From Anaerolineaceae bacterium (GTDB lineage Bacteria; Chloroflexota; Anaerolineae; Anaerolineales; Anaerolineaceae): a stretch of 64,000 bases of DNA. Made by a program: the position numbers and the translations under genes. The stretch is from positions 25,344 through 89,343 of the forward strand of contig JAFPZX010000169.1 in NCBI GenBank assembly GCA_017417055.1, read 5' to 3'. Under the pieces are notes generated by a model. It saw nothing but the letters and a program-made list of their open reading frames with translations, was not told the DNA's origin and did no database searches. This document shows positions 1 through 64,000 of the stretch, piece by piece (the stretch's first letter is position 1; the number at the start of each line of letters is the position of its first letter).

Positions 1-2
1 AT

Positions 3-368
3 CTGCCGATCCTCAAACATCTCGGTTTTGAGATCGAAGAGTTCGGCCCGAATGCCTTCCGGGTGCTTGCCATGCCTACACTTTTTGAAAAAGGCTCTCC
101 TGCTGCCGCGATTGCCGCGGTTGTGGAGGATATCGAAAATGACAGTGTCCCGATGCAGGGGCTGACGTCTGAAAAGGTTGCTTCCTATGTCTGCAAACGC
201 ATGGCTGTGAAGGCCGGGCAGACCCTCAGCACCGACGAGCAGCGGGCGCTGATCCGTGACCTGGAACAATGCCGCTCTCCGCGGACCTGTCCGCATGGAC
301 GTCCGACGATGATCCATCTGAGCATTGACCTGCTGGAAAAGCAGTTCGGTCGGAAAGGTGCTTTCTGA
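3..368 (+). CDS. mutL: DNA mismatch repair protein MutL, C-terminal end (gene cut by window edge)
   Basis: The reading frame is open from base 3, so only the last ~121 residues are present; the internal GTG at 63 is not the real start. The end of the protein carries the CPHGRP motif, which with upstream residues forms the metal-binding endonuclease site of MutL C-terminal dimerisation domains in organisms without MutH. MutL couples mismatch recognition by MutS to strand nicking in the cytoplasm. The stop lies 2 bases before the ATG of a SpoU-type methyltransferase, so the genes are probably co-transcribed. The MutL identification rests on the CPHGRP motif and its position near the C terminus. 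Confidence 0.88.
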   Translation: MPILKHLGFEIEEFGPNAFRVLAMPTLFEKGSPAAAIAAVVEDIENDSVPMQGLTSEKVASYVCKRMAVKAGQTLSTDEQRALIRDLEQCRSPRTCPHGRPTMIHLSIDLLEKQFGRKGAF

Positions 369-370
369 TC

Positions 371-1165
371 ATGATCACCTCCGCACAGAATAAAAAGATC
401 CAGGAAGTCCGCAGGCTGGTTGCCAAACGCAAAGAACGGGAAGCTGCCGGGCTGTATATTGCAGAAGGGATCCGTCTGGTGGAAGAGGCGCTGGCTCATG
501 CGGAAGACTGTGCCTATCTGCTTTGGTGTTCGCCGCTCTCCGATCGGGCGGAAGCTTTAGTGAAAAGTTTTGCAAATGCCGGCGTTTCTGTTGAGGAGAT
601 CACCCCACAGCTGATGGACTCTATCACGGGGACGGACTCTCCGCAGGGCGTTCTGGCAGTCATGCAGATGTCTCCGCTGCCGCTGCCCGGGAAAGCAGAT
701 TTTGTTGTGATTGCCGACGGGATTCAGGATCCGGGAAATCTGGGAACGCTGTTCCGCACCGCTGCCGCAGCCGGCGCTGATGCACTGCTGCTGATGCCGG
801 GCTGCGCGGATGAATTCAGCCCCAAGGTCATCCGTTCCGGGATGGGTACCCATTTCCGTCTGCCCTTCGCTCGGATGGATTGGGACACATGTGAAAAATG
901 GCTCCGTTCTTTACCGGATATGCGAATCCTGGCTGCGGATTCCGATGGCGGGATCTCCTGCTGGGAGACGGATCTGCGTCGGCCGAGCGCGCTCATCATC
1001 GGGTCGGAAGCCAACGGCCCCTGCGGCCGTGCGCTGGCTCTGTCTGATGCGCGTATCCTGATCCCCATGCCCGGAAAAATCGAGTCCCTCAATGCCGGTA
1101 TCGCCGCCGGTATTCTGATTTTTGAGGTTGTCCGGCAGAGATCAAAAACAAGCGGAGATAGGTAA
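371..1165 (+). CDS. TrmH/SpoU-family RNA 2'-O-ribose methyltransferase
   Basis: This 264-aa protein has the usual two-part layout: an N-terminal RNA-binding domain (about 1-95, opening with a lysine/arginine-rich helix) and a C-terminal trefoil-knot SPOUT domain. The knot motifs are visible: DPGNLGTLFRTA (motif 1), LIIGSEANGP (motif 2) and IPMPGKIESLNAGIAAGI (motif 3), which bind SAM and form the active site. Length and arrangement match rRNA methyltransferases of the RlmB/TsnR type, but the modified nucleotide cannot be read from sequence. It sits between mutL and rsmG in a tight operon; its TAA overlaps the ATG of the next gene (TAATG). Confidence 0.9.
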   Translation: MITSAQNKKIQEVRRLVAKRKEREAAGLYIAEGIRLVEEALAHAEDCAYLLWCSPLSDRAEALVKSFANAGVSVEEITPQLMDSITGTDSPQGVLAVMQMSPLPLPGKADFVVIADGIQDPGNLGTLFRTAAAAGADALLLMPGCADEFSPKVIRSGMGTHFRLPFARMDWDTCEKWLRSLPDMRILAADSDGGISCWETDLRRPSALIIGSEANGPCGRALALSDARILIPMPGKIESLNAGIAAGILIFEVVRQRSKTSGDR

Positions 1166-2253
1166 TGAGCATTTTATTGAAAGAAGACGAGACTTATCGA
1201 AATTGGATAAATGATATAAGCAGTCGATTCAGACGGAGTCAGATTAAAGCTTCGGTTCATGTAAATCAGGAAATGCTGCTTTTTTACTGGTCTCTTGGGC
1301 GAGATGTTTCTTTATTAAAAGCAGAAAGCAGATGGGGAACCGGTTTCATTAATCAACTGAGTCAGGATCTCCGGAATGAACTCCCAGACGTCAAAGGATT
1401 TTCCAGAACAAATTTATTTTATATTATTAAATTTTATAATTTATATAAAGATTTTGCAATTGTTCCCCAACTTGAGGGACAATTACCCACAAAAATAAAT
1501 AATGATGAAAATGATATTTCTCCCATTTTTTGTATTCCCTGGGGACACCATAAATTAATTATTGATCGATGTAAAGATAATGTAAAAAAAGCATTGTTTT
1601 TTGTAACAGAGACATTGCAGCATGGTTGGTCACGAGCTGTTTTATTGAATTATTTAGACACCAATCTATATGAACGCACCGGAAAAGCAATTACAAACTT
1701 TTCTCAAACACTTCCGATGGAAACAAGCGACCTGGCTCAGGAAATAACGAAAGATCCTTACAACTTTGATTTTTTATCGTTAACCAAAACGTATTATGAA
1801 AAAGAATTAAAAGATGCTTTAATGAATAATTTAATTCGCTTTCTTTTAGAGTTGGGAACTGGCTTTGCTTTTGTCGGACGCGAGTACAGGTTAGTTATTG
1901 GAGAGACAGAACAATTTATCGACATGCTTTTCTATAATATTACGCTCCATTGCTATGTGGTTGTCGAAGTAAAAGTTACAGCTTTTCAGCCAGAGCACAT
2001 GGGACAGATAGGAACTTATGTCAGTGCTGTTAATGGCATTCTTCGCAAAGAAGGAGATGCTCCCACAATTGGATTATTGATTTGTAAAACGAAAGATAAT
2101 GTATTGGCACAATATGCTGTAAACAGCCTGTCTGAACCTGTTGGTATATCAGAGTATCAATTAAATCAATTAATTCCGGATAATTTTAAAGGCTCTTTAC
2201 CATCAATTGAAGAAATTGAAAAGGAATTATCAAATCTGAACAATGGAAGATAA
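1165..2253 (+). CDS. PD-(D/E)XK nuclease family protein (YhcG/DUF1016-like)
   Basis: The protein has 362 residues. The N-terminal half (about 15-190) resembles the DUF1016 helical domain seen upstream of YhcG-type nucleases: YWSLGRDVS, WGTGFINQLSQDLR, LFYIIKFYNLY, then IPWGHHKLIID. The C-terminal half holds a restriction-endonuclease-like core, with FIDMLFYN supplying the acidic residue and VVVEVKVTAF the E-x-K element. The coding sequence is strikingly AT-rich against both neighbours (runs such as atttattttatattatt) although it is joined to them by a 1-base overlap upstream and a 2-base gap downstream. This suggests a horizontally acquired cassette inserted precisely into a housekeeping operon. 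Relatives are usually annotated near mobile or defence genes; no partner is visible here. Confidence 0.85.
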   Translation: MSILLKEDETYRNWINDISSRFRRSQIKASVHVNQEMLLFYWSLGRDVSLLKAESRWGTGFINQLSQDLRNELPDVKGFSRTNLFYIIKFYNLYKDFAIVPQLEGQLPTKINNDENDISPIFCIPWGHHKLIIDRCKDNVKKALFFVTETLQHGWSRAVLLNYLDTNLYERTGKAITNFSQTLPMETSDLAQEITKDPYNFDFLSLTKTYYEKELKDALMNNLIRFLLELGTGFAFVGREYRLVIGETEQFIDMLFYNITLHCYVVVEVKVTAFQPEHMGQIGTYVSAVNGILRKEGDAPTIGLLICKTKDNVLAQYAVNSLSEPVGISEYQLNQLIPDNFKGSLPSIEEIEKELSNLNNGR

Positions 2254-2255
2254 CT

Positions 2256-2969
2256 ATGGATAACTGGATTGAGACAGCAAGTAAGAAGTTTAATATCATA
2301 TTGTCTCCGGAGCAGCAGGAGCAGTTTCGGATCTATGAAGCCTTGCTGCTGGACTGGAACAGCAGGATCAACCTGACCGCGGTACGGGATGCGGAGGGGA
2401 TCCGGATCAAACACTTTCTGGATTCGCTTTCCTGTGCTCCCACACTCGGGGATATGAACGGAAAATCCCTGATTGATATCGGAACCGGTGCCGGTTTTCC
2501 GGGGATTCCCCTGCGAATCTTTTACCCGGAAATGAAGCTGACCCTTGTTGACTCCGTCGGAAAAAAGGCGGATTTCTGCCGACTGGTCTGCGATACACTG
2601 CACCTGAAAGATGTGACGGTGCGCAAGGACCGATCGGAAGAATTGGGGATCGATCCGAAAACCCGAGAGCAATTTGATGCCGCCACGGCACGGGCGGTTG
2701 CGATCATGCCGGTTTTGTGTGAATATCTGCTGCCTCTGGTGAAAGTCGGCGGTGTGATGCTGGCCCAAAAAGGGGAAAGCGCTCCGGATGAGGTGAAAAC
2801 CGCTGAAAAAGCGATCCAAAAGCTCGGCGGCGGAACACCCTCTCTAACTCAGATTACGCTTCCCGAAGTGGAAGGCGCCCGTTACCTCGTAAAAATCCCG
2901 AAAGTTCGGCCGACGCCTGCGGGCTATCCGCGCCGTACCGGTCTGCCGCTGAAAAAACCGATTATTTAA
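2256..2969 (+). CDS. rsmG: 16S rRNA (guanine-N7)-methyltransferase RsmG
   Basis: RsmG (GidB) makes m7G527 in the 530 loop of 16S rRNA using SAM. This 237-aa protein matches the family length. It shows LLLDWNSRINLTAVRD near the N terminus, the SAM-binding motif LIDIGTGAGFPGIPL at about 74-88, and the TARAVA and LLPLVKVGG elements farther on. The GC-rich composition returns to normal after the AT-rich nuclease. The ATG at 2256 follows the nuclease stop by 2 bases. The gene ends at a long heptamer-built hairpin that probably terminates both this gene and the converging one. Confidence 0.95.
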   Translation: MDNWIETASKKFNIILSPEQQEQFRIYEALLLDWNSRINLTAVRDAEGIRIKHFLDSLSCAPTLGDMNGKSLIDIGTGAGFPGIPLRIFYPEMKLTLVDSVGKKADFCRLVCDTLHLKDVTVRKDRSEELGIDPKTREQFDAATARAVAIMPVLCEYLLPLVKVGGVMLAQKGESAPDEVKTAEKAIQKLGGGTPSLTQITLPEVEGARYLVKIPKVRPTPAGYPRRTGLPLKKPII

Positions 2970-3060
2970 AAATCAGAAATCAGAAATCGGAAATAAGAAA
3001 TCAGAAATATACTGTCAGTCCTTATTTCCGATTTCTGATTTCTGATTTCTGATTTCTCTT
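2970..3060. repeat. Heptamer-built inverted repeat (AAATCAG / CTGATTT)
   Basis: Three or more copies of AAATCAGA-type heptamers on the left face matching TTTCTGA heptamers on the right around a short spacer (TATACTGTCAGTC), so the RNA would fold into a hairpin with arms of about 35 nt. It lies between the convergent rsmG and the CrtO-like gene and could stop transcription from both sides. The right arm is translated as the C terminus of the CrtO-like protein. A related TTTCTGA run occurs at 9623-9651 and a decayed one near 42283-42306. Confidence 0.75.
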
Positions 3061-3554
3061 TTCCCCTCTTTGAGCTCCAGGCGGTTGAGGAGAACTTTGA
3101 GGCGGGGACGGTTGTATCGCTGGACGATGATAAAAGGCAGATTACCGAGCAGAAAATAGACAAGATACATGATGATTCCGCCAAGCCCTGACCAGAGATT
3201 GAGCAGCCACAACCCGGCAATGTTCAGCAGATTGTGAACCAGTTCCGCGGTGCAGGTCTCACGGATCATCGTGCGGACATTTTCCGCTGTCAGCCCGATT
3301 TTCAACTTTTTCCGCGGCATCCAGCGCCCGAGTACTTTGCTGACATCCGGGATTTTTGCCTGCCACTGTTTGATATTGAGCTTTTCGTAGATCTTTCCGC
3401 CCAATTCCCAGGGCTGTTCACGAAATAAAAAGCTCTCCGGATCAGGGTCGCATTTTGAAATAATACGCCCTACCGGATAAGCAGCAATGCCCAGAACAGC
3501 CATGTACAGAATGCAGTTTACAAATCCCATACCATAATCATAATTGAAAATCAA
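3015..3554 (-). CDS. Small membrane protein resembling the CrtO glycosyl-diaponeurosporenoate acyltransferase family
   Basis: This 179-aa membrane protein has an N-terminal hydrophobic segment (about 12-30) and one or two more near 105-140. Between them is the stretch YEKLNIKQWQAKIPD, which resembles the conserved core of CrtO-type acyltransferases (the family that esterifies glycosylated C30 carotenoids in staphylococci). No carotenoid genes are visible in the window, so the substrate is unknown and the family name is by resemblance only. The last ~14 residues (KREIRNQKSEIGNKD) are the translated heptamer repeat at 2970-3060, meaning the original stop was lost or overwritten by the repeat. 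Confidence 0.6.
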   Translation of the reverse strand: MIFNYDYGMGFVNCILYMAVLGIAAYPVGRIISKCDPDPESFLFREQPWELGGKIYEKLNIKQWQAKIPDVSKVLGRWMPRKKLKIGLTAENVRTMIRETCTAELVHNLLNIAGLWLLNLWSGLGGIIMYLVYFLLGNLPFIIVQRYNRPRLKVLLNRLELKEGKREIRNQKSEIGNKD

Positions 3555-3644
3555 AAAAAATCAATAGCAGATTTTATCAGAAAACATGCGCATCGTCTGT
3601 AAAAGCTTACGAATTATGCGGTAAAATAGAAGCGAAGAGTTACA

Positions 3645-3745
3645 ATTCACGGCGTATCCACGGGACAGGCCCTTGGGCCTGTCCCACTTTGAAGGACATG
3701 TGGACATTTATAATACAATACCGGCAACTACGTGGATAGTAACAG
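3645..3745. repeat. ~100-bp dispersed repeat, copy 1, with 11-bp-arm hairpin
   Basis: The stretch starting TTACAATTCACGGCGTATCC contains a perfect hairpin at 3662-3685 (arms GGGACAGGCCC and GGGCCTGTCCC). It then runs on to a conserved CAATACCGGCAACTACGTGGAT. A diverged second copy lies at 49435-49545 with the same order of blocks. Copy 1 directly abuts the def ribosome-binding site, so it probably forms part of the def upstream region. Confidence 0.65.
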
Positions 3746-3761
3746 CGAAGGAGTTACGAAT

Positions 3762-4421
3762 ATGATTTTAGACATCGTTGAAATCGGTGATCCCGTTTTA
3801 CGCAGAAAAGCACACAAAATTACACAAATCGACCGTGACATCCGCCTGCTGGCTGATGATATGCTTGAAACCTTGCGTGATTCCGGCGGCGTGGGGCTGG
3901 CTGCCCCGCAGGTTGGGGAATCCATCCGCATGATCGTCATCGAATATCCGGAAGATGACAGTGTGGAAAATTCTCCCATGAAGACGTACAAAGTCATCAA
4001 TCCCGAAATCATCTGGCGCTCCGAAGAAACGGTTGTGGGCAGTGAAGGCTGTCTTTCCATCCCCGGATATGTCGGGAATGTCGAGCGCAATGAATCCATC
4101 AAGGTGAAGGGCCTGAGTGTTTTCGGCCGTCCGCTGAAAATCAGTGCTTCCGGATGGATGGCCCGCATTTTCCAGCATGAAATCGATCATCTGGAAGGCA
4201 TCTGCTATATCGACCGTGCCACGGAAATCTTTAAACCTTCTGAAAATACCGAAACTGAAGCCGGATCGGGAGCCGCGGAAGAACCCCAGGTAGGGTCTGC
4301 AGCCGCTGTTACCACTGCGGAAAAGGCCGCTCCTGAAACTTCCGCTGAAGCGTCTAAGGCACAGACTGTCTCTGAGGCTTTAGCTGCCGTCCCGGAAACT
4401 GCCGATACACCGGCAGCATAA
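3762..4421 (+). CDS. def: Peptide deformylase with Ala/Glu-rich C-terminal tail
   Basis: Peptide deformylase removes the formyl group from nascent N-terminal methionine. All three motifs are present: GVGLAAPQ (43-50), EGCLS with metal-ligand Cys97, and HEIDH with His139, catalytic Glu140 and His143. I chose the ATG at 3762 because GAAGGAG precedes it by 8 bases and MILDIVEIGDP is the classical PDF N terminus; an in-frame ATG at 3732 lies in repeat sequence. The enzyme domain ends near residue 160; the remaining ~60 residues are low-complexity Ala/Glu/Thr/Pro and probably disordered, which is unusual for this enzyme. recF follows after 10 bases. Confidence 0.95.
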   Translation: MILDIVEIGDPVLRRKAHKITQIDRDIRLLADDMLETLRDSGGVGLAAPQVGESIRMIVIEYPEDDSVENSPMKTYKVINPEIIWRSEETVVGSEGCLSIPGYVGNVERNESIKVKGLSVFGRPLKISASGWMARIFQHEIDHLEGICYIDRATEIFKPSENTETEAGSGAAEEPQVGSAAAVTTAEKAAPETSAEASKAQTVSEALAAVPETADTPAA

Positions 4422-4431
4422 TTCATTTGTT

Positions 4432-5643
4432 GTGATCCTCAAACACCTTTCTCTGAGTAATTTTCGATCCTATCTCCGCCTGGATACCGACATACCCCGG
4501 CGGATTCTTTTGTTATCCGGCGGGAATGCCCAGGGGAAAACTTCTCTGCTGGAAGCTCTGTTTTACTGCGCCTCCTTTTCCAGTCCGCTGGCCTCGTCGG
4601 ACCGGCAGCTGATCCATTTTGACATTCTGAACGATCCGATCGCTGTCGCCCGCATCATCGCTGAATTTGATCGGGAAGGCAGCACCCACCGTATGGAAAT
4701 CCGCATCATCCTTGAAAACGCGGAAAAGGGCGGCCGTATCCGGAAGGAAATCCTTGTCGATGGGGTGAAAACCAATGCACAAAAGGCCATTGGAACCTTC
4801 CCCTGCGTCCTTTTCCTTCCCCAGATGACCCGCATCCTGGAGGGCTCGCCTGACGAACGCCGCCGATATTTGAATATTATGCTCTCGCAATCCGTGCCGG
4901 GCTACGCCAAAGCGCTTTCGGAACAAAAACAGATCCTGACCCGGCGCAATGCCTTGTTGAAAATGCTGGCAGAACGTCGCACGGATCCCGCGCAGCTTGA
5001 ATATTGGGACACAATGCTGGCGGAACGCTCCGCGGTTCTGATCCGCCAGCGGACGAATGCGCTGCAATACCTTAAAAATACTGCGCGAGAAATCCATCTC
5101 CAGCTTACCGGTTCCCGGGAACTGCTGACGCTGGGGTATCTGCCCGGGTTTGACCCTGTGAATCCAGCCCAATCAACGAATAAAACCGATCGTTTTCTGG
5201 CTGAGGAAGAAGAGATTTATGAGCTTTCCGATCAGGAAACCGCGGCCCGCTATAAAGCTTCCCTTAAAGAAAACCGCGAAAATGATATCCGCAGAGGCGT
5301 GACAACAGTCGGTCCGCATCGGGATGATTTTTCGATCTTCTCCTCGGGGATCGATTTGTGTACCTTCGGCTCCCGCGGGCAGATCCGTACTGCGCTCCTT
5401 TCGCTGAAGCTGGCGGAAATTGAATGGATGCGGGAACACACCGGTACTGCTCCGCTGCTGCTGCTTGACGAAACCCTGGCGGAGCTGGATGAACAGCGCG
5501 GAGAGGATCTGCTGAACCGCCTGGAACAATATGACCAGGCCATCCTGACCACAACGGATCAGGCTCATTTCCCGGAAAGTTTTTCAGAGCGCAACACGAT
5601 TTGGCACATCTCCGGCGGCATCATCCAACCACAGAATTTCTGA
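4432..5643 (+). CDS. recF: DNA replication and repair protein RecF
   Basis: RecF is an SMC-like ATPase that helps load RecA at single-strand gaps. The 403-aa protein begins ILKHLSLSNFRSY, carries Walker A GGNAQGKTS (30-38), the DEQRG-type signature region (GSRGQIRTALLSLKLAE) and Walker B LLLLDETLAELDE, in family order. The likely start is the GTG at 4432, 10 bases after def; no strong Shine-Dalgarno is visible, so translational coupling to def is plausible. A recF next to def, away from dnaA/dnaN/gyrB, is not the textbook arrangement. Confidence 0.93.
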   Translation: MILKHLSLSNFRSYLRLDTDIPRRILLLSGGNAQGKTSLLEALFYCASFSSPLASSDRQLIHFDILNDPIAVARIIAEFDREGSTHRMEIRIILENAEKGGRIRKEILVDGVKTNAQKAIGTFPCVLFLPQMTRILEGSPDERRRYLNIMLSQSVPGYAKALSEQKQILTRRNALLKMLAERRTDPAQLEYWDTMLAERSAVLIRQRTNALQYLKNTAREIHLQLTGSRELLTLGYLPGFDPVNPAQSTNKTDRFLAEEEEIYELSDQETAARYKASLKENRENDIRRGVTTVGPHRDDFSIFSSGIDLCTFGSRGQIRTALLSLKLAEIEWMREHTGTAPLLLLDETLAELDEQRGEDLLNRLEQYDQAILTTTDQAHFPESFSERNTIWHISGGIIQPQNF

Positions 5644-5667
5644 ACCCCGGAGCGGTTACCGTTCACA

Positions 5668-5733
5668 GAGCACACGAGGTCTGCCCTGATGTTGCCGCGA
5701 AGCCGGCACAGCAGGACTGCACTCTGTGATGCG
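5668..5733. repeat. Palindromic repeat family A, copy 1
   Basis: A ~65-bp element with the family order CACACxxGGTCTGCC - TGCCGC - GCCGGCACA - GGACTGCACT - TGTGATGCG. Left and right halves pair into a long imperfect hairpin. Other copies are at 15318-15378, 15520-15580 (inverted), 18527-18590, 45046-45110 and 48710-48774. This copy carries CCTGATGTTGCCG where most copies have CTTTTTG. The rest of the 5644-6015 gap contains a second degenerate stem (around 5735-5778) and the TGAGTCA element. Confidence 0.8.
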
Positions 5734-5895
5734 TAAGCCGACACTGGTGTGCCTGTCCCTATGTGCGGCTCATCAAATATTGGCGAACGCGTGAATTGTA
5801 ATCAGGAGCTTGTTCCCGGAAGATATTATCGCGAAAATGCGTCTCCTTCTTCCCCAATTCAGCTGTATAATAAAAGCATCATAATTATTCGCTGC

Positions 5896-5960
5896 TGAGT
5901 CAAAGTGACCTGTTTTTATTGACTCAGATTTGAGTCAAAAGAACAGGCTGCATTGACTCA
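5896..5960. repeat. TGAGTCA/TGACTCA palindrome, dimer (family D, copy 1)
   Basis: Two ~30-bp units arranged head to head. Each unit is bounded by TGAGTCA and TGACTCA and has a core like CAGCCTGTT; together they form a 65-bp dyad. The right edge ends 5 bp before a TATAAT at 5966-5971 and 55 bp before the ATG of the AAA-ATPase gene at 6016. A similar dimer is at 29026-29091; single units are at 10854-10882 and 27645-27674. Confidence 0.8.
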
Positions 5961-5965
5961 TTCTG

Positions 5966-5971
5966 TATAAT
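5966..5971 (+). promoter_or_regulatory. Candidate -10 box (TATAAT) for the AAA-ATPase gene
   Basis: A perfect TATAAT lies 44 bp upstream of the ATG at 6016 and immediately after the family-D dyad. No good -35 hexamer is found at 16-18 bp spacing, so if this is a promoter the dyad may supply the upstream contact or an operator. Confidence 0.35.
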
Positions 5972-6015
5972 TACACAGTAACGATCATCACACAGCAGGA
6001 TTTGAGGGTGGGATT

Positions 6016-7179
6016 ATGGAACAACGCTTCAGAAAAATACCGATAGGCATACAGAGCTTTTCAAAAATCATCAAAGATCAATACCTGTATGTTGATAAAA
6101 CGGAATATATTTATAAACTTGTTCACGCAAGCGGCAGCTATTTTCTCAGCCGTCCCAGACGATTCGGGAAAAGCCTGTTCCTTTCAACCTTAAAAGAATA
6201 CTGGCTGGGAAACAAAGAGCTTTTCCACGGATTGAAGATCGAAGCACTGGAAGCTGATAATAAATCAGCCTGGCAGCCTTATCCGGTATTCTATTTTGAT
6301 TTCAATCGGGATAATTATTCAAAACCATCCTCTATCGAAAACGTCATGAATGCCCATCTGGTGAAGTGGGAAGCTGAATATGAATGTACACAGCCGGATC
6401 GTTCATTGGCTTTGCGTTTTCAGCATCTCATCGAATTGTCATATAAAAAGTACAACAAACGCTGTGTGATCCTTGTGGACGAGTATGACAAACCGTTATT
6501 GGACACAATTGACAACCCGGAATTGAATGACCGCAACAGGGCTGTTTTCAAAGGCTTTTTCAGTACATTGAAAAGCTTTGATGAATTCATCGAATTTGTT
6601 TTTATCACCGGTGTGACCAAATTCAGCAAGGTCAGTTTATTCAGTGATCTGAACCAGCTGCGTGATATTTCCCTGAATAAAGAATACGCTTCGATTTGCG
6701 GCATAACCGAAGCAGAGATGAAAGCTGTCTTTCTGCCGGAAATTGAGACTATGGCAGCAACGCAGAATCTTTCCGTGCAGGATTGTATGCTGAAGCTGAA
6801 ACAAACCTATGACGGATACCATTTTTACCAGGACACCGAGGGTGTGTATAATCCGTTCAGTTTGCTGTATGCCCTCGCAGATCAGGATTTCCAATCCTAT
6901 TGGTTCGCCACCGGCACCCCGACATTTTTGATCAAACAGCTGAAAGAAACCGGATTTGAAGTCAAAAAATTCACAGACAAAACGCTGTATGCGGATCAAA
7001 TCGCGCTCATGGGTTCTGAAAGTGACAACCCGGATCCTGTTCCGCTGTTATATCAAACCGGATATCTGACGATTTGGGATTATGACCCGGCTGCCAGGGT
7101 TTATACCCTGGGTTTTCCCAACGAAGAAGTAAAGTACAGCTTTTTGAAAAGCCTTATGCCGGAGTTTATCTCTTATTAA
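6016..7179 (+). CDS. AAA-ATPase of the PD-(D/E)XK-linked family, C-terminally truncated
   Basis: The protein opens with the family signature RFRKIPIGIQSFSKIIKDQYLYVDKTEYIYKL, has a Walker A-type RPRRFGKS at 46-53 and Walker B CVILVDEYDKPLLD at about 150-163, followed by FITGVTKFSKVSLFSDLNQL. Such ATPases are abundant in host-associated anaerobes, usually as ~520-580-residue proteins ending in a PD-(D/E)XK nuclease domain. Here the frame stops at residue 387, right after GFPNEEVKYSFLKSLMPEF, the point where the nuclease domain normally begins. A T-rich stretch and a palindromic repeat at 7188-7214 follow. It is probably a degraded copy of an accessory gene; residual ATPase activity cannot be excluded. 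Confidence 0.82.
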   Translation: MEQRFRKIPIGIQSFSKIIKDQYLYVDKTEYIYKLVHASGSYFLSRPRRFGKSLFLSTLKEYWLGNKELFHGLKIEALEADNKSAWQPYPVFYFDFNRDNYSKPSSIENVMNAHLVKWEAEYECTQPDRSLALRFQHLIELSYKKYNKRCVILVDEYDKPLLDTIDNPELNDRNRAVFKGFFSTLKSFDEFIEFVFITGVTKFSKVSLFSDLNQLRDISLNKEYASICGITEAEMKAVFLPEIETMAATQNLSVQDCMLKLKQTYDGYHFYQDTEGVYNPFSLLYALADQDFQSYWFATGTPTFLIKQLKETGFEVKKFTDKTLYADQIALMGSESDNPDPVPLLYQTGYLTIWDYDPAARVYTLGFPNEEVKYSFLKSLMPEFISY

Positions 7180-7187
7180 TTTTTTTT

Positions 7188-7214
7188 GGGACTGTCCCTT
7201 TATGGGACAGTCCC
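7188..7214. repeat. GGGACTGTCCC hairpin repeat (family C)
   Basis: Inverted arms GGGACTGTCCC and GGGACAGTCCC separated by TTTAT, between the truncated ATPase gene and the converging beta-helix gene. It is preceded on the + strand by eight T residues, so it resembles a terminator only when read from the other strand's flank. It belongs to a dispersed GGGACNGNCC family found across the window. Confidence 0.7.
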
Positions 7215-7223
7215 CGGATGATT

Positions 7224-9278
7224 TTATTTCGCTTCGTCAGTGACGCCGCTGAAGGCGTTGACGGTGTCATTCATATAAAAGTCTGCGGAGGCAGGACCGG
7301 CGTTTTCATTTTCGAATCCGCCGCCCGGGAACCCGCCGGGGCCCATGCCGTTCGGGGCACCGGGGAATCCACCGGGGCCTATGCCGTTCGGATCAACGGG
7401 CATCCCTTCCGGAGCCTGTCCGCCGGGCATTCTGCCGGGACCGCCGGTAAGATCGAACAGCTCGCGCATGTCCTTGATCGCCATGATCTGCTCCGCTGTT
7501 ACTTCCGTCTGAGGGTTCATTTCCCGGATGATGGCAAGAATCTGATCCGCGGCCTCTTGTGTGATGGAAAGAACACCCTGTTCCTCGGTAAGCCCTTCAA
7601 TATTGTCAAACATTCCCATCGGACCGCCCGGGAATCCGCCGCGTCCATCCGGACCTTCGCCGGGACGTCCTCCCATGCCGTTCATATCATCAGGACGTCC
7701 GCCGGGGCCTCTCATACCGCCGGGGCCAAACCCGCGCACATCGGTTCCGGTATAAACCTGCCGGACCGCGCCGCTGAACCTGGTCACGGTGGTCACGTCG
7801 TACAGACCGTCCATCTCGCTTCCTTCCACATCACCGCCGACATAGACATGGTAGGTTTCTCCGACTTTGAATTCCGGTGAGCTGATCACCGCGCCGCGGT
7901 ATCCACGGTTGTTCGAGCCGGTTGTCTCGTCTTTGTCCGGGTCATAAGCGAAGATGACTTTCCCGTTTGTATCGGTGACGATAATTGCCTCGTCGGAAGA
8001 CTGGTCAGCAGCAAACTGCAGATTCATGGTTACCTGTCTGGAGTCTGTTTCCGCCCAATCCATGGTGGAACCGGTCGCGACCACATAACCGCCATTGACA
8101 AAAGAACCTCTGTCACTGTCCAGACCGGAATCCGACTGCGGTTTTGCCGCGGAAATCACTACGCCGCCATTGACGACCAGATAACCGTTGGAATCAACGC
8201 CGTCGCCTTCCGCACCCAGACCGGCGACGATATGCAGTTCCCCGCCGTTGACGGTGAGCACGGACACGCCGTCTTCATTGACGTTCATGCCGTCGTCCTG
8301 CGACTGGATGTTGACTTTCCCGCTGTTCAGGGTGAGATGGAGCTCGCTGTCCAGGCCTTCAAACCCGGAAATGATGTTCAGCACGCCATTGCCCTTTTCC
8401 TGCCCTTCAATCAGCAGGGACCGGAAGGAATAAAAGGCACCGTCAAGTTTCCGCTGTTTTTTCTGAACTTTGACAGCTGCGGTGGAGTCTTCGTCCTTAT
8501 ATTTGGTTTTGAGCATGCGGTAGACGTTGGTCCCGCTGAAGCTGTTTTCACTGTCATCCGCGATTACGATATGCGCGCCGGCATCGCTGATATCAACTTC
8601 CGGGCTGTAGGTGTCCCGATCTTCCCAGGTGTTGTCGGCCTCGTAGACACTGTAGAAAACCAGTGCCGGAGCAACGGTGCAGGTAACGTCAACTCCATTG
8701 AGGATCAGGGTAACTTTGGCATTTTCATCGGTAAAGGTATCGTCCTGATCACCCAGGTCGATCCAGATCTGCCCCTGCCAGGTGCCGGAGAGTTCATAGG
8801 TACCGGGCTGAGTGATATGCAGAACCGGGTTTTGCCATGCTTCCGCTTCGGAATGCATCATGGCTGTCGGGACATCGTTGCTGCGGACCGGCAGATTCGC
8901 CCAGATATATTCACTATATTCTTCCACCGGATAGTAATAGACCCATTCCATCTCGTCATCATAAAACACCATCTTGTACCCCTCCGCCGGAACTTCCGGG
9001 TAATAAAAGATGTCATGGGCGATATAAACCGCATCCTCACCGGAGGGTTTGGTTCCGGTGTAGTATTCCGCGGGTGCATTTTTCACTTCATCATGGACCA
9101 CGCCCGGGTCTGCATGCCAGGCGTAATCATATTCGGGCACGGCAGTGCCGTCCAGTGCTGCCGCTCCATCGGAAAGCGTGATCGTATGAATGCCGTCATT
9201 AGCACCAACCGCGATTGCGGAACACAGCACCGCCGCTGCGGTCATTAGAAAACGAAATAGTTTTTTGAAAGAATTCAT
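7224..9278 (-). CDS. Secreted beta-helix carbohydrate-binding protein (DUF4353/Cthe_2159-like)
   Basis: The 684-aa protein starts at the ATG at 9278, preceded by GAGAGG 7 bases upstream. It has a signal peptide (FKKLFRFLMTAAAVLCSAIA). The middle (about 140-470) holds repeated strands typical of the DUF4353 right-handed beta-helix: LTLNSGKVNIQSQDDGMNVN, LTVNGGELHIVAG, EGDGVDSNGYLVVNGG, SGLDSDRGSFVNGGYVVATGS. Relatives such as Cthe_2159 bind acidic polysaccharides and Ca2+. The C-terminal part (about 510-684) is rich in Gly, Pro and Met (GPGGMRGPGGRP; GPGGFPGAPNGMGPGGFPGG), probably disordered, with a short ordered Glu/Ile-rich block in between. No anchor motif is visible. It is monocistronic, flanked by hairpin repeats on both sides. 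Confidence 0.85.
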   Translation of the reverse strand: MNSFKKLFRFLMTAAAVLCSAIAVGANDGIHTITLSDGAAALDGTAVPEYDYAWHADPGVVHDEVKNAPAEYYTGTKPSGEDAVYIAHDIFYYPEVPAEGYKMVFYDDEMEWVYYYPVEEYSEYIWANLPVRSNDVPTAMMHSEAEAWQNPVLHITQPGTYELSGTWQGQIWIDLGDQDDTFTDENAKVTLILNGVDVTCTVAPALVFYSVYEADNTWEDRDTYSPEVDISDAGAHIVIADDSENSFSGTNVYRMLKTKYKDEDSTAAVKVQKKQRKLDGAFYSFRSLLIEGQEKGNGVLNIISGFEGLDSELHLTLNSGKVNIQSQDDGMNVNEDGVSVLTVNGGELHIVAGLGAEGDGVDSNGYLVVNGGVVISAAKPQSDSGLDSDRGSFVNGGYVVATGSTMDWAETDSRQVTMNLQFAADQSSDEAIIVTDTNGKVIFAYDPDKDETTGSNNRGYRGAVISSPEFKVGETYHVYVGGDVEGSEMDGLYDVTTVTRFSGAVRQVYTGTDVRGFGPGGMRGPGGRPDDMNGMGGRPGEGPDGRGGFPGGPMGMFDNIEGLTEEQGVLSITQEAADQILAIIREMNPQTEVTAEQIMAIKDMRELFDLTGGPGRMPGGQAPEGMPVDPNGIGPGGFPGAPNGMGPGGFPGGGFENENAGPASADFYMNDTVNAFSGVTDEAK

Positions 9279-9305
9279 ATTTTTACCTCTCATATATGTG
9301 ATTCC

Positions 9306-9334
9306 GGGGACTGTCCCTTTATGGGACTGTCCCC
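9306..9334. repeat. GGGGACTGTCCC tandem hairpin repeat (family C)
   Basis: Two copies of GGGACTGTCCC separated by TTTAT; each copy is itself palindromic. An almost identical element (TTCAT spacer) lies 170 bp away at 9504-9532. Both sit in the 9279-9653 gap, which otherwise shows only an AT-rich stretch near 9400-9425 (possible promoter region of the beta-helix gene) and the heptamer run at 9623-9651. Confidence 0.7.
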
Positions 9335-9503
9335 ATCTCGTGATAAGCTGTATTTACAGTGGAAGGTACGTCGATTCTCCCACGAGCAGTAACCCCGAAA
9401 TGGTTATTTAATTATAATATCGCAGCAACCTTAGGAAAACCTTAGGAAATACCGGTTACCCGGGTTTCGTGGATGGTTTTCGCTTATTGTTCGCGGAGCC
9501 ACA

Positions 9504-9532
9504 GGGGACTGTCCCTTCATGGGACTGTCCCC
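9504..9532. repeat. GGGGACTGTCCC tandem hairpin repeat (family C), second copy
   Basis: Same element as at 9306-9334 with one spacer base changed (TTCAT for TTTAT). It lies downstream of the gene ending at 9654 on the minus strand. Confidence 0.7.
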
Positions 9533-9622
9533 GATGCTCCAAACGCAGCACTGGAACCTGAAAATTGCGCTGAAAGCCCTCTTCCAACGCTTTTTCAAAA
9601 TCTATCCCCTATTGCCTATAAC

Positions 9623-9651
9623 CTATTTCTGATTTCTGATTTCCGATTTCT
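9623..9651. repeat. Heptamer run TTTCTGA
   Basis: CTATTTCTGATTTCTGATTTCCGATTTCT: a run of the same heptamer that builds the hairpin at 2970-3060, here without the inverted partner. It touches the stop codon of the gene ending at 9654. Confidence 0.6.
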
Positions 9652-9653
9652 CC

Positions 9654-10691
9654 TCATCCGCTATCCTCGAATTGCCGCAGGAACTCCCGGATTTCACCGG
9701 ACATTTTCGGATAAAACTCACAGAACCTGCTGTCGTTCACCAGTTCCCACATCTCCCCTTTCGTAAAGGAGTAGGCAGCCTTTCCTTCCGGAACATTGGG
9801 TGAACTGTCATTTCTTTGCGCTGCTCTTGCGAGGATTTCAACCCAATGACGATCTTCCGGTTTGAGAATACCGTCAAGCGTGGCAGGAATTCCCTGATTC
9901 TCGGCACAGGGTGCGGGTGAATTCAGAAGCGCGGGAGTCAGGTCCGGCGTCTGTTCGTTGGTTTCGATATGCTTATTTTCGGTTGTCTCCTGCTTCTCAG
10001 CTGCAGGATTTCCAGGATGGAATTCTTTCAGCGGGCTGAAAGCATTCGCCTGACGGAAAGCTGAGGCTTCATGAGTTTTTGCGCTGAAGTCACAATTTTC
10101 CTTCGGTTTTGAGAATGCCATTCCCCGTCTGTAGGGGTCCCAGCTTTCATCACCGCCAATGCAGTCGTATTGGTATTTTTTTATTTTCGCTTCTGTGGCA
10201 CGCAGCCGTTCCAGCAGGTTGTAATAGCGAAATTGCAGTTCCAGCAGCTCATCGTTCATTTCCTGCTTTTCCTGAATGTATTCGCTCAATGCCCTGTCGA
10301 TCTTGCGGAAATGGACAGAGGCCATCCGGTAAAGTTTTTCAGTCGTTAACTGGCTGAGTTCCGGGAAAGATTGTTTGTTCTTTTCCAAAGCGATCTTGGT
10401 CAGGCAGCTGCCCGCAAGATAGCGGATTCCCTTGTCCAGCTGTACGGCAGTTTTGAGATATTGGGAGGAATGCCGGTTATATTTGACAGCCAGATCAAAA
10501 ATATCATCAACCCGGTTGAGCATTTTCAATGACATTTCGCTGAATAATACGGCATCGGTTCCGTATTCATCCAGCGATTCAAACGGCAGCGAGCTGTCGC
10601 TGTCCGCGTCCGCGGAACCATTTTGCTCGGTGCTGTCAATCAGAACCTGATCCAATTCTTTCAGCAGCTCATCGCCATTTGTCTGTGCCAT
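9654..10691 (-). CDS. Uncharacterised cytoplasmic protein with helical N-terminal half
   Basis: I do not recognise this 345-aa protein. Residues ~45-180 are strongly helical with a likely coiled coil (LFSEMSLKMLNRVDDIFDLAVKY; then EYIQEKQEMNDELLELQFRYYNLLERL). Residues ~185-260 are polar, Gln/Glu/Asn-rich and probably disordered. The C-terminal ~75 residues form a compact block with several Trp (EDRHWVEILARAAQRND; MWELVNDSRFCEFYPKMSGEIREFLRQFE). There is no signal peptide or membrane segment. The start at 10691 is supported by AAAGGAGG about 9 bases upstream. A single TGAGTCA...TGACTCA unit lies 163 bp upstream. The N-terminal helical bundle loosely recalls phage or mobile-element accessory proteins, but I would not name it. 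Confidence 0.7.
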   Translation of the reverse strand: MAQTNGDELLKELDQVLIDSTEQNGSADADSDSSLPFESLDEYGTDAVLFSEMSLKMLNRVDDIFDLAVKYNRHSSQYLKTAVQLDKGIRYLAGSCLTKIALEKNKQSFPELSQLTTEKLYRMASVHFRKIDRALSEYIQEKQEMNDELLELQFRYYNLLERLRATEAKIKKYQYDCIGGDESWDPYRRGMAFSKPKENCDFSAKTHEASAFRQANAFSPLKEFHPGNPAAEKQETTENKHIETNEQTPDLTPALLNSPAPCAENQGIPATLDGILKPEDRHWVEILARAAQRNDSSPNVPEGKAAYSFTKGEMWELVNDSRFCEFYPKMSGEIREFLRQFEDSG

Positions 10692-10853
10692 CTCCGGTCT
10701 TCCTCCTTTCTTTGTCTATTTAAATTATTATATATATTCTAATAGTTTTTTCTAAATTGTCAATTGAATTCTATTGAATTCTAACATTATCTGACAAAAT
10801 TCACACAGTTTCCTGTCATTTGTAATATTGATTCAAAACGCCTGATGTGGAAA

Positions 10854-10882
10854 GAGTCAATGCAGCCTGTTTTGTTGACTCA
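10854..10882. repeat. TGAGTCA/TGACTCA single unit (family D, copy 3)
   Basis: GAGTCAATGCAGCCTG then TTTTGTTGACTCA: one 29-30-bp unit bounded by inverted heptamers, matching one arm of the dimers at 5896-5960 and 29026-29091. It lies in the gap between the gene starting at 10691 (minus) and the two small genes that begin beyond 11125. Confidence 0.75.
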
Positions 10883-10951
10883 ATATATCATCGTGAACAC
10901 TGAGGTTGTATGAGTGTTATGTTGCCTGAGAAGCAAGCGAGACTGGATGAG

Positions 10952-11125
10952 TTATTCTCCGCCGCATCCGAGATGACAGACCCGATGAGGGAAGCGGTCT
11001 CTGTCTTTGTACAGGTAGTAGGCAAAGCCTCCGTCCCACTCCTGATAGCAGGCGGTACGTACTGACTTGTCTCCTGAGTCGATGAGCTTTTTGATAGCCC
11101 GGTAGTTTGTTGTTGCGTGTCTCAT
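10952..11125 (-). CDS. Small hypothetical protein, 57 aa
   Basis: A short gene with unusually good translation signals: AGGAGG lies 6 bases before the ATG at 11125, and the stop TAG of the small gene upstream overlaps this ribosome-binding site (TAGGAGG), implying coupling. The product begins MRHATTNYRAIKKLIDSG and continues YQEWDGGFAYYLYKDRDRFPH, ending in HLGCGGE. It is basic and rich in aromatic residues, with two Cys and two His at the end that might bind a metal. No family is recognised. A longer open frame in another register covers the same DNA but lacks any start signal, so I prefer this one. Confidence 0.5.
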   Translation of the reverse strand: MRHATTNYRAIKKLIDSGDKSVRTACYQEWDGGFAYYLYKDRDRFPHRVCHLGCGGE

Positions 11126-11135
11126 TCAACGCCTC

Positions 11136-11279
11136 CTATGCTTCGTAGTAAGCTGTCGGCTGCCAGAAGCGTATGATAACGTCATGCGCCTTGATTTTGG
11201 CTGTGTCTGCGTCATCTGCAAAGACATAAATTATCATATGTTCAAGTCTGCTTTTCTTGTTGGATTTGATAACCTGCAT
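11136..11279 (-). CDS. Small hypothetical protein, 47 aa
   Basis: It runs from the ATG at 11279 (weak GGAT upstream; an internal ATG at 11237 is the alternative) to a TAG that forms part of the next gene's Shine-Dalgarno. The product starts MQVIKSNKKSRLEHMIIYVF, continues with ADDADTAKIKAHDVIIRF and ends WQPTAYYEA. The beta-strand/helix alternation and the acidic ADDAD look like a genuine small folded protein, but no family is recognised. With the 57-aa gene it forms a two-gene unit. Because the frame is short, the call rests mainly on the coupled spacing. Confidence 0.42.
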   Translation of the reverse strand: MQVIKSNKKSRLEHMIIYVFADDADTAKIKAHDVIIRFWQPTAYYEA

Positions 11280-11359
11280 CAAATTATCCAACGGCTGAAA
11301 CGTTTTTCTCCTCGGAACCGGGGGAGCAAAACTACAGGATCATCTGTCGGCAAGAAGAC

Positions 11360-11385
11360 GGGGACGGACATGAATATCCGTCCCC
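11360..11385. repeat. Hairpin GGGGACGGA / TCCGTCCCC (family C)
   Basis: Perfect 9-bp arms around CATGAATA, lying upstream of the two small minus-strand genes and downstream of the PAP2 gene. It lacks a flanking T-run on either strand, so it is listed as a repeat rather than a terminator. Confidence 0.6.
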
Positions 11386-11430
11386 GCTGACTGGCGTGAA
11401 ACGCCCACATTCATACAGATGCTGCGGTCC

Positions 11431-12030
11431 TTATTTGGATTTAGCGGCTTTGATGGGGAACAATTTTGTCGACACCGTAAAACCGACCAATCCGGCAAAA
11501 ACACCAATTATCATTCCTCCCACTACATCGCTCGGATAATGAACAGCACGGATGATTCTTGTAATTCCCACGATGATTGGGATAAGCAGGAGTAACCATG
11601 CCCACTTTTTCTTCTCCTTGAGAAGGACAGCGGCAAGAGCCGTGAATGCTGCAAAATTCAACGAGGTATGGCCGGACGGGAAAGATAAATCATCCTCAAG
11701 ATGCGATCCGGCATTCTCCCAGTGCGTCTGATAGGTTTCCCAAAATGGAGTGTCCCGCAGCGCTTCATAGGGTCTCAATCTTCCCGCACCCGGTTTGATC
11801 AGGACATTCACCAGGAGAGCAGCCACTAAAAAGGCTACCACCATAGCCACGCCGCATCTTCTGGTCTTCTTCGGGAAGCAAAGAATCAGCGAAATCACAA
11901 AATAAATGATGTAGGCTCTTGTATCTCCCAGATTCTGACAGAAATCAGCTATAGCGATTGTCACAGGGTTCTGAAACTGCCAGAAAAAATTATAGACTGA
12001 GGTATCAAATCCATATAAAACTTGATCCAT
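11431..12030 (-). CDS. PAP2-family membrane phosphatase (undecaprenyl-diphosphatase-like)
   Basis: A 199-aa polytopic protein with all three phosphatidic-acid-phosphatase-2 signatures in order: KPGAGRLRP (KX6RP), PSGHTS (PSGH) and RAVHYPSDVVGG (the RX5HX3D type). The His of PSGH would be the nucleophile's partner and the last His the phosphohistidine acceptor. About five hydrophobic segments place the active site at the outer membrane face. Members dephosphorylate undecaprenyl pyrophosphate or lipid phosphates; the exact substrate is unknown. It starts 18 bases after the metallophosphoesterase-sortase gene (AAAGGAAG precedes the ATG), so the two probably form an operon for envelope phosphate or lipid-carrier chemistry. 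Confidence 0.88.
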   Translation of the reverse strand: MDQVLYGFDTSVYNFFWQFQNPVTIAIADFCQNLGDTRAYIIYFVISLILCFPKKTRRCGVAMVVAFLVAALLVNVLIKPGAGRLRPYEALRDTPFWETYQTHWENAGSHLEDDLSFPSGHTSLNFAAFTALAAVLLKEKKKWAWLLLLIPIIVGITRIIRAVHYPSDVVGGMIIGVFAGLVGFTVSTKLFPIKAAKSK

Positions 12031-12048
12031 TGTTGTACTTCCTTTCTC

Positions 12049-15000
12049 TTATTTCCCCACCGGTTCGGCGAGGATCACGCGGCGATTCAAGTAGCCGCCA
12101 TCTGCGGATTCATCTTCACAGGTGATGAGCACCAGTGCGCTATCCCGTACATTTTCAGCTACGGAAGCAAAAGCGTTTGAGGCGATCTTATAGTTGCCGT
12201 AGACCCGGTACATCTGCATCCCATTCCGGGCGTCGGTGACCATCACGCGGTCGCCGCTCTCCAGTGAGCCGAGGGAGAGGAATGGACCGGCCTCGGTACT
12301 GTTCAGGTGGTTATGCCCGGCCAGGACCGACACGCCTTTGCCCGGCAGACTGCTCTGTTCCAACAAACCGATGGCGCTTCCCAGCCATTCGACCGGATAT
12401 TCTCCATCCACCTCAGGAACTGTCATGATAGCTTCACTCACGTCCAGTTCCGGGATCTGCAGTGTCAGTCCGGTGGTTCCATAGACCATTCCCTGCGGAC
12501 GTTCCCGCAGTTCCGTCACCCGGGAAGCGGAGAAACCTGTCCCCGGCAGCTGACGGTCATAGAGCCAGGAGAGGTCACCGATCCTGTAAAAATCGATATG
12601 GCGCGGGCCCGGTTCAACAGATTTATTCGGTGTATGCGTAAGTATGATCTGATAATAGTCCCCTAAGGGATCTTCGCGAACTCGTTGATAGCTGATCTCA
12701 TAACCGGTTTCCTTGTTACCGTTAATAAAATCTCTCATTTCAACTTTTACGTCATATTTTATAACCGGATCCAGTCCAGTAAATGTACCAAACCAATTAT
12801 TACCCTCATTCAAAATGAAAGGCTCACCGATTACTTCTTCCCCTTTGAGCAGATTAACCTTAACGAACTCCGGACGGATGCCATCCTTATCAGAATCATC
12901 ATCCCATTCGACACGAACCCATACATATTTTTCGGAAGCAGGTTCCGGTATTGGATCATCTTCAGTAATACTGAAACTATATTTGGAATCATTGGGAATA
13001 TTGGTATCCGTTGCATAGGCTAACTGCAAACCGGCGACTTTCGCAAGCAGGTTGTCTTTCAGGAATGTGTTCATGCTTTCGGGAAGACGTGCCGCCAAAA
13101 CATCCGGTCCGGCCCATGCAAGGACCTGCATCAGATCGGACAAAGAGAAGTTTCCATAATAAAAACCCGGAACCAGAAATCCCATAACGACTTGCATTCC
13201 GGTCGAAAGGCTGATGACATCCTCTGTTTCATTAAAGGGAGTTTTCAGAATTTTCGCAAATCCCGGATACTTCGAGGTATTGTTCAGTGTTAACAGCGCT
13301 TTGATGGCATTTTCTTTAAGGATACTGACCAACCCGTCACTTTGCAGCAGTTTGTTTCCATTTTGACGTCTGTCCTGATCCTCCGCACTCGCTAATCCTT
13401 CATCACCGTGTGCCCATGCCATTGCGGCGTCATTCCAGATATTCAGTGCTGTAGAATCAGGATCCGAAGCATCCAGCGGGACGGTCAAAGACGGCAGAAC
13501 AGCATCATTCAGCGCGTTGATGACATCGTTCAGCAATACGTTTTGAGTTCCGTAATTGTTGGTCTGCCAGTCCGGTTTCTTCAGTTCTTCATCAATCTGG
13601 CGGACGAGCTTCGCCGCATATGCCGGCAGCAGTTTCAAATTGATCGTGACTTCGCCGAGATCACCAAGGCTGAGAAAAGTGGTCGATATGCCTAATTTCA
13701 GCGGCTGCTGTTCATCTTCTCCGGCTTTCGCTGCAGTGCCATTGTTTATGCTCTTGATGCTGATCTGAGATTTTGAACCAAGCATCTCAAACTCAAAGGT
13801 AAGATCGATCGGTTGATCCAAAGGCAAAGTTTTTAAGAGTTTTGCAATGGCATCTTCCAGTGATGCCGCAGTCGGATCAAGGGATTTGCAGAGATAATTC
13901 TCAAGTGATTCAGGTTCTTTCACCATCGGATAAAGCGTACTCCGCAGCATATAATCGATCATGGCTCTGATCGTTTCCGGGTGATAAATGCTTTTTTCTT
14001 TCCCGTATGCCTGCATGCTGCCGCCATAATACGCAAAGTCCTTTCCCTTGTTTTCTCCGGCCACGATCTTCCAGTTTGAAGTATTTTTCCCCGCGAAATC
14101 CTTGTCGAGAAATTTCGTATCAATACTGAAGGAATACGTCTTTTTATCACCGGTCTGGTTGATACGGATGGTAAGCATCCGGAATGCAGTCGGATAAGCA
14201 CAGAGCGCAGCCGTTTCAATATCATAGATCTTGTTCCCGTTTGGAGAGGTATATTCCGCAATATCACTGGCATGAGTGTGCCCGGTCAGAATGGCAGTCA
14301 CCCCGGCATCTGCCAGCGCATTGGCAGCCTCTGTCGAATTGTCGATGACGAATGAACTCATGTACCAATCCACGTTGTGCCGATCTGCCCCGGCGCCATC
14401 ATGCGGGATCATGGCATGATGACTCATGGCAAGGACAAGGTTTCCCTTTGCTTTTGCGATCTCCGCCTGTTCGACTGCCCATGTCAGCAGACCATCGGAA
14501 ATCCGTCCGGAAGTCTCCTGTGCCAGGGAATAATGCTCTGCTGTGTTATTTGAGTATTTTCCGGTATCCAGCACGATGAGCGTGATACCCTCCGCGATCT
14601 CTGTGACATAGGAAAGGCCGCCCGCAAGTTCACCTGCCGGCGGGGTATAAACACTGCGGAGGGAAGGGCTTTTGTTATAAGAGTCATTTGCCCCGTATCC
14701 CAGACCGTCGTAGATGGTTTTGAAATCCTCCGGCTGCACCCGTTGAGCGTTCCAGTATTCATCTTTGGAAAAATCCACGGAATAGGAATTGTTGATGTCA
14801 TGATTCCCGTTCACTACATAGATGCCGGTATTCTGCATACCTTTCATCTCTTTCGCACTTTTCAGTTTTTCCGCCAGAGCTTCCGCGCCGACATATTCCC
14901 CGTTGCTCAGCAAATCACCGCAGGCAAGCAGCACATCCGGATTCTCCTTTGCGGTCTGTTCAAGGGCGACATCAAGGATGGTATCGATCTCCTGCTCCAT

Positions 15001-15225
15001 CCGTGATTCTGTGAGGGCAGAATACTGCAGGGCTTCCTCACCATTCTTGGAACGAATTTCATCGACGACATAATGAATATCTGAAATAATAGCGATCTTC
15101 ACTTGTCTTACATCTGTACTTTCCTGTGCAGAAACTGTCATCCCGGTGGTCAGAACTGGCTGAACCATCATGATCAGGGCAAGCAGAAAATAAATAAAAT
15201 TCCTCATTCGTATCTTCATAGACAT
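12049..15225 (-). CDS. Secreted metallophosphoesterase - CnaB - LPGTG - sortase fusion
   Basis: A 1058-aa exported protein. After a signal peptide (about 1-33) comes a calcineurin-type phosphoesterase with the metal-binding blocks in order: ISDIHY, ACGDLLSNG, VNGNHD, MSHHAM and TGHTHASD. A long unassigned region follows to ~755, then a CnaB-like domain (~766-867: EWDDDSDKDGIRP, GNNWFGTFTGLDP, HTP end). The sequence RQLPGTGFSAS at ~893 looks like an LPxTG sorting motif. It leads straight into a sortase domain with His971 (AGHNHL), Cys1036 (LITCED) and Arg1048 (LNRRVIL) as the catalytic triad. There is no C-terminal membrane helix. The sortase module is nearly the same as that ending the protein at 39172-42120. 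GAGGAG lies just before the chosen ATG; a second ATG 6 bases on is equally possible. Confidence 0.88.
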   Translation of the reverse strand: MSMKIRMRNFIYFLLALIMMVQPVLTTGMTVSAQESTDVRQVKIAIISDIHYVVDEIRSKNGEEALQYSALTESRMEQEIDTILDVALEQTAKENPDVLLACGDLLSNGEYVGAEALAEKLKSAKEMKGMQNTGIYVVNGNHDINNSYSVDFSKDEYWNAQRVQPEDFKTIYDGLGYGANDSYNKSPSLRSVYTPPAGELAGGLSYVTEIAEGITLIVLDTGKYSNNTAEHYSLAQETSGRISDGLLTWAVEQAEIAKAKGNLVLAMSHHAMIPHDGAGADRHNVDWYMSSFVIDNSTEAANALADAGVTAILTGHTHASDIAEYTSPNGNKIYDIETAALCAYPTAFRMLTIRINQTGDKKTYSFSIDTKFLDKDFAGKNTSNWKIVAGENKGKDFAYYGGSMQAYGKEKSIYHPETIRAMIDYMLRSTLYPMVKEPESLENYLCKSLDPTAASLEDAIAKLLKTLPLDQPIDLTFEFEMLGSKSQISIKSINNGTAAKAGEDEQQPLKLGISTTFLSLGDLGEVTINLKLLPAYAAKLVRQIDEELKKPDWQTNNYGTQNVLLNDVINALNDAVLPSLTVPLDASDPDSTALNIWNDAAMAWAHGDEGLASAEDQDRRQNGNKLLQSDGLVSILKENAIKALLTLNNTSKYPGFAKILKTPFNETEDVISLSTGMQVVMGFLVPGFYYGNFSLSDLMQVLAWAGPDVLAARLPESMNTFLKDNLLAKVAGLQLAYATDTNIPNDSKYSFSITEDDPIPEPASEKYVWVRVEWDDDSDKDGIRPEFVKVNLLKGEEVIGEPFILNEGNNWFGTFTGLDPVIKYDVKVEMRDFINGNKETGYEISYQRVREDPLGDYYQIILTHTPNKSVEPGPRHIDFYRIGDLSWLYDRQLPGTGFSASRVTELRERPQGMVYGTTGLTLQIPELDVSEAIMTVPEVDGEYPVEWLGSAIGLLEQSSLPGKGVSVLAGHNHLNSTEAGPFLSLGSLESGDRVMVTDARNGMQMYRVYGNYKIASNAFASVAENVRDSALVLITCEDESADGGYLNRRVILAEPVGK

Positions 15226-15317
15226 TTTCTCCTCAGAACGTATAAAGTGGAGATTGCAATTTTTATTCCAGAAATAAAATTACAATCTCCTGAAAAATGC
15301 CTGATTTTGTTGCGAAG

Positions 15318-15378
15318 CGCATGAGGTCTGCCCTGATGATGCCGCGAAGCCGGCACAACAGGACTGCACTCATGTGCA
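15318..15378. repeat. Palindromic repeat family A, copy 2
   Basis: GCATGAGGTCTGCC then TGATGATGCCGCGAAGCCGG and ACAACAGGACTGCACTCATG; same order of blocks as copy 1 (5668-5733). Together with the inverted copy at 15520-15580 it brackets about 140 bp in the 15226-15613 gap. Confidence 0.75.
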
Positions 15379-15439
15379 TGACATTGCGGTATGGAAGACA
15401 GAGACTCATGTGCATGACATTGCGATATGGGAGCCGGGC
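15368..15439. repeat. Tandem duplication, period 36 bp
   Basis: ACTCATGTGCATGACATTGC is repeated 36 bases apart (15368 and 15404), each followed by TATGG and purines. The tandem starts inside the right half of family-A copy 2, so it looks like a local duplication of the repeat edge. Confidence 0.65.
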
Positions 15440-15519
15440 ACTATGATAGAAGCGAAAGAAAAACGCGGGATTACACGGACATGAAATAGCGGTGGCAGTA
15501 TCTCCAAAATCGAAGGGAC

Positions 15520-15580
15520 GCACAACTGTGCAGTCTTTTTGTGCCGGCTTCGCGGCAGCAAAAGGCAGACCAGGTGTGCT
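15520..15580. repeat. Palindromic repeat family A, copy 3 (inverted)
   Basis: Reads GCACAACTGTGCAGTC, then TTTTTGTGCCGG, CTTCGCGGCAGC, AAAAGGCAGACC: the family-A element in reverse orientation, immediately followed by a half family-C unit (GGGGACTGTCCCC, 15587-15600) and the end of the ABC transporter gene. Confidence 0.78.
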
Positions 15581-15613
15581 GCAGCCGGGGACTGTCCCCA
15601 CTTGCTTCGAAGC

Positions 15614-17485
15614 TTATTTTTCCAGATAGCGGTTTGCCTGGACAGTAAAGAGATTGTAATACGTCCCCTGTTTGGCGATCAGTTCCGCATGTGTACCGAG
15701 TTCCCGAACTGTTCCGTTTTCAAGAACGACGATCTGCGTGGCTGTGGTTGCGCTGGAAAGCCGGTGGGAAACGTAAAATGTCAGCTTCCCTTCCCGCAGA
15801 CGGTCAAATTGTGAAAAGATTTCCTGCTCGGCAAGTGGATCCAGGGAAGCGGTTGGTTCATCGAGGATCAAAATGTCGGAATCATTATAAAACGCGCGGG
15901 AAACCGCCAGCTTCTGCCACTGTCCGACGGAAAGCTCCGCGCCATCCGGTTCAAAAATGCGCATCAGCGGCGTCTGGTAACCCTTTGCCAGCTTTTCGAT
16001 ATACGGCGCGGCGTTCCCCTGAACTGCGGCCTCCCGGACTTTCTCCGCATCAACGGGCTGATCGATCTGTCCATAGGCGATGTTCATTTCCACAGTATCG
16101 GCATAGCGGCCGAAGTCCTGGAAAATCGTACCGTAAATGTCGTAGAGCTGTTCAACGTCATAGTCCCGGATATCGCGGCCATCCAGCAGGATCTGTCCTT
16201 GCGTCGGGTCATAAAGCCGGGTCATCAGTTTCAGCAGCGTGGTTTTCCCTGCCCCGTTCAGCCCGACGAGCACCACGGATTCACCGGATTTGAAATGCAG
16301 ATTAATGTCCTTCAGCACGTCATGATCCATTCCCGGATAGCGGAAATATACATGGCGGTATTCGATCTCGTGAGCACCGCGTTTGACCTGCGCCGGCGGA
16401 TCGATGAGCGGGACGATGGTCCTTTTTTCGTTCATGAAGGCGATCATGTTGTCGATGAAAAGCGTCCCTTCATAAATGGAAGCGGTCGTGGTGATTAGTG
16501 AGGAAACCCCGGAACCGATGCTGTTCAGCGCACCGGTGTAAAGCGTATAATCGCCTACGGTCAGTTCTCCGTTGAAGACCTTATACGCCACCCAGATAAA
16601 GATGCCGCAGTTGATCAGGCTCATGAACCCGGTGGCGGCGATGTTCCACTTTCCTTCGGAATAGATCAATGACTTCATTCCGGCAAAGTATTTATCAAAA
16701 ACCTGATTGAAGCGTTCCATAAACAGCGGCCCCAGACGGAACAGGCGCACTTCTTTCACCTGATCTTTGTCAACCATCAATCCGGAGTAGTAATCCATCT
16801 TGCGCCGGTCGGTAGAGCGGTGGCGCATATATGCCGCGTTTTTCCCTTTGTAGATGTAATTGACGATCGCCGATGGAATGGCGGCGATAATAATTGCCAG
16901 CGGCGCCAGCGGACTGACAGCCCAAAGCACAGCGATAAAACTGATCATGGAAATCAGGGTGCTCATCATTTGGAAGGTCGCCGTGGCGATCTGCAGCGGA
17001 CGGTGACCTGCTTCCCGGTTCGCGTTTTCCAGTTTTGTATAAAACTCGGGACGGTCAAAGGAATGAAGATCCAGTTCGTTCGCCTTGCTCATCAGTTTGT
17101 TCCTGATTTTGTTCACCACCAGTTCCCCGAAGGTACGCGTCAGCATGTTTTCAATCGAGACCACCAGACGCATCAGGAACAGGTAGACAAATTGAAAAAC
17201 CAGCAGATGCAGGATCGTATTGAAGTCGTGATCTTTGACATTGATCAGCGCGTTGATCAGGTTCCGGGAGATGTAAGCGCCCAGCAGCGGCATCACGCCG
17301 TTGAAAACGGACATGAACAGCATGACGAAAAGCATCCATGGACGCGTTTCCCAGACAAGTCCGTAGATGTAAAACAGACGGGAGAAAAACCCGCCGGTTA
17401 CCGTTTTGATATAAGCGGGGATTTCTTTAATATTCTTTGGTCTGGCAGGTTTTTCTGCTTCCTGCCGAAGCGGCGGCATGTTCAT
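15614..17485 (-). CDS. ABC transporter, fused permease and ATP-binding domains
   Basis: A 623-aa half-transporter. The N-terminal ~340 residues carry six hydrophobic segments of an exporter permease domain. The C-terminal part has Walker A GLNGAGKTTLLK, a Q-loop (IFQDFGRYADTV), signature LSVGQWQKLAVSRA, Walker B DILILDEPTASLDP and the H-loop SHRLS. It would work as a homodimer or heterodimer in the membrane; the cargo is unknown. I moved the start to 17485 because AAGGA lies 7 bases upstream. The longer frame to 17566 runs through a palindromic repeat (17513-17570) and has no ribosome-binding site. No second half-transporter is adjacent. Confidence 0.9.
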   Translation of the reverse strand: MNMPPLRQEAEKPARPKNIKEIPAYIKTVTGGFFSRLFYIYGLVWETRPWMLFVMLFMSVFNGVMPLLGAYISRNLINALINVKDHDFNTILHLLVFQFVYLFLMRLVVSIENMLTRTFGELVVNKIRNKLMSKANELDLHSFDRPEFYTKLENANREAGHRPLQIATATFQMMSTLISMISFIAVLWAVSPLAPLAIIIAAIPSAIVNYIYKGKNAAYMRHRSTDRRKMDYYSGLMVDKDQVKEVRLFRLGPLFMERFNQVFDKYFAGMKSLIYSEGKWNIAATGFMSLINCGIFIWVAYKVFNGELTVGDYTLYTGALNSIGSGVSSLITTTASIYEGTLFIDNMIAFMNEKRTIVPLIDPPAQVKRGAHEIEYRHVYFRYPGMDHDVLKDINLHFKSGESVVLVGLNGAGKTTLLKLMTRLYDPTQGQILLDGRDIRDYDVEQLYDIYGTIFQDFGRYADTVEMNIAYGQIDQPVDAEKVREAAVQGNAAPYIEKLAKGYQTPLMRIFEPDGAELSVGQWQKLAVSRAFYNDSDILILDEPTASLDPLAEQEIFSQFDRLREGKLTFYVSHRLSSATTATQIVVLENGTVRELGTHAELIAKQGTYYNLFTVQANRYLEK

Positions 17486-17512
17486 GAATTTTCCTTTTTC
17501 AGTACGGAGCAC

Positions 17513-17570
17513 ATCGGGGACCGGCATCGAGTGCCGCGCAGCCGGCATGAACGTGCCTGTCCTCATGTGC
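17513..17570. repeat. GC-rich palindromic repeat (GGCAYxxxGTGCCGCGCAG type)
   Basis: ACATCGGGGACCGGCATCG, AGTGCCGCGCAGCCGGCATG, AACGTGCCTGTCC: an element related in its centre to family A and matched by a second copy around 26812-26866. It lies just upstream of the ABC transporter start and is open in frame with it. Confidence 0.5.
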
Positions 17571-17669
17571 GCTGCACAAATTCTGAATTGTTAATTCTGA
17601 AATATATTATGATTTTATTGGTATTTTCTGTTTCCACCGCAACATCGTGACTTTATATATTACGCAGCA

Positions 17670-17785
17670 GGGGTCAGACCTTTAGGTCTTTCCCCGCCAT
17701 CTTGCCGGCGGGATGAATTTTTCGTTGTGTTCATACCGGTCCAAGGCGGCGGGGACGAACCTGAAGGTTCGACCCCTCTTGTGCA
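17670..17785. repeat. Two hairpins flanking a GC-rich segment upstream of the flavin reductase
   Basis: GGGGTCAGACC-TTTA-GGTCTTTCCCC at 17670-17695, and a perfect small hairpin CGAACC-TGAA-GGTTCG at 17756-17772 inside GGGGACGAACC...GGTTCGACCCC. The space between contains GCCATCTTGCCGGCGGGATG. The 17486-17926 gap holds no gene that I can support. Confidence 0.5.
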
Positions 17786-17852
17786 GAAGCAGTCCCCGGC
17801 GGCAATTATCAAAAAAGGTCATAAACCGATGGAAAACCGTTTGAATCCTCGT

Positions 17853-17858
17853 TATAAT
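17853..17858 (+). promoter_or_regulatory. Candidate -10 box for the flavin reductase gene
   Basis: TATAAT 69 bp upstream of the ATG at 17927, in the last AT-rich stretch of the gap. The -35 region is weak (TGGAAA at 17-bp spacing). Confidence 0.4.
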
Positions 17859-17926
17859 TTGGAAGGATAGTTCAACAAATCAGGTAATAATCCATAAATA
17901 AAGAATAACTCAGGAGGAATTTTACA

Positions 17927-18508
17927 ATGAGAAAAGATTTGGGAAGCCAGCCGGCGCTGTTTCCGATGCCGGTACTGATGGTCGCGGCTTATGACGAAAA
18001 CGGGACCGTCCAGGTGATGAACGCTGCCTGGGGAATGATCTCCGCGATGGATAAAGTCGCTCTGTTTATTGATGAAGATCACGCCACGACAAAGGCCATT
18101 CGTCAGACAAAGGCATTCACTGTCAGCCTCGCGGACCGGGATCATATGGACGTGGCGGATTTCTTTGGAATCGCCACCGGGAACAAAATGGCAGATAAAT
18201 TCGCCCGCAGCGGGTACCATGCCGAAAAGAGTGCCCACGTGAATGCGCCTGTCATCGCGGAATTCCCTGTCACCATGGAATGTGAACTGGCTGAAATCAC
18301 CGAAACCGAAAATCTCCATGCTGTTGTTGGTAAAATCGTCAACGTCAGTGCGGATGAAAAGGTCCTTTCCGACAATGGAAAAGTTGACCCGCAAAAATTG
18401 AACGCTCTGGTCTTCGACCAGTTTCAGTCCGGTTATTATGTGGCCACGGAAAAAGTCGGCCGTGCCTGGAATGCCGGAAAAGACCTGATGAAAGCAGCTC
18501 AGTCCTAA
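17927..18508 (+). CDS. Flavin reductase-like (FMN-binding split barrel) protein
   Basis: This 193-aa protein matches the flavin reductase/flavoredoxin fold: PALFPMPVLMVAAYDENGTVQVMNAAWG at the start, then a DHATTKAIRQTKAFTVSL element that in relatives contacts FMN, and DVADFFGIATG. Such proteins bind FMN and reduce it with NAD(P)H or act as electron carriers in anaerobes. AGGAGG lies 8 bases before the ATG. It stands alone; a family-A palindrome at 18527-18590 follows the stop by about 20 bases and could end the transcript. Confidence 0.88.
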   Translation: MRKDLGSQPALFPMPVLMVAAYDENGTVQVMNAAWGMISAMDKVALFIDEDHATTKAIRQTKAFTVSLADRDHMDVADFFGIATGNKMADKFARSGYHAEKSAHVNAPVIAEFPVTMECELAEITETENLHAVVGKIVNVSADEKVLSDNGKVDPQKLNALVFDQFQSGYYVATEKVGRAWNAGKDLMKAAQS

Positions 18509-18526
18509 GCACGCCTTCATTAAAAA

Positions 18527-18590
18527 ACACACCGGGGTCTGCCTTTTTGCTGCCGCACAGCCGGCACAAAAAGGCTGCACCCGGTGTGCG
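18527..18590. repeat. Palindromic repeat family A, copy 4 (best-paired copy)
   Basis: Left arm CACACCGGGGTCTGCC + TTTTTGCTGCCG pairs with right arm CGGCACAAAAA + GGCTGCACCCGGTGTG with few mismatches, giving the clearest hairpin of the family (~27 bp). It separates the flavin reductase and UvrA-like genes. Confidence 0.82.
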
Positions 18591-18668
18591 TTTCCAATCA
18601 TGGTTCTGCGTATAGATAACAATATGCGGAACCGTTTTTATGCCGGGAAAGGAAGATACAGGATAATC

Positions 18669-21167
18669 ATGGAATATGACAATAAATCACCGGAAAAGAT
18701 TCTGATCCGGGGTGCGCGGGTACATAACCTGAAAAATATTGATGTTGATATCCCCTTGAACAAAATCGTTGGAATCGCCGGTGTCTCCGGGTCAGGAAAA
18801 TCCTCCCTGGCGTTGGGAGTCCTGTATGCGGAAGGTTCTCGCCGCTATCTGGAAGCCCTTTCGACCTATACGCGGCGGCGGATGACCCAGGCTGCCAAAG
18901 CTGATGTGGATGAGGTCCTGTATGTCCCGGCGGCATTGGCGCTCCATCAGCGTCCGGGCAGCGGCGGCATTCGTTCCACCTTCGGAACCGGTACGGAATT
19001 GCTGAACAGCCTGCGGCTGATGTATTCCCGTCTTGCCTCTCACCGCTGTCCCAATGGACATTATCTGAGCCCTTCGATTGCCGTTGCGGCGGAGCAGGAA
19101 CTTGTCTGTCCGGAGTGCGGAGCCCATTTTTATGCCCCTTCCGCGGAAGACCTGGCATTCAACAGTCAGGGTGGGTGCCAGTGCTGCGGCGGTACGGGAA
19201 CCGTACGGACCGTGGACCGGAGCACCCTGGTCCCGGATGAATCCCTGACCATCGATGAAGGCGCTGTGGCTCCATGGAACAGCCTGATGTGGTCCCTGAT
19301 GACCGATGTGTGCCGGGAAATGGGCGTACGGACAAACGTCCCTTTCAAGGACCTGACGGACAAAGAAAAAGAAATCGTCTACGACGGCCCGATGGAAAAA
19401 AAGCACATCTTCTATAAGCCGAAAAACGCGGAAAGCATGAGCGCAGCGGAACTGGATTTTACCTATTACAGCGCAACTGCGACGGTTTTGAATGCGCTGA
19501 ACAAGGTGAAAGACGAAAAGGGAATGAAGCGGGTGGAAAAATTTCTCAAAGAAGAACTCTGCCCGGAATGCGGCGGCACCAGACTTTCGGAAAAAGCACG
19601 TGCCCCGAGACTTCGCGGCATATCACTGGCGCAGGCCTGTCAGATGACGCTAAAGGAGCTGCTGACCTGGGTAAACGGCGTGCCGGCTTCTCTCCCGGAA
19701 GAAATGCGGCCGATGGCACAAAGCATTTGTGAATCTTTCCGCACACCGGCAAAGCGGCTGATGGACCTGGGGCTCTCATACCTTTCCCTGGACCGCGCTT
19801 CCACCACCTTATCAACGGGGGAACGGCAGCGCATGCAGCTTGCCCGTGCTGTCCGGAACCGGACAACAGGGGTCTTATATGTATTGGATGAACCTTCCAT
19901 TGGACTGCATCCTTCCAATATCATCGGGCTGAACGGCGTTATGCACGACCTGGTGAGGGATGGAAATTCGGTGCTGCTGGTCGATCATGACACGGAAATC
20001 CTAAAAGAATCTGACTGGCTGATCGAAATGGGACCGCAGGCAGGCGCGGACGGCGGACGAGTGATCGCGGAAGGAACCATCGAGGAAATCGGGCACAACC
20101 CGGATTCGAAAATCGGCCCCTTCCTTTCGGGAAATATTGATGTGCTCAGGAATCGTGCTGAGGCTTCACAGCTGTTCCGGGAAGGGACGATCCATCTGTC
20201 AACGTCGCGGATCCATACGGTAAAACCGTTGGAAGTGGATATTCCCAAAGGACGTCTGACTGTGGTGACAGGTGTTTCAGGTTCCGGAAAAACGACTATG
20301 GTTTTGGAGAGCCTGGTTCCTGCAGTGGCAGCTATATCGGAAGGGAAGCATCTGCCGGAGCATGTTCAGGGGATCAACGCACCGGGCATCGCGCATATCA
20401 AACTGATCGATGCCAGCCCCATCGGGATCAATGTTCGTTCGACGGTGGCGACCTATGCCAATATTCACGATGAACTTCGCAAGATATACGCAAGAACGCA
20501 GTCCGCGAAAGAGCGGGGACACAACGCCGGTGATTTCTCCTATAATACCGGGAACCTGCGCTGTCCGGTTTGTGACGGAACCGGATCCATCAGTCTGGAT
20601 GTCCAATTCCTGCCGGACGTGGAAATTCCCTGCCCGGAGTGCCGCGGTTCGCGGTATGCCAAAGAGGCTTATGCGGTATTGTACAGAAACAAAAGCGGCG
20701 AAGAAAAGTCACTGCCCGCGCTGATGGCAATGGACGTGAATCACGCGCAGCTCTATTGCAAAGAGATGAAAAATGTATCGCCGCGGCTGCAGACACTGCA
20801 GAGCCTGGGCCTTGGGTACCTGACGCTCGGGGAAGCGACACCGGGACTTTCCGGCGGAGAAGCTCAGCGGCTCAAGCTGGCCAGCGAAATGGGCAGAGCT
20901 CAGTCGGATTCCATCTTTGTCTTTGATGAACCGACCATCGGCCTGCATCCGCTGGATGTGCAGACGCTTTTGGGTGTGTTTCAGACGCTGATCGACAACG
21001 GCGCGACTGTTGTCGTTATCGAACATGACCTGGACGTGATCCGCAATGCGGACTACATCATCGATATGGGACCCGGCGGCGGAGAGGAAGGCGGCAGAAT
21101 TGTTGCCTGTGGAACGCCGCAGGAAATCAAAACCTGTCCGGAAAGCATCACGGGAAAATTTATTTAG
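18669..21167 (+). CDS. UvrA-like ATPase, short form (lacking UvrB-binding region)
   Basis: An 832-aa twin-ABC protein. First half: Walker A GVSGSGKSSLALG, signature LSTGERQRMQLARA, Walker B LDEPSIGLHPS. Second half: Walker A GVSGSGKTTM, Zn module CPVCDGTG...CPECRGSR, signature LSGGEAQRLKLAS, Walker B FDEPTIGLHPLD, EHDLD. CxxC pairs near residues 153-180 and ~300 are also kept. At 832 residues it is about 100 shorter than housekeeping UvrA, and after the first Walker A it runs quickly into the zinc region. That is the layout of class II UvrA/DrrC-like proteins associated with resistance to DNA-binding drugs rather than UvrB loading. The ATG at 18669 has AGGA at good spacing; an in-frame ATG at 18600 begins inside repeat DNA. 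Confidence 0.88.
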   Translation: MEYDNKSPEKILIRGARVHNLKNIDVDIPLNKIVGIAGVSGSGKSSLALGVLYAEGSRRYLEALSTYTRRRMTQAAKADVDEVLYVPAALALHQRPGSGGIRSTFGTGTELLNSLRLMYSRLASHRCPNGHYLSPSIAVAAEQELVCPECGAHFYAPSAEDLAFNSQGGCQCCGGTGTVRTVDRSTLVPDESLTIDEGAVAPWNSLMWSLMTDVCREMGVRTNVPFKDLTDKEKEIVYDGPMEKKHIFYKPKNAESMSAAELDFTYYSATATVLNALNKVKDEKGMKRVEKFLKEELCPECGGTRLSEKARAPRLRGISLAQACQMTLKELLTWVNGVPASLPEEMRPMAQSICESFRTPAKRLMDLGLSYLSLDRASTTLSTGERQRMQLARAVRNRTTGVLYVLDEPSIGLHPSNIIGLNGVMHDLVRDGNSVLLVDHDTEILKESDWLIEMGPQAGADGGRVIAEGTIEEIGHNPDSKIGPFLSGNIDVLRNRAEASQLFREGTIHLSTSRIHTVKPLEVDIPKGRLTVVTGVSGSGKTTMVLESLVPAVAAISEGKHLPEHVQGINAPGIAHIKLIDASPIGINVRSTVATYANIHDELRKIYARTQSAKERGHNAGDFSYNTGNLRCPVCDGTGSISLDVQFLPDVEIPCPECRGSRYAKEAYAVLYRNKSGEEKSLPALMAMDVNHAQLYCKEMKNVSPRLQTLQSLGLGYLTLGEATPGLSGGEAQRLKLASEMGRAQSDSIFVFDEPTIGLHPLDVQTLLGVFQTLIDNGATVVVIEHDLDVIRNADYIIDMGPGGGEEGGRIVACGTPQEIKTCPESITGKFI

Positions 21168-21190
21168 GAATCCACTGACTAATCGGGCAC

Positions 21191-21226
21191 GGGGACGGTT
21201 TTGCGCGAAACGCAGAACTGTCCTCC
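21191..21226. repeat. Family C hairpin (GGGGACGGTTTTGCGC / GCAGAACTGTCCTC)
   Basis: Imperfect inverted repeat just after the UvrA-like gene; related to the perfect hairpin at 42139-42173 and to 23327-23361 by the shared GCGCGAA-CGCAGAACTGTCC block. Confidence 0.65.
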
Positions 21227-21239
21227 CGCCTTCAGCCAT

Positions 21240-23168
21240 TTATTCACTGTAAAACAAAATATCACTGATGCCGGCGTTTTTCACGCCGGTTTTCAATTTC
21301 AGCCATGACAAGCGGGAAGGCTCGATAAAAATACCGTTCATTCCTTTATGATCATACGGCAGACCTTCCCATTCGATTCCATCTTCAGAGGTGAACAGCT
21401 CCAGGTCCGGAAAATCCACTCCATTTTCCGACGGAAAGAATTCAAACCCCTGCAGGAGAATCGTATTATCCAATTCAAGGACGAGCTCCGCACCGTCGTC
21501 AAAATGCCAAACCGTGCTGAAATCATTATCAGCCGCGAGCTGCCGGGTTGGGTCTTCGTCTGGGATCATCACGTTTTTGACCACGTCAGTGCTCTTCAAT
21601 TCGCCTTCGTGCGTTCGCTGGAATATTTCCGCAAGTTTGGCGCCGTCCCGTTCAATCGTGTACACAGACTCATAAAAATCAAATTCTCTGTATTTGCGGG
21701 GCAGTCCGGCATAATTCATGATCAAATATTCATACGGGGAGTGCTGCTGGGTAAAATCATAAGAATGGAAGCGCTCTCTTTCAGCTTTCGGCATGCCGAT
21801 TTTTACATTGAAAATAAATGCGTAGATATCCACAACGTTTATGTCGTGTTCAGCGGTATGCTCAGCCATGTAATTCATACATTCTGTTGTAGAAAGCAGC
21901 CAATAGTCCTTGTCAAAATCATCTTCACGATTCTGAAACAACGGGTTCAGGTAAATATACTCGTAAGGATGGAGCGATTTTATGCGGTATCCGGTATATA
22001 TCGCCGAAACCGCCGCAAGCATCAGTACGGCAGCCCGAACCATGATCCGCGGAGACGAGAGGAGACGGTCCAGCCCGATGGCAGCGAAATAGAAAAAAGG
22101 AACGTAGAGCACAAACAAATGACGCCATCCATTGTAAAGAATCGGACGGATGATCATCACCACAGCAACTCCGGCCAGGAGAAAGACCAGCATGAACTTG
22201 TCCATGATACCGTGTCGTTTGAAGTTTCGAATCACTTCCGCAATGCCGGCCAGTGCAAAAAGCTGGGGGACGAGGGGTGTTGAGATGAACATCCAAACGG
22301 GCAGGTACCAGAACGGCAGTTCCTTTTCTTTATACAGTTCACCGAAAAAGAGCATGAGCGCATTTCCATCTGTCTCTTTTGTGCGCTGTTTCGCCAGGAC
22401 GAACATCTGAAAGGCTTTACCGAATTCTTCTGTGAGATTTGTCCAGAATGCGGGGGTGAAGAGAAACCAGAAAATCAGTGTAAAGATGATGATCAAAAAC
22501 TGTTTTTTCCCCCGCTTTTCAAAAAACCAGGAAAGGATCGGGAGAAAAATCAAAAATATGCCGTAGTAACGGGTGTTGATTGTCAGGGCAAAGAAGAACC
22601 CGCAAAGCAGTGCTGTGAGGGTCCGCGGGTTTTGCTGAAAATGTGTGAAAAGTACCAGAGAGATCCAGTATAACGAGATCTCCATCACGTCTCTGTCATT
22701 ATAAAATGCGTCTCCAAAGAGCCTTGGCGTCAGGATGTAAAGAATCAGAAGACTTAGTACCGCTTCTTTTCGTTTGACCCTTTTGTTCATCAAAATCGCG
22801 AGAGCAGCAGTTCCGGCGAAGAACATCAGAAAGTTCCATACGTGCCGCATGCGGATGATGTCCGCTTCATCAATAGAAAATCCGCTTGCCGCCTCAATGA
22901 GAACAGTCGGGAAGGTAGCTGCCTGTCCATAGAAACGGTTGTTATACTCTTTCAATTTCGGGAGGTCTTTAAAAACCGGTTCGGCCCCAAATAAACCCGC
23001 TATGGCATCCCAGGTGATGTGTCCGGCTTTGATCTGGTTCCTTTCATCCGATGTGGCACCGTAATCACTGCATATTTTTAATCCGCAGAGTAAATAGACA
23101 GCCAGGAAAAGCGGAATCAGAAATTTGCTGATCTGCTCAATGGTGACAGTTCTTTTCCTTTTTGTCAT
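21240..23168 (-). CDS. Polytopic GT-C-type glycosyltransferase-like protein with C-terminal discoidin-like domain
   Basis: A 642-aa membrane protein with about ten to twelve hydrophobic segments over residues 10-420. The first outer loop contains YGATSDERNQIKAG, an acidic motif at the position where lipid-linked GT-C transferases (PMT/ArnT, GT39) keep their catalytic Asp/Glu; YNDRDVME follows later. Such enzymes transfer sugars from polyprenyl phosphates on the outer membrane face. The extracytoplasmic C-terminal ~110 residues (LAADNDFSTVWHFDDGAELVLELD, FFPSENGVDFPDLELFTSEDG) look like an F5/8-type C (discoidin) beta-sandwich that could bind carbohydrate. It is the last of a minus-strand group containing pyk and another membrane protein, each separated by repeats. 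Confidence 0.72.
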   Translation of the reverse strand: MTKRKRTVTIEQISKFLIPLFLAVYLLCGLKICSDYGATSDERNQIKAGHITWDAIAGLFGAEPVFKDLPKLKEYNNRFYGQAATFPTVLIEAASGFSIDEADIIRMRHVWNFLMFFAGTAALAILMNKRVKRKEAVLSLLILYILTPRLFGDAFYNDRDVMEISLYWISLVLFTHFQQNPRTLTALLCGFFFALTINTRYYGIFLIFLPILSWFFEKRGKKQFLIIIFTLIFWFLFTPAFWTNLTEEFGKAFQMFVLAKQRTKETDGNALMLFFGELYKEKELPFWYLPVWMFISTPLVPQLFALAGIAEVIRNFKRHGIMDKFMLVFLLAGVAVVMIIRPILYNGWRHLFVLYVPFFYFAAIGLDRLLSSPRIMVRAAVLMLAAVSAIYTGYRIKSLHPYEYIYLNPLFQNREDDFDKDYWLLSTTECMNYMAEHTAEHDINVVDIYAFIFNVKIGMPKAERERFHSYDFTQQHSPYEYLIMNYAGLPRKYREFDFYESVYTIERDGAKLAEIFQRTHEGELKSTDVVKNVMIPDEDPTRQLAADNDFSTVWHFDDGAELVLELDNTILLQGFEFFPSENGVDFPDLELFTSEDGIEWEGLPYDHKGMNGIFIEPSRLSWLKLKTGVKNAGISDILFYSE

Positions 23169-23223
23169 AGCAGTTGTCCCCGTTGATTAACGATTTGTGA
23201 ATATGCAATGCAGTTATTCAAGA

Positions 23224-23247
23224 GGGACAGGCACAAGTGCCTGTCCC
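23224..23247. repeat. Perfect hairpin GGGACAGGCAC / GTGCCTGTCCC (family C)
   Basis: 11-bp perfect arms around AA, just upstream of the GT-C-like gene and downstream of pyk. Confidence 0.7.
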
Positions 23248-23326
23248 ATGGCAATTACTGTTCCGGTGTTGTGAATCAGTTTCAGTTCTTTCCTGGAAAA
23301 ATGCTGATTATTTCCGGTGAAAGCGG

Positions 23327-23361
23327 GAGGACAGCTCTGCGCTTCGCGCAAAACCGTCCCC
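23327..23361. repeat. Family C hairpin downstream of pyk
   Basis: GGAGGACAGCTCTGCGC - TTC - GCGCAAAACCGTCCCC, an imperfect inverted repeat 25 bp beyond the pyk stop codon; it may act as the pyk terminator although the following T-run is short. Confidence 0.55.
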
Positions 23362-23385
23362 GGCTCCCTGTGATTCAGCCTTTCT

Positions 23386-24804
23386 TTAGTTTTTGACCGT
23401 TTCAATACGGATCACATTCGTGTTGCCGGACTGTCCGCTGGTGTCGCCGCCGGTCATCACTACTGTATCGCCCTTTTGCAGTTTCAGCGCTTCCGTAGCC
23501 AGCCGCAGGGAGAAGAAATTCAGCACTTCCATGTTCGGGAAGTGTTCCGTCTGGATCGGTTCCACACCCCAGGAAAGGGCCAGTTTGTACCAGGTGCGTT
23601 TGCTGGTGGCAAGACCCAAAATCGCGATCGGCGGGCGGAAACGGGAGACCATGCGCACCGTCAAACCGGAATGGGAGCTGACCACGATTCCCTTGGCGTT
23701 CAGGTCAATGGCCATGGTGCAGGCTGCGTGGCTGATGGCATCCACACTGGAACGGATCTCAAACGTGTGCTTCTGGAAGTCGCCTTTGTAATCAATGTGG
23801 CTTTCCGTTTTCTCAGCGATTTCACTCATCACGCGGACCGCTTCCACCGGATATTTCCCGGCAGCGGATTCACCGGAGAGCATAATGGCGCTGGTTCCGT
23901 CATAAACCGCGTTCGCCACATCACTGATTTCCGCACGGGTCGGACGGGGATTGGTGATCATGCTTTCCAGCATTTCCGTAGCGGTGATAACACGCTTGCC
24001 GAGCAGGCGGCATTTTGTGATCAAATGCTTTTGAATCGCGGGCAGTTCCGTGAACGGCACTTCCACACCCAAATCACCGCGGGCAACCATCACACCTTCG
24101 CAAACCGAGCAAATCTCGTCGATGTTGTCAACCCCGGACTGGTTTTCGATCTTGGCGATCACGTCGATATCATCGCCTCCGTTGGCGTTCAGGAATCCTC
24201 TCAGGTCAACCAGATCCTGTTTGCGGGAAACAAAGGAAGCGGCGACAAAATCAACGCCGTTTTTGATACCGAAAAGCAGGTCGGATTTGTCCTGTTCGCT
24301 CAGGTATTGCTGGCGCATCACCTTCCCCGGGAAACTCATGGATTTGCGGTCGCTCAGCACGCCGCCGGTGAGGACGTTACAGTGGATCTCATCGCCTTCA
24401 ATGTCTTTTACTTCAACGATCACCAGGCCGTTGTTGACCAGGATGCGGTCGCCGACGGAAAGATCATCGGTCAGTCCCTTGTAACTGACGGAAACGATTT
24501 CTTTATCTCCCACAATGTCACGGGTGGTGAAGGTGAATTTATCCCCGTCCCGCAGTGTAATTTTCCCGTCTTTGAAGGTCTTGATACGGTATTCAGGCCC
24601 TTTTGTGTCCAACATGATGGCAATCGGCAGGTTGAGCTTTTCCCGAACCTGTTTGATCATGTCAATTTTCTTCTGGTGTTCCTCATGGGTACCATGAGAA
24701 AAGTTCAAACGGGCTACGTTGAGCCCTGCCAGGCACATTGCTTTGAAGATAGCGGGATCCTCACTGGAAGGCCCGATGGTACATATAATTTTTGTTTTCC
24801 TCAT
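23386..24804 (-). CDS. pyk: Pyruvate kinase
   Basis: Pyruvate kinase converts phosphoenolpyruvate and ADP to pyruvate and ATP in glycolysis. The 472-aa protein has the expected blocks: MRKTKIICTIGPSS, LNVARLNFSHG, DTKGPE, KIENQSGVDNIDEI, MVARGDLGVEVP and TATEMLESMITNPRPTRAE. It ends after the normal C-terminal domain, without the extra PEP-utiliser-like domain of some Firmicutes enzymes. The usual Gln of the TATQML motif is Glu here (TATEML). It is probably its own transcription unit: a long AT-rich upstream region and hairpin repeats on both sides. Confidence 0.96.
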   Translation of the reverse strand: MRKTKIICTIGPSSEDPAIFKAMCLAGLNVARLNFSHGTHEEHQKKIDMIKQVREKLNLPIAIMLDTKGPEYRIKTFKDGKITLRDGDKFTFTTRDIVGDKEIVSVSYKGLTDDLSVGDRILVNNGLVIVEVKDIEGDEIHCNVLTGGVLSDRKSMSFPGKVMRQQYLSEQDKSDLLFGIKNGVDFVAASFVSRKQDLVDLRGFLNANGGDDIDVIAKIENQSGVDNIDEICSVCEGVMVARGDLGVEVPFTELPAIQKHLITKCRLLGKRVITATEMLESMITNPRPTRAEISDVANAVYDGTSAIMLSGESAAGKYPVEAVRVMSEIAEKTESHIDYKGDFQKHTFEIRSSVDAISHAACTMAIDLNAKGIVVSSHSGLTVRMVSRFRPPIAILGLATSKRTWYKLALSWGVEPIQTEHFPNMEVLNFFSLRLATEALKLQKGDTVVMTGGDTSGQSGNTNVIRIETVKN

Positions 24805-24857
24805 GCTGACACTCCTTCATAACCTGAGATCTGGTTTATAGCTGTTCTTTTATTATA

Positions 24858-26747
24858 CTATGCTGTATGCGAAATCGGCAAGAGTGGAATTTTCATCTTT
24901 TTCCTCTGAGAACAAATGAGTAAAAATGCGCATAGTGAAATTATCCATGAAATATAAGTCATCGTTGTATGTTTATAGAAAATGGAAATCTCATTTTTTT
25001 CACCCGGAAGAAGTTCCACAAGGGTCGTGCCGCGTTCAGATAATAGCGTCTCGGTTTCTGCCCCGTTCACGAGACAAATTTGGGTATTGTACCGGAAAAC
25101 GGGAATGTCTGCGGTAAGTTTTTCCGTTCCGGAATCCGGTGCATCGATAAATGCAGTATAGAATGTTCCATCTTCCGAAAGAGAAATCTCAGCCGGATAG
25201 GGAGCTCCGTTGATAAGCACATCATCCAGCGTATACCCATGTATGGAACGGTATTCCTTTGCCTCAACCGGCGCGTAGTCAAAAGTAATGGCGTCCCCGG
25301 AAGCAATGTCTTTTTCAAAAATTCTGGTGTTTTCTTCCTTGTGTAGTGTCAGGAGCGCTGACCCGTGCAGAACACAGGCGGTGATGATGATGAGGCAGGT
25401 CAGTGTTCCTTTTATCCGGCTGCTGTGGAGGGTCCGCGGGAAATACAGACAGAAAGCGGTCAGAATATATATCGTCGACTGCGCGTTCAGCCGCCAGACA
25501 AATTGAATGAAGTAAAGAGGTGTGTGGTCTCCGATCAGTTTCCATGGCAGCAGGGACGTGGCAGCGAAAAAAATCAGCATACCTGTCAGCGCGAAACAGT
25601 CCGCAGCTCTGTTTTTTTTATAACAGGAATGTCTGAAAATGTTAAATAAATAAAATATGATTAACCAAAGCAGCGCCGCCAGTACAAGAAACCCCACCGC
25701 GTAGGAAACGGGTTCATTCCGGAATGATTTTTTAATGATTTCTATCAAACGAAAGGCACTGTCTTGCAGTCCCTGACCGGAACCGCCCGGCGTATATAGC
25801 CGGTTGCTGAGCATATATTGAACCATGGGAACAAACGAACCCAGAGAAAAAACAATTGCCGCGGCAGCCGCCTTGCATAAGGAGAGGAATCTTTCCTTTC
25901 TTTCTGTCCAAAAACGGATGGAAATCAGGGTGAAAAGGCCGATGGTGAGCGATGCAATCAGCAAAAATATATTATGAGAATAGGCGATAACTGTCATCCC
26001 TGCCGCTAAGGGAGCCCATCGTTTTTTATTTCCGAAGGCAATATTGTATAGTCCCAAAAGGACCAGCGGCATGACGGTCATACAGATCGATTCACCCAGA
26101 TGCGCTCTGCGGAACACATTCGTGAACCGGTAAGCTGAAAAGGTATACATTACCGAAAATAAAAGGGCACTGCAGGAACTTCCGGATATTTTTTTCAGGG
26201 AAAAATAGCTCAGGTACAGCGTGACCAATGTGAGCAACAGGTAATAGAGCTTGTAGGCAGTTACATAACTGCCTGTTATCCGGGAAAATACGTACATCGG
26301 ATACATCGGCAGCCAGGGATAAAAAATATTGACTACCGGTCCATTGTGTGCAAAGTTCAAAAAGTTTACCGGTGATTTCCATACGTTCCGCAATCCAACC
26401 ATCCGGTTCAGATGCATGTATGTATCTTCATTCAGATAATGGGGAATTCCTTCCATCAAAAACCGGGGCAGATAATACAGGCAGCCCAACAGAAACAAGA
26501 TGATTCCGGTCAGCAGCCCTTTGTGTTTTTGAGCTTTTTGAATGCACTGATTCATTGTGTTTTGCAGATGGTTTTGCGTAAAGCGCGGGACAGTTCCCCC
26601 GCCTTCATGGGAATTATTCAGCGTTTCGTTATGGAAACACTGATTAATTGAGGGTCGGGGACGGTTCTCCCGAGGAACGAGGGGAACTGTCCTCTCGTCT
26701 TCGCCGGAATTAATCAGCGATTCCTTATGAATCAGTTTGTTGCTCAT
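24858..26747 (-). CDS. Polytopic membrane protein, YfhO/GT-C-like, with repeat-derived N terminus
   Basis: Up to 629 aa with about twelve hydrophobic segments. Motifs such as HYLNEDTYMHLNRM in the first outer loop, YPWLPMYPMYVF and AHLGESICMTVMPLVLLGLY resemble YfhO-like or 6-pyruvoyl-type integral membrane transferases, so a role in sugar transfer to the cell surface is possible but unproven. The C-terminal soluble part (FDYAPVEAKEYRSIHGYT...) ends in a last membrane helix. Start choice is uncertain. The longest frame starts at 26747 (AGGGG 11 bases upstream), but residues 10-55 are translations of two palindromic repeats. The next reasonable ATG, at 26555, lies just before the first membrane helix and lacks a clear Shine-Dalgarno. 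Either the repeats were added to the coding sequence or they belong to the leader. Confidence 0.7.
   Translation of the reverse strand: MSNKLIHKESLINSGEDERTVPLVPRENRPRPSINQCFHNETLNNSHEGGGTVPRFTQNHLQNTMNQCIQKAQKHKGLLTGIILFLLGCLYYLPRFLMEGIPHYLNEDTYMHLNRMVGLRNVWKSPVNFLNFAHNGPVVNIFYPWLPMYPMYVFSRITGSYVTAYKLYYLLLTLVTLYLSYFSLKKISGSSCSALLFSVMYTFSAYRFTNVFRRAHLGESICMTVMPLVLLGLYNIAFGNKKRWAPLAAGMTVIAYSHNIFLLIASLTIGLFTLISIRFWTERKERFLSLCKAAAAAIVFSLGSFVPMVQYMLSNRLYTPGGSGQGLQDSAFRLIEIIKKSFRNEPVSYAVGFLVLAALLWLIIFYLFNIFRHSCYKKNRAADCFALTGMLIFFAATSLLPWKLIGDHTPLYFIQFVWRLNAQSTIYILTAFCLYFPRTLHSSRIKGTLTCLIIITACVLHGSALLTLHKEENTRIFEKDIASGDAITFDYAPVEAKEYRSIHGYTLDDVLINGAPYPAEISLSEDGTFYTAFIDAPDSGTEKLTADIPVFRYNTQICLVNGAETETLLSERGTTLVELLPGEKNEISIFYKHTTMTYISWIISLCAFLLICSQRKKMKIPLLPISHTA
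26637..26731. repeat. ~90-bp palindromic repeat, copy 1 (inverted relative to copy 2)
   Basis: Read on the minus strand: CTGATTAATTCCGGCGAAG, CGAGAGGACAGTTCCCCTCG, TTCCTCGGGAGAACCGTCCC, then AATTAATCAGTG. It matches 33228-33319 on the plus strand with few changes. The outer CTGATTAATT/AATTAATCAG arms and the inner GGACAGTTCTCCCGAGG arms both pair. It lies in frame inside the N terminus of the membrane protein gene. Confidence 0.75.
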
Positions 26748-26811
26748 CCGTTTCAGTGCCCCTGTCTTTCATTATACCTACAACATATTATTTTTTGAAC
26801 ATATTCACGGA

Positions 26812-26866
26812 GTACATCCGGGACTGGCACCTTGTGCCGCGCAGATGACACAAGCGTGCCTGATCT
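26812..26866. repeat. GC-rich palindromic repeat, second copy of the 17513-17570 type
   Basis: GTACATCCGGGACTGGCACC, TTGTGCCGCGCAGATGACAC, AAGCGTGCCTG shares the blocks ACATC-GGGAC, GTGCCGCGCAG and GCGTGCCTG with 17513-17570. The 26748-27024 gap otherwise contains only the terminator at 26967-27003. Confidence 0.45.
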
Positions 26867-26966
26867 CCGAACTGTTTGGAGATAGTTCTGACAGCTGCAG
26901 CAATGGTTGACATGTACGATTTTATCGTAGTTAGTTCTGATTTGTCATCGTTCCAAACTGGCATAA

Positions 26967-27003
26967 GAAAGGAGCTGCCGTTATGATGTTGGCAGCCCCT
27001 TTT
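26967..27003 (-). terminator. Intrinsic terminator of the phosphoribosyltransferase gene
   Basis: On the minus strand the RNA reads AAAAGGGGCTGCC - loop AACATCATAAC - GGCAGCTCCTTTCTT: a 9-bp GC-rich stem followed by T-rich sequence, 22 bases after the stop codon at 27025. Confidence 0.75.
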
Positions 27004-27024
27004 GATTCTCTGATACCTGATCGT

Positions 27025-27576
27025 TTAGTCTTTGAACAGCGGCAGATGGCCGAGGTTGATCACTTCCGGCCAGGCATCCTCTGCACCTTCGACGCAAATC
27101 GCGAGGGAAAGCGGATTGGGCTGTGCGCCGGCTTGTTCCAGAATGCTTTCGATAGCGAGCTTGGTGGAGCCGGTGCTGATCACATCATCCACATATAGGA
27201 CCTTTTTCCCTTTGAGCAGCGGGATATCCTTTTCATCCAGCAGCAGCGTCTGTTCGCTTTGCGTGGTGATGGAGTTGGAAGTTGAGCGGATAGCATTGCC
27301 CATGTAGGATTTGTAGCTCTTGCGGCACACAACATAAGGCTTCCCGGTGCGGACGGAAAGGGCGTGCGTGATCGGAATACTCTTGGATTCAGCGGTGATC
27401 ATCACGTCATAATCCTTGTCCTCAAGCTTTTTGGCCAGTTCGTCAGCACAGGCTTCAACCAATTCGGTGTCGCCGAGAATGTTCAGGACGGCAATACGCA
27501 GCCCGGGCGCGACTTCAAACAGCTGCAGTGATCGTTTGACACCGGCTAATGTAATATCATAGAAATCTTTACTCAT
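27025..27576 (-). CDS. Purine phosphoribosyltransferase (adenine/xanthine PRT-like)
   Basis: The 183-aa protein shows the PRPP-binding loop VLYVDDVISTGST at about 128-140 and the flexible-loop region SYKSYMGNAI, with the Apt/Xpt-like order ITAESKSIPITHALSVRTGKPYVVCRK. These enzymes salvage a free purine base with PRPP to make the nucleotide. The base specificity cannot be decided by eye. AAGGAG lies 9 bases before the ATG at 27576; a TGAGTCA...TGACTCA unit lies 69 bp upstream and an intrinsic terminator closes the gene, so it is monocistronic. Confidence 0.88.
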   Translation of the reverse strand: MSKDFYDITLAGVKRSLQLFEVAPGLRIAVLNILGDTELVEACADELAKKLEDKDYDVMITAESKSIPITHALSVRTGKPYVVCRKSYKSYMGNAIRSTSNSITTQSEQTLLLDEKDIPLLKGKKVLYVDDVISTGSTKLAIESILEQAGAQPNPLSLAICVEGAEDAWPEVINLGHLPLFKD

Positions 27577-27644
27577 CAGATTTTTCTCCTTACAGCAGAT
27601 CGGTTGTTAAGACCTGATCCGTTATTATTAATAATTGTTCAGGA

Positions 27645-27674
27645 TGAGTCACAGCTGCCTGTTCTGTTGACTCA
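27645..27674. repeat. TGAGTCA/TGACTCA single unit (family D, copy 4)
   Basis: TGAGTCACAGCTGCCTG then TTCTGTTGACTCA: exactly 30 bp, nearly identical to the right arm of the dimer at 29026-29091. It is 69 bp upstream of the phosphoribosyltransferase start, with an AT-rich possible -10 region between (TTATTAATAATAAC on the minus strand). Confidence 0.75.
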
Positions 27675-27831
27675 ATTCCGGGGCAACAAAAACTCAATAC
27701 TTAGCAGTTATTATTATAACAAACAATTTTTCTGTTCAAGAAAAAACGCTCAGCTTACACTTTCCATTCATAGGATCACCGGGGACAGTCCCATAAAGGA
27801 TCAGGCCCCGGTGGCTGATGACTGAATCGTA

Positions 27832-28836
27832 TCAGCTCATAAAAAGATCGGTATATTTCAGACTGCTGTCTTCAAATAGCAGCTCCTTTGCGGCACTCAC
27901 ACTGCCATCCGCATTGACGCGGTATAAAATATTATGATTTGTGATCAGGTGATTGATGACCACAAAATCAGAAATCAGATCAGCCGGCAGAATGGGATAA
28001 AGCTGATCCAGACGGGTGTTCCACATGTAATTCTTGATGGCGCGGGCAGTTTCTTCAGACAGTGTGTCGGCCGCGATAGAAAATGCCATCAACGGATGGC
28101 AGGGAACCAGTTCTTCCAGCCATCCTCCGCTCAGGATCTCTTCCGCCTGTGCGTCATTGCTGACGATGCGGGCGGCAGAATAAAGGAGCATTTTGTCAGT
28201 GAGTTCGTCTGCTTTGATCTGCCAGTCGGATTCGTCAGTGCTGAGGAAAAACATCAGGTTCGGAATATCAGCCGCTTCCTCAAGAATATCATCACGCAAT
28301 GCATCGGGAAGTGCATATAATCCAAATACACTGTCCGGGTTATCCCGAAAAAGTTCCGTATATTCGTTCCATTCATCAAGTGAATCGGAGGCAAGGATCA
28401 GCCAGGCGTATATGTCAAGCTTTCTGCCACGTTTTACAATGTCTTTTACAGCGGAAAAGGGAATCCGTTCGGGGACCGCGGCGCGGTCAAAAAATACAGC
28501 CCAGGAGAGGCAGGGATTGCTTTGACTGACGATGCGCCGTATATTTCCGGATCCGAATGTCCACGCGTTGTGTCCAAGGTTGATGCCAAATTGCCTGATG
28601 GTGCGGGAATCTGTATGGGTAACAAGATGGTGGATCATTTCATAATAGGGGCTGGACTGGTTGGCCGCCATCTGCTGCATCATTTGATAACAGATTTTCT
28701 GCGTGGGACCGTCCGAGGTGCGTTCAGCCATATCAAGCAGTTTCCGAACGCTGCGGTTCGAGTCCTGCGTGATTTCGCGAATGTAATGATCGACGATTCC
28801 TGATATTAATCCTCGGGTGATGCTTTCCTGATCCAT
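27832..28836 (-). CDS. Uncharacterised protein, 334 aa
   Basis: I do not recognise this protein. It has no signal peptide or membrane span. Residues ~1-90 are helical (MDQESITRGLISGIVDHYIREI...SVRKLLDMAERT), followed by IRQFGINLGHNAWTFGSGNIRR, a Gly/His/Trp-rich stretch that could be a binding motif. Then comes a long helical/beta region with NPCLSWAVFFDRAAVPER, YAWLILASDSLDEW and LMFFLSTDESDW, ending with a short beta segment (YRVNADGSVSAAKELLFEDS). Start 28836 has AAAGGG 8 bases upstream. It is divergent from degV with 291 bases between them that contain a family-D dyad. The composition matches neighbouring core genes, so recent transfer is not indicated. Confidence 0.68.
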   Translation of the reverse strand: MDQESITRGLISGIVDHYIREITQDSNRSVRKLLDMAERTSDGPTQKICYQMMQQMAANQSSPYYEMIHHLVTHTDSRTIRQFGINLGHNAWTFGSGNIRRIVSQSNPCLSWAVFFDRAAVPERIPFSAVKDIVKRGRKLDIYAWLILASDSLDEWNEYTELFRDNPDSVFGLYALPDALRDDILEEAADIPNLMFFLSTDESDWQIKADELTDKMLLYSAARIVSNDAQAEEILSGGWLEELVPCHPLMAFSIAADTLSEETARAIKNYMWNTRLDQLYPILPADLISDFVVINHLITNHNILYRVNADGSVSAAKELLFEDSSLKYTDLFMS

Positions 28837-29025
28837 AGTCTTGCCCTTTGATTGAATTTTAATAGTTACTTCGTTCCCTGTAAAGGGAATAAGTATTCAT
28901 TCCGGATAAAAGTTTACCCAAAACGTGAATTTTGTCTAAAACTTCAACCCTTTTTCATGATACAAAAGATTTTTCTCCGTTTCTATCATGTAAAATTAGT
29001 TTAGAAAACACTAATTAGTTCTGTC

Positions 29026-29091
29026 TGAGTCAAAATCAGCCTGTTTTCGTTGACTCAGACTTGAGTCAACAGAACAGGCTGATTTGACTCA
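29026..29091. repeat. TGAGTCA/TGACTCA palindrome, dimer (family D, copy 2)
   Basis: Left arm (32 bp): TGAGTCAAAATCAGCC + TGTTTTCGTTGACTCA; spacer GACT; right arm (30 bp): TGAGTCAACAGAACAG + GCTGATTTGACTCA. The arms are reverse complements with two small differences. It lies 37 bp before the degV ATG and is shared with the divergent gene at 28836. Confidence 0.85.
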
Positions 29092-29127
29092 TTAAGATAA
29101 ACAGCTCGTTAATAGCGGAGGTTTTTC

Positions 29128-30009
29128 ATGTCTGAACAATCAAAATTTTTTATCGTCACTGACTCATCCTGTGATCTTCCACAATGGTTATTGGATACTT
29201 ATGAAGATTTTGCCCTCTGCCCGCTGACATTTACGATTGACGACGAGGTGAATCCGCCTCTGGACAACAAAGCATTTTATGACCGGCTCCGCAATGGCAG
29301 CCGTTCCAAAACATCCCAGGTAAATCCGGATGCCTTTATCGAAGTTTTCCGGGAAGCAGCGGAAAAAGGGATGGATGTCCTGTATGTAGGCTTCTCCAGC
29401 GGACTGAGCGGTACGGTGGAGAGCGGATTCAAAGCCGCTGCCATTGTTGAAAAAGAATTCCCGGAACGGAAGTTTCTTGTGGTGGATACCTTGTCCGCTT
29501 CCTGCGGAGAAGGCTGCCTGGTGGACCGGGCGGTTGAGCTGCGCCGGGAAGGCAAAACAATCGGTGAAGTTTACGAGTGGTTGGAAAACAACAAGCTCAA
29601 TCTGCATCATTGGTACACGGTGGATGACCTGCATTTTCTGCAGCGGGGCGGCCGGGTTTCCGCATCAGCCGCCTGGTTCGGTTCCACTCTGCGCATCAAG
29701 CCGGTGATGAACATGGACAACGCCGGACATTTGATCCCGCGGGAAAAGGTGATCGGCAGGAAACGTTCCATCTCTGCGCTTTTCCACAAAATGCAGGTGC
29801 TGGGGCGTGACCAGGGAAACCAGAAAATTTTCATCAGCCACGGAGACTGCCTGGATGAGGTTAATCTGCTGGTGGATATGATCAAAAAGGAATGGGGAAC
29901 GAAAGAGTTTGTCATCAGCTACGTCGGCAATGTTATTGGTTCCCATACCGGTCCGGGTGTAATTGCGCTCTTCTTTTTCGGCGTTCCCCGGGAGGAATGG
30001 CAGGGATAG
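29128..30009 (+). CDS. DegV-family fatty-acid-binding protein
   Basis: The DegV fold binds a fatty acid; members act as FakB-type carriers that present exogenous fatty acids to the kinase FakA. This 293-aa protein has FIVTDSSCDLP at the start, TSQVNPDAF, SSGLSGTVESGF, VDTLSASCGEG and LHFLQRGGRVS, all standard DegV blocks. GGAGG lies 8 bases before the ATG. No fakA-like kinase is in the window. An intrinsic terminator follows 12 bases after the stop, and a family-D dyad sits directly upstream. Confidence 0.92.
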   Translation: MSEQSKFFIVTDSSCDLPQWLLDTYEDFALCPLTFTIDDEVNPPLDNKAFYDRLRNGSRSKTSQVNPDAFIEVFREAAEKGMDVLYVGFSSGLSGTVESGFKAAAIVEKEFPERKFLVVDTLSASCGEGCLVDRAVELRREGKTIGEVYEWLENNKLNLHHWYTVDDLHFLQRGGRVSASAAWFGSTLRIKPVMNMDNAGHLIPREKVIGRKRSISALFHKMQVLGRDQGNQKIFISHGDCLDEVNLLVDMIKKEWGTKEFVISYVGNVIGSHTGPGVIALFFFGVPREEWQG

Positions 30010-30021
30010 ATTAAATAACAA

Positions 30022-30074
30022 GGGGCCATTTCTTTTATCATTCAAACAGACGACAAAAGAAATGGCCCCTTTTT
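30022..30074 (+). terminator. Intrinsic terminator after degV (possibly bidirectional)
   Basis: Perfect 15-bp stem GGGGCCATTTCTTTT / AAAAGAAATGGCCCC with an 18-nt loop followed by TTTTT. It lies between two convergent genes (degV and the 963-aa gene) and has T/A runs on both sides, so it may serve both strands. Confidence 0.92.
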
Positions 30075-30081
30075 GTATTCT

Positions 30082-32973
30082 TTAATCAATTACCAGGTTG
30101 ATTGCTTTTTCGAGCACCTTGCGGAATTTTGACCCTGCATTTTGTATGATTTGTGAATAGGCAATTGGCAGAATCATAATTGCAAACAGCATTTTCTGAT
30201 CTTTACTGTTTGATTCGGAAAAGACTTTTCCCAGCCAGTCGTTCAGTACCGCGTCTGAAAAGTCATTGAAGATATTCTTCTTTGATGGCTGCTTTTGCCC
30301 CCGCTTGATCCCGCCAACAGCGGTTACCAGGTCCACAAACTTTTTGTTCAGACACTTTTCCAGGTCTGAATCCAGCCACTTCTGAGCTTTGTCCATGTTT
30401 TCTTCTGTGATCCGGTCCAACCCATCAAAATCCTTTTCCCTCATAAAACGCTCTTTCATCCCGCCGAAGAACTTTTCCAGAAACAAAGATTTATAGGTAC
30501 CGGCGGCAGAATCACCGCCGCTGATCATTTCCCCGTGAACATCGCCTTCCTTTTCACGATGGCCGAGAGAAAACATATATTCAATATCTTTTGGACTAAA
30601 GTCGTCTTTCTCAAGCATGTAGTTGTGAGCGTTATCAAACTGGAGCGCTGTTATTTCCAGACGGGAAAGCTTTTGATATTCCTTCTGCTCAGATGATGTG
30701 AGTTTTTCCCCACTTGCTGATTTCCGTTTCAATTCACAGTACCGGGCATAATTCTTAACCGCTTCGGAAGGTGTTTTAAAGATCTGCAGGTAGGACTCAT
30801 AATGGGATGCGGTAAATAAGGCTCGCTTGCCGCCGGCTGTGATGGGGTAAAGCTTTTTGCTCATATCTTCACGGATATTGCCGAGCTCGCCATTATTAGA
30901 CCCCTTTTTGACCTGTGCATACAAATCATCGACATATTCGATCCCGTAGTTGAGCAGAGAAATCAGGTGCATGACCGGCATATGTACCCGCTTGTCATTT
31001 TTGAAATATTTGTTGAGCATTACATTCAGGCTGCGGACACTTTTGGAAAGCTCTTCCCGAACGCTTTGCAGGTCTTTGGTTGTAAATGCGTCATAAATTG
31101 ATTTGTTTTGATTCCCGGGCTGTTGGTTGAACGCTGTGAATTTTGTTTTTAACTCCAGCAACGGCATGCCGAGAAATCCAAAAGATGAAATCAACTGCAG
31201 CAGTTCAGGAGGAATGCTGCCGGGCCGTTTAATTTGTTCCTTCAGAACTTCATCGCGGAGCAATGCTTTCAGCTCAGAGCCTTCATTTTCGATTGCGTCC
31301 GCAAGTGTGTCGGGATTTATCAGAAGGCTGCCGTCAGCTTTTTTCAGCGTACTGGCATAACTTTTTGATCCGAGTTCGCCTGAAAATGCCGTGTTATTGG
31401 TCATTCTGCGCATATTTTCACCCGCAACCGCGGGAATATCTGTAATTTTATTTACGGTAAGGCTTTTGTTGATCGAATCCTTGTAATTTTGATATTCCTG
31501 TTGTGTGAGCCTTTTGCCGCCGAAATTTTGATAGCCGGTATCCGTCTTTTCTCCCAGATCCATCAGGTTGTTTTCCATTCCGGCACGGGCATTCAGATCA
31601 AAAGAAATGGCTCCGGCCATGCCCAGATTTTTCATACCGCCGAACTGAACCGCATCCTCCTCAAAAATCTGTCTTGCAGCCTGAATGCCTGCAATGTTTT
31701 GAACCATATCCTTCACAAAGGTGGTACAGTTCCGGGTGAAATATCCATAGCCTTTGTCGGCATACGTCTCGGATGCCTTAAAAATCTCGGCCACCTGATA
31801 GTCATTGGATTTAAATTTCCGGCTGATGGTGTAAGAGTGGCCCCAGTCATCGATCATCTGACCGGGGACAACTGCGTTGCGGTGCAGCATCACCATCGAA
31901 CCGGACACGTTTGTCATAGCTCCGACAGGATAGAAGCCATATTGTACGTAATAACGTTCGTAACGGTTGGAAATCCTGCTGAAGCGGCTGTACTCAATGC
32001 CGAGCATGGTATGTCCCATTTCCTTGCCTTCGAAGGATTGCTCCGAACCTTCCTTTGGCTGGTCCACCAGGACAGAGATTGTCGGCTGCAGCGGCCTTTC
32101 CCTGTCCCGTGGGTCGTCCGATTCAGCTGCATTGGATACCGGTTCTGCGGCTTTGGCTGCGATGGGATGGGACCAGACCGTCGGGATCCGGCGAAAGTCT
32201 TCCATAATGGCTCCGCCGCTGTTTTTGTCAGCGTCATATTCAATTCCATTCCAGCCCGGGACCTGCTGATGGCTGCGTTTTTTCTGGAGTTTGTCTTTAT
32301 TTTTGGAAGAGCGGGCAAAGGCTGCCCCGATGATTGGGGCGGTAACAGGCAGCAGACCGAGATTGAAGATAAATCCGCAGATTTTCCCGACAGTATAACC
32401 GAAAGTTTGAGAAATTAAACCCCAAAAATTGTTTTTTTTATAAGCTTTCTGTCGGGGCGCCATCTCCATCGGTTTGAAATCCCAGTTTTGCGCCGGCTTC
32501 ATATCCTGCCCGGCCTTTTGGAGGTCAGATGGCTGTTTATCCGCTTGCTCACCGGATTCTTTTCCGCTTTTTTTCTCAGTTTTTTCAACAACCTGGGATG
32601 CTTCGGATTCCGACTTTATTTCTTCCTCATGTCCGTCAGAATCGACTAAACGGACCTTCGGGTTCTTCATCCGTTCCAGAGCCTTTTTGCTGGTGTCGAT
32701 TTCACTGTATTGGGAATCATCAAGGCTTTGGCTCTGATCGTTTTGGGAGAATTTTTCGTCTTCTGATTCAGAATCAGAACCAATGATGAGCGACATGCTT
32801 TCGTTACCGGCAGCAACAGGAATCACCATCGGCATACCGGCCAATAAAGCCTGGTTCCCGAGCATTTCGCCCATGGACATAGACCTCGGACGGCTTTCTG
32901 CCTTGATTTCCTCTTTGATGGCTTTATTCCTGGGTTTATGATTTTCTCTGATGGATTGAGCCCGTCTTGGCAT
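30082..32973 (-). CDS. Large unknown protein with GNQA leader and permuted papain-like (NlpC/P60-type) motif pair
   Basis: The 963-aa protein has a basic N terminus ending in MGEMLGNQALLAG (39-46), resembling the short GNQA leader found before DUF4157-type domains in proteins exported by contractile injection systems. Residues ~55-170 are acidic and low-complexity, followed by a hydrophobic stretch (~185-225). A central block contains GHTMLGIEYSRF (His ~320) and, about 94 residues later, GYFTRNCTTFVKDMV (Cys ~414). The order His then NC-T-F is that of permuted NlpC/P60 or LRAT-like papain folds, so a peptidase, amidase or acyltransferase activity is plausible. The remaining ~500 residues are helical and unassigned. 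There is no signal peptide or anchor. AGAGGA precedes the ATG. No immunity-like or injection-apparatus gene is adjacent. Confidence 0.75.
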   Translation of the reverse strand: MPRRAQSIRENHKPRNKAIKEEIKAESRPRSMSMGEMLGNQALLAGMPMVIPVAAGNESMSLIIGSDSESEDEKFSQNDQSQSLDDSQYSEIDTSKKALERMKNPKVRLVDSDGHEEEIKSESEASQVVEKTEKKSGKESGEQADKQPSDLQKAGQDMKPAQNWDFKPMEMAPRQKAYKKNNFWGLISQTFGYTVGKICGFIFNLGLLPVTAPIIGAAFARSSKNKDKLQKKRSHQQVPGWNGIEYDADKNSGGAIMEDFRRIPTVWSHPIAAKAAEPVSNAAESDDPRDRERPLQPTISVLVDQPKEGSEQSFEGKEMGHTMLGIEYSRFSRISNRYERYYVQYGFYPVGAMTNVSGSMVMLHRNAVVPGQMIDDWGHSYTISRKFKSNDYQVAEIFKASETYADKGYGYFTRNCTTFVKDMVQNIAGIQAARQIFEEDAVQFGGMKNLGMAGAISFDLNARAGMENNLMDLGEKTDTGYQNFGGKRLTQQEYQNYKDSINKSLTVNKITDIPAVAGENMRRMTNNTAFSGELGSKSYASTLKKADGSLLINPDTLADAIENEGSELKALLRDEVLKEQIKRPGSIPPELLQLISSFGFLGMPLLELKTKFTAFNQQPGNQNKSIYDAFTTKDLQSVREELSKSVRSLNVMLNKYFKNDKRVHMPVMHLISLLNYGIEYVDDLYAQVKKGSNNGELGNIREDMSKKLYPITAGGKRALFTASHYESYLQIFKTPSEAVKNYARYCELKRKSASGEKLTSSEQKEYQKLSRLEITALQFDNAHNYMLEKDDFSPKDIEYMFSLGHREKEGDVHGEMISGGDSAAGTYKSLFLEKFFGGMKERFMREKDFDGLDRITEENMDKAQKWLDSDLEKCLNKKFVDLVTAVGGIKRGQKQPSKKNIFNDFSDAVLNDWLGKVFSESNSKDQKMLFAIMILPIAYSQIIQNAGSKFRKVLEKAINLVID

Positions 32974-33227
32974 ATGGTTCCTCTTCTTTCCGGTACATTA
33001 TTTTTTACCGGTCAACAGAAACTGTCTCTATTGACTTTCCCTATTTTTTGTAACAGCCGTTGTTAACAAATATAAGCGAATAATTCTTTCAAATTCGCGA
33101 AAAGCGGAAAACGTTTCAAAATGAAACATTTATTATTCACATCTCATTATGGATCTGCTGTTTTACACGGGATGAACCGCGTCCAAAAGCAGTCCTGCGG
33201 TATTTACTTAGGGACAAAACTTATGGA
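32974..33227. other. Intergenic region with a candidate operator, no gene seen
   Basis: Between the divergent 963-aa gene and the XRE-receiver gene. It contains GTTTCA-AAA-TGAAAC at 33113-33127, a 15-bp dyad typical of a repressor site, and a degraded TGACTT/GTCAACAGAAAC remnant of family D at about 33013-33042. No good open frame is present. Confidence 0.35.
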
Positions 33228-33319
33228 ACCGCTGATTAATTCCTGCGAAGGCGAGAGGACAGTTCCCCTCGTTCCTCGGGAGAACCGTCCCTGAACTGAA
33301 TTAATCAGTGATTCCTTAT
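33228..33319. repeat. ~90-bp palindromic repeat, copy 2
   Basis: CTGATTAATTCCTGCGAAGG, CGAGAGGACAGTTCCCCTCG, TTCCTCGGGAGAACCGTCCC, then GAATTAATCAGTG. It is the plus-strand counterpart of 26637-26731. It lies about 60 bp upstream of the XRE-receiver gene and so may be transcribed in its leader. Confidence 0.75.
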
Positions 33320-33377
33320 TTATGAAACAGTGAGAATAATCGGAAGGGAAAGACCTCTGTGATAAAATTTATATATC

Positions 33378-34019
33378 ATGACTGTAAATAAAACGCTCAG
33401 CAAAAACATCCGTCATCTTCGAACGGAAAAGAACATTTCCCAGCAGCAGCTTGCAGACCTGATGTTTGTATCGCGGGCAACCATTGCGAACTGGGAAAAC
33501 GGGAACCGTGTTCCTGATATCACAACACTGCTGCAGCTTTCCCGCGTACTGGATGCAGATATCTATGATCTGATCGGCAGCTCGGAAAACAATGTAAATT
33601 CTCCAATCATGATTGTCGTTGAAGATGAACCGGTGATTCTGAAGGGCTTTGTAAATATACTGCGTGATACGCTCCCGGATATACAAGTTTTTGGTTTCCA
33701 ATCCGCTGCTGAAGCGGAAATATTTGCGCGGGACCGCCGGGTTTCCGTGGCTTTTGTTGATATTGAACTGTGTGGGGAGAGTGGTGTGGAACTGGCTAAG
33801 TCTCTCACGAATCTTAATGCTCGTACCAATATCATCTTTTTGACCGGACATACGGAGTATTATGCTGAAGCGCTGGATCTGCATTGCAGCGGTTACATAT
33901 TGAAGCCGCTTACCCCGGAAAAAATACAAAAGGAAATCACACATCTGAGGTTTCCTGTGGGAAAAGTGTCAGGTAACAGGTTCCCGGTTTCAGGAGCTCT
34001 CGATAGGGATTCGTGCTGA
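33378..34019 (+). CDS. XRE-type HTH fused to a response-regulator receiver domain
   Basis: Residues ~5-64 form a Cro/C1-type helix-turn-helix (LRTEKNISQQQLADLMFVSRATIANWENGNRVPDITTL). Residues ~76-198 form a CheY-like receiver: acidic pair VVEDEP, phospho-acceptor Asp ~127 in AFVDIELCGESG, Thr in FLTGHTEYY, and Lys in YILKPLTP. The usual order in response regulators is receiver first, so the DNA-binding domain in front is unusual. Its partner is the LytS-type kinase gene that overlaps its stop codon by 7 bases. No Shine-Dalgarno is seen before the ATG (leader ends AAATTTATATATC), so translation may be weak or the message nearly leaderless. The last ~15 residues are non-conserved. It probably controls the envelope genes downstream. 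Confidence 0.85.
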   Translation: MTVNKTLSKNIRHLRTEKNISQQQLADLMFVSRATIANWENGNRVPDITTLLQLSRVLDADIYDLIGSSENNVNSPIMIVVEDEPVILKGFVNILRDTLPDIQVFGFQSAAEAEIFARDRRVSVAFVDIELCGESGVELAKSLTNLNARTNIIFLTGHTEYYAEALDLHCSGYILKPLTPEKIQKEITHLRFPVGKVSGNRFPVSGALDRDSC

Positions 34020-35833
34020 GCAGGCATTTTTTTATGATAAAAAAAGGAAAGAAACTGCAAATCTCATCAATGATCACCGGCGCCATGGCTGTGCTTTGCG
34101 TGCTGGTCTTCTGCCTCGTATGCTTTATACCGGGCAGCCATAAATATGCCTATGCTCCGTATGCGTATAAGATCCTTTCACCGGAAGAAACCATTGAAGA
34201 ATCAATTCCGGATTATGCGGGCAAAAGGGTCACGTATTCCTTCATCGTCCCGGACGGAGCCATTATAAAGCATGGAGCGCGTCTTTCCATATGGCTGGAG
34301 CATACCATCGCTGAGGTTTGGCTTGACGACGAACTGCAGTATTCAACAGAGGAATTGCCCGGCTGGCATATCGGAAAAACTCCGGGGAAATACTGGCTCA
34401 GTGCTGCGATGCGTTCAGATTATGCAGGGAAAACGGTAAAAATCAGGCTTACCCCGGTGTACAAAAGCGTCAGGAGCGAAAATCCTCAGTTTTTGCTGAT
34501 CCAACACGGTGATCTGCTCACGCTGATCGTTCTTCCGAAGGACAAATATTTTCTGATTGCCGCGCTTGTTGTTTCGATTGCAGGGCTGTTTCTCGCCCTT
34601 ACCACACTGTTTTTACAAATCGATAGAATAAACAAACAACGGCTGTTTAGTCTGGGAACACTCAGTTTTTTTGTTGGCTTATGGAAGCTGACTGAACTGC
34701 CCTTTACGACACTTTTTCTGGATATCTATGGACTGCATCGGGAAACCTGGTATATTGGCGCTTTGTCATGGCTGATGCTGCCGATGATGTTTAATCTGCT
34801 CTGCGATCAGCGGGCAGCTGCCGGGACTCAGAACAAGGGAAACAGTGATCCGCGGTTATTCGTCAGATGGACTTTTGTCAATGCGGGGCTCTTACTGAGC
34901 GTTATTATTTTGCAGCTGATGAACGCTGCCGATATTTACGAAACAATGCCTGTATATGGGATAACCTGCGCAATTGGCTTATTATACGTTCTCATGCGGA
35001 ACAAACCGAACCGGAAGGAATTCCTCTGGCTCATTACCTTTCCTGCGGCACTGGCGGCGGATATACTGACTGTCTGCATCGGAGGGGACAGCCGCTGGGC
35101 TGTTTTTGTCCTGATTTGGGCGGGGATTAACCTTTGTTTCCGCGCGGCAGGTTTCATCAGTGAAGCAATTGAGCGGGAGCATCTGCTGTACAAACAGGCG
35201 GAGGAACTGCGGGATGTAAAAGTTCGCGCCATGATGCAGCAGATTCGTCCTCATTTTATCTATAACACTCTTACGTCTATCTATGTGCTTTGCCGTGAGG
35301 ATCCCGGGCAGGCTATGGAAGTCATCGACAATTTTACAACCTACCTGCAGTCCAATTTCAGCGCCCTCACCGCTGCGGAGTTGATCAGTTTCCCGGATGA
35401 ATTGCACCATACAAAAGCCTATCTGGCAGTGGAGGCGATCCGTTACGGAGAAAAGCTCACTGTATCATATGACCTGCATCATACCGCTTTCCGTCTGCCG
35501 CCGCTGACACTGCAGCCCCTTGTCGAAAACGCGGTGAAACATGGTGTCGGGAAAGGACATTCTCCGGAACAAATTCGAATAAGCACGAAGTCTGAAAATC
35601 ATGCGGCACTCATCACAGTTGAGGATGATGGACCGGGTTTTGATCCTTCTGTCATCAATGAGGAATCCCACGTCGGTATCCGGAATGTTCGGGACCGTCT
35701 GGAAATGATGTGCGGTGGAACGTTGGAAATATACAGCAAACCGGTGCATGGAACTGTCATCACCGTAAAAATCCCTGAATTTGCCTCCGATGCAGCGGAA
35801 GCGCTGATCAATTCACAAACGCCGCGATCATAG
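34013..35833 (+). CDS. LytS/YesM-type membrane histidine kinase
   Basis: The 606-aa protein begins with a membrane helix (about 20-42), then an extracytoplasmic beta-rich region (~50-185), then six or seven hydrophobic segments (~187-390), resembling the 7TMR-DISM sensor layout. The kinase part has QIRPHFIYNTLTSI with phospho-His ~414 (His_kinase PF06580 type), LPPLTLQPLVENAVKHGVG as the N box, and DDGPGFD plus GIRNVRDRL as the G boxes. It would autophosphorylate and signal to the XRE-receiver protein encoded just upstream. GTG at 34013 has AGGGA 4 bases upstream and overlaps the regulator's end; ATG 34034 is an alternative. The sensed signal is unknown. Confidence 0.9.
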   Translation: MLSRHFFMIKKGKKLQISSMITGAMAVLCVLVFCLVCFIPGSHKYAYAPYAYKILSPEETIEESIPDYAGKRVTYSFIVPDGAIIKHGARLSIWLEHTIAEVWLDDELQYSTEELPGWHIGKTPGKYWLSAAMRSDYAGKTVKIRLTPVYKSVRSENPQFLLIQHGDLLTLIVLPKDKYFLIAALVVSIAGLFLALTTLFLQIDRINKQRLFSLGTLSFFVGLWKLTELPFTTLFLDIYGLHRETWYIGALSWLMLPMMFNLLCDQRAAAGTQNKGNSDPRLFVRWTFVNAGLLLSVIILQLMNAADIYETMPVYGITCAIGLLYVLMRNKPNRKEFLWLITFPAALAADILTVCIGGDSRWAVFVLIWAGINLCFRAAGFISEAIEREHLLYKQAEELRDVKVRAMMQQIRPHFIYNTLTSIYVLCREDPGQAMEVIDNFTTYLQSNFSALTAAELISFPDELHHTKAYLAVEAIRYGEKLTVSYDLHHTAFRLPPLTLQPLVENAVKHGVGKGHSPEQIRISTKSENHAALITVEDDGPGFDPSVINEESHVGIRNVRDRLEMMCGGTLEIYSKPVHGTVITVKIPEFASDAAEALINSQTPRS

Positions 35834-36161
35834 GATCGTTTTCCGCGTGTTCCGGACGTGGAAAACCGGTGAATGTCACCATTGTTCCAATTAATCAGTC
35901 TTTCCATAATATCTGAAATCGTCACAAAAAGAAACATGTTTCGGTAATTTTGACATTTAATTACAAATTCCAAAATCAGGAATAAATCTTGCATAAAAGT
36001 TATTGAAAATAAATATCTGTTCAAAACTCAGCAGTGAAATATGGAAACGGGAGCGGAACTGTTCCGATGTCCAAAACGATACAGAAATTATTTTTATATG
36101 AAATAATATGGAGTCTCGTCCGTAAAAGGACAGTCTCCGCTGAAAATAAAGGAGCAAGCCA
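35834..36161. other. Intergenic region before the subtilase gene
   Basis: It holds no gene. A TTGACA at 35950-35955 lies about 210 bp before the subtilase ATG but lacks a good -10 at standard spacing. A TATATGAAATAATATGG stretch near 36098-36112 and an imperfect GGAGTCTCGTCC / GGACAGTCTCC stem at 36111-36139 lie just before the ribosome-binding site (AAAGGAG). Confidence 0.35.
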
Positions 36162-39158
36162 ATGAAGAACAAACATCTTATGGTACTATTATTTCTTGTT
36201 TTGCTGTGCCTGACGCTGAGCGGACTTCCAGCCGCCGCTCAGGGCGAAAATTTGGGATATGAGGGGCCGATCATGAATGTTGATCTGGGGATCACATCTC
36301 TTTCCCTTTCGGTCGGGGAAAGCTACACTTTTCAAGTGACGTTTGAACCGGAAGACAACCCGTTCAAAACGCTAAAATGGTTTGTCACTGACGAAAGTGT
36401 GATCCAAATCGACCCGCTGACGGATACCGTCACAGCACTTGCGGACGGTGAAGCATGCATTTATGTAGAAACGCTGGACCAGGCAGCTCACGCGGTCTGC
36501 AATGTGACTGTGGGTGATTCCGCTTCCAAAGATGCTTCTGTGATGAAATCCGGTGATGAATATTTCAACCTCACGCAGAAGGAAATGCGCAAAATCACTT
36601 CCACAGCACTCAAACCCTACCTGGATTTTATTGCCGATTCCTCGCTGACCGCAAAAGGATTCGAGACCCTTACCGACCGCTCTTTTGACGTCCTGGCAGC
36701 GGTAAAGCCCGGCATGGAAGAAGCAGAAAGCCGGAGGGCCAGAGGTCTCGGGATGCAGTCCGATCCGCTTACCAGCCTGAATTCCATCACCCTGATCGGG
36801 TCAGTTGACCAAATTCTCAGCTTCGTGAAGGACAATAAAGATCTGCGTGAAGTCTTTGACCTGGGTGCACCGATGGCACCGGATCCCGACGCGGAAGTTG
36901 CCGGCGATGAAATTGAAAGCGGTGAAAAAGCCTTTGGTCTTCAGGGTAATGCAAACAACCTCTCCAATTTCACCTATGCTCAAAGACTGGGCTTGAACGG
37001 TTCCGGTCGAACGATTGCTGTGATTGACACCGGTCTGGATGTGACCCATGAACAGTTCACCAGACGAATCAAATACGAAGCTTGTTTTTCAAACAGCGGC
37101 AGCGGTTACTATACCGCCTGCAATAACAATGCAACCACACCCGGGTCGTCCCGTCCCATTCAGGGAAAAGTGCTCAAACTGAATTCCTTCAACCACGGAA
37201 CCCATGTGACAGGCATTGCCGCGGGCAGGGATGGTGTTGCCCCTAAGGCGAATATCGTTTTTATCGCAGCAGCCAGTGAAACTCGCTGGACCTGTAAAAG
37301 CAATGAAAAACATATGGCTTGTACAAGCGGCTCTGCACAGTGCTGTCAGGCTCAGTTTTATTCATCAAACCAGGCAAAAGCCTATGATTATCTGCTCAAA
37401 CTGGCTGCGCAGGGCGTAAAAATTGACGCGGTCAATATGAGCTACGGCTCTTTAAAATATACAGGTATTTGCGACAGTTCAGACAAATATCGCAAAGAAT
37501 ATTTTGACAAACTGGTCGCGGCCGATATGCTGCCGGTCGTTTCCGCAGGGAACGATTCCTATGACGACTCGGTCGGCAGGCCCGGCTGTGTTTCCAGCGC
37601 TTATACCGTAGCCGCTCTTGCGGATATGAATGTGCCGCGAATCGCTTCGTATTCCAATTTCAACAAACCCAATATTGATATCGCCGCGCCGGGAACGAAA
37701 ATCTGGTCCGCGGTACAAGTCAAAAACAATTGCACTCGGAACTGTTATGATTATAAGTCCGGTACATCCATGGCTGCCCCCATGGTCACAGGTTCCATTG
37801 CTATGGTCAGACAGCTGTACCCGAACGCTACCGCGGTGGAAGCCGGGAAGATGCTCAAAGATATGACCTCCAAAACTGTAAATAAACGGGTAAATTCTAA
37901 AAATGAATTCCATAACTCGTGGAATTTCAGTAAACCTGTGTTGAATTTGAATAATATTTTAAATACTTTCACCATCAGAGATAACAATGTCAGAGCTCAA
38001 AATCAACAGGTTTTGCTGACACTGGAACCGATTGGGTTGAACCGCTCTTTCACATACAAAATCAACGTGATCGATCTGGCGTCGAAAGCGAAAGTCCCCT
38101 GCCGCTTCCGTGTCACGACCCTTGATGGATTCAAGACGATTGAAATTGACGGAAAAGGTAATTTCAAGTCCGGGAAAATCTACCGTGTGGAAGTCAGCCG
38201 GTATATGAAAGGGATGAATAAACCCGCAAAGACAGTAAAATACTTTACTCCGTTCCTGGAGATGACAAGCCTTACTGCTGTTCCCCGTGGGCAGGGTGTT
38301 GATCTGAACCTTTATTCCGGATCTCAGGATAGACGTAATTTTGATGTGATTTACACTGTTTATGATGCATCCACAGGAGACTCTGTAAAGATTGCCGATG
38401 CGGGAAATCAGAGCCTGCCAAAGACAATTACCGGTTTGACGAACGGAAAAAAGTATTATGTGACGGCGACGCCCTTCCGGAATATCATGGTCAACAAAAA
38501 AACCATTCTGTTATTGGGAAAGGAAACAGCCCCGGTGTATTTTGTTCCGCTCAGCGCTCCGTTTAATTGCAGAGAAGCGGCATGGTCTGTTCCGCAGCTC
38601 TCCGGCCAGCATTATACAAAGATTTCCTGTGTTGCTGATCCGGCTGCAGATGGGATTGCGGTTTTTTACCGGAATTATGAAGACAACAACCAGGAGCTGA
38701 AACTGGGCTGCACATCCGAGAAAGGGAAACCTTTTGTCTGCCAGATTGACGGTGTCGACCGCGGCAATAAGTACCAGTTCATCATTTTGAAATATAAACA
38801 GGAGGACTCCGGCTGGCAGCGGTTCAGCGAATCAACTGTCATTAATCACAATTGCGGAAATGCGGACCTGAAACCGGAAAAGACGATGATTTATGTCAAA
38901 GAAAATGACGAGGCAGTTATTTCCGCTGCGGAATCATCAAAGGCTATAGGTATCACAGCTTACAGACAGGATGCTGACGGTAACTTTTTGGTGGATAAAC
39001 CGTTCTGTAATGAAAACAGACGCTCATGTTCCGGTCACTTGACAGGCCTTGAAGGAGGCGCAGCTGCATTCTATGTCACACGCTGGACACGAGATGAAAA
39101 CGGGAAACTGCTCTATTCCCCCGGTGTTTATGCCAATAACCTTTGGAACCGGGAATAA
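36162..39158 (+). CDS. Secreted subtilisin-family (S8) serine peptidase with Ig-like domain
   Basis: The 998-aa protein has a signal peptide (~1-26) and a Big_2-like Ig domain (~38-120: SLSLSVGESYTFQVTFEPE, then WFVTDESVI). A linker precedes the subtilase domain with catalytic Asp ~289 (AVIDTGLDVTHE), His ~345 (NHGTHVTGIAAG) and Ser ~536 (SGTSMAAPMVTGS). Several Cys within the peptidase domain (CNNN, CKSN, CTSGSAQCC) suggest disulfides. The C-terminal ~420 residues are beta-rich repeats without an anchor. It would act outside the cell, degrading host or competitor proteins or processing surface proteins. AAAGGAG precedes the ATG. The adhesin-sortase gene starts 13 bases after its stop, so the two are one operon, and a two-component system lies just upstream. 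Confidence 0.93.
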   Translation: MKNKHLMVLLFLVLLCLTLSGLPAAAQGENLGYEGPIMNVDLGITSLSLSVGESYTFQVTFEPEDNPFKTLKWFVTDESVIQIDPLTDTVTALADGEACIYVETLDQAAHAVCNVTVGDSASKDASVMKSGDEYFNLTQKEMRKITSTALKPYLDFIADSSLTAKGFETLTDRSFDVLAAVKPGMEEAESRRARGLGMQSDPLTSLNSITLIGSVDQILSFVKDNKDLREVFDLGAPMAPDPDAEVAGDEIESGEKAFGLQGNANNLSNFTYAQRLGLNGSGRTIAVIDTGLDVTHEQFTRRIKYEACFSNSGSGYYTACNNNATTPGSSRPIQGKVLKLNSFNHGTHVTGIAAGRDGVAPKANIVFIAAASETRWTCKSNEKHMACTSGSAQCCQAQFYSSNQAKAYDYLLKLAAQGVKIDAVNMSYGSLKYTGICDSSDKYRKEYFDKLVAADMLPVVSAGNDSYDDSVGRPGCVSSAYTVAALADMNVPRIASYSNFNKPNIDIAAPGTKIWSAVQVKNNCTRNCYDYKSGTSMAAPMVTGSIAMVRQLYPNATAVEAGKMLKDMTSKTVNKRVNSKNEFHNSWNFSKPVLNLNNILNTFTIRDNNVRAQNQQVLLTLEPIGLNRSFTYKINVIDLASKAKVPCRFRVTTLDGFKTIEIDGKGNFKSGKIYRVEVSRYMKGMNKPAKTVKYFTPFLEMTSLTAVPRGQGVDLNLYSGSQDRRNFDVIYTVYDASTGDSVKIADAGNQSLPKTITGLTNGKKYYVTATPFRNIMVNKKTILLLGKETAPVYFVPLSAPFNCREAAWSVPQLSGQHYTKISCVADPAADGIAVFYRNYEDNNQELKLGCTSEKGKPFVCQIDGVDRGNKYQFIILKYKQEDSGWQRFSESTVINHNCGNADLKPEKTMIYVKENDEAVISAAESSKAIGITAYRQDADGNFLVDKPFCNENRRSCSGHLTGLEGGAAAFYVTRWTRDENGKLLYSPGVYANNLWNRE

Positions 39159-39171
39159 TCTGAGGAGGAAA

Positions 39172-42120
39172 ATGATGAAACAACAGAAATTCATGAACAT
39201 AATGCTGGCTGTCTTCCTGACCGCTGCCCTGCTTTTCTCCTCGTCGTTTGCGCAGGAGGAAGCCGACATTGAGGAAGAACCCGCGGAAACCGGAACACTG
39301 GTTGTTAACGCGAACAGAATGGCCGGACGGGCGGAGTATATTTATGTGTTGGATGAAGAAGCCCCCGGTATTGATGTGAGCGCTGATGGCATCAGTGTTT
39401 CAGCAGATGTTGAAGGCGGGACTTATGCGGTTTCCGGCGGCGTGAATGTCGTGACATCAAATGGCGGCAATGCTGAATTGCATCTTGGCAGTGTCCGCGG
39501 CGGGTATGGATTCTGGTCCTATCTTTATACCGGTTCCGTTACCGCGGATATTGAAAGCATCACATCCGCTGGGGATACCGGCATTGATATCATGACAAAC
39601 GGTGCCGCCGCGTTGACACTGACTGCCGGAGATGTTTCATCTGCGTCTCACGGCGTGGCAGTTCAAACCGGCATTGAACCGGAAACCTATGATTATGATC
39701 GTGACTTTTTTCCCCCGGAAGAACCGGGCGATGAAGACTGGGACAGTGAAAAGTGGGATGATGTGGATGGAGTGCTGTCTGCAGAAAGTTCAAGCGGCTA
39801 TACAGCAGGAACAGCAACCGGTGGCGCGAATGTTACCATCACTGTCAGCGGCATTGACGCAGTTGATACCGCAGCCGACATCGAAGTCAATCAAAACGAT
39901 ACTGTCACGCTGACCGCTGAAGACTATATCCAGTCGGGTACAAACGGCGCTCTGGTCACACTGAACGGAGAAGGCGGTTCAGCCACGCTCACCGCTCCGC
40001 TCATCAGTGCTGATGAACGCGGTCTTGTGGTTTATGCCGCGGATGGTTCCGTGCAGGCCACAGTCGAAGAATATATCAGCGCTTCTTCTGCGGTTGAACT
40101 CACCAATGACGGTGCGGATGAAACCCTTTCTGCCGGATATCTGGAAGGGAACTCCGGACTGTATATCGAAGCCACTGACGGGACAACCACAGCGGAAACA
40201 AAAGATATCACTGCCGATAACTACGGCGTTTATGTCTGGACCTATACGCCGGATGTTTATAAAGAATATGATCCCAACAATACAGAGTCTCAACCTGAGA
40301 CCGGAACAGAACAGGAAAGCCAATCCGGCAGCCCGACCGTGAAAGTCACTGTAAATGGTGACATTACCGATTATATTGACTATCAGCCAGTGGATTACGT
40401 GGACATTATCGATCCGATCATTGGCGATGATGTGGTAAACCAGGTGTCAAAAGCCACAGCAGCCGAAGATGATGAAAACAGCACCGAGGCAAGCTCCACG
40501 GGAATCATCGTTGAGGCTGAAACCCAAAGCCAAATCAATATCATCGTGAACGGTGCCATTGAGATGTCTTATGGCAATGAGGCGGAAGCGCTGGATGGCT
40601 CCACGGTGAATGTTTCTGTATCGGACGATGTCACGACCGATTACGGCAACCGCATCGCTTCCTATGACGGCTCAAAAGTTACCTTTGATTTTGGCGGAGA
40701 TATCTATGCCGGCGGCAAAGCGCTGGATACTGATGTCGATTCCGGAACGCTGACTGTCACTGTCAAAGGTGAGAACGGCATCACCGTTCAGGACGGCAAT
40801 GCTGATGAGGAAACTGCCGGTATTTACGCCACATCTGCGGGGACCGGTGACACCAACATCTCCATTGAAAATGGTGGGGTCGACGTCAAGTCAGAGAACG
40901 GTAACGGCACATACGGCATCAGCCTGGCTAACTACGGCGGGATCATCAATGTCAAGTCCGCAAGCGACGTCACGGCAGAAGGTGCTGATTCCACCGGTCT
41001 TGAAATCATAAACGATCCGGAATCCGAGGAAGTATCTGTTCAAACCAATGTGGAAATCAACGGTTCTGTGAGCGGCAGCGGCAGCGGACTGGATTTTTAT
41101 TCCGTCGAGGATGCTGACAACGCAAAAGCTGCTGTTCTGGTGACGGATACTATTTCAGGCGGTGTTGTCCTTGAAAATGCCGCATCGGATAATCTGGATT
41201 TGGCAGTCTGGAAAATTGACACCTCTGCAACCGGAGGAAATGCCGCGGTAACACCGGACAATCAGCCTTCGGAATTTGCATCTGAAATTAAATATCTCAT
41301 TAAAATCAATCCGAAAGACGCGGATAAAATTCAGGCTGTTGATGAGAACGGCAATCCGCTGCCCACCGTAAACGGTCCGGTTACCGGAACCGCTTACCCT
41401 TACGCTAAGGAAGGGGAGAAGGTATATCTGAAAGGGATCAACGGTTATGAACTGACCGAAGCTTACAACGGAACGGAAACGCAAACCCCGTTGGCTTTGG
41501 ATGACGGACGTTTTTCCTGGCAGATCAGGCCGGGCGGAGCCGTCTGGTTCTCTGTAACGAAAAATCCTGCCCCCATTCCGCCCACTCCTTATCAGGATCT
41601 TGAATGGCTCTGCGGTCTTGAACTGCCGCATACCGGTTTTTCCGCTTCCCGCATCACGCAGCTGGCAGCCCGTCCGCAGGGATTGGCATATCGTAATACC
41701 GGACTGACTCTGCAGATTCCGGGACTGGATGTTGCCGAACAGATCGTCACCGTTCCCGAATCTGAAGATGGCAGCTACCCGGTGGAATGGCTGGGCAGCG
41801 AGATTGGTTTACTGGAACAGAGCGCTCTGCCGGGCAAAGGCGTCACTGTGCTCACAGGACACAACCATCTGAACACCACGGAAGCCGGTCCCTTCCTCTT
41901 CCTCTCCCGGTTGGAAGAAGGAGATCACATTATGGTCAATGACCGCTTCAACCGCATGCAAATGTACCGCGTTTACAGCAATGTCAAAATCTCATCTGAT
42001 AGTTTTGAGACTGTTGCCGACAATGTGCGTGCAGATGCGCTGGTGCTCATCACCTGTGAGGACGAATCCGTTGATGGCGGCTACCTCAACCGCCGCGTGA
42101 TCTTGGCCGAACCAATGTAA
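39172..42120 (+). CDS. Secreted acidic beta-repeat protein - LPHTG - sortase fusion
   Basis: AGGAGG precedes the twin ATG at 39172/39175 (the second has the better spacing), giving ~982 aa with a signal peptide (MNIMLAVFLTAALLFSSSFAQ). Residues ~40-780 are acidic, Gly/Ser/Thr-rich and nearly Cys-free, with recurring strands such as VSADVEGGTYAVSGGV and TVTVKGENGITVQDGNA, typical of a beta-helix adhesin. After a proline linker come LELPHTGFSAS (LPxTG motif, ~818-822) and a sortase domain with His897 (TGHNHL), Cys962 (LITCED) and Arg974 (LNRRVIL). This end closely matches that of the 12049-15225 protein, so the LPxTG-sortase unit is a reusable module. It has no C-terminal membrane anchor. The subtilase in the same operon might process it. 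Confidence 0.88.
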   Translation: MMKQQKFMNIMLAVFLTAALLFSSSFAQEEADIEEEPAETGTLVVNANRMAGRAEYIYVLDEEAPGIDVSADGISVSADVEGGTYAVSGGVNVVTSNGGNAELHLGSVRGGYGFWSYLYTGSVTADIESITSAGDTGIDIMTNGAAALTLTAGDVSSASHGVAVQTGIEPETYDYDRDFFPPEEPGDEDWDSEKWDDVDGVLSAESSSGYTAGTATGGANVTITVSGIDAVDTAADIEVNQNDTVTLTAEDYIQSGTNGALVTLNGEGGSATLTAPLISADERGLVVYAADGSVQATVEEYISASSAVELTNDGADETLSAGYLEGNSGLYIEATDGTTTAETKDITADNYGVYVWTYTPDVYKEYDPNNTESQPETGTEQESQSGSPTVKVTVNGDITDYIDYQPVDYVDIIDPIIGDDVVNQVSKATAAEDDENSTEASSTGIIVEAETQSQINIIVNGAIEMSYGNEAEALDGSTVNVSVSDDVTTDYGNRIASYDGSKVTFDFGGDIYAGGKALDTDVDSGTLTVTVKGENGITVQDGNADEETAGIYATSAGTGDTNISIENGGVDVKSENGNGTYGISLANYGGIINVKSASDVTAEGADSTGLEIINDPESEEVSVQTNVEINGSVSGSGSGLDFYSVEDADNAKAAVLVTDTISGGVVLENAASDNLDLAVWKIDTSATGGNAAVTPDNQPSEFASEIKYLIKINPKDADKIQAVDENGNPLPTVNGPVTGTAYPYAKEGEKVYLKGINGYELTEAYNGTETQTPLALDDGRFSWQIRPGGAVWFSVTKNPAPIPPTPYQDLEWLCGLELPHTGFSASRITQLAARPQGLAYRNTGLTLQIPGLDVAEQIVTVPESEDGSYPVEWLGSEIGLLEQSALPGKGVTVLTGHNHLNTTEAGPFLFLSRLEEGDHIMVNDRFNRMQMYRVYSNVKISSDSFETVADNVRADALVLITCEDESVDGGYLNRRVILAEPM

Positions 42121-42138
42121 ATCTTATGAAATAGTGAA

Positions 42139-42173
42139 GGGGACAGTTCTGCGCGAAGCGCAGAACTGTCCCC
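42139..42173. repeat. Perfect 16-bp hairpin (family C)
   Basis: GGGGACAGTTCTGCGC - GAA - GCGCAGAACTGTCCCC, the strongest member of the family, 18 bases after the adhesin-sortase stop. There is no T-run directly after it; a separate terminator follows at 42247-42281. Confidence 0.8.
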
Positions 42174-42246
42174 TCGCCTTTATGGGAATTAATCGGTGTT
42201 TCCTTAAAGATCGAAAACAGGAGAAGATCATCAGAAAAATTGAGAT

Positions 42247-42281
42247 AAAAAAGAGCTGCTCCGATACGGCAGCTCTTTTTT
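42247..42281. terminator. Bidirectional intrinsic terminator
   Basis: AAAAAAGAGCTGC - TCCGATACG - GCAGCTCTTTTTT: perfect arms with an A-run before and a T-run after, between two convergent genes (adhesin-sortase on +, P-type ATPase on -), so it works on both strands. Confidence 0.93.
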
Positions 42282-42296
42282 CTTATTTCCTATTTC

Positions 42297-44918
42297 TTAT
42301 TTCTCTCTGAAGTGCTTCGTCAGACCAAATGCTTTGGAGAACTCCATCACGACGAGCGGGACGAAGATCAGCCCCAGCCCAATCAGGTATGCGTTGGTGG
42401 GCAGCGTGATCAAGCCGAAGATGCGGCGGACCGGGGTGAAGAGCACCAGGCACATCAGCAGCACGGAAAGGGCTGCCGCGCCGTTCAGTTTTTTATTGGT
42501 GAACGGACCGATTTGGAACAACGAGTGTTCCGAGCGCATGTTGAAGGACTGCACGATTTGGGAAAGCGCCAGAACCATAAAAGCCAGCGTCTGACCTCCT
42601 TCGACCTGCCCGGTCATCTTATCGCCGAAATAGAAGGCGACAAGGGAAAGGATCCCGATCATCAGCCCCTGTAGACCGATGCGCAGACCAAGTCCGTGGG
42701 CGAACAGGCCTTCATTCTTGGCTTTCGGTTTCTTGTTCATCACGTCCTTTTCAACCGGTTCCACGCCCAGCGCGACAGCCGGCAGACCGTCGGTGACCAG
42801 GTTGATCCACAGCAGCTGCATAGAAAGCAACGGCGCTTTGCGCCAGAGGATCATGGCTGTGAAGACGGTGATGATCTCACCGATGTTGGTTCCGAGCAGG
42901 AAGGAAACCACCTTGCGGATGTTGGCATAAATACCGCGGCCTTCCCGGACGGCTTCCACGATGGTGGCGAAATTGTCGTCTGTCAGCGTCATGTCGGCCG
43001 CACCCTTGGCGACATCGGTGCCGGTGATTCCCATGGCACAGCCGATATCGGCGGCTTTCAGTGCCGGGGCATCGTTGACGCCGTCGCCGGTCATAGCAAC
43101 GATCTGGTTCTTCTTCTGCCAGGCTTTGACGATTCGGATCTTGTTTTCCGGTGAAACGCGGGCATATACGGAGATGTCTTCCACGTTCTTGTCCAGCTCT
43201 TCATCAGACATTTCGTCCAGCTGCGGACCGGTGATAGCCCGGTCGCCATCCCGCAGAATGCCCAGATCCTTCGCAATAGCTGAAGCGGTGACCACATGGT
43301 CTCCGGTGATCATCACCGGACGGATACCGGCCTGTTTGCAGACCGCGACCGCATCACGGGCTTCCGGACGCGGCGGGTCGATCATGCCGACCAGTCCCAT
43401 AAAGGTCAGTCCACTTTCGATTTCTTCCGGTTTCGGTTCATTCGGAACGGCATCCAGCACCCGGTAACCCACTGCCAGTACACGGATTGCTTTTTTGCTC
43501 AGCTCTTCATTGATCGCTGCGGCCTTTTTGATATCTCCCTTGATGCAGCGGGAAGCCATGACATCAAATGCGCCTTTCACGATCGCGATGTTCATGTTGT
43601 CAATGAGATTGATGCTGGTCATCAGCTTGCGGTCCGAATCAAAAGGAATCTCGCCCAGACGCGGATATTTATTGTTCAGCGCATCCTTGGGCATGCCGTT
43701 GAGGTGGGCAGCCAGGACGATAGCGGTTTCTGTCGGATCCCCGATGTGAATCTCTTCCCGTCCATTGAAGACTACGGAGCCGTCACAGCAGAGTGTGCTG
43801 TATGTTAATAAACGTTTTACCGCTTCGGAATTATCCGTCGTGACATCTTCCGGTTCTTCAGCGCCGTCCAGGTAAACCTTGACCAGTTTCATACGGTTCT
43901 GGGTCAGTGTACCGGTTTTATCCGAGCAGATTACAGAGGCCGATCCAAGGGTTTCCACTGCCGGCAGCCGGCGGATAATGGCGTTCTTTTTGACCATGCG
44001 CTGCACACCGATGGAAAGGACGATGGTCACGATGGCCGGCAGTCCTTCCGGAATCGCGGAAACGGCCAGGGAAACAGCAGTCATGAAGATCTCCATCAGC
44101 GGAATGCCGCTGACAAGTCCGACCACAAAAACGACCGCACAGGCAGCCAGACAGATAATGCCAAGGTATTTTCCGAGCTGCGCCAGTTTTTCCTGCAGCG
44201 GGGTCGGTCCTTCTTCTTCGCTGTCCAGCAGGTTGGCGATTTTCCCCATTTCCGTATTCATCCCGGTGGCGACGACAACAGCAGTGGCGGTACCGTAGCT
44301 GATGGAGCATCCGGAGAAGATCATGTTCACCCGGTCGCCCAGCGGGGCTTTTTCGTCCACAACAACGCTTGCGTCCTTATCCGAGGGAACGGATTCGCCG
44401 GTGAGGGCGGATTCCTCACTCTTCAGGCTTACACTGCGGATCAGACGGGCGTCCGCGGGAACAAAGTCCCCCGCTTCCAGGCGGATAATGTCACCCGGGA
44501 CAAGGTCGACCGCATCCACGATCTTTTCCTCGCCGTCACGGATCACGCGGGCGTGCGGTGCGGAGAGGTTTTTCAGCGCGTCCAGTGCTTTTTCCGCGTT
44601 GCTTTCCTGAATGGTGCCGATAATCGCGTTGACGATAACGATCACCAGGATCAGGATCGGTTCAAAAAATTCTTCCGGATCGTTTTGCGTGCAGGCAATG
44701 GCAAATGAAATTGCCGCCGCCGCGATCAGGATCAAAATCATTACATCTTTGAATTGATCGATAAACCGCTGAAAATTGGTTTTCTTTTTCTTTTCTTTCA
44801 GTTTGTTTTCGCCGAACCGGCTGCGCAGTTCAGTGACCTGTGACTCTTTTAATCCCGAAGTTATGTCGGAGTTCAGAGCTTCAACCACCGCTTTTGCGTC
44901 TGAATGGTGTGGTGTCAT
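42297..44918 (-). CDS. Calcium-type P-type (PMCA/SERCA-like) cation-transporting ATPase
   Basis: An 873-aa P2-type ATPase. Visible parts include the actuator TGES motif (SALTGESVPSD), phosphorylation site SDKTGTLTQN with Asp ~332, the hinge MTGDGVNDAPAL, and membrane segment 4 with IPEGLPAIVTIV, the cation-binding signature of Ca2+/Mn2+ pumps. NLVTDGLPAVALG lies in segment 6. It would export Ca2+ or Mn2+ using ATP. The ATG at 44918 is preceded by GGAGG at 6 bases. The frame continues upstream to 45098, but that extension is a translated family-A repeat and should be ignored. The gene stands alone. Confidence 0.93.
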   Translation of the reverse strand: MTPHHSDAKAVVEALNSDITSGLKESQVTELRSRFGENKLKEKKKKTNFQRFIDQFKDVMILILIAAAAISFAIACTQNDPEEFFEPILILVIVIVNAIIGTIQESNAEKALDALKNLSAPHARVIRDGEEKIVDAVDLVPGDIIRLEAGDFVPADARLIRSVSLKSEESALTGESVPSDKDASVVVDEKAPLGDRVNMIFSGCSISYGTATAVVVATGMNTEMGKIANLLDSEEEGPTPLQEKLAQLGKYLGIICLAACAVVFVVGLVSGIPLMEIFMTAVSLAVSAIPEGLPAIVTIVLSIGVQRMVKKNAIIRRLPAVETLGSASVICSDKTGTLTQNRMKLVKVYLDGAEEPEDVTTDNSEAVKRLLTYSTLCCDGSVVFNGREEIHIGDPTETAIVLAAHLNGMPKDALNNKYPRLGEIPFDSDRKLMTSINLIDNMNIAIVKGAFDVMASRCIKGDIKKAAAINEELSKKAIRVLAVGYRVLDAVPNEPKPEEIESGLTFMGLVGMIDPPRPEARDAVAVCKQAGIRPVMITGDHVVTASAIAKDLGILRDGDRAITGPQLDEMSDEELDKNVEDISVYARVSPENKIRIVKAWQKKNQIVAMTGDGVNDAPALKAADIGCAMGITGTDVAKGAADMTLTDDNFATIVEAVREGRGIYANIRKVVSFLLGTNIGEIITVFTAMILWRKAPLLSMQLLWINLVTDGLPAVALGVEPVEKDVMNKKPKAKNEGLFAHGLGLRIGLQGLMIGILSLVAFYFGDKMTGQVEGGQTLAFMVLALSQIVQSFNMRSEHSLFQIGPFTNKKLNGAAALSVLLMCLVLFTPVRRIFGLITLPTNAYLIGLGLIFVPLVVMEFSKAFGLTKHFREK

Positions 44919-45045
44919 CAAAATCCTCCTTATGTCCAATGACGTAACATTATTATAGGGCACAAAACTTAGAATCATATTAGAATCAGGATAAAATAGA
45001 CCGGAAAGTGATAATATATAAAGAGAGTTATTATTCAGGATAAAA

Positions 45046-45110
45046 GCACAACTGGTCTGCCTTTTTGATGCCGCTGCGCCGGCACAAAAAGACTGCACTG
45101 TGTGTTGCGC
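45046..45110. repeat. Palindromic repeat family A, copy 5
   Basis: GCACAACTGGTCTGCC, TTTTTGATGCCGCTGCGCC, GGCACAAAAAGACTGC, ACTGTGTGTTGCGC. It lies between the divergent P-type ATPase and ftsK genes; an open frame from the ATPase runs through it. Confidence 0.8.
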
Positions 45111-45157
45111 CGCCTGATTCTTAGAATACAGTTCAAAACGAACAACAAAGATTGATT

Positions 45158-48100
45158 ATGGTAAAAACAGAAGATACTAAAAACAAAACCAAAGAAACAA
45201 AGTCAAAGACAGGAAAAACGACATCCACCGCAAAAAAGAACACAGTAAAAGGGACCGTCAAAAAATCCACTCCTGTAAAAAAATCCGTAAAAGCTGAAAA
45301 AAAGCCAAAGCAGACTGTTACTTCGGCCTCTGCTGCCTGGAAGGAAAAGAAGGCTCAGCTCCGGGAAAAGGAAAGAGAACCGAAAACAATTGCGGAACGT
45401 AAAGCTTATCAGGAAAAAGGACCGATCGGGCGCTTCCTGACAAAATACAATGGCTTTTGGGATATGGTCGCTGTTCCGTTTTTCACCTTTTCTATTCTTT
45501 GCATTTATTCAATCGCTTCAAAAAACGAACGGGGAGCGGCTGTCTGGTGTGTGAACATGTCCCGGCATCTTTTCGGCGCGATCAGTCCGATTTTCTATTC
45601 TCTGATCGCGATTTACTGCGTGCGCTTGTGGCTGCGCAATTTTGAACGCTTTAAGACAATGCATCACAAACGCTATCTGTATCTTTTCGGTCTTTATTTT
45701 CTGGTTGCTTTGATCCTTGAATTTAATGCACTGAAAAGTGTTCCTCCGATCCCTCCGGAGGAAGCCGGCGGTGTGATTGCGGAGACAGTTGTCCGTATGA
45801 TCACTAATGTGCTTGGCAGCAGCGGTATGCTGATCCTGTTGATTTTCCTGACGCTTTTCTTTATCTGGCAGGCCTGGAAATTCTTTATTGCACTTGACAG
45901 GGAACGAAACAGCAATGATGATGAAGTTCCCGTCAGGGTTTACTGGGATATTCATACCGCAGACGAAGCGGAAGCGATGGAAGCGGAAAGGCAGAAAGAA
46001 GAACTGACAACCGATATCGAAGCGGATTTCCGCTCTACAGTCGGATTGATGACCGCTGCTGAGAAAGAAAACGCACCAAGGTTCTCGATTCGGAAAGAAG
46101 CACAGAATTCTCTGCAAAAAATCCGGGAAACGATCCGTGAAATCGCTCAGCCAATTCCCGATAAGGATTCGATGATTCCCCAGGAGCCGCCTGTTGAAGA
46201 AGTCAGACCGAGACAAAAGATTCAGTCATCTGTCCGGATCGATGTTCCAAAACCGTCTGCGAAACCGGCCGTAAAACCGATCGCCGAAGAGAAAACCACT
46301 GAGAATGTTCAGATAAAAAGCAATACCACGAACGAGAAAAGTCCCGTCAAACCTCAGCCGAAAGCCAAACCGCGGCAGCTGCCGCTGGTGCCGGTTGAGT
46401 CTGTAAGAAATGAGAAACCTGCAGCCAACCTTCCGAAAGAAGAACCGGAAACACCGCCGACACCGGTTTTTGAAGAAAATGATGATCATAATGGCAGCGG
46501 CCTTCTCTCCGCACCTTCCAAACCTGTGAAGCCGGAAAAGAAGGAAGAAAAGGTTGAAAATGTACTGGTTCGCAGCCGGACTGTAACAATTAACGAAGAA
46601 CAGGAGAAAGTTGAAACGACAATGCACGATTATTCATTTGTACCCAAAATTCCTGAAGAAAAAAAGACCAATGAGCCAACAGCCCAGCCGGAAGATCCCT
46701 GGATCCTGCCGGATATTGACTCCATCCTTGATCAGGATAAACAAAATATGAGCACATCTCCGGATGATCCCTGGGTAAAGAAGCAGGCTGCCAAGATTGA
46801 GGAACTGCTGCAGAAGCACGATGTTCCCTGCTCTGTGGTCGATATCCAGTGCGGTCCTACCTTTACACAGTTTGGGGTGGAGCCCGGTTTTATTGTCCAC
46901 AGCAATGGCAGGAGAGAACGTGTCCGCATCAATAAGATTGAAATGCTGCGGAATGACCTGCTGATGGGACTTTCTGTCAAGCATCTGGCCATTGAAGCTC
47001 CGATTCCAGGAAAGACCTATGTCGGGATCCAGATCCAGAATGAAAAACGAACCCCGGTCAGCCTGCGGGAAGTTGTGGAAAGTGATGAGTTCCGCAGCCG
47101 CAAACGTGAACTGGCCATCGCATTGGGGAAGGATATCAACGGTACTGCCTATTGTACCGATTTGACCCGTATGCCTCACCTGCTGATCGCCGGTGCCACC
47201 GGTTCCGGTAAATCTGTCTGTCTGAACGCGATTTTGGCTTGTCTGCTGCTGCATTATTCCCCGGACCAGCTGAAGCTGGTGTTGATCGACCCAAAACGCG
47301 TTGAACTTACGCCATATAACGATATTCCTCACCTGATCACACCGGTGGTCACCGATGTTGAAATGGTGGTCAATATTCTGCAATGGGTCCTGCGGGAAAT
47401 GGACATGCGCAACCTTCATTTTATGGAAAACGGGGTGCGAAATATCCAGGAATATAACCGGAAGTTCTCATCGAAAAAACTGCCGTACATCGTGGTAGTG
47501 ATCGACGAACTTGCGAACCTGATGAGTGAAGTCGGACCTGAAGTGGAAAACAGCATCATCCGTCTGGCTCAGACTGCCCGTGCTATGGGTATCCATTTGA
47601 TCGTGGCAACACAGCGTCCTTCCCGGGATGTTATTACGGGTACGATCAAGGGGAACCTGCCGACCAGGATTGCATTCGCGGTTGCTTCTCATATTGACAG
47701 TCAGGTGATTCTGGACCGCCCTGGTGCGGAAAACCTCTTCGGGAAAGGCGATATGTACTTCCTGTTCACCGAGGAAATCGCGCTCAAACGGCTGCAGTGC
47801 GTCTACGTTTCCGATGATGAGATTCACCGGATCGCCAGTTATTGGCGCAAGCGTCCGCGGGTTGATAATACCCCGGAAAATAAAGATCCAGACCTGGTCA
47901 ACGTGCCCGGACCGGTGACGGAAAAGGTGCTGCGCCCGGCGGAATTAACGAATAACGGGATGCTGACACAGCTGCCGCTTTTCAATGAGGCGGTTCCACA
48001 GCTGAAAAAGGATGGCGATCCGCTTTATGATGAGGCTGTGAAGACAGTGCAGCGGGCGGGCAGGGCTTCCGCGAATATGTTGGTCAGCAAATTAGGCATC

Positions 48101-48241
48101 GGATACAGCCGGGCGAATAAACTGCTTGCTCGTATGGAAGAAGAGGGCATCATCAGCCCGCCGAACCCCAATCCGGCAATTCCCCGTGAAATTCTCAATT
48201 ACGGTCCATACGGTCCGGAAAATGATGGAGAAAAAGATTGA
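45158..48241 (+). CDS. ftsK: DNA translocase FtsK/SpoIIIE
   Basis: The 1027-aa protein begins with a Lys/Thr-rich tail (~1-85), has about four membrane helices (~105-250), then a long Pro/Glu/Lys-rich linker to ~530. The motor domain has Walker A GATGSGKSVCLNA (~680), LVLIDPKRVELTPY, Walker B YIVVVIDELANLM and IVATQRPSRDVITG. A C-terminal gamma winged helix (VQRAGRASANMLVSKLGIGYSRANKLLARMEEEG) would read KOPS-like sequences. It moves chromosome DNA through the division septum. ATG 45158 is preferred over a TTG two codons earlier; both have weak Shine-Dalgarno. The next gene overlaps its TGA. Confidence 0.95.
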   Translation: MVKTEDTKNKTKETKSKTGKTTSTAKKNTVKGTVKKSTPVKKSVKAEKKPKQTVTSASAAWKEKKAQLREKEREPKTIAERKAYQEKGPIGRFLTKYNGFWDMVAVPFFTFSILCIYSIASKNERGAAVWCVNMSRHLFGAISPIFYSLIAIYCVRLWLRNFERFKTMHHKRYLYLFGLYFLVALILEFNALKSVPPIPPEEAGGVIAETVVRMITNVLGSSGMLILLIFLTLFFIWQAWKFFIALDRERNSNDDEVPVRVYWDIHTADEAEAMEAERQKEELTTDIEADFRSTVGLMTAAEKENAPRFSIRKEAQNSLQKIRETIREIAQPIPDKDSMIPQEPPVEEVRPRQKIQSSVRIDVPKPSAKPAVKPIAEEKTTENVQIKSNTTNEKSPVKPQPKAKPRQLPLVPVESVRNEKPAANLPKEEPETPPTPVFEENDDHNGSGLLSAPSKPVKPEKKEEKVENVLVRSRTVTINEEQEKVETTMHDYSFVPKIPEEKKTNEPTAQPEDPWILPDIDSILDQDKQNMSTSPDDPWVKKQAAKIEELLQKHDVPCSVVDIQCGPTFTQFGVEPGFIVHSNGRRERVRINKIEMLRNDLLMGLSVKHLAIEAPIPGKTYVGIQIQNEKRTPVSLREVVESDEFRSRKRELAIALGKDINGTAYCTDLTRMPHLLIAGATGSGKSVCLNAILACLLLHYSPDQLKLVLIDPKRVELTPYNDIPHLITPVVTDVEMVVNILQWVLREMDMRNLHFMENGVRNIQEYNRKFSSKKLPYIVVVIDELANLMSEVGPEVENSIIRLAQTARAMGIHLIVATQRPSRDVITGTIKGNLPTRIAFAVASHIDSQVILDRPGAENLFGKGDMYFLFTEEIALKRLQCVYVSDDEIHRIASYWRKRPRVDNTPENKDPDLVNVPGPVTEKVLRPAELTNNGMLTQLPLFNEAVPQLKKDGDPLYDEAVKTVQRAGRASANMLVSKLGIGYSRANKLLARMEEEGIISPPNPNPAIPREILNYGPYGPENDGEKD

Positions 48242-48705
48242 TCACAAAGAATCTTGGCTATTTTGAGATTGGCATTTATCAGCCGAAACATTGGGAAAAT
48301 GTCGGAACGCTCTGGCGCAGTGCCTGGCAGCTGGGGGCAGCCGGAATCTTCACGATTGGAGGAACGAAACCGAAACACCAGATAACGGATGTGCTGCGAG
48401 TAGACAAACGAATTCCACTGCGTTGTTTCCCGGATTTTGATGCTTTCCTTTCAGCCCGTCCGCAAGGCGCAGAGCTTATCGGCATTGAAATGGGCGGAAA
48501 GGCTTTGAACACCTTCGTCCATCCGATCCGTGCACTCTATCTGTTGGGTTCCGAGGTGGATGGACTGCCACGGGAAGTTTTGAGCAAATGCCAGCATGTT
48601 CTGGAAATCGAATCGGTCAATTATCCTTCCTTCAATGTTTCTGTCTCCGGCTCTCTGGTGATGTATCACCGTTTGTTCCACACCCTGCAGCGGGAAAGAG
48701 CATGA
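48238..48705 (+). CDS. TrmH-family RNA 2'-O-methyltransferase, short single-domain form
   Basis: This 155-aa protein is essentially only the SPOUT knot domain: ENVGTLWRSAWQLGAAGI (motif 1), LYLLGSEVDGLP (motif 2) and NYPSFNVSVSGSLVMYHRL (motif 3). The size resembles TrmL/YibK-type tRNA wobble methyltransferases, although motif 1 keeps W where most have F. The TTG start overlaps the ftsK stop (TTGA), indicating translational coupling. A family-A repeat begins 5 bases after its stop. Confidence 0.87.
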   Translation: MITKNLGYFEIGIYQPKHWENVGTLWRSAWQLGAAGIFTIGGTKPKHQITDVLRVDKRIPLRCFPDFDAFLSARPQGAELIGIEMGGKALNTFVHPIRALYLLGSEVDGLPREVLSKCQHVLEIESVNYPSFNVSVSGSLVMYHRLFHTLQRERA

Positions 48706-48709
48706 CGGA

Positions 48710-48774
48710 GCACACCAGGTCTGCCTTTTTGTTGTCGCGCAGCCGACACAAAAAGACTGCACTGTGTGATGCGC
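48710..48774. repeat. Palindromic repeat family A, copy 6
   Basis: GCACACCAGGTCTGCC, TTTTTGTTGTCGCGCAGCCG, ACACAAAAAGACTGC, ACTGTGTGATGCGC. It is compensatorily changed relative to other copies: TGTCG opposite CGACA where the others have TGCCG and CGGCA, evidence that the hairpin itself is selected. Confidence 0.85.
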
Positions 48775-48796
48775 TGCTGGATACTGAATAATAACG

Positions 48797-48827
48797 TAAA
48801 AAACTGCCGTTGTTATCAACGGCAGTT
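48797..48827 (-). terminator. Intrinsic terminator of rplS
   Basis: AACTGCCGTTG and CAACGGCAGTT form a perfect 11-bp stem around a 4-nt loop; on the minus strand it is followed by TTTTTTA. It lies 28 bases after the rplS stop at 48855. Confidence 0.93.
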
Positions 48828-48854
48828 CCATGGTTTTTGAATAATTTCGCAGGT

Positions 48855-49199
48855 TTAGAATTTCTGCTTGAGGCGGGCGCTCTTGCCGCTGCGATCACGG
48901 AGGAAATACAGGCGGCCGCGGCGAACTTTGCTGTGGCGTTCCACAACGACTTTGTCGATGCGGGGGCTGCGTGTCAGGAAAGTTCTTTCCACGCCAATAC
49001 CATTGGACGCGACACGACGGACGGTGAAAGTGGAATTCGTACCATTATTATGAGTAAAGAGGACGATGCCCTTGAATTCCTGGATACGTTCGCGGTTGCC
49101 TTCCTTGATCTTTACATGAACGGAAACCTGGTCGCCGGGGAGCAGATCAGGAATATTCGGGTTAACCGGAGCTTCAATAGTTCTCAAAATATCTGTCAT
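48855..49199 (-). CDS. rplS: 50S ribosomal protein L19
   Basis: The 114-aa protein has the full L19 pattern: PGDQVSVHVKIKEGNRERIQEFKG, RRVASNGIGVERTF, HSKVRRGRLYFLRDRSGK. L19 sits at the 30S-50S interface. The gene is monocistronic here, with its own sigma70-type promoter (49266-49294) and terminator (48797-48827), rather than in the common rpsP-rimM-trmD-rplS operon. Confidence 0.97.
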   Translation of the reverse strand: MTDILRTIEAPVNPNIPDLLPGDQVSVHVKIKEGNRERIQEFKGIVLFTHNNGTNSTFTVRRVASNGIGVERTFLTRSPRIDKVVVERHSKVRRGRLYFLRDRSGKSARLKQKF

Positions 49200-49265
49200 T
49201 TTTATTACACCTTAACCTTTTAGCAGGTTCCTTACAGAATCATGCACCGAAGTGCGCGAGAGTGG

Positions 49266-49294
49266 ATTATAGCACAGTCTGCAAAACGTGTAAA
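49266..49294 (-). promoter_or_regulatory. Sigma70-type promoter of rplS
   Basis: On the minus strand: TTTACA (49294-49289), exactly 17 bp, TATAAT (49271-49266). The predicted transcript starts near 49259 and has a ~60-nt leader with a GCAC-TTCG-GTGC hairpin and an AACC...GGTT pair just before the ATG, which may allow L19 autoregulation. Confidence 0.8.
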
Positions 49295-49434
49295 GTGTAT
49301 GCAGCAATGAAATATGACAAATTTATAACAATGCTGCAAATCCTCGCATCATTTCGATTACGGTGCTTATTTTACCATGAATCGGATTTTTCCTGATATT
49401 TCCCGGGTAAATTATGACCTTGTATTTTTTAGGC

Positions 49435-49545
49435 AGGTTACGATTCACGGTGTATCCAAGGGACAGGCCCAAAGGCCTGTCCTACTGTGAAGCATATGAG
49501 AACAGTTTAACAGCAATACTGGCAGCTCCATGTATTCGTGTATCG
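49435..49545. repeat. ~100-bp dispersed repeat, copy 2
   Basis: GTTACGATTCACGGTGTATC, hairpin GGGACAGGCC-CAAA-GGCCTGTCC at 49460-49482, then CAATACTGGCAGCTCCATG. It has the same block order as 3645-3745. It lies in the 49200-49660 gap between the divergent rplS and the O-antigen ligase gene; the remainder of the gap near 49300-49440 is AT-rich without a gene. Confidence 0.6.
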
Positions 49546-49660
49546 TAATACAGGCAATCTCCCGGAACGATGATAATTTTGGCATAAAAATTGCAACGTT
49601 TTATTTGACCGGGAACATGACTGCATTCTTGTATTTTTCCGGAAAAACAAAAACAGAAGA

Positions 49661-51322
49661 GTGATGATTGGCATGAAACTGAAACACGCGTTAATTCCCT
49701 ATGTATTGATTATTGTGATTCTCCCTGCGATCATTTACCATCTGGGTGCTCCCTTTGGAATTTCGACTGCTACATGGGATTGGATCCTGGACGGGCTGAT
49801 GGCAGCTGTTGCCGTGATTGGGCTTATTGCAGTATTCATCAAGCGGAAGAAAAAATTCAAGGGATGGATCGCGCTGCTGGTTTTGCTTATTTTTTTCCTG
49901 CTGCCGCAGTTGTATCTGTGGAAAACGCAGGATCGCGGGTTTTATATTCTGAGACAGATCTATCGTTTTGCGCTGCTGTATGTTACTCTTTTTGTTATTC
50001 CGATGGAAGTTCATCTCCACCGCAGAGATCTTTACATCCTGATCGGATGTTTTGTCATCTATGGAATAATTTGTTGTGTTTATGAAGTCATCCAACATCC
50101 GACATTTTGGGATTCAATGGCTTTCTTTAATGGCAATGGCCAGGTGAAATCTTTCTTTGAACAGAAAAACCGCTTTGGCGGTTACCTTGCGTTATGGATC
50201 ATTCTCTGCGTATTTGCGGTGCAGCTCTCAAAAAACAAACTGTGGCTGATCCCGGCTGTTATTTTTGGCGTGTTTTTGGTGACAACGGAATCCCGGGGAG
50301 GACTCCTTTTGGTTGGTGTTTTCCTGTTGGCAATGTTAGTCTCGTATCATAAGCGTCTGGGAACAAACAACACTTTACTGATATTTCTTGATATTGCTGT
50401 AGTTGCTGCTATACTCTTATTGATTCCGACGACCCGTGAATTTATCCGCTCGATTATTGATGTCGACCGTGGTGTGACCGGACGGGATAGAATCTGGCAG
50501 ACTGCCTGGGAATTTTATCGGGAAGCCAATCCTTTCCTGGGACACGGCATCGGTGTGGAAATTGAAAGAGTCATGATTGAGCGTATAAGTTCCAACGTCA
50601 GTACGCATAATGTGTATTTGTATATACTGAATTCCGGCGGGATCCTCATGGTAATTTTCTATGTGCTCTCTTACACTATTATTCTCAACCACCCGTGCTA
50701 CCGTCATCATTATCTGATTCCGCTGCTCATTGCAGTGCTGGCTTATGGGTTCTTTGAACTGGCCTGTATTCCCTTTGATTTCTGGCACCTTTCCAATATG
50801 TTTACGGTTTGTTTGTTCTTTATTCCGGGAGTTTCCGGCCTCAGAGAACACCACAGCCACCATCATCACCATCACCATCATCATGACGGCAGCCACACAA
50901 AAGACGGCATGACGATTTACAGTCCGGAAGGCCGCTTTGATTATGAAGAAAGCCTGGATGAAACACCTGTTGAGACGGAAAGTTCTGCTGTTTCTGACTC
51001 TCAGAACCGGCATGTTCCTTCGAACGATGGTTTCGATTTTGAACAGGCGGTAGCAGAGGAAAGAGAACGTATGCGTAGGGCAGCTGAGGGCAGCTCTATG
51101 ACCGGTGCTCCTTTTGGAAATCAGCCTTATACGAATGTTCCGTACGATAATAGGCCAAATGGCGGGCAGCAGATCAATAGTACTCAACCTTACAATGGTC
51201 AACCGTATAATAACGGACCGTATAATGCTCAGTTTTACGGAAATGCACCGTTCAGCAACAATCAGCAGCCGTATAATATGAACAATAATCAAAGCAGCGA
51301 TACGAATGAACCTCACCAATAG
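49661..51322 (+). CDS. O-antigen ligase/polymerase-like membrane protein with poly-His tract and disordered tail
   Basis: The 553-aa protein has about eleven hydrophobic segments (~5-400) and the Wzy_C/WaaL region VTGRDRIWQTAWEFYREANPFLGHGIG, with STHNVYLYILNSGGI afterwards, so it probably joins or polymerises surface polysaccharide outside the membrane. GTG 49661 is followed by in-frame ATGs at 49664 and 49673; the Shine-Dalgarno (AGAAGAG) does not decide among them. Just after the last helix is a natural run of nine His inside HSHH...HHDGSH (nt 50858-50887). The ~160-residue C-terminal tail is cytoplasmic by hydropathy and ends in Asn/Pro/Gln/Tyr repeats (QPYNGQPYNNGPYNAQ), unusual for this family. 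A structured terminator follows at 51352-51483. Confidence 0.83.
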   Translation: MMIGMKLKHALIPYVLIIVILPAIIYHLGAPFGISTATWDWILDGLMAAVAVIGLIAVFIKRKKKFKGWIALLVLLIFFLLPQLYLWKTQDRGFYILRQIYRFALLYVTLFVIPMEVHLHRRDLYILIGCFVIYGIICCVYEVIQHPTFWDSMAFFNGNGQVKSFFEQKNRFGGYLALWIILCVFAVQLSKNKLWLIPAVIFGVFLVTTESRGGLLLVGVFLLAMLVSYHKRLGTNNTLLIFLDIAVVAAILLLIPTTREFIRSIIDVDRGVTGRDRIWQTAWEFYREANPFLGHGIGVEIERVMIERISSNVSTHNVYLYILNSGGILMVIFYVLSYTIILNHPCYRHHYLIPLLIAVLAYGFFELACIPFDFWHLSNMFTVCLFFIPGVSGLREHHSHHHHHHHHHDGSHTKDGMTIYSPEGRFDYEESLDETPVETESSAVSDSQNRHVPSNDGFDFEQAVAEERERMRRAAEGSSMTGAPFGNQPYTNVPYDNRPNGGQQINSTQPYNGQPYNNGPYNAQFYGNAPFSNNQQPYNMNNNQSSDTNEPHQ

Positions 51323-51351
51323 GGGAAAATTGAGAAAAAGCAAATAATTTT

Positions 51352-51483
51352 GGGGATGTCGCACATAATTATATAGGAAAGCCTGCCGGAGGGAATGCTT
51401 CGCAGGGACGCGGCGAAGCAAATGCTCTTGATGGCAGAATGGCTGCCGTAAAATAAAAAAGATGTGCGACAGCTCCTTTTTTT
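51352..51483 (+). terminator. Long structured terminator or ncRNA-like element
   Basis: An outer helix GGGGATGTCGCACAT (51352-51366) pairs with ATGTGCGACAGCTCC (51462-51476) with one mismatch and is followed by TTTTTTT. The enclosed ~95 nt hold at least two more hairpins: GCTTCGC/GCGAAGC (51397-51419) and GGCAG/CTGCC (51433-51447). It sits between the convergent O-antigen ligase and mntP genes. It acts at least as a terminator on +, but it is larger and more structured than needed. Confidence 0.65.
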
Positions 51484-51509
51484 GAACGGTTACTTTTTTA
51501 TGGTAATGT

Positions 51510-52076
51510 TCAGAACCCGAAAAATATCTTGAGCCCGATAAAAATCAGAATGCAGCCGCCGAGGATCTGGGCATGTGCGGAGAGCTTTGTGCCGAATGCT
51601 TTCCCGATCAGGACGCCCCCGATGCAGATCACAAAGGTTACCAGGCCAATGATTAGAGAACTCCCCAAAGCCTGAGGAAATCTGTATGATGCGATCGTAA
51701 ACCCGACTGAGAGCGCGTCAATAGATGTCGCCACACCTTGAATCAGCAAATCAGTGGGGCTCAGCGCGGGCTTTTCCCCATCCCCACCACGAATACCGGA
51801 GATAAGCATTTTCCCGCCGATATACAGTAAAAGCAGCAGCGCCAGCAACGGTGTCAGCTTGCGGAACGACTCAAAGGCGTCTGCGATTACATGGACGCAA
51901 AACCAGCCGATGAGCGGCATCAGCGCCTGAAATGCACCGAAAGTTCCTGCGATCAGAAACATTTTCCATTTTGGCATATTCGGCTCATTCAGCCCATTCA
52001 CCGCAGAACTGGAAAAAGCGTCCATGGCAAGTCCAATTCCCAGCAGGATCGATTCAATAATAAAACTTGTACTCAT
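51510..52076 (-). CDS. mntP: Manganese efflux pump MntP
   Basis: The 188-aa protein (ATG at 52076) has six membrane helices in two repeats, each with the acidic motif of the family: GLAMDAFSSSAVNG and ATSIDALSVGFTIA. E. coli MntP is also 188 residues, which supports this start; the frame extends upstream only into a hairpin repeat at 52151-52177. It exports Mn2+ from the cytoplasm. No yybP-ykoY riboswitch is recognised upstream. Confidence 0.93.
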   Translation of the reverse strand: MSTSFIIESILLGIGLAMDAFSSSAVNGLNEPNMPKWKMFLIAGTFGAFQALMPLIGWFCVHVIADAFESFRKLTPLLALLLLLYIGGKMLISGIRGGDGEKPALSPTDLLIQGVATSIDALSVGFTIASYRFPQALGSSLIIGLVTFVICIGGVLIGKAFGTKLSAHAQILGGCILIFIGLKIFFGF

Positions 52077-52150
52077 TCTTTCATATACTCGCTGCTTTTC
52101 TGTGCGGAAAATACACAATAGAGGGTAATGCACATTTTCTGCGGTTGCAC

Positions 52151-52177
52151 GTGACAGGCCCAGGTGGCCTGTCTCAC
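52151..52177. repeat. Hairpin GTGACAGGCC / GGCCTGTCTCAC (family C)
   Basis: Imperfect inverted repeat around CAGGT upstream of mntP. The 52077-52384 gap contains only this hairpin and an AT-rich region near 52260-52280 (AAGGTATAATAATG, a possible -10 for the esterase gene). Confidence 0.6.
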
Positions 52178-52384
52178 TTCCGGACGGCTCACACAAGAAT
52201 CTTTTTTGATTCAAAACAATGCACAATCTTAGCATAATCCGGTGTTGATGTCAACACAGGCAAGGTATAATAATGTAACTATTCAGCAGCTGCAGAAACA
52301 TCTGTAATCTCTGCGGTTGATCCGCTTCAAAAACATCGCATCATCAATTACCGGCAGAACCGGATAACAGAAAGGACACTGATC

Positions 52385-54190
52385 ATGATCAAACGAACAT
52401 CTGTAACTCTTTTTATATTACTTGCGATTTTCTTCCTCATCAATGCCGCCGGTTTTGCTCAGGAAGCGCCGGTCAGCAATCTTCCGCAGATTGACATGAG
52501 TGCCTGGCAGTACAATGCTGAGGATGATGTCTATTATCAGCTCGGAATCCCCTATTGTGAAACACCGGCTGACGAGAATTACGAAAACCTTGCTGTATTT
52601 GTGCCCGGTCCCTATTTCAAAGGCGTCAATAATGGTGATGACACATGGACCTGCACTGTGAATCCGGACGCGGTTGTTGGTGGTTTCACGCCTGCTTCCG
52701 CACCGATCGTATTTCCGGTGGAAACACCGGGGTATTCTGCCATGGCTCCCCTTACTGCGTACAGCAGTCTGACCGCTTTCACCGGAGAGGGTTTCATCTA
52801 TGTTCATGCCGGCTGCCGGGGCCGGAATCATGGTGCACCCGCCGGTGTTACGGATTTGAAGGCCGCAGTTCGCTATATCCGTTATAATGCCGGTCTTCTT
52901 CCCGGGAATCCGGAGGCTGTTTTTACCTTTGGTATGAGCGGCGGCGGAGCACAGTCCGCGCTGATGGGTGCAACCGGTGACAGTGAACTTTATGAACCCT
53001 ATCTAAACGCTATCGGTGCGGTACAGGGTGTCAGTGATGCGGTTTACGGCTCCATGTGCTGGTGCCCGATCACCAATCTGGATCTGGCTGATGAGTCCTA
53101 CGAATGGATGATGGGCGTTACCCGCAGCGGCCTTACAGATGAACAGCAGGCGATTTCCGATAACCTGGCAGCTGCCTTTGCCGCGCATCTCAACAGTGCC
53201 GGGCTCAAAGATCCCCTTGGCAATGTGCTGACACTTGAAGCAGGTGATGACGGTATTTATCAGGGTGGATCCTATTATGACTACCTGGTCAGTGAGATCA
53301 ACCGTTCCCTGAATCACTTCCTGGTTGATACTGCCTTTCCCTATGATGCCTCTGCATCTCATCAAGGCGGCGGTCGTGGGATGATGGGCGGTGGACGTCC
53401 GGAAGGCGGTTTTGACGGTGGAATGGGCCGGGATGATGGGCAGCGCCCTGATTTTGCTGCGGGAGAGGGTTTCCCGGGACTTCCTGAAAACGCTGAGGGA
53501 GGTGTACCAGCCGGTGAGGTCGATTACACAGCGGTTGATGACATTACCCGCAATGAGACCACTGCAAAACTTTCCCTTACTGGTGTTTATGAGACACCGG
53601 AAGACTATATAAATGCCCTGAATGCCAATGGGGAATGGGTCGAATATGACGCGGATACAAACAGAGCAAAAGTCACCAGCATTGCAAGCTTTGTGAAGGC
53701 ATTCAAGACAGCTTCCAAGAATCTCGGCGCATTTGACCAGCTCGACCGCGGACAGGGCGAAAACACCCTCTTCGGTTACGGTGATGGGAGTGGCGCTCAT
53801 TTTGATCCGATTCTCGGAGAGATCCTCACCGCACTCGGGAGTGAATACGCCGCGGATTTCGCAGAAGATCTTGTCCGGACCGATGCTTTGGGCAATACGG
53901 TGGATGTCCGGCTCAATATGTATAACCCGATGTATTACCTGATGGAATCGGAAGACGGATTCGGCAGCGCTTCGGTCGCGAAGCATTGGCGCATCCGCAC
54001 CGGTATTGCGCAGAGCGATACATCCCTTTCCACGGAAGTTGACCTTTCCCTCGCGCTGATGAATTACGAAGGGGTTGAATCGATCGACTTTGAAACCATC
54101 TGGGCTGCCGGCCATACCAAGGCTGAACGCAGCGGCAGCAGCGATGAAAACTTTATTGAGTGGGTAAAATCCGTCACGCCCGTTGAGTGA
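52385..54190 (+). CDS. Secreted subtype-B tannase-like esterase
   Basis: The 601-aa protein has a signal peptide (~1-25). It then has the alpha/beta-hydrolase core of tannase/feruloyl esterase-like enzymes: YQLGIPYCETP, GFIYVHAGCRGRNH (oxyanion region), nucleophile Ser185 in FGMSGGGAQSA, and acid/base residues IAQSDTS (Asp545) and AAGHTKAE (His577). Such enzymes hydrolyse galloyl or feruloyl esters of plant polyphenols. A Gly/Met/Arg-rich low-complexity insert (~330-375: GGGRGMMGGGRPEGG) resembles the tail of the beta-helix protein at 7224-9278. AAAGGA precedes the ATG by 8 bases. Plant-derived substrates would fit a gut or rumen habitat, but the substrate is not proven. Confidence 0.85.
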   Translation: MIKRTSVTLFILLAIFFLINAAGFAQEAPVSNLPQIDMSAWQYNAEDDVYYQLGIPYCETPADENYENLAVFVPGPYFKGVNNGDDTWTCTVNPDAVVGGFTPASAPIVFPVETPGYSAMAPLTAYSSLTAFTGEGFIYVHAGCRGRNHGAPAGVTDLKAAVRYIRYNAGLLPGNPEAVFTFGMSGGGAQSALMGATGDSELYEPYLNAIGAVQGVSDAVYGSMCWCPITNLDLADESYEWMMGVTRSGLTDEQQAISDNLAAAFAAHLNSAGLKDPLGNVLTLEAGDDGIYQGGSYYDYLVSEINRSLNHFLVDTAFPYDASASHQGGGRGMMGGGRPEGGFDGGMGRDDGQRPDFAAGEGFPGLPENAEGGVPAGEVDYTAVDDITRNETTAKLSLTGVYETPEDYINALNANGEWVEYDADTNRAKVTSIASFVKAFKTASKNLGAFDQLDRGQGENTLFGYGDGSGAHFDPILGEILTALGSEYAADFAEDLVRTDALGNTVDVRLNMYNPMYYLMESEDGFGSASVAKHWRIRTGIAQSDTSLSTEVDLSLALMNYEGVESIDFETIWAAGHTKAERSGSSDENFIEWVKSVTPVE

Positions 54191-54326
54191 TCAGCTTCAG
54201 AGAGATGGGAAAATCCAACAATCTGGTGGAGAATTGGACTTTCCCGGATTTTTCAGTTTTGTTCCATGGGAACATCATATGAGGCACATCAGGCCTGGGT
54301 TCTCGTGCATTACGAAAACAGGTTAA

Positions 54327-54773
54327 TTTGAGCTGCAGGGTGAGAGGCTGAATGCCTGTACGCCTTTGCGAGATTATTCGTATTTGATTTACAGGATCCG
54401 CTTTCATCAGAACAACGGTATGGAGATTGGCGATGCGGTGGATCTGGCAGTGGATGAATTGAGTGACGATTCCGTTATTAAACCGTTTATTATAAAAAAC
54501 CGCGCGGAGGTGAAACGTATGTGCATTACAGAATATGACGAAGTGAAAACCATGAATATGTTCCGTGAAGAAGGCCGTGAAGAAGGCTACAACGAAGGCA
54601 GAGAAGACGGTTACAACAGTGGCAGAGCAGACGGTTACAACAGTGGCAGAGCAGACGGACAATTCCAGTCGTTGGTCAGTCTTGCGGAGAAGCGTTATAT
54701 CACAATCGAACAGGCAGCCGAAGAAGCGGGAATGAGTGTGGAAGATTTTCTTGAAAAAATGAAACTTCTGTGA
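54327..54773 (+). pseudogene. 3' remnant of an Rpn/PD-(D/E)XK-type nuclease gene
   Basis: The frame is open from 54327 but has no credible start. The sequence begins abruptly at LQGERLNACTPLRDYSYLIYRIRFHQN and carries the conserved C-terminal part of Rpn-like putative transposase/nuclease proteins: AVDLAVDELSDDSVIKPFI, KNRAEVKRMCITEYDEVKTM. The charged tail is built from a repeated EGREEGYNEGREDGYNSGRADG unit (24-bp DNA repeat around 54580-54660), and the end is ERYITIEQAAEEAGMSVEDF-like. The N-terminal nuclease domain, including the PD-(D/E)XK residues, is missing. It is another decayed nuclease-family gene like the one at 6016. Confidence 0.68.
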
Positions 54774-54796
54774 GAGAAACGATTAAATTATGAAAT

Positions 54797-54838
54797 AAAA
54801 AGGCGGCGATTTTGTGTAAGCGGAATTGCCGCCTCTTT
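54797..54838 (+). terminator. Possible terminator after the nuclease remnant
   Basis: AAAAAGGCGGC ... GCCGCCTCTTT forms a 7-bp GC-rich stem extended by A/T pairs, with a 20-nt loop; the T-run is short. Confidence 0.4.
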
Positions 54839-54840
54839 AC

Positions 54841-55060
54841 TACCTGGTAAAAAGGCGCACACGCAGCCGGGAGTGACAGGGACGGTTTACATGAGGCACT
54901 TGCGTCGAATGGAACTGTCCTCTTGCATTTCCGGGAAAAAGGCGCACTCGCAGCCGGGGCTGATGTGCCATGAGAGCTGTGGAGGAATGTAGTAGCGTCT
55001 GATCCCCGAACGTTTCGCCGGGATGAGCGCCGCTGAGGCACATCAAGCCCGGGTTCGTGT
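54841..55060. repeat. Cluster of degraded palindromic repeats
   Basis: AAAAAGGCGCACACGCAGCC and AAAAAGGCGCACTCGCAGCC occur at 54847 and 54944 as a direct repeat, with GGGACGG...GGAACTGTCCTC (family C) between them. A segment GAGGCACATCA-GCC-GGGTT-CGTG at 55035 matches 54282. No gene is supported in 54774-55200. Confidence 0.5.
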
Positions 55061-55251
55061 GCATAAATACAGGCATGACGCTCCTGCCCCGTACGAGGGA
55101 TGGTATTCAGTGATAAACAACCGGTATGAAGTAGAAAATGACCGGTCGATAAAAATTTTTTCATTTTCAACATTCAACATGCTGGGCATACATCGGAAAA
55201 AATACTAACGAAATTTCACACTAAAATAAGATTATGTGATATACTAAAAAT

Positions 55252-55382
55252 TGCCACACAAGTGAATATTTTTGCGTACTTTAATGACGTGTATTGGGTA
55301 TGTGTTTTTGTCTCTTGGCAAAAACGCAGGCTCGAATATTTCGCATACTCTTAATACACGTCGAAATATTACTTGTGTGGCA
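55252..55382 (+). ncRNA. Three-way-junction leader RNA upstream of the cohesin/dockerin operon
   Basis: Outer arms TGCCACACAAGTGAATATTT (55252-55271) and AAATATTACTTGTGTGGCA (55364-55382) pair with one bulge. A second helix pairs GACGTGTATTGGGTATG (55286-55302) with CATACTCTTAATACACGTC (55344-55362). Inside are the hairpins GTTTTTG/CAAAAAC (55304-55325) and CGAA-TAT-TTCG (55333-55343). A TATACT box at 55239-55244 lies just upstream and an intrinsic terminator just downstream (55405-55439), followed by the operon start at 55459. This is the architecture of a transcription-attenuating riboswitch or other cis-regulatory RNA; I recognise no known class. A palindromic mobile element is the alternative. 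Confidence 0.55.
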
Positions 55383-55404
55383 GCAATGGAGCTTAGCGTT
55401 TTGC

Positions 55405-55439
55405 GTGCGCAGGCTTCGTTGTCTGCGCACTTTTTATTT
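55405..55439 (+). terminator. Intrinsic terminator (attenuator) 20 nt before the start codon
   Basis: GTGCGCAG - GCTTCGTTGT - CTGCGCAC followed by TTTTTATTT. Its place between the structured leader and the ATG at 55459 means it would stop transcription before the operon unless antiterminated. Confidence 0.8.
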
Positions 55440-55458
55440 AAGCCGGGGGATAAGAAAT

Positions 55459-58400
55459 ATGAAACCAAACCTGCATCGCCGTTCCTTTTTTCTTCTGTTG
55501 ATTTGTTTTATGTTTTTTGGAGTTTTTACTCAAAACGCATTTGCACAGTGGTATTGGCCTGTTCCAGAAGCCCAACCTCAACAAAACTATTGGAATACTA
55601 AATGGGGGGTGTATTTAAAATTATCATATTATGAAGGATGGCATTATGGAATAGATATTGTAAAAGGGTATGGAGCTGTAATTGTTGCAGCTGCAGATGG
55701 TACAGTTGTAAGGTCTTTTAGTGGTGATCAGTATAATTCATCGGGTAAATGTAATTATTGCGGTGGTGGTAATGTTGTTGTCGTAAAACATGTTATTAAC
55801 GGTCAAACCCTATACTCCCATTATGCTCATTTGAAAGATCGCAATCCTAATCTCAGTGTAGGAGATCCTGTTGTTGGAGGAAAAACGGTTATTGGGTGGA
55901 TGGGTAACACAGGTAGTGGTGCTGGTGGTACGACACATCTTCATTTTGCTATCAAAACAGTAACCCATGGAGGTTGTCAACCTAATGATTGTACAACAGA
56001 TTGTTGTATAAATACTAATCCTTCTTGGGATGACCCAAATGGAATTACATATATGGATAGTACTTACACACCCAACTGTGGCAACGGAATCAGCGGAAAT
56101 GACCAATGGGGAGTTCATATTGATATTTGCGGGGCTCCTTACACTACCTACGCAAAGAAACCCGGCGGCAGCGGGGCATGGGCGCCAAATGGAGCGAGCA
56201 CGAACTGGTATGCGGCTGCGCGCGTGAACGAGCTTACAGGCGTAGATGTCCCCATCATGGATGGTCAGACCTGGATCAATAGTGCTGAATCGTATGGCTT
56301 CACTGTTTCCAAGGAACCTAATGCAAATCCGAACTGGGTCCATGGACATGAACTCCCAAGTAAAAGACTGGCTATCTGGAAGGATCATATTCGTGTTATT
56401 GAAGGTGTAAATACGCAAACACAAATGATCTTGTTCAGCAACGGTGATGGAAATTCCAAATATGCCGCAAATGGCTATTGTGGAATGGAAGAGAGGTCTT
56501 TTACTGACTTTGAGAGTGACGGAAGATGGTTTGGTGATTTCCTTGGATATGTTTTTCTTGACAAGCCCAATCCTAAAGGAGATTTGAATGAAGCAAGAGG
56601 AACTGATGATGGGCGAATCCATATATATGGTTGGGCTTATGATCCGAGTTCTCCTGATACTGATTTGGATCTTCGTATCCAAGTCAAAACTCCAAGGAAT
56701 GATTTTAGAGAATATATAGAAAAGGTTAATAATTATCAAAGAGTTGATTTAGATTATACAAAAAAAGGTTTTCTGCTTGATATTCCGACAGACTTAAGAG
56801 GTGAAAACATTGCCTTAACAGTCGAGGCAGAGGGAACAGGAACTGGTAAATCATTGATTCTTGGAGACGGTATAAAATACATTACTATTACAGCTGATTA
56901 TCCAAATAAGATAACACTTAATCAGGATTCATTAGATCTTCGTTATGGAAGTTCCGGAGGTTCTTACGCTTATACACTGGGAAATCTATATGTTTCATCA
57001 TATCGGCCAAACGATGCAATCAACAAAAAAATAACATGGACGAGTAGCGACACCAGTGTTGCTGTAGTTTCCTCCGATGGTGAGGTAACTCCAAAAAGTT
57101 CTGGTACAGCGACGATCACAGCTGCAGTGGTTGGGAGAACTTCTGTTAAAGCTGAATGTCATGTAACTGTATCTCCATGGCCTGAAGTTCTTCCTGCGAG
57201 TATAGAACTGGATAAAACCAATGAATCTGTTGCAGTTGGCAGTCAGTTTACCTTGAGTGCAACACTCAGTCCTTCTAATGCAGATAACAAAAAGATTACT
57301 TGGAGCAGTTCAGACACCTCCGTTGCGACAGTATCCAATGGTGTGGTAACAGCTGTTGGGGAAGGCAGTGCGGTTATTACGGCAGCTGCAAATGCAAATT
57401 CTTCTGTGAAAGCTGTTTGTAATGTTACAGTTTATCAGAATGCTGATCCGAGCTGCGATTGGGTTGAAAAAAGTTTCCTTCCTCCCAACGTAAATCCCGA
57501 TGAATGGGAAATTGAGGTGAAAAATCACTACGTACGAACAGGTTCCACATCTCCGGGAAACGGTTGGACGCAGTCCGATTCCTCGACACGATATGTGGAG
57601 TCCGATGAACCTTATGTAACATATATGAATTTAGGCGCAGATACAAATACCAGAAAATTCATCAAAAAAGTTTGGTATCACTGGTGCGGTCACCCGCAGC
57701 ATAGAGATTGGGTTGAATTGGAACAACAGACGAATTATCCGCATAAGCATGAACTGGATATGGATGAAACTTCGCTTGAGGATAGAGCCCGGTATGAGGA
57801 CAGCAATGTAACCGGGGTTTACCAGCATGAATTATGGTGGAAAACCGGGCAGTATGCAGGTAACTTAGCTCATTGCGGTAATTATGGAGCACGATGGTAT
57901 GAAGGCTGGAAATATCAGAATTATACCGCTGTCACAGAAAATACCTGGGTAAGAGACAGTGAATGGCTGAGTTTAGATCAGCTCGATTCAAATGCGACAT
58001 CCGTAAGTTATCGCTTCCGTTTGAAGAACTGCGATGCGGTTTCTTATACCGTGACATTCAAGGTAGCAAACGGTTCATGGGATGATGGCACTACCGCGGA
58101 TAAAACGGTCACGCTGGATGGCATTGCATCCGACACACTGACACTTTCAGAAGAGCAGATCCCGACCGCGGGAACAAAGCCGAATACAAATTATAAAACC
58201 GGAAAATGGGGCGTAACTCCTTCTGTGAACACGCAGATTACGGGGGATACGACCTACACCTATACCTATGCAAAAAAGGATTCGCTTTCCAGCACTGTGA
58301 CTTTCAAAGTAGTCAATGGGGCCTGGGACGATGAAACTACGGCTGACAAGACTGTGACCTTAAGCGGTTATGAGGGCGATGAACTGAAGATGTCTGCTGG

Positions 58401-59340
58401 GGATATCCCTGCGGTGGGTACAAAACCGGCGGAGAACTACAGTGAGGGAAGCTGGAACACAACACCGAGTACCGATACCGTCATCACCGGCAACACGACT
58501 TATACCTACACTTACAAGGCAAAGAGCGAAGTAACACATACCGTGACTTTCAAGGTGGTAAATGGTTCCTGGGATGACGGCACCACTGCGGATCAAACCG
58601 TGACGCTGACCGGATATGAGGGTGATTCCCTGAAGCTGACGCAAAGCCAGATTCCGGCTGTGGGCAGTAAACCGAATGAAACTTATAAAATCGGCACCTG
58701 GGATACTACGCCTGATATCACTACCGCTATCACATCGAACATAACCTATACCTATACCTACGCAGTATATGAAAATGACAATCGTGTAAAGCTGATAGTC
58801 TCCTCTGAAGAGGCTCGACCCGGCGAAGAAGTGACGGTTAGCTTGAATATTAAGAATAATCCGGGGATTGCGGGAATGATCCTAACAATAAGTTATGATG
58901 AAAACAGGCTCATATATAAAGGATTTGAAAATTCAGGCATATCTGGATGGTATGGAACTGGTGTGGATTTGATATGGGAAGATATAAGTCAAAACTATGA
59001 TGTTAATGGTGAAATCATCAAACTGAAATTTGCTGTTCTTCAAAATGCGAAAAAAGGAGATGCTCTTGTTACAGTAATTTGTAACAAGATTTCAGACAAT
59101 AAGGAACTAAAGTATATTCCTGTAATCGAATCCGGTAAAGTAGATGTAATTATTCCTGGAGATTTAAATGGTGATGGTGATGTTGACATTTTTGATGTCA
59201 TACGATTGAGAAGATATCTCGTGAAAGAACCTGTTGAACTCTTTGCGAATCCGGATCTGAACAGAGATGGAGATGTTGATATATTCGATGTTATACGATT
59301 ACGAAGATTCCTTGTAAAAGAACCTGTTGTAATTTATTAG
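55459..59340 (+). CDS. Secreted M23 peptidase with degenerate CHAP, Ig-like repeats, cohesin-like domain and dockerin
   Basis: ATG 55459 gives 1293 aa starting with a signal peptide; the frame to 55294 only crosses the leader RNA. The M23 metallopeptidase domain (~45-170) has His62/Asp66 (WHYGID), His121 (SHYAH) and H-L-H 160-162. Next is a CHAP-like region (~240-345: STNWYAAARVNEL, WKDHIRVIEGV) in which the usual catalytic Cys position is Thr. A GWAYD-type beta module (~370-475) and two Big_2 Ig domains (~488-695) follow. Then comes a Trp-rich domain (~700-905), three ~80-aa repeats (VTFKV.NG.WDD...TYTYTY), and a cohesin-like domain (~1110-1230: VKLIVSSEEARPGEEVTV). It ends in a complete type I-like dockerin with two Ca loops (DLNGDGDVDIFDV; DLNRDGDVDIFDV). 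It probably hydrolyses peptidoglycan while docked in a surface assembly with the next gene's product. Confidence 0.85.
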   Translation: MKPNLHRRSFFLLLICFMFFGVFTQNAFAQWYWPVPEAQPQQNYWNTKWGVYLKLSYYEGWHYGIDIVKGYGAVIVAAADGTVVRSFSGDQYNSSGKCNYCGGGNVVVVKHVINGQTLYSHYAHLKDRNPNLSVGDPVVGGKTVIGWMGNTGSGAGGTTHLHFAIKTVTHGGCQPNDCTTDCCINTNPSWDDPNGITYMDSTYTPNCGNGISGNDQWGVHIDICGAPYTTYAKKPGGSGAWAPNGASTNWYAAARVNELTGVDVPIMDGQTWINSAESYGFTVSKEPNANPNWVHGHELPSKRLAIWKDHIRVIEGVNTQTQMILFSNGDGNSKYAANGYCGMEERSFTDFESDGRWFGDFLGYVFLDKPNPKGDLNEARGTDDGRIHIYGWAYDPSSPDTDLDLRIQVKTPRNDFREYIEKVNNYQRVDLDYTKKGFLLDIPTDLRGENIALTVEAEGTGTGKSLILGDGIKYITITADYPNKITLNQDSLDLRYGSSGGSYAYTLGNLYVSSYRPNDAINKKITWTSSDTSVAVVSSDGEVTPKSSGTATITAAVVGRTSVKAECHVTVSPWPEVLPASIELDKTNESVAVGSQFTLSATLSPSNADNKKITWSSSDTSVATVSNGVVTAVGEGSAVITAAANANSSVKAVCNVTVYQNADPSCDWVEKSFLPPNVNPDEWEIEVKNHYVRTGSTSPGNGWTQSDSSTRYVESDEPYVTYMNLGADTNTRKFIKKVWYHWCGHPQHRDWVELEQQTNYPHKHELDMDETSLEDRARYEDSNVTGVYQHELWWKTGQYAGNLAHCGNYGARWYEGWKYQNYTAVTENTWVRDSEWLSLDQLDSNATSVSYRFRLKNCDAVSYTVTFKVANGSWDDGTTADKTVTLDGIASDTLTLSEEQIPTAGTKPNTNYKTGKWGVTPSVNTQITGDTTYTYTYAKKDSLSSTVTFKVVNGAWDDETTADKTVTLSGYEGDELKMSAGDIPAVGTKPAENYSEGSWNTTPSTDTVITGNTTYTYTYKAKSEVTHTVTFKVVNGSWDDGTTADQTVTLTGYEGDSLKLTQSQIPAVGSKPNETYKIGTWDTTPDITTAITSNITYTYTYAVYENDNRVKLIVSSEEARPGEEVTVSLNIKNNPGIAGMILTISYDENRLIYKGFENSGISGWYGTGVDLIWEDISQNYDVNGEIIKLKFAVLQNAKKGDALVTVICNKISDNKELKYIPVIESGKVDVIIPGDLNGDGDVDIFDVIRLRRYLVKEPVELFANPDLNRDGDVDIFDVIRLRRFLVKEPVVIY

Positions 59341-59363
59341 AAACGCTGTTGTGAGAGGTTTAT

Positions 59364-62300
59364 ATGAAGAAATTGAGTTTATATCTGATCTTGATATTAT
59401 TATCGATTATAAATTTTAGTTCAGCTATTGCTGCAGATGGTGCAATATCAGTTTCTGAAGTTTCCGCTGGTCCCGGGGATAACAACATTGAACTTGATGT
59501 TGTAATTGATAATGAAATAGCAATTAATGGACTTCAATTTGAAATCAATTATGCTCATGATACAACAGAATTATCTTATCAAGGAAATCAAAGTATTCTC
59601 AATGGATCCTGGAATATTAACGAATATGAAATAGGGAAGATTAGCATTGCATGGAATAGCAGCGACAATCAAAATATCAATGTGGTTGGATCAATTCTGA
59701 AATTGAAATTTAATGTTTCAGATGTTGTTGCTGAGAATAAATTGGTTGTACAAATATCTTCTGTAAAAGGATCTTCTTATCCAGAAGAAAAAGTTAATTT
59801 TTCTATTACCAATGGAGGTATAAATATACGTACAATTAATGCCAGTGCAGCGAATGTCACCAGCAGTTACACCGGGCAGCCACAAAGCATTGACGTTAGC
59901 GTGACGAAACCGGAAAGCGGTTATACCATTATGTACGGTACTACAGAAGGCACTTATAACCTGCCTGAAAGTCAAAAACCGTCGATAACCAATGTGAGCG
60001 AAAGTCCACTGACCGTTTACTTTCAGGTTACAGCACCCGGATACGTCCCATATACCGGCTCCGCAACCCGCGAGATCACAAAAGCTGAAATTACAGCCAT
60101 CAGCGGCTTGAAAGCTCTGACAAAAGAATATGACGGAACCACAACCGCCGCGCTTGATCCGGACGCCGTTCCTGTTTTTGAAGGCATGGCAGATGGTGAT
60201 GCCCTGAGTGTGAACGTTGATGCTGTTGCTTTTGAAGATAAAAATGTTGGTACTGACAAAAAAGTGACCTTCAGCGGCCTTACTCTTGGCGGTACAAGTG
60301 TTGGAAATTATATTCTCACACCGGATTACACAAGCGCGGAAGGAACAGGCAGCATTACGAAAAAACCTGTCACGGTCAATGGATTGACTGTTGAGGAAAA
60401 AGTGTATGACGGGACAACAAACGCTTCTGTAGTCACAACAGGTGTGACCTTTGAAGGCAAAGTTGGCGAAGACAAGCTCTCTATTATCGCCAATGCCGCC
60501 TTTGCGGATGCGGATGCCGGAACAGATAAGGCTGTCACTTTCAGTGGGTTTGAACTTGGTGGTGACGATGCCGGAAACTATTCTCTCAGCTCAACAACAG
60601 CCGAGGGAACCGGTACCATCATTCCTCGTGCCATCACCATTACTGCAAATGGGCAGACTGCCCCTCTGAATGGCAATATCAGCCAGGATGTGAGTCAGGT
60701 GACAGTCACCGGTGACAACAATCCTGTCGTGGCTCCCGGTCAATATCTAAGCTCGATCACACTCACACCGAGCAGCACTGCGGCTGCCACTACATCCGGT
60801 ACGATCACTCCCTCTGACGCGGTGATTATCACCGATGTGGAAACCACCGCGAAAAATTATGCCATCACCTATGTGAATGGTACACTCACCGTAAATAAAG
60901 CGGCAATTGAGCCAACAATTACAATAAACGGATGGGTATACGGAGAAACAGCCAATACACCGGTAGTTTCAGGAAATTTGGGCGGCGGAACCGAGACGAT
61001 CACTTATAAACCGCAGAATGAGCCTGAGGACAGCTATATCGGGACCGTCCCGACTGAACCGGGTGATTACACAGTCAGAGTTGTGATCGACGAGACAGCG
61101 AATTATCTTAGTGGAATGGCCACAGCAGACTTCACAATATCAAGGGCGCCAATCAGTGCGACGGTTACGTTCAAGGTAGAAAACGGTCAGTGGAATGATC
61201 AAACGGATGCTAACAAAGAGATAACGCTGAGTGGGTATGAAGGCGATACGCTGAAACTGGCTGCGTCTGATATTCCGGCAGTGGGAGATTATCCGGATTC
61301 CGGCTATCAGGCAGGTTCCTGGGATATCGCACCGAGCACGGAAACCGCGGTAACGGAGAATATGACCTACACGTATACCTATGCCGAGATCCCGACGAAA
61401 ACGCCGACACCAACGCCAACGGAAACAGCGACATTCACACCGACAGCTACGGAGACGCCGACGGAAACGGCGACGTTCACACCAACTGCCACAGTAACTC
61501 CGACTGAGACGCCGACGGAAACACCGACATTCACGCCGACTGCAACGGAGACGCCGACAGAAACACCGACGTTCACGCCAACAGCTACGGAAACGCCGAC
61601 GTTCACACCAACTGCCACAGAAACTCCGACTGAGACGCCTACGGAAACACTGACGTTTACACCGACAGCCACGGAGACGCCGACGGAAACACTGACGTTT
61701 ACACCGACAGCCACGGAGACGCCGACAGAGACACCGACGTTCACACCGACAGCCACGGAGACGCCGACGGAAACACCGACGTTCACGCCGACTGCCACGG
61801 AAACAGCGACGTTCACGCCAACTGCCACGGCTACACCAACGGAAACAGCGACATTCACGCCGACTGCTACAGAAACGCCGACGGAAACAGCGATGTTTAC
61901 ACCGACCGCTACGGCAACGCCGACGGAAACAGCGACGTTCACGCCGACAGCCACGGAAACTGCGACGTTCACACCGACAGCTACGGCGACACCGACGGAA
62001 ACTGCAACGTTCACGCCGACTGCTACGTCGACACCGACAGAAACATCGACATTCACGCCGACCGCTACGGCAACGCCGACAGAAACAGCGACATTCACGC
62101 CAACAGCTACGGCGACGCCGACGGAAACAGCGACGTTCACGCCAACCGCTACAGAAACGCCGACGGAAACACCGACGTTCACGCCAACTGCCACGGCTAC
62201 ACCAACGGAAACAGCGACATTCACGCCAACCGCTACGTCAACACCGACGGAAACACCGACGTTCACGCCGACAGCTACGGAAACGCCGACAGAAACACCG

Positions 62301-63674
62301 ACGTTCACACCAACTGCTACGGAAACACCAACGGAAACAGCGACGTTTACACCGACCGCTACGTCGACACCGACAGAAACATCGACATTCACGCCGACCG
62401 CTACCGCAACGCCGACGGAAACAGCGACGTTTACACCGACCGCTACGTCGACACCGACAGAAACAGCGACGTTCACGCCAACCGCAACGGCAACGCCGAC
62501 GGAAACAGCTACATTCACGCCAACCGCTACGGCAACGCCGACGGAAACAGCTACGTTCACGCCGACCGCTACGGCGACGCCAACGGAAACGCCGACAATT
62601 ACTCCGACCGCTACCGCGACCCCGACAGAAACGCAGATCCCGACATATACAGTTACCTGGAAAAATTACGATGGAACTGTGTTGGCCACAGATCAGGTCC
62701 CGCTCGGTTCGATACCGGTATACAAGGGAGAAACACCGACCCGGGAGGATCCGGAAGGACGCGTGGTCTATACCTTCGCCGGCTGGGAACCGGAAGTGAC
62801 GGAAGTAAGCGGGCCTGTAGAATATACCGCGGTCTTTACCTCGGCAGACAAAATCTATCAGGTCAAAGTGACCTCCAATGAATACGGTACTGCCTATGCT
62901 ATTCCGACAGAAGGACCTGCCGGCACGGAAGTAACGCTGTTCGCCACACCAAACGACAACTGTCAGTTTGTGAAATGGCAGGTGGTCAAAGGCGATGTGA
63001 CTGTGAATGACAATAAATTCGTCATTATGCATTCGGATGTTGAGGTCCAGGCGGTCTTTGAAGTTATTGAGAATCCATTTGATATGAAAGTAACCATCAA
63101 CAACATCATGGGCACCGGTACAAAAGGAGCGCCAAAGGATATCAGCAAGACGCACCTGGATCCAACACTCATCCTGAAGAGCGATGTACATGAGACGAGC
63201 GGCCGATTTAATGGTGGTTTCACGGTTCATCCGGGAGAATACCAGATCATGTCAATAGTCACGTTTGCCAACGAGGTTCCGGATATTTCCAGTGCCTTGT
63301 ACGCAGTTCTCGCGGAAGGACTGCCGAAGATGGTTTCCAGCGCGAGAAAAGAGGATAACAAGTACCGTCTGACGTATAATGCCTGGATCAATAACGAAGG
63401 CGGGATCACTATCAACCTGATCTGGACCGACAGAACCTGGAACCCGGATAATGAAGTTTATGTGTTCCCGCTGCCGGAAGATGAGATCGGTGCATATAAG
63501 ATGGATCCGTGGGGCAATAAAGAGTACCTGATATTCCACACTTACGATATTTGCATGCGCTGGCTGGGTGATGACGGGCTTTGCAGTGGATACGAGCGCT
63601 GTTTTCACAAGGAACTGCCGTATATTTATGATGGAAATAAGATCAGATACGGTTACGATTGGGGTCAGCCGTAA
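59364..63674 (+). CDS. Giant secreted protein: cohesin-like, YDG/MBG modules, Thr/Pro linker, InlB-type repeats
   Basis: The 1436-aa protein starts 24 bases after the dockerin gene with GAGAGG before the ATG. After a signal peptide (~1-24) a cohesin-like beta-sandwich follows (~26-150: [39 protein letters not shown]). Next are two YDG modules ([24 protein letters not shown]), MBG-like repeats, and one [10 protein letters not shown]...TYTYTY repeat shared with the previous protein. A ~418-aa linker of [12 protein letters not shown] units runs over ~675-1092. InlB B-repeat-like domains follow ([38 protein letters not shown]), then a ~195-residue C-terminal domain with several Trp and Cys ([18 protein letters not shown]). 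It has no sorting signal or membrane anchor. As a long stalk with a cohesin it is a natural receptor for the neighbouring dockerin. Confidence 0.85.
61388..62644 (+). repeat. Thr/Pro-encoding minisatellite (42-bp unit, with 30-bp variants)
   Basis: About 30 tandem units encoding FTPTATxTPTETxT (42 bp), sometimes shortened to [10 protein letters not shown] (30 bp). Synonymous changes between ACG, ACA and ACC codons and between GAA and GAG show the units are old enough to diverge, while the T/P/E/A/F/S alphabet is strictly kept. The opposite strand is also free of stops over most of the tract, a by-product of the repeat. Confidence 0.92.
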
Positions 63675-63678
63675 TATT

Positions 63679-63722
63679 GCGACGTATGACGTATGATGGA
63701 TGACGTATGACGTTAGACGTAA
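63679..63722. repeat. Short tandem run of GACGTAT heptamers
   Basis: GACGTATGACGTATGATGGATGACGTATGACGTTAGACGTA: six degenerate heptamers directly after the stop codon of the giant protein. Confidence 0.6.
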
Positions 63723-63756
63723 GAGATTATGATTTTTGATGGGGATGGTTCGCCCC

Positions 63757-63786
63757 GGGACAGGCCTGCAGGCCTGTCCCCTTTTT
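63757..63786 (+). terminator. Perfect palindrome with T-run after the cohesin operon
   Basis: GGGACAGGCCTG / CAGGCCTGTCCC (12-bp arms, no loop; in RNA the centre would open) followed by CTTTTTTG. It is also a member of the family C repeats. It is the probable end of the two-gene operon. The last 210 bases of the window beyond it show no gene I can support. Confidence 0.75.
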
Positions 63787-64000
63787 TGTCATTATTCCGG
63801 CTTTGTTCTATATCCTTACCACATTTTTAAACAAAAGTCAAGGGACAACATTGTCCGTTTGTAAGCGTCAAATAGCGGACGCTATGCAGGGACATTTCCA
63901 GAACGGCAATCTGCCGAAGCATTGGCGGGAAGAAGGGTATCAACGTCAGATGGTGTAGACATATTGAGATATGGTGCCTTTTTCAGAACCCAAGTCAGGT

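Follow-up and report, generated by a model that had tools for sequence, protein, structure and literature searches.

What could a cohesin-dockerin coupling do in a bacterium in which it is joined to a putative peptidoglycan hydrolase and not to plant-wall enzymes? The question is raised by two adjacent forward-strand genes in a 64,000-nucleotide stretch of Anaerolineaceae DNA (hereafter the window), gene 1 (55459-59340, 1293 amino acids) and gene 2 (59364-63674, 1436 amino acids), both running from ATG to stop exactly where the original prediction had placed them and both probably encoding secreted proteins. The gap between them is 23 bases, with GAGAGG 5' of the gene 2 ATG, and a terminator-like hairpin was predicted on the same strand 3' of gene 2 (63757-63780). 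The end of the window is the end of its contig. Whole-protein Pfam scans list no glycoside hydrolase domain in either product, as had been claimed for this operon.

The gene 1 protein starts with a hydrophobic stretch, followed by a Peptidase_M23 domain (55642-55959; 48.5 bits, cut-off 28.7) that carries the HxxxD and HxH motifs and can thus be assigned to the M23 peptidases by its sequence; the motifs are intact in three M23 proteins. The next domain (56086-56568, limits approximate) has no CHAP match of its own in Pfam, and was recognized as CHAP-like by BLASTP to a CHAP-dockerin protein of the same genome, at locus C125 (28% over a 218-column alignment that extends into the following module, E 9e-16). 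It appears degenerate, as a threonine is aligned at the cysteine column while the histidine column is kept, so that the catalytic cysteine-histidine pair of CHAP amidases and endopeptidases is incomplete. This domain, like the structured leader described below, had been overlooked in the earlier reading. Two Big_2 Ig-like domains follow (56926-57438, limits approximate), a region (query residues 509-672) that also gave the best segments at the three loci retrieved when a collection of genome contigs was searched with gene 1, and then three 73-residue VTFKV...TYTYTY repeats (58051-58761), a fourth copy of which lies in gene 2 (61164-61382), in agreement with the proposed sharing of this repeat. 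The chain closes with a cohesin (58786-59121; 29.8 bits in the whole protein and 37.3 when the last 200 residues were scanned alone, cut-off 24.1) and, about a dozen residues further, a dockerin (59155-59313; 36.9 bits and 40.3 alone, cut-off 22.9) made of two near-identical repeats (..DGDVDIFDVIRLRR..), whose calcium loops were both aligned. The complete two-repeat dockerin with a cohesin just before it, as first described from the letters alone, was therefore recovered by profile searches. In the PDB the cohesin found two weak cohesin matches only (E 0.03-0.04), and no strongly hydrophobic 19-residue stretch occurs in the last 260 residues of the protein.

Gene 2 opens with the cohesin-like domain that had been proposed for it (59442-59828): its first 172 residues alone gave 32.9 bits (E 8.9e-8, cut-off 24.1) and the six-frame genome search 33.2 bits, while the whole-protein Pfam scan does not include a cohesin among its domains and no PDB chain was matched at E up to 1. 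Both cohesin assignments, on which the whole proposal hinged, thus stand above the profile cut-off (37.3 and 32.9 bits). Two YDG domains (60081-60623, limits approximate), the single repeat and a PT-rich linker (61416-62633) lead to a C-terminal domain (63078-63629) with no assigned fold and no Pfam or NCBIfam match, which is common to other proteins of the genus: 29 of 34 matches extended into it, in five of the 14 genomes of the genus. Eight of ten fetched copies hold a C-x-GY-[ED]-RCFH motif and the chain ends 11-21 residues later. This recurrence at chain ends is what makes it a candidate surface-retention domain; gene 2 has no LPxTG-sortase module, and its VPYTGS string, at residue 228, is internal to the chain.

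The search for further dockerin proteins proposed with the original prediction yielded four dockerins and six cohesins at three loci (the window, C89 and C125) of a draft genome that is 85% complete with 5.5% contamination, so further partners could be missing. None of these four proteins bears a glycoside hydrolase, hence none has the plant-wall enzymes by which a cellulosome is recognized. C125 encodes a CHAP-like-dockerin protein, an M23-dockerin protein and a protein of the order cohesin-cohesin-Big_2-LPRTGF-sortase; its two dockerins are near-identical, its two cohesins 91% identical, and its CHAP assignments lie below the cut-off (22.3-24.7 bits vs. 26). No multi-cohesin scaffoldin occurs in the window, the two-cohesin protein being that of C125. 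The adjacency of wall-enzyme-type dockerin proteins and a two-cohesin LPxTG-sortase protein supports, at the level of domain architecture, the proposal of a surface complex that acts on peptidoglycan. The genome also contains four transpeptidase matches and therefore probably synthesizes a wall of its own.

The gene pair is conserved in a congener (G042, genome 87% complete) as M23-cohesin-dockerin followed by cohesin-YDG with a related C-terminal domain. The gene 1 cohesins of the two genomes are 49% identical and the gene 2 proteins 45% identical over a 682-column alignment, while the M23 parts are 30% identical, the enzyme part not being tightly conserved. A cohesin-dockerin gene followed by a cohesin-first gene was found at four loci (window, C89, G042 and G068), and the coordinates of a fifth (G067) fit the same order. 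The dockerin system is patchy, in three of 14 genomes of the genus. The site of a 17-base Chloroflexi 16S probe (GNSB-941) is present without mismatch in four of these 14 genomes, at six sites, but neither in the window's own genome nor in the backward control; of the four loci retrieved, the three checked (L085, L086 and L088, L087 being left aside) contain an SSU rRNA, which together with other features points tentatively to the family Anaerolineaceae and to a Flexilinea-like genus. LPxTG was absent from all six dockerin proteins examined, and precedes a sortase domain in two cohesin proteins, those of C125 and G047.

The reading that we favor, with a probability of roughly 0.55, is that the operon encodes a tethered peptidoglycan hydrolase, an M23 enzyme held outside the cell on a stalk. 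The C-terminal dockerin of the secreted gene 1 protein would plug into the gene 2 cohesin, the C-terminal domain of the long gene 2 protein would retain it at the cell surface, and the M23 enzyme would thereby be kept outside, on the stalk. The gene 1 cohesin may be a second socket, taking another gene 1 copy or a dockerin from C89 or C125, and C125 itself would be a simpler version, with its CHAP-like and M23 dockerin proteins sitting on the two cohesins of the LPRTGF-sortase scaffold. The most economical view is that docking takes place within the operon, since G042 keeps the pair and its genome, at the threshold used in the search, shows a single dockerin and two cohesins, all of them in these two genes; this bookkeeping suggests that gene 1 docks on gene 2. 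The most likely use would be the cutting of foreign or dead cell wall, or the remodeling of the cell's own.

Whether gene 1 might instead build a chain, its dockerin binding the cohesin of another copy to give an M23 fiber capped by gene 2, bears on the same domains. The window, C89 and G042 proteins do each carry cohesin and dockerin in a single chain, the two C89 cohesins are 48% identical, so that one dockerin could fit both, and a C-terminal Coh1-Doc1 unit is known from a ScaO-like scaffoldin, as far as the pertinent passages of the source describe it (PMC11557425). The window cohesins, however, are 27% identical to each other, against the 49% that the gene 1 cohesin shares with its G042 counterpart, and may thus be too different to accept a single dockerin; a spacing of about a dozen residues might also permit or impose binding in cis. 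Self-polymerization, unproven, therefore appears less well supported by the sequences than the docking of the gene 1 protein on its gene 2 partner, and we regard it as unlikely. To a similarly low degree we credit an adhesion device, in which surface proteins would be joined into a coat and M23 would serve wall binding or insertion instead of degradation. The cargo of other dockerin proteins is indeed varied (LRR in C89, LRR plus caspase-like in G047, fn3, a papain-like peptidase, a phosphatase and an FGE-sulfatase) and the gene 1 CHAP-like domain has no cysteine in the alignment, but the M23 motifs are kept and two of the three cohesin-dockerin loci of the genome hold M23 or CHAP-like domains. 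That the genes are left over from a plant-wall-degrading complex is very improbable, since, although PDB matches of the gene 1 dockerin are mostly dockerins of cellulosomal enzymes and the gene directly upstream (52385-54190) scores 31.5 bits, against a cut-off of 26.8, for BD-FAE, a family whose name comes from a feruloyl esterase, none of the dockerin matches of the six-frame genome search falls inside that upstream gene, a glycoside hydrolase catalytic domain was also absent from the eight dockerin proteins scanned from other genomes, and the pair is conserved in G042.

A structured leader precedes gene 1 on the same strand (55253-55441), with a closing stem P1, a covarying stem P2, a hairpin P3 and a hairpin resembling an intrinsic terminator (55405-55430), which shares positions with a predicted alternative pairing. 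It matched no riboswitch or leader family known to Rfam. DNA copies (n = 11) occur in three of the 14 genomes of the genus, and an RNA model found 12 places in three of 147 genomes; the leader stands upstream of gene 1 and of two other cohesin-dockerin genes. In ten aligned leaders 94.4% of cells were paired and 16 of 44 pairs showed two-sided change, on a structure derived from the same sequences, a covariation level that none of 500 shuffles reached; the single-fold z was -8.6. In P1 nine of 11 pairs never vary. Alignments A3 and A4 omit the L066 copy, in which no P1 arm was recognized by the search pattern, and model R1 lost stem P2. The leader might alternatively be a mobile palindromic repeat, as six of the 12 places also give a weak match to the RNA model on the other strand, the distribution is as patchy as stated, and an open reading frame in L068 resembles by eye a REP-associated transposase (no Pfam match). 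In 10 of the 11 copies an open frame of at least 110 residues begins on the same strand no more than 150 bases downstream, vs. six of 11 on the divergent side used as control; for frames of at least 250 residues the counts are nine and three of 11, a moderate bias toward downstream genes. With its terminator-like hairpin, the leader probably controls whether the window operon is expressed.

The sortase module of the C125 scaffold returns twice in the window, in an open reading frame ending in LPHTGF and a sortase domain (39049-42120, forward strand) and in a metallophosphatase-Cna_B-LPGTGF-sortase protein (12049-15225, reverse strand). The three proteins, C125 first, score 67.0, 68.4 and 67.7 bits for Pfam Sortase (cut-off 26.6) and all have the His-Cys-Arg residues of a sortase, while the NCBIfam models for classes C to F and GN were not reached (best class F, 41.2 bits vs. 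166), nor was the general NCBIfam model (35.7 bits vs. 39.35). Proteins of the family frequently end in this combination of LPxTG and sortase, with 20 copies from 17 other genomes, a count biased by a search model that includes the motif; viral contigs yielded no relative. A single-sequence AlphaFold model of the LPHTGF-sortase end had a mean pLDDT of 35.7 and was not used. Such chains are perhaps self-anchoring: if so, a C125- or G047-type protein, equipped with both an LPxTG signal and a sortase, would cleave its own chain at LPxT|G and become attached to the wall by its own action, as a surface protein that sorts itself once; the design would have about twenty or more uses in the largest genomes. 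It is conceivable, if still doubtful, that the whole amounts to a peptidoglycan-cutting counterpart of the cellulosome, in which M23 and CHAP-like enzymes would dock on cohesin proteins, those of C125 and G047 would anchor themselves and the new leader RNA would switch part of the set together.

The window system is a real, non-cellulosomal variant of the known cohesin-dockerin coupling. Were the tethered hydrolase confirmed, cohesin-dockerin assembly would be seen to serve the walls of bacteria and not those of plants, through small operons whose pairs can readily be tested one by one; the module poses the testable question of whether a surface protein is its own sortase substrate in nature, and the leader is an additional testable switch. 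Among top-ranked results of a license-limited literature we found no report of a peptidoglycan-only cohesin-dockerin system, nor of a natural LPxTG-plus-sortase chain or a cohesin-sortase fusion.

The closest parallel comes from Ruminococcus flavefaciens, where, in the relevant passages of the sources (PMC3573020, PMC2930009), RflaF_05439, with a dockerin and two NlpC/P60 domains, docks on the sortase-anchored single-cohesin ScaE, an interaction cited there as unpublished, and tested NlpC/P60 family members are called gamma-glutamyl D,L-endopeptidases. Both systems pair a wall-enzyme-type dockerin protein with a cohesin partner, the binding being predicted here. The enzymes are M23 and CHAP-like instead of NlpC/P60; in R. 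flavefaciens the protein is part of an extensive cellulosome (222 dockerin sequences), whereas the dockerin proteins found here carry no glycoside hydrolase, and there a sortase processes the LPXTG protein that serves as anchor, whereas the C125 scaffold has LPxTG and sortase in one chain. Engineered self-cleavage tags likewise combine sortase and cleavage site in one chain and cleave themselves in vitro, as excerpted from PMC2901362, but are artificial with the sortase N-terminal of the target, while the chains described here are natural, numerous and have it C-terminally. The ScaO-like protein is a multidomain protein with a cohesin beside its C-terminal dockerin too, the other domains here being M23 or LRR (PMC11557425, in part). 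The Limousia mucinolysome is, in the portion consulted of PMC12997984, also a cellulosome-like complex with a substrate other than the plant wall, proposed for mucin degradation, in contrast to the peptidoglycan-type enzymes and small loci found here. In ANME archaea, cohesins and dockerins likewise occur without cellulosomes, and archaea with these domains are described in that section of PMC9012536 as having no large multi-cohesin scaffoldins, whereas in C125 a two-cohesin protein adjoins two dockerin enzymes.

The original prediction placed a cohesin/dockerin operon built around a peptidoglycan hydrolase at 55459-63674, and the domain scans bear it out in both kind and location. Gene 1 (55459-59340, plus strand, 1293 aa) and gene 2 (59364-63674, plus strand, 1436 aa) are separated by a 23-base gap, with GAGAGG ahead of the gene 2 start. 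Gene 1 runs from a hydrophobic N-terminus through Peptidase_M23, a CHAP-like region, two Big_2 domains and three 73-aa repeats (VTFKV...TYTYTY) to a cohesin and a terminal dockerin; gene 2 runs from a cohesin through YDG domains, one copy of the same repeat, which had been predicted to be common to both genes, a PT-rich linker and an InlB-like repeat (17.6 bits, under its cut-off of 23.6) to a C-terminal domain that neither Pfam nor NCBIfam names. The gene 2 cohesin was absent from the whole-protein domain scan and reached 32.9 bits (cut-off 24.1) when the N-terminal 172 aa were scanned alone. The CHAP-like region of gene 1 aligns with the CHAP-dockerin protein of contig C125 of the same draft genome (28% identity, 218 columns, E 9e-16), the His column being retained and a Thr standing at the Cys position, so that this domain is probably inactive. 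The gene upstream of the operon (52385-54190) matches the feruloyl-esterase-like family BD-FAE (31.5 bits, cut-off 26.8).

A search for further dockerin proteins in the draft genome (4.41 Mb, completeness 85%, contamination 5.5%), proposed along with that prediction, returned four dockerin and six cohesin matches in three loci, the window included. Contig C89 carries an LRR protein with a cohesin-dockerin end, followed by a cohesin-first protein. On C125 a CHAP-like-Big_2-dockerin protein (CHAP 24.7 bits with the first 174 aa scanned, cut-off 26) and an M23-Big_2-dockerin protein accompany a scaffold protein with two cohesins, three Big_2 domains and a sortase domain; its cohesins share 91% identity and the dockerins of the other two proteins are near-identical, the pattern to be expected if two interchangeable enzymes fit a scaffold with two sockets. 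Domain scans listed a glycoside hydrolase in none of the four dockerin proteins and, judged by the content of the draft genome, the window system is not a cellulosome.

Dockerins were found in 3 of the 14 genomes of the genus; across the family, dockerin matches occurred in 18 and cohesin matches in 22 of 147 genomes. The single dockerin and both cohesins of G042 at an E threshold of 0.001 lie within one gene pair, M23-Coh-Doc followed by Coh-YDG-MBG, the second protein having a C-terminal domain similar to the one in gene 2. Identity to this pair is 45% for gene 2 (682-column alignment), 30% for the M23 parts and 49% for the gene 1 cohesin, and the G042 counterpart is the nearest (32%) to the gene 2 cohesin among eight cohesins compared. 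The one dockerin of G047 is carried by an LRR and caspase-like protein adjoining a 355-aa cohesin-LPGTGF-sortase protein (locus L033, 8438-14045, sortase gene first), whose cohesin, at 17.9 bits, is under the curated cut-off and was missed by the family scan. Within 3 kb downstream, this locus and C125 share two genes beginning alike, which by resemblance we take to be DeoD-like and Mrp-like. The order of a Coh-Doc gene and then a Coh-first gene was also read from the domains in G068 (partner cohesin 23.4 bits in one scan and 26.5 in another, cut-off 24.1); G067 shows this order by its coordinates only. Another six dockerin proteins from the family that were scanned carried fn3, InlB-like, papain-like, phosphatase or FGE-sulfatase cargo, or hardly any named, and a catalytic domain of a glycoside hydrolase was listed in none. 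Sub-domains that take their names from polysaccharide enzymes were listed in two of the six, namely a PL4 fn3 domain under its cut-off and a Rha78A-like Ig domain lying across fn3 repeats. In other genera of the family (G025 C6, G026 C8, G031 C338, G081 C73, G099 C9, G114 C17), several cohesin matches follow one another, each in an open frame of its own; most of these frames are short, often about 300-350 aa. G024 (L039) has a comparable run, in which hydrophobic tails end two such proteins.

Specificity is decided by the dockerin loop columns before the last Asp. The residue pair preceding it is locus-specific (IF in the window, AL in C89, GK in C125, VK in G042) and identical in both repeats of each of these dockerins, which suggests private cohesin-dockerin pairs per locus; the G047 pairs are EQ and AQ. 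The simplest pairing would place the gene 1 dockerin on the gene 2 cohesin, leaving the gene 1 cohesin as a second putative socket. Because the gene 1 cohesin shares 27% identity with the cohesin of gene 2 but 44% and 39% with the two of C89, it may accept a different dockerin instead of a second gene 1 copy.

The unnamed C-terminal domain of gene 2 (63078-63629) is common to proteins of five genomes of the genus. It is reached by 29 of 34 sequence matches (6 in the draft genome, 9 in G042, 6 in G045, 3 in G046 and 5 in G047), seven of which contain an internal stop codon, the rest of the 34 touching the InlB-like part of the query only. Its C-terminal motif occurs in 8 of 10 fetched copies, gene 2 included, and in each of these the chain stops 11-21 residues past it, which suggests a role in surface retention. 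In the cohesin proteins of C125 and G047, LPxTGF plus sortase forms the chain end in its place; an LPxTG motif was found in none of six dockerin proteins examined. The draft genome has 26 sortase matches (23 above cut-off), and 18 of the 20 regions fetched match a module with xPxTG[FI] 74-80 residues ahead of the His (WPRTGI in one); of the remaining two, one matches weakly and has an IPDTG farther upstream, and the other is a sortase that the module does not match. In 17 other genomes, [LI]PxTGF was present in every one of the 20 regions taken, a count biased by their having been picked with a model that contains the motif. The module model matched in 72 of 147 family genomes and is below every NCBIfam sortase class cut-off (best class F, 41.2 vs. 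166). His, Cys and Arg are retained in the four aligned copies. The window contains two copies of the module, at 39049-42120 (plus strand) and 12049-15225 (minus strand), in proteins that end in LPxTGF plus a sortase domain with these three residues retained. That such a chain anchors itself is an attractive reading, and engineered sortase fusions are self-cutting (PMC2901362); the motif could also cover the active site as a lid or serve as the signal for a different sortase.

Gene 1 is preceded by a covarying leader with a terminator-like hairpin (55253-55441). Eleven DNA copies occur in 3 of the 14 genus genomes, among them those ahead of the M23-Coh-Doc gene in G042 and of the LRR-Coh-Doc gene on C89; C125 is not among the matches. 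An RNA model found 12 places, all of them in the three genomes that have DNA copies; the remaining 144 family genomes yielded none, and Rfam gave no match. A same-strand open frame of at least 110 aa starts within 150 bases downstream of 10 of the 11 copies (6 of 11 on the divergent control side), several of the proteins having signal-peptide-like starts. In ten aligned copies P1, P2, P3 and the terminator are paired in 94.4% of cells, falling to at most 51% once partners are slid, and two-sided change affects 16 of 44 pairs vs. 9.2 in shuffles (0 of 500 reach it). RNAalifold favours a pairing that excludes the terminator and the single-sequence fold favours the terminator, two predicted folds that would give the leader the layout of an attenuator.

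As far as literature searches go, the small operons with putative peptidoglycan-type dockerin enzymes, the cohesin-LPxTG-sortase chain and the leader common to cohesin-dockerin genes are new. A study of Anaerolineae, to which the draft genome is taken to belong, reports neither cohesins nor dockerins in six genomes (PMC4877987). The closest system in function is the NlpC/P60 protein of R. flavefaciens carried on sortase-anchored ScaE (PMC3573020).
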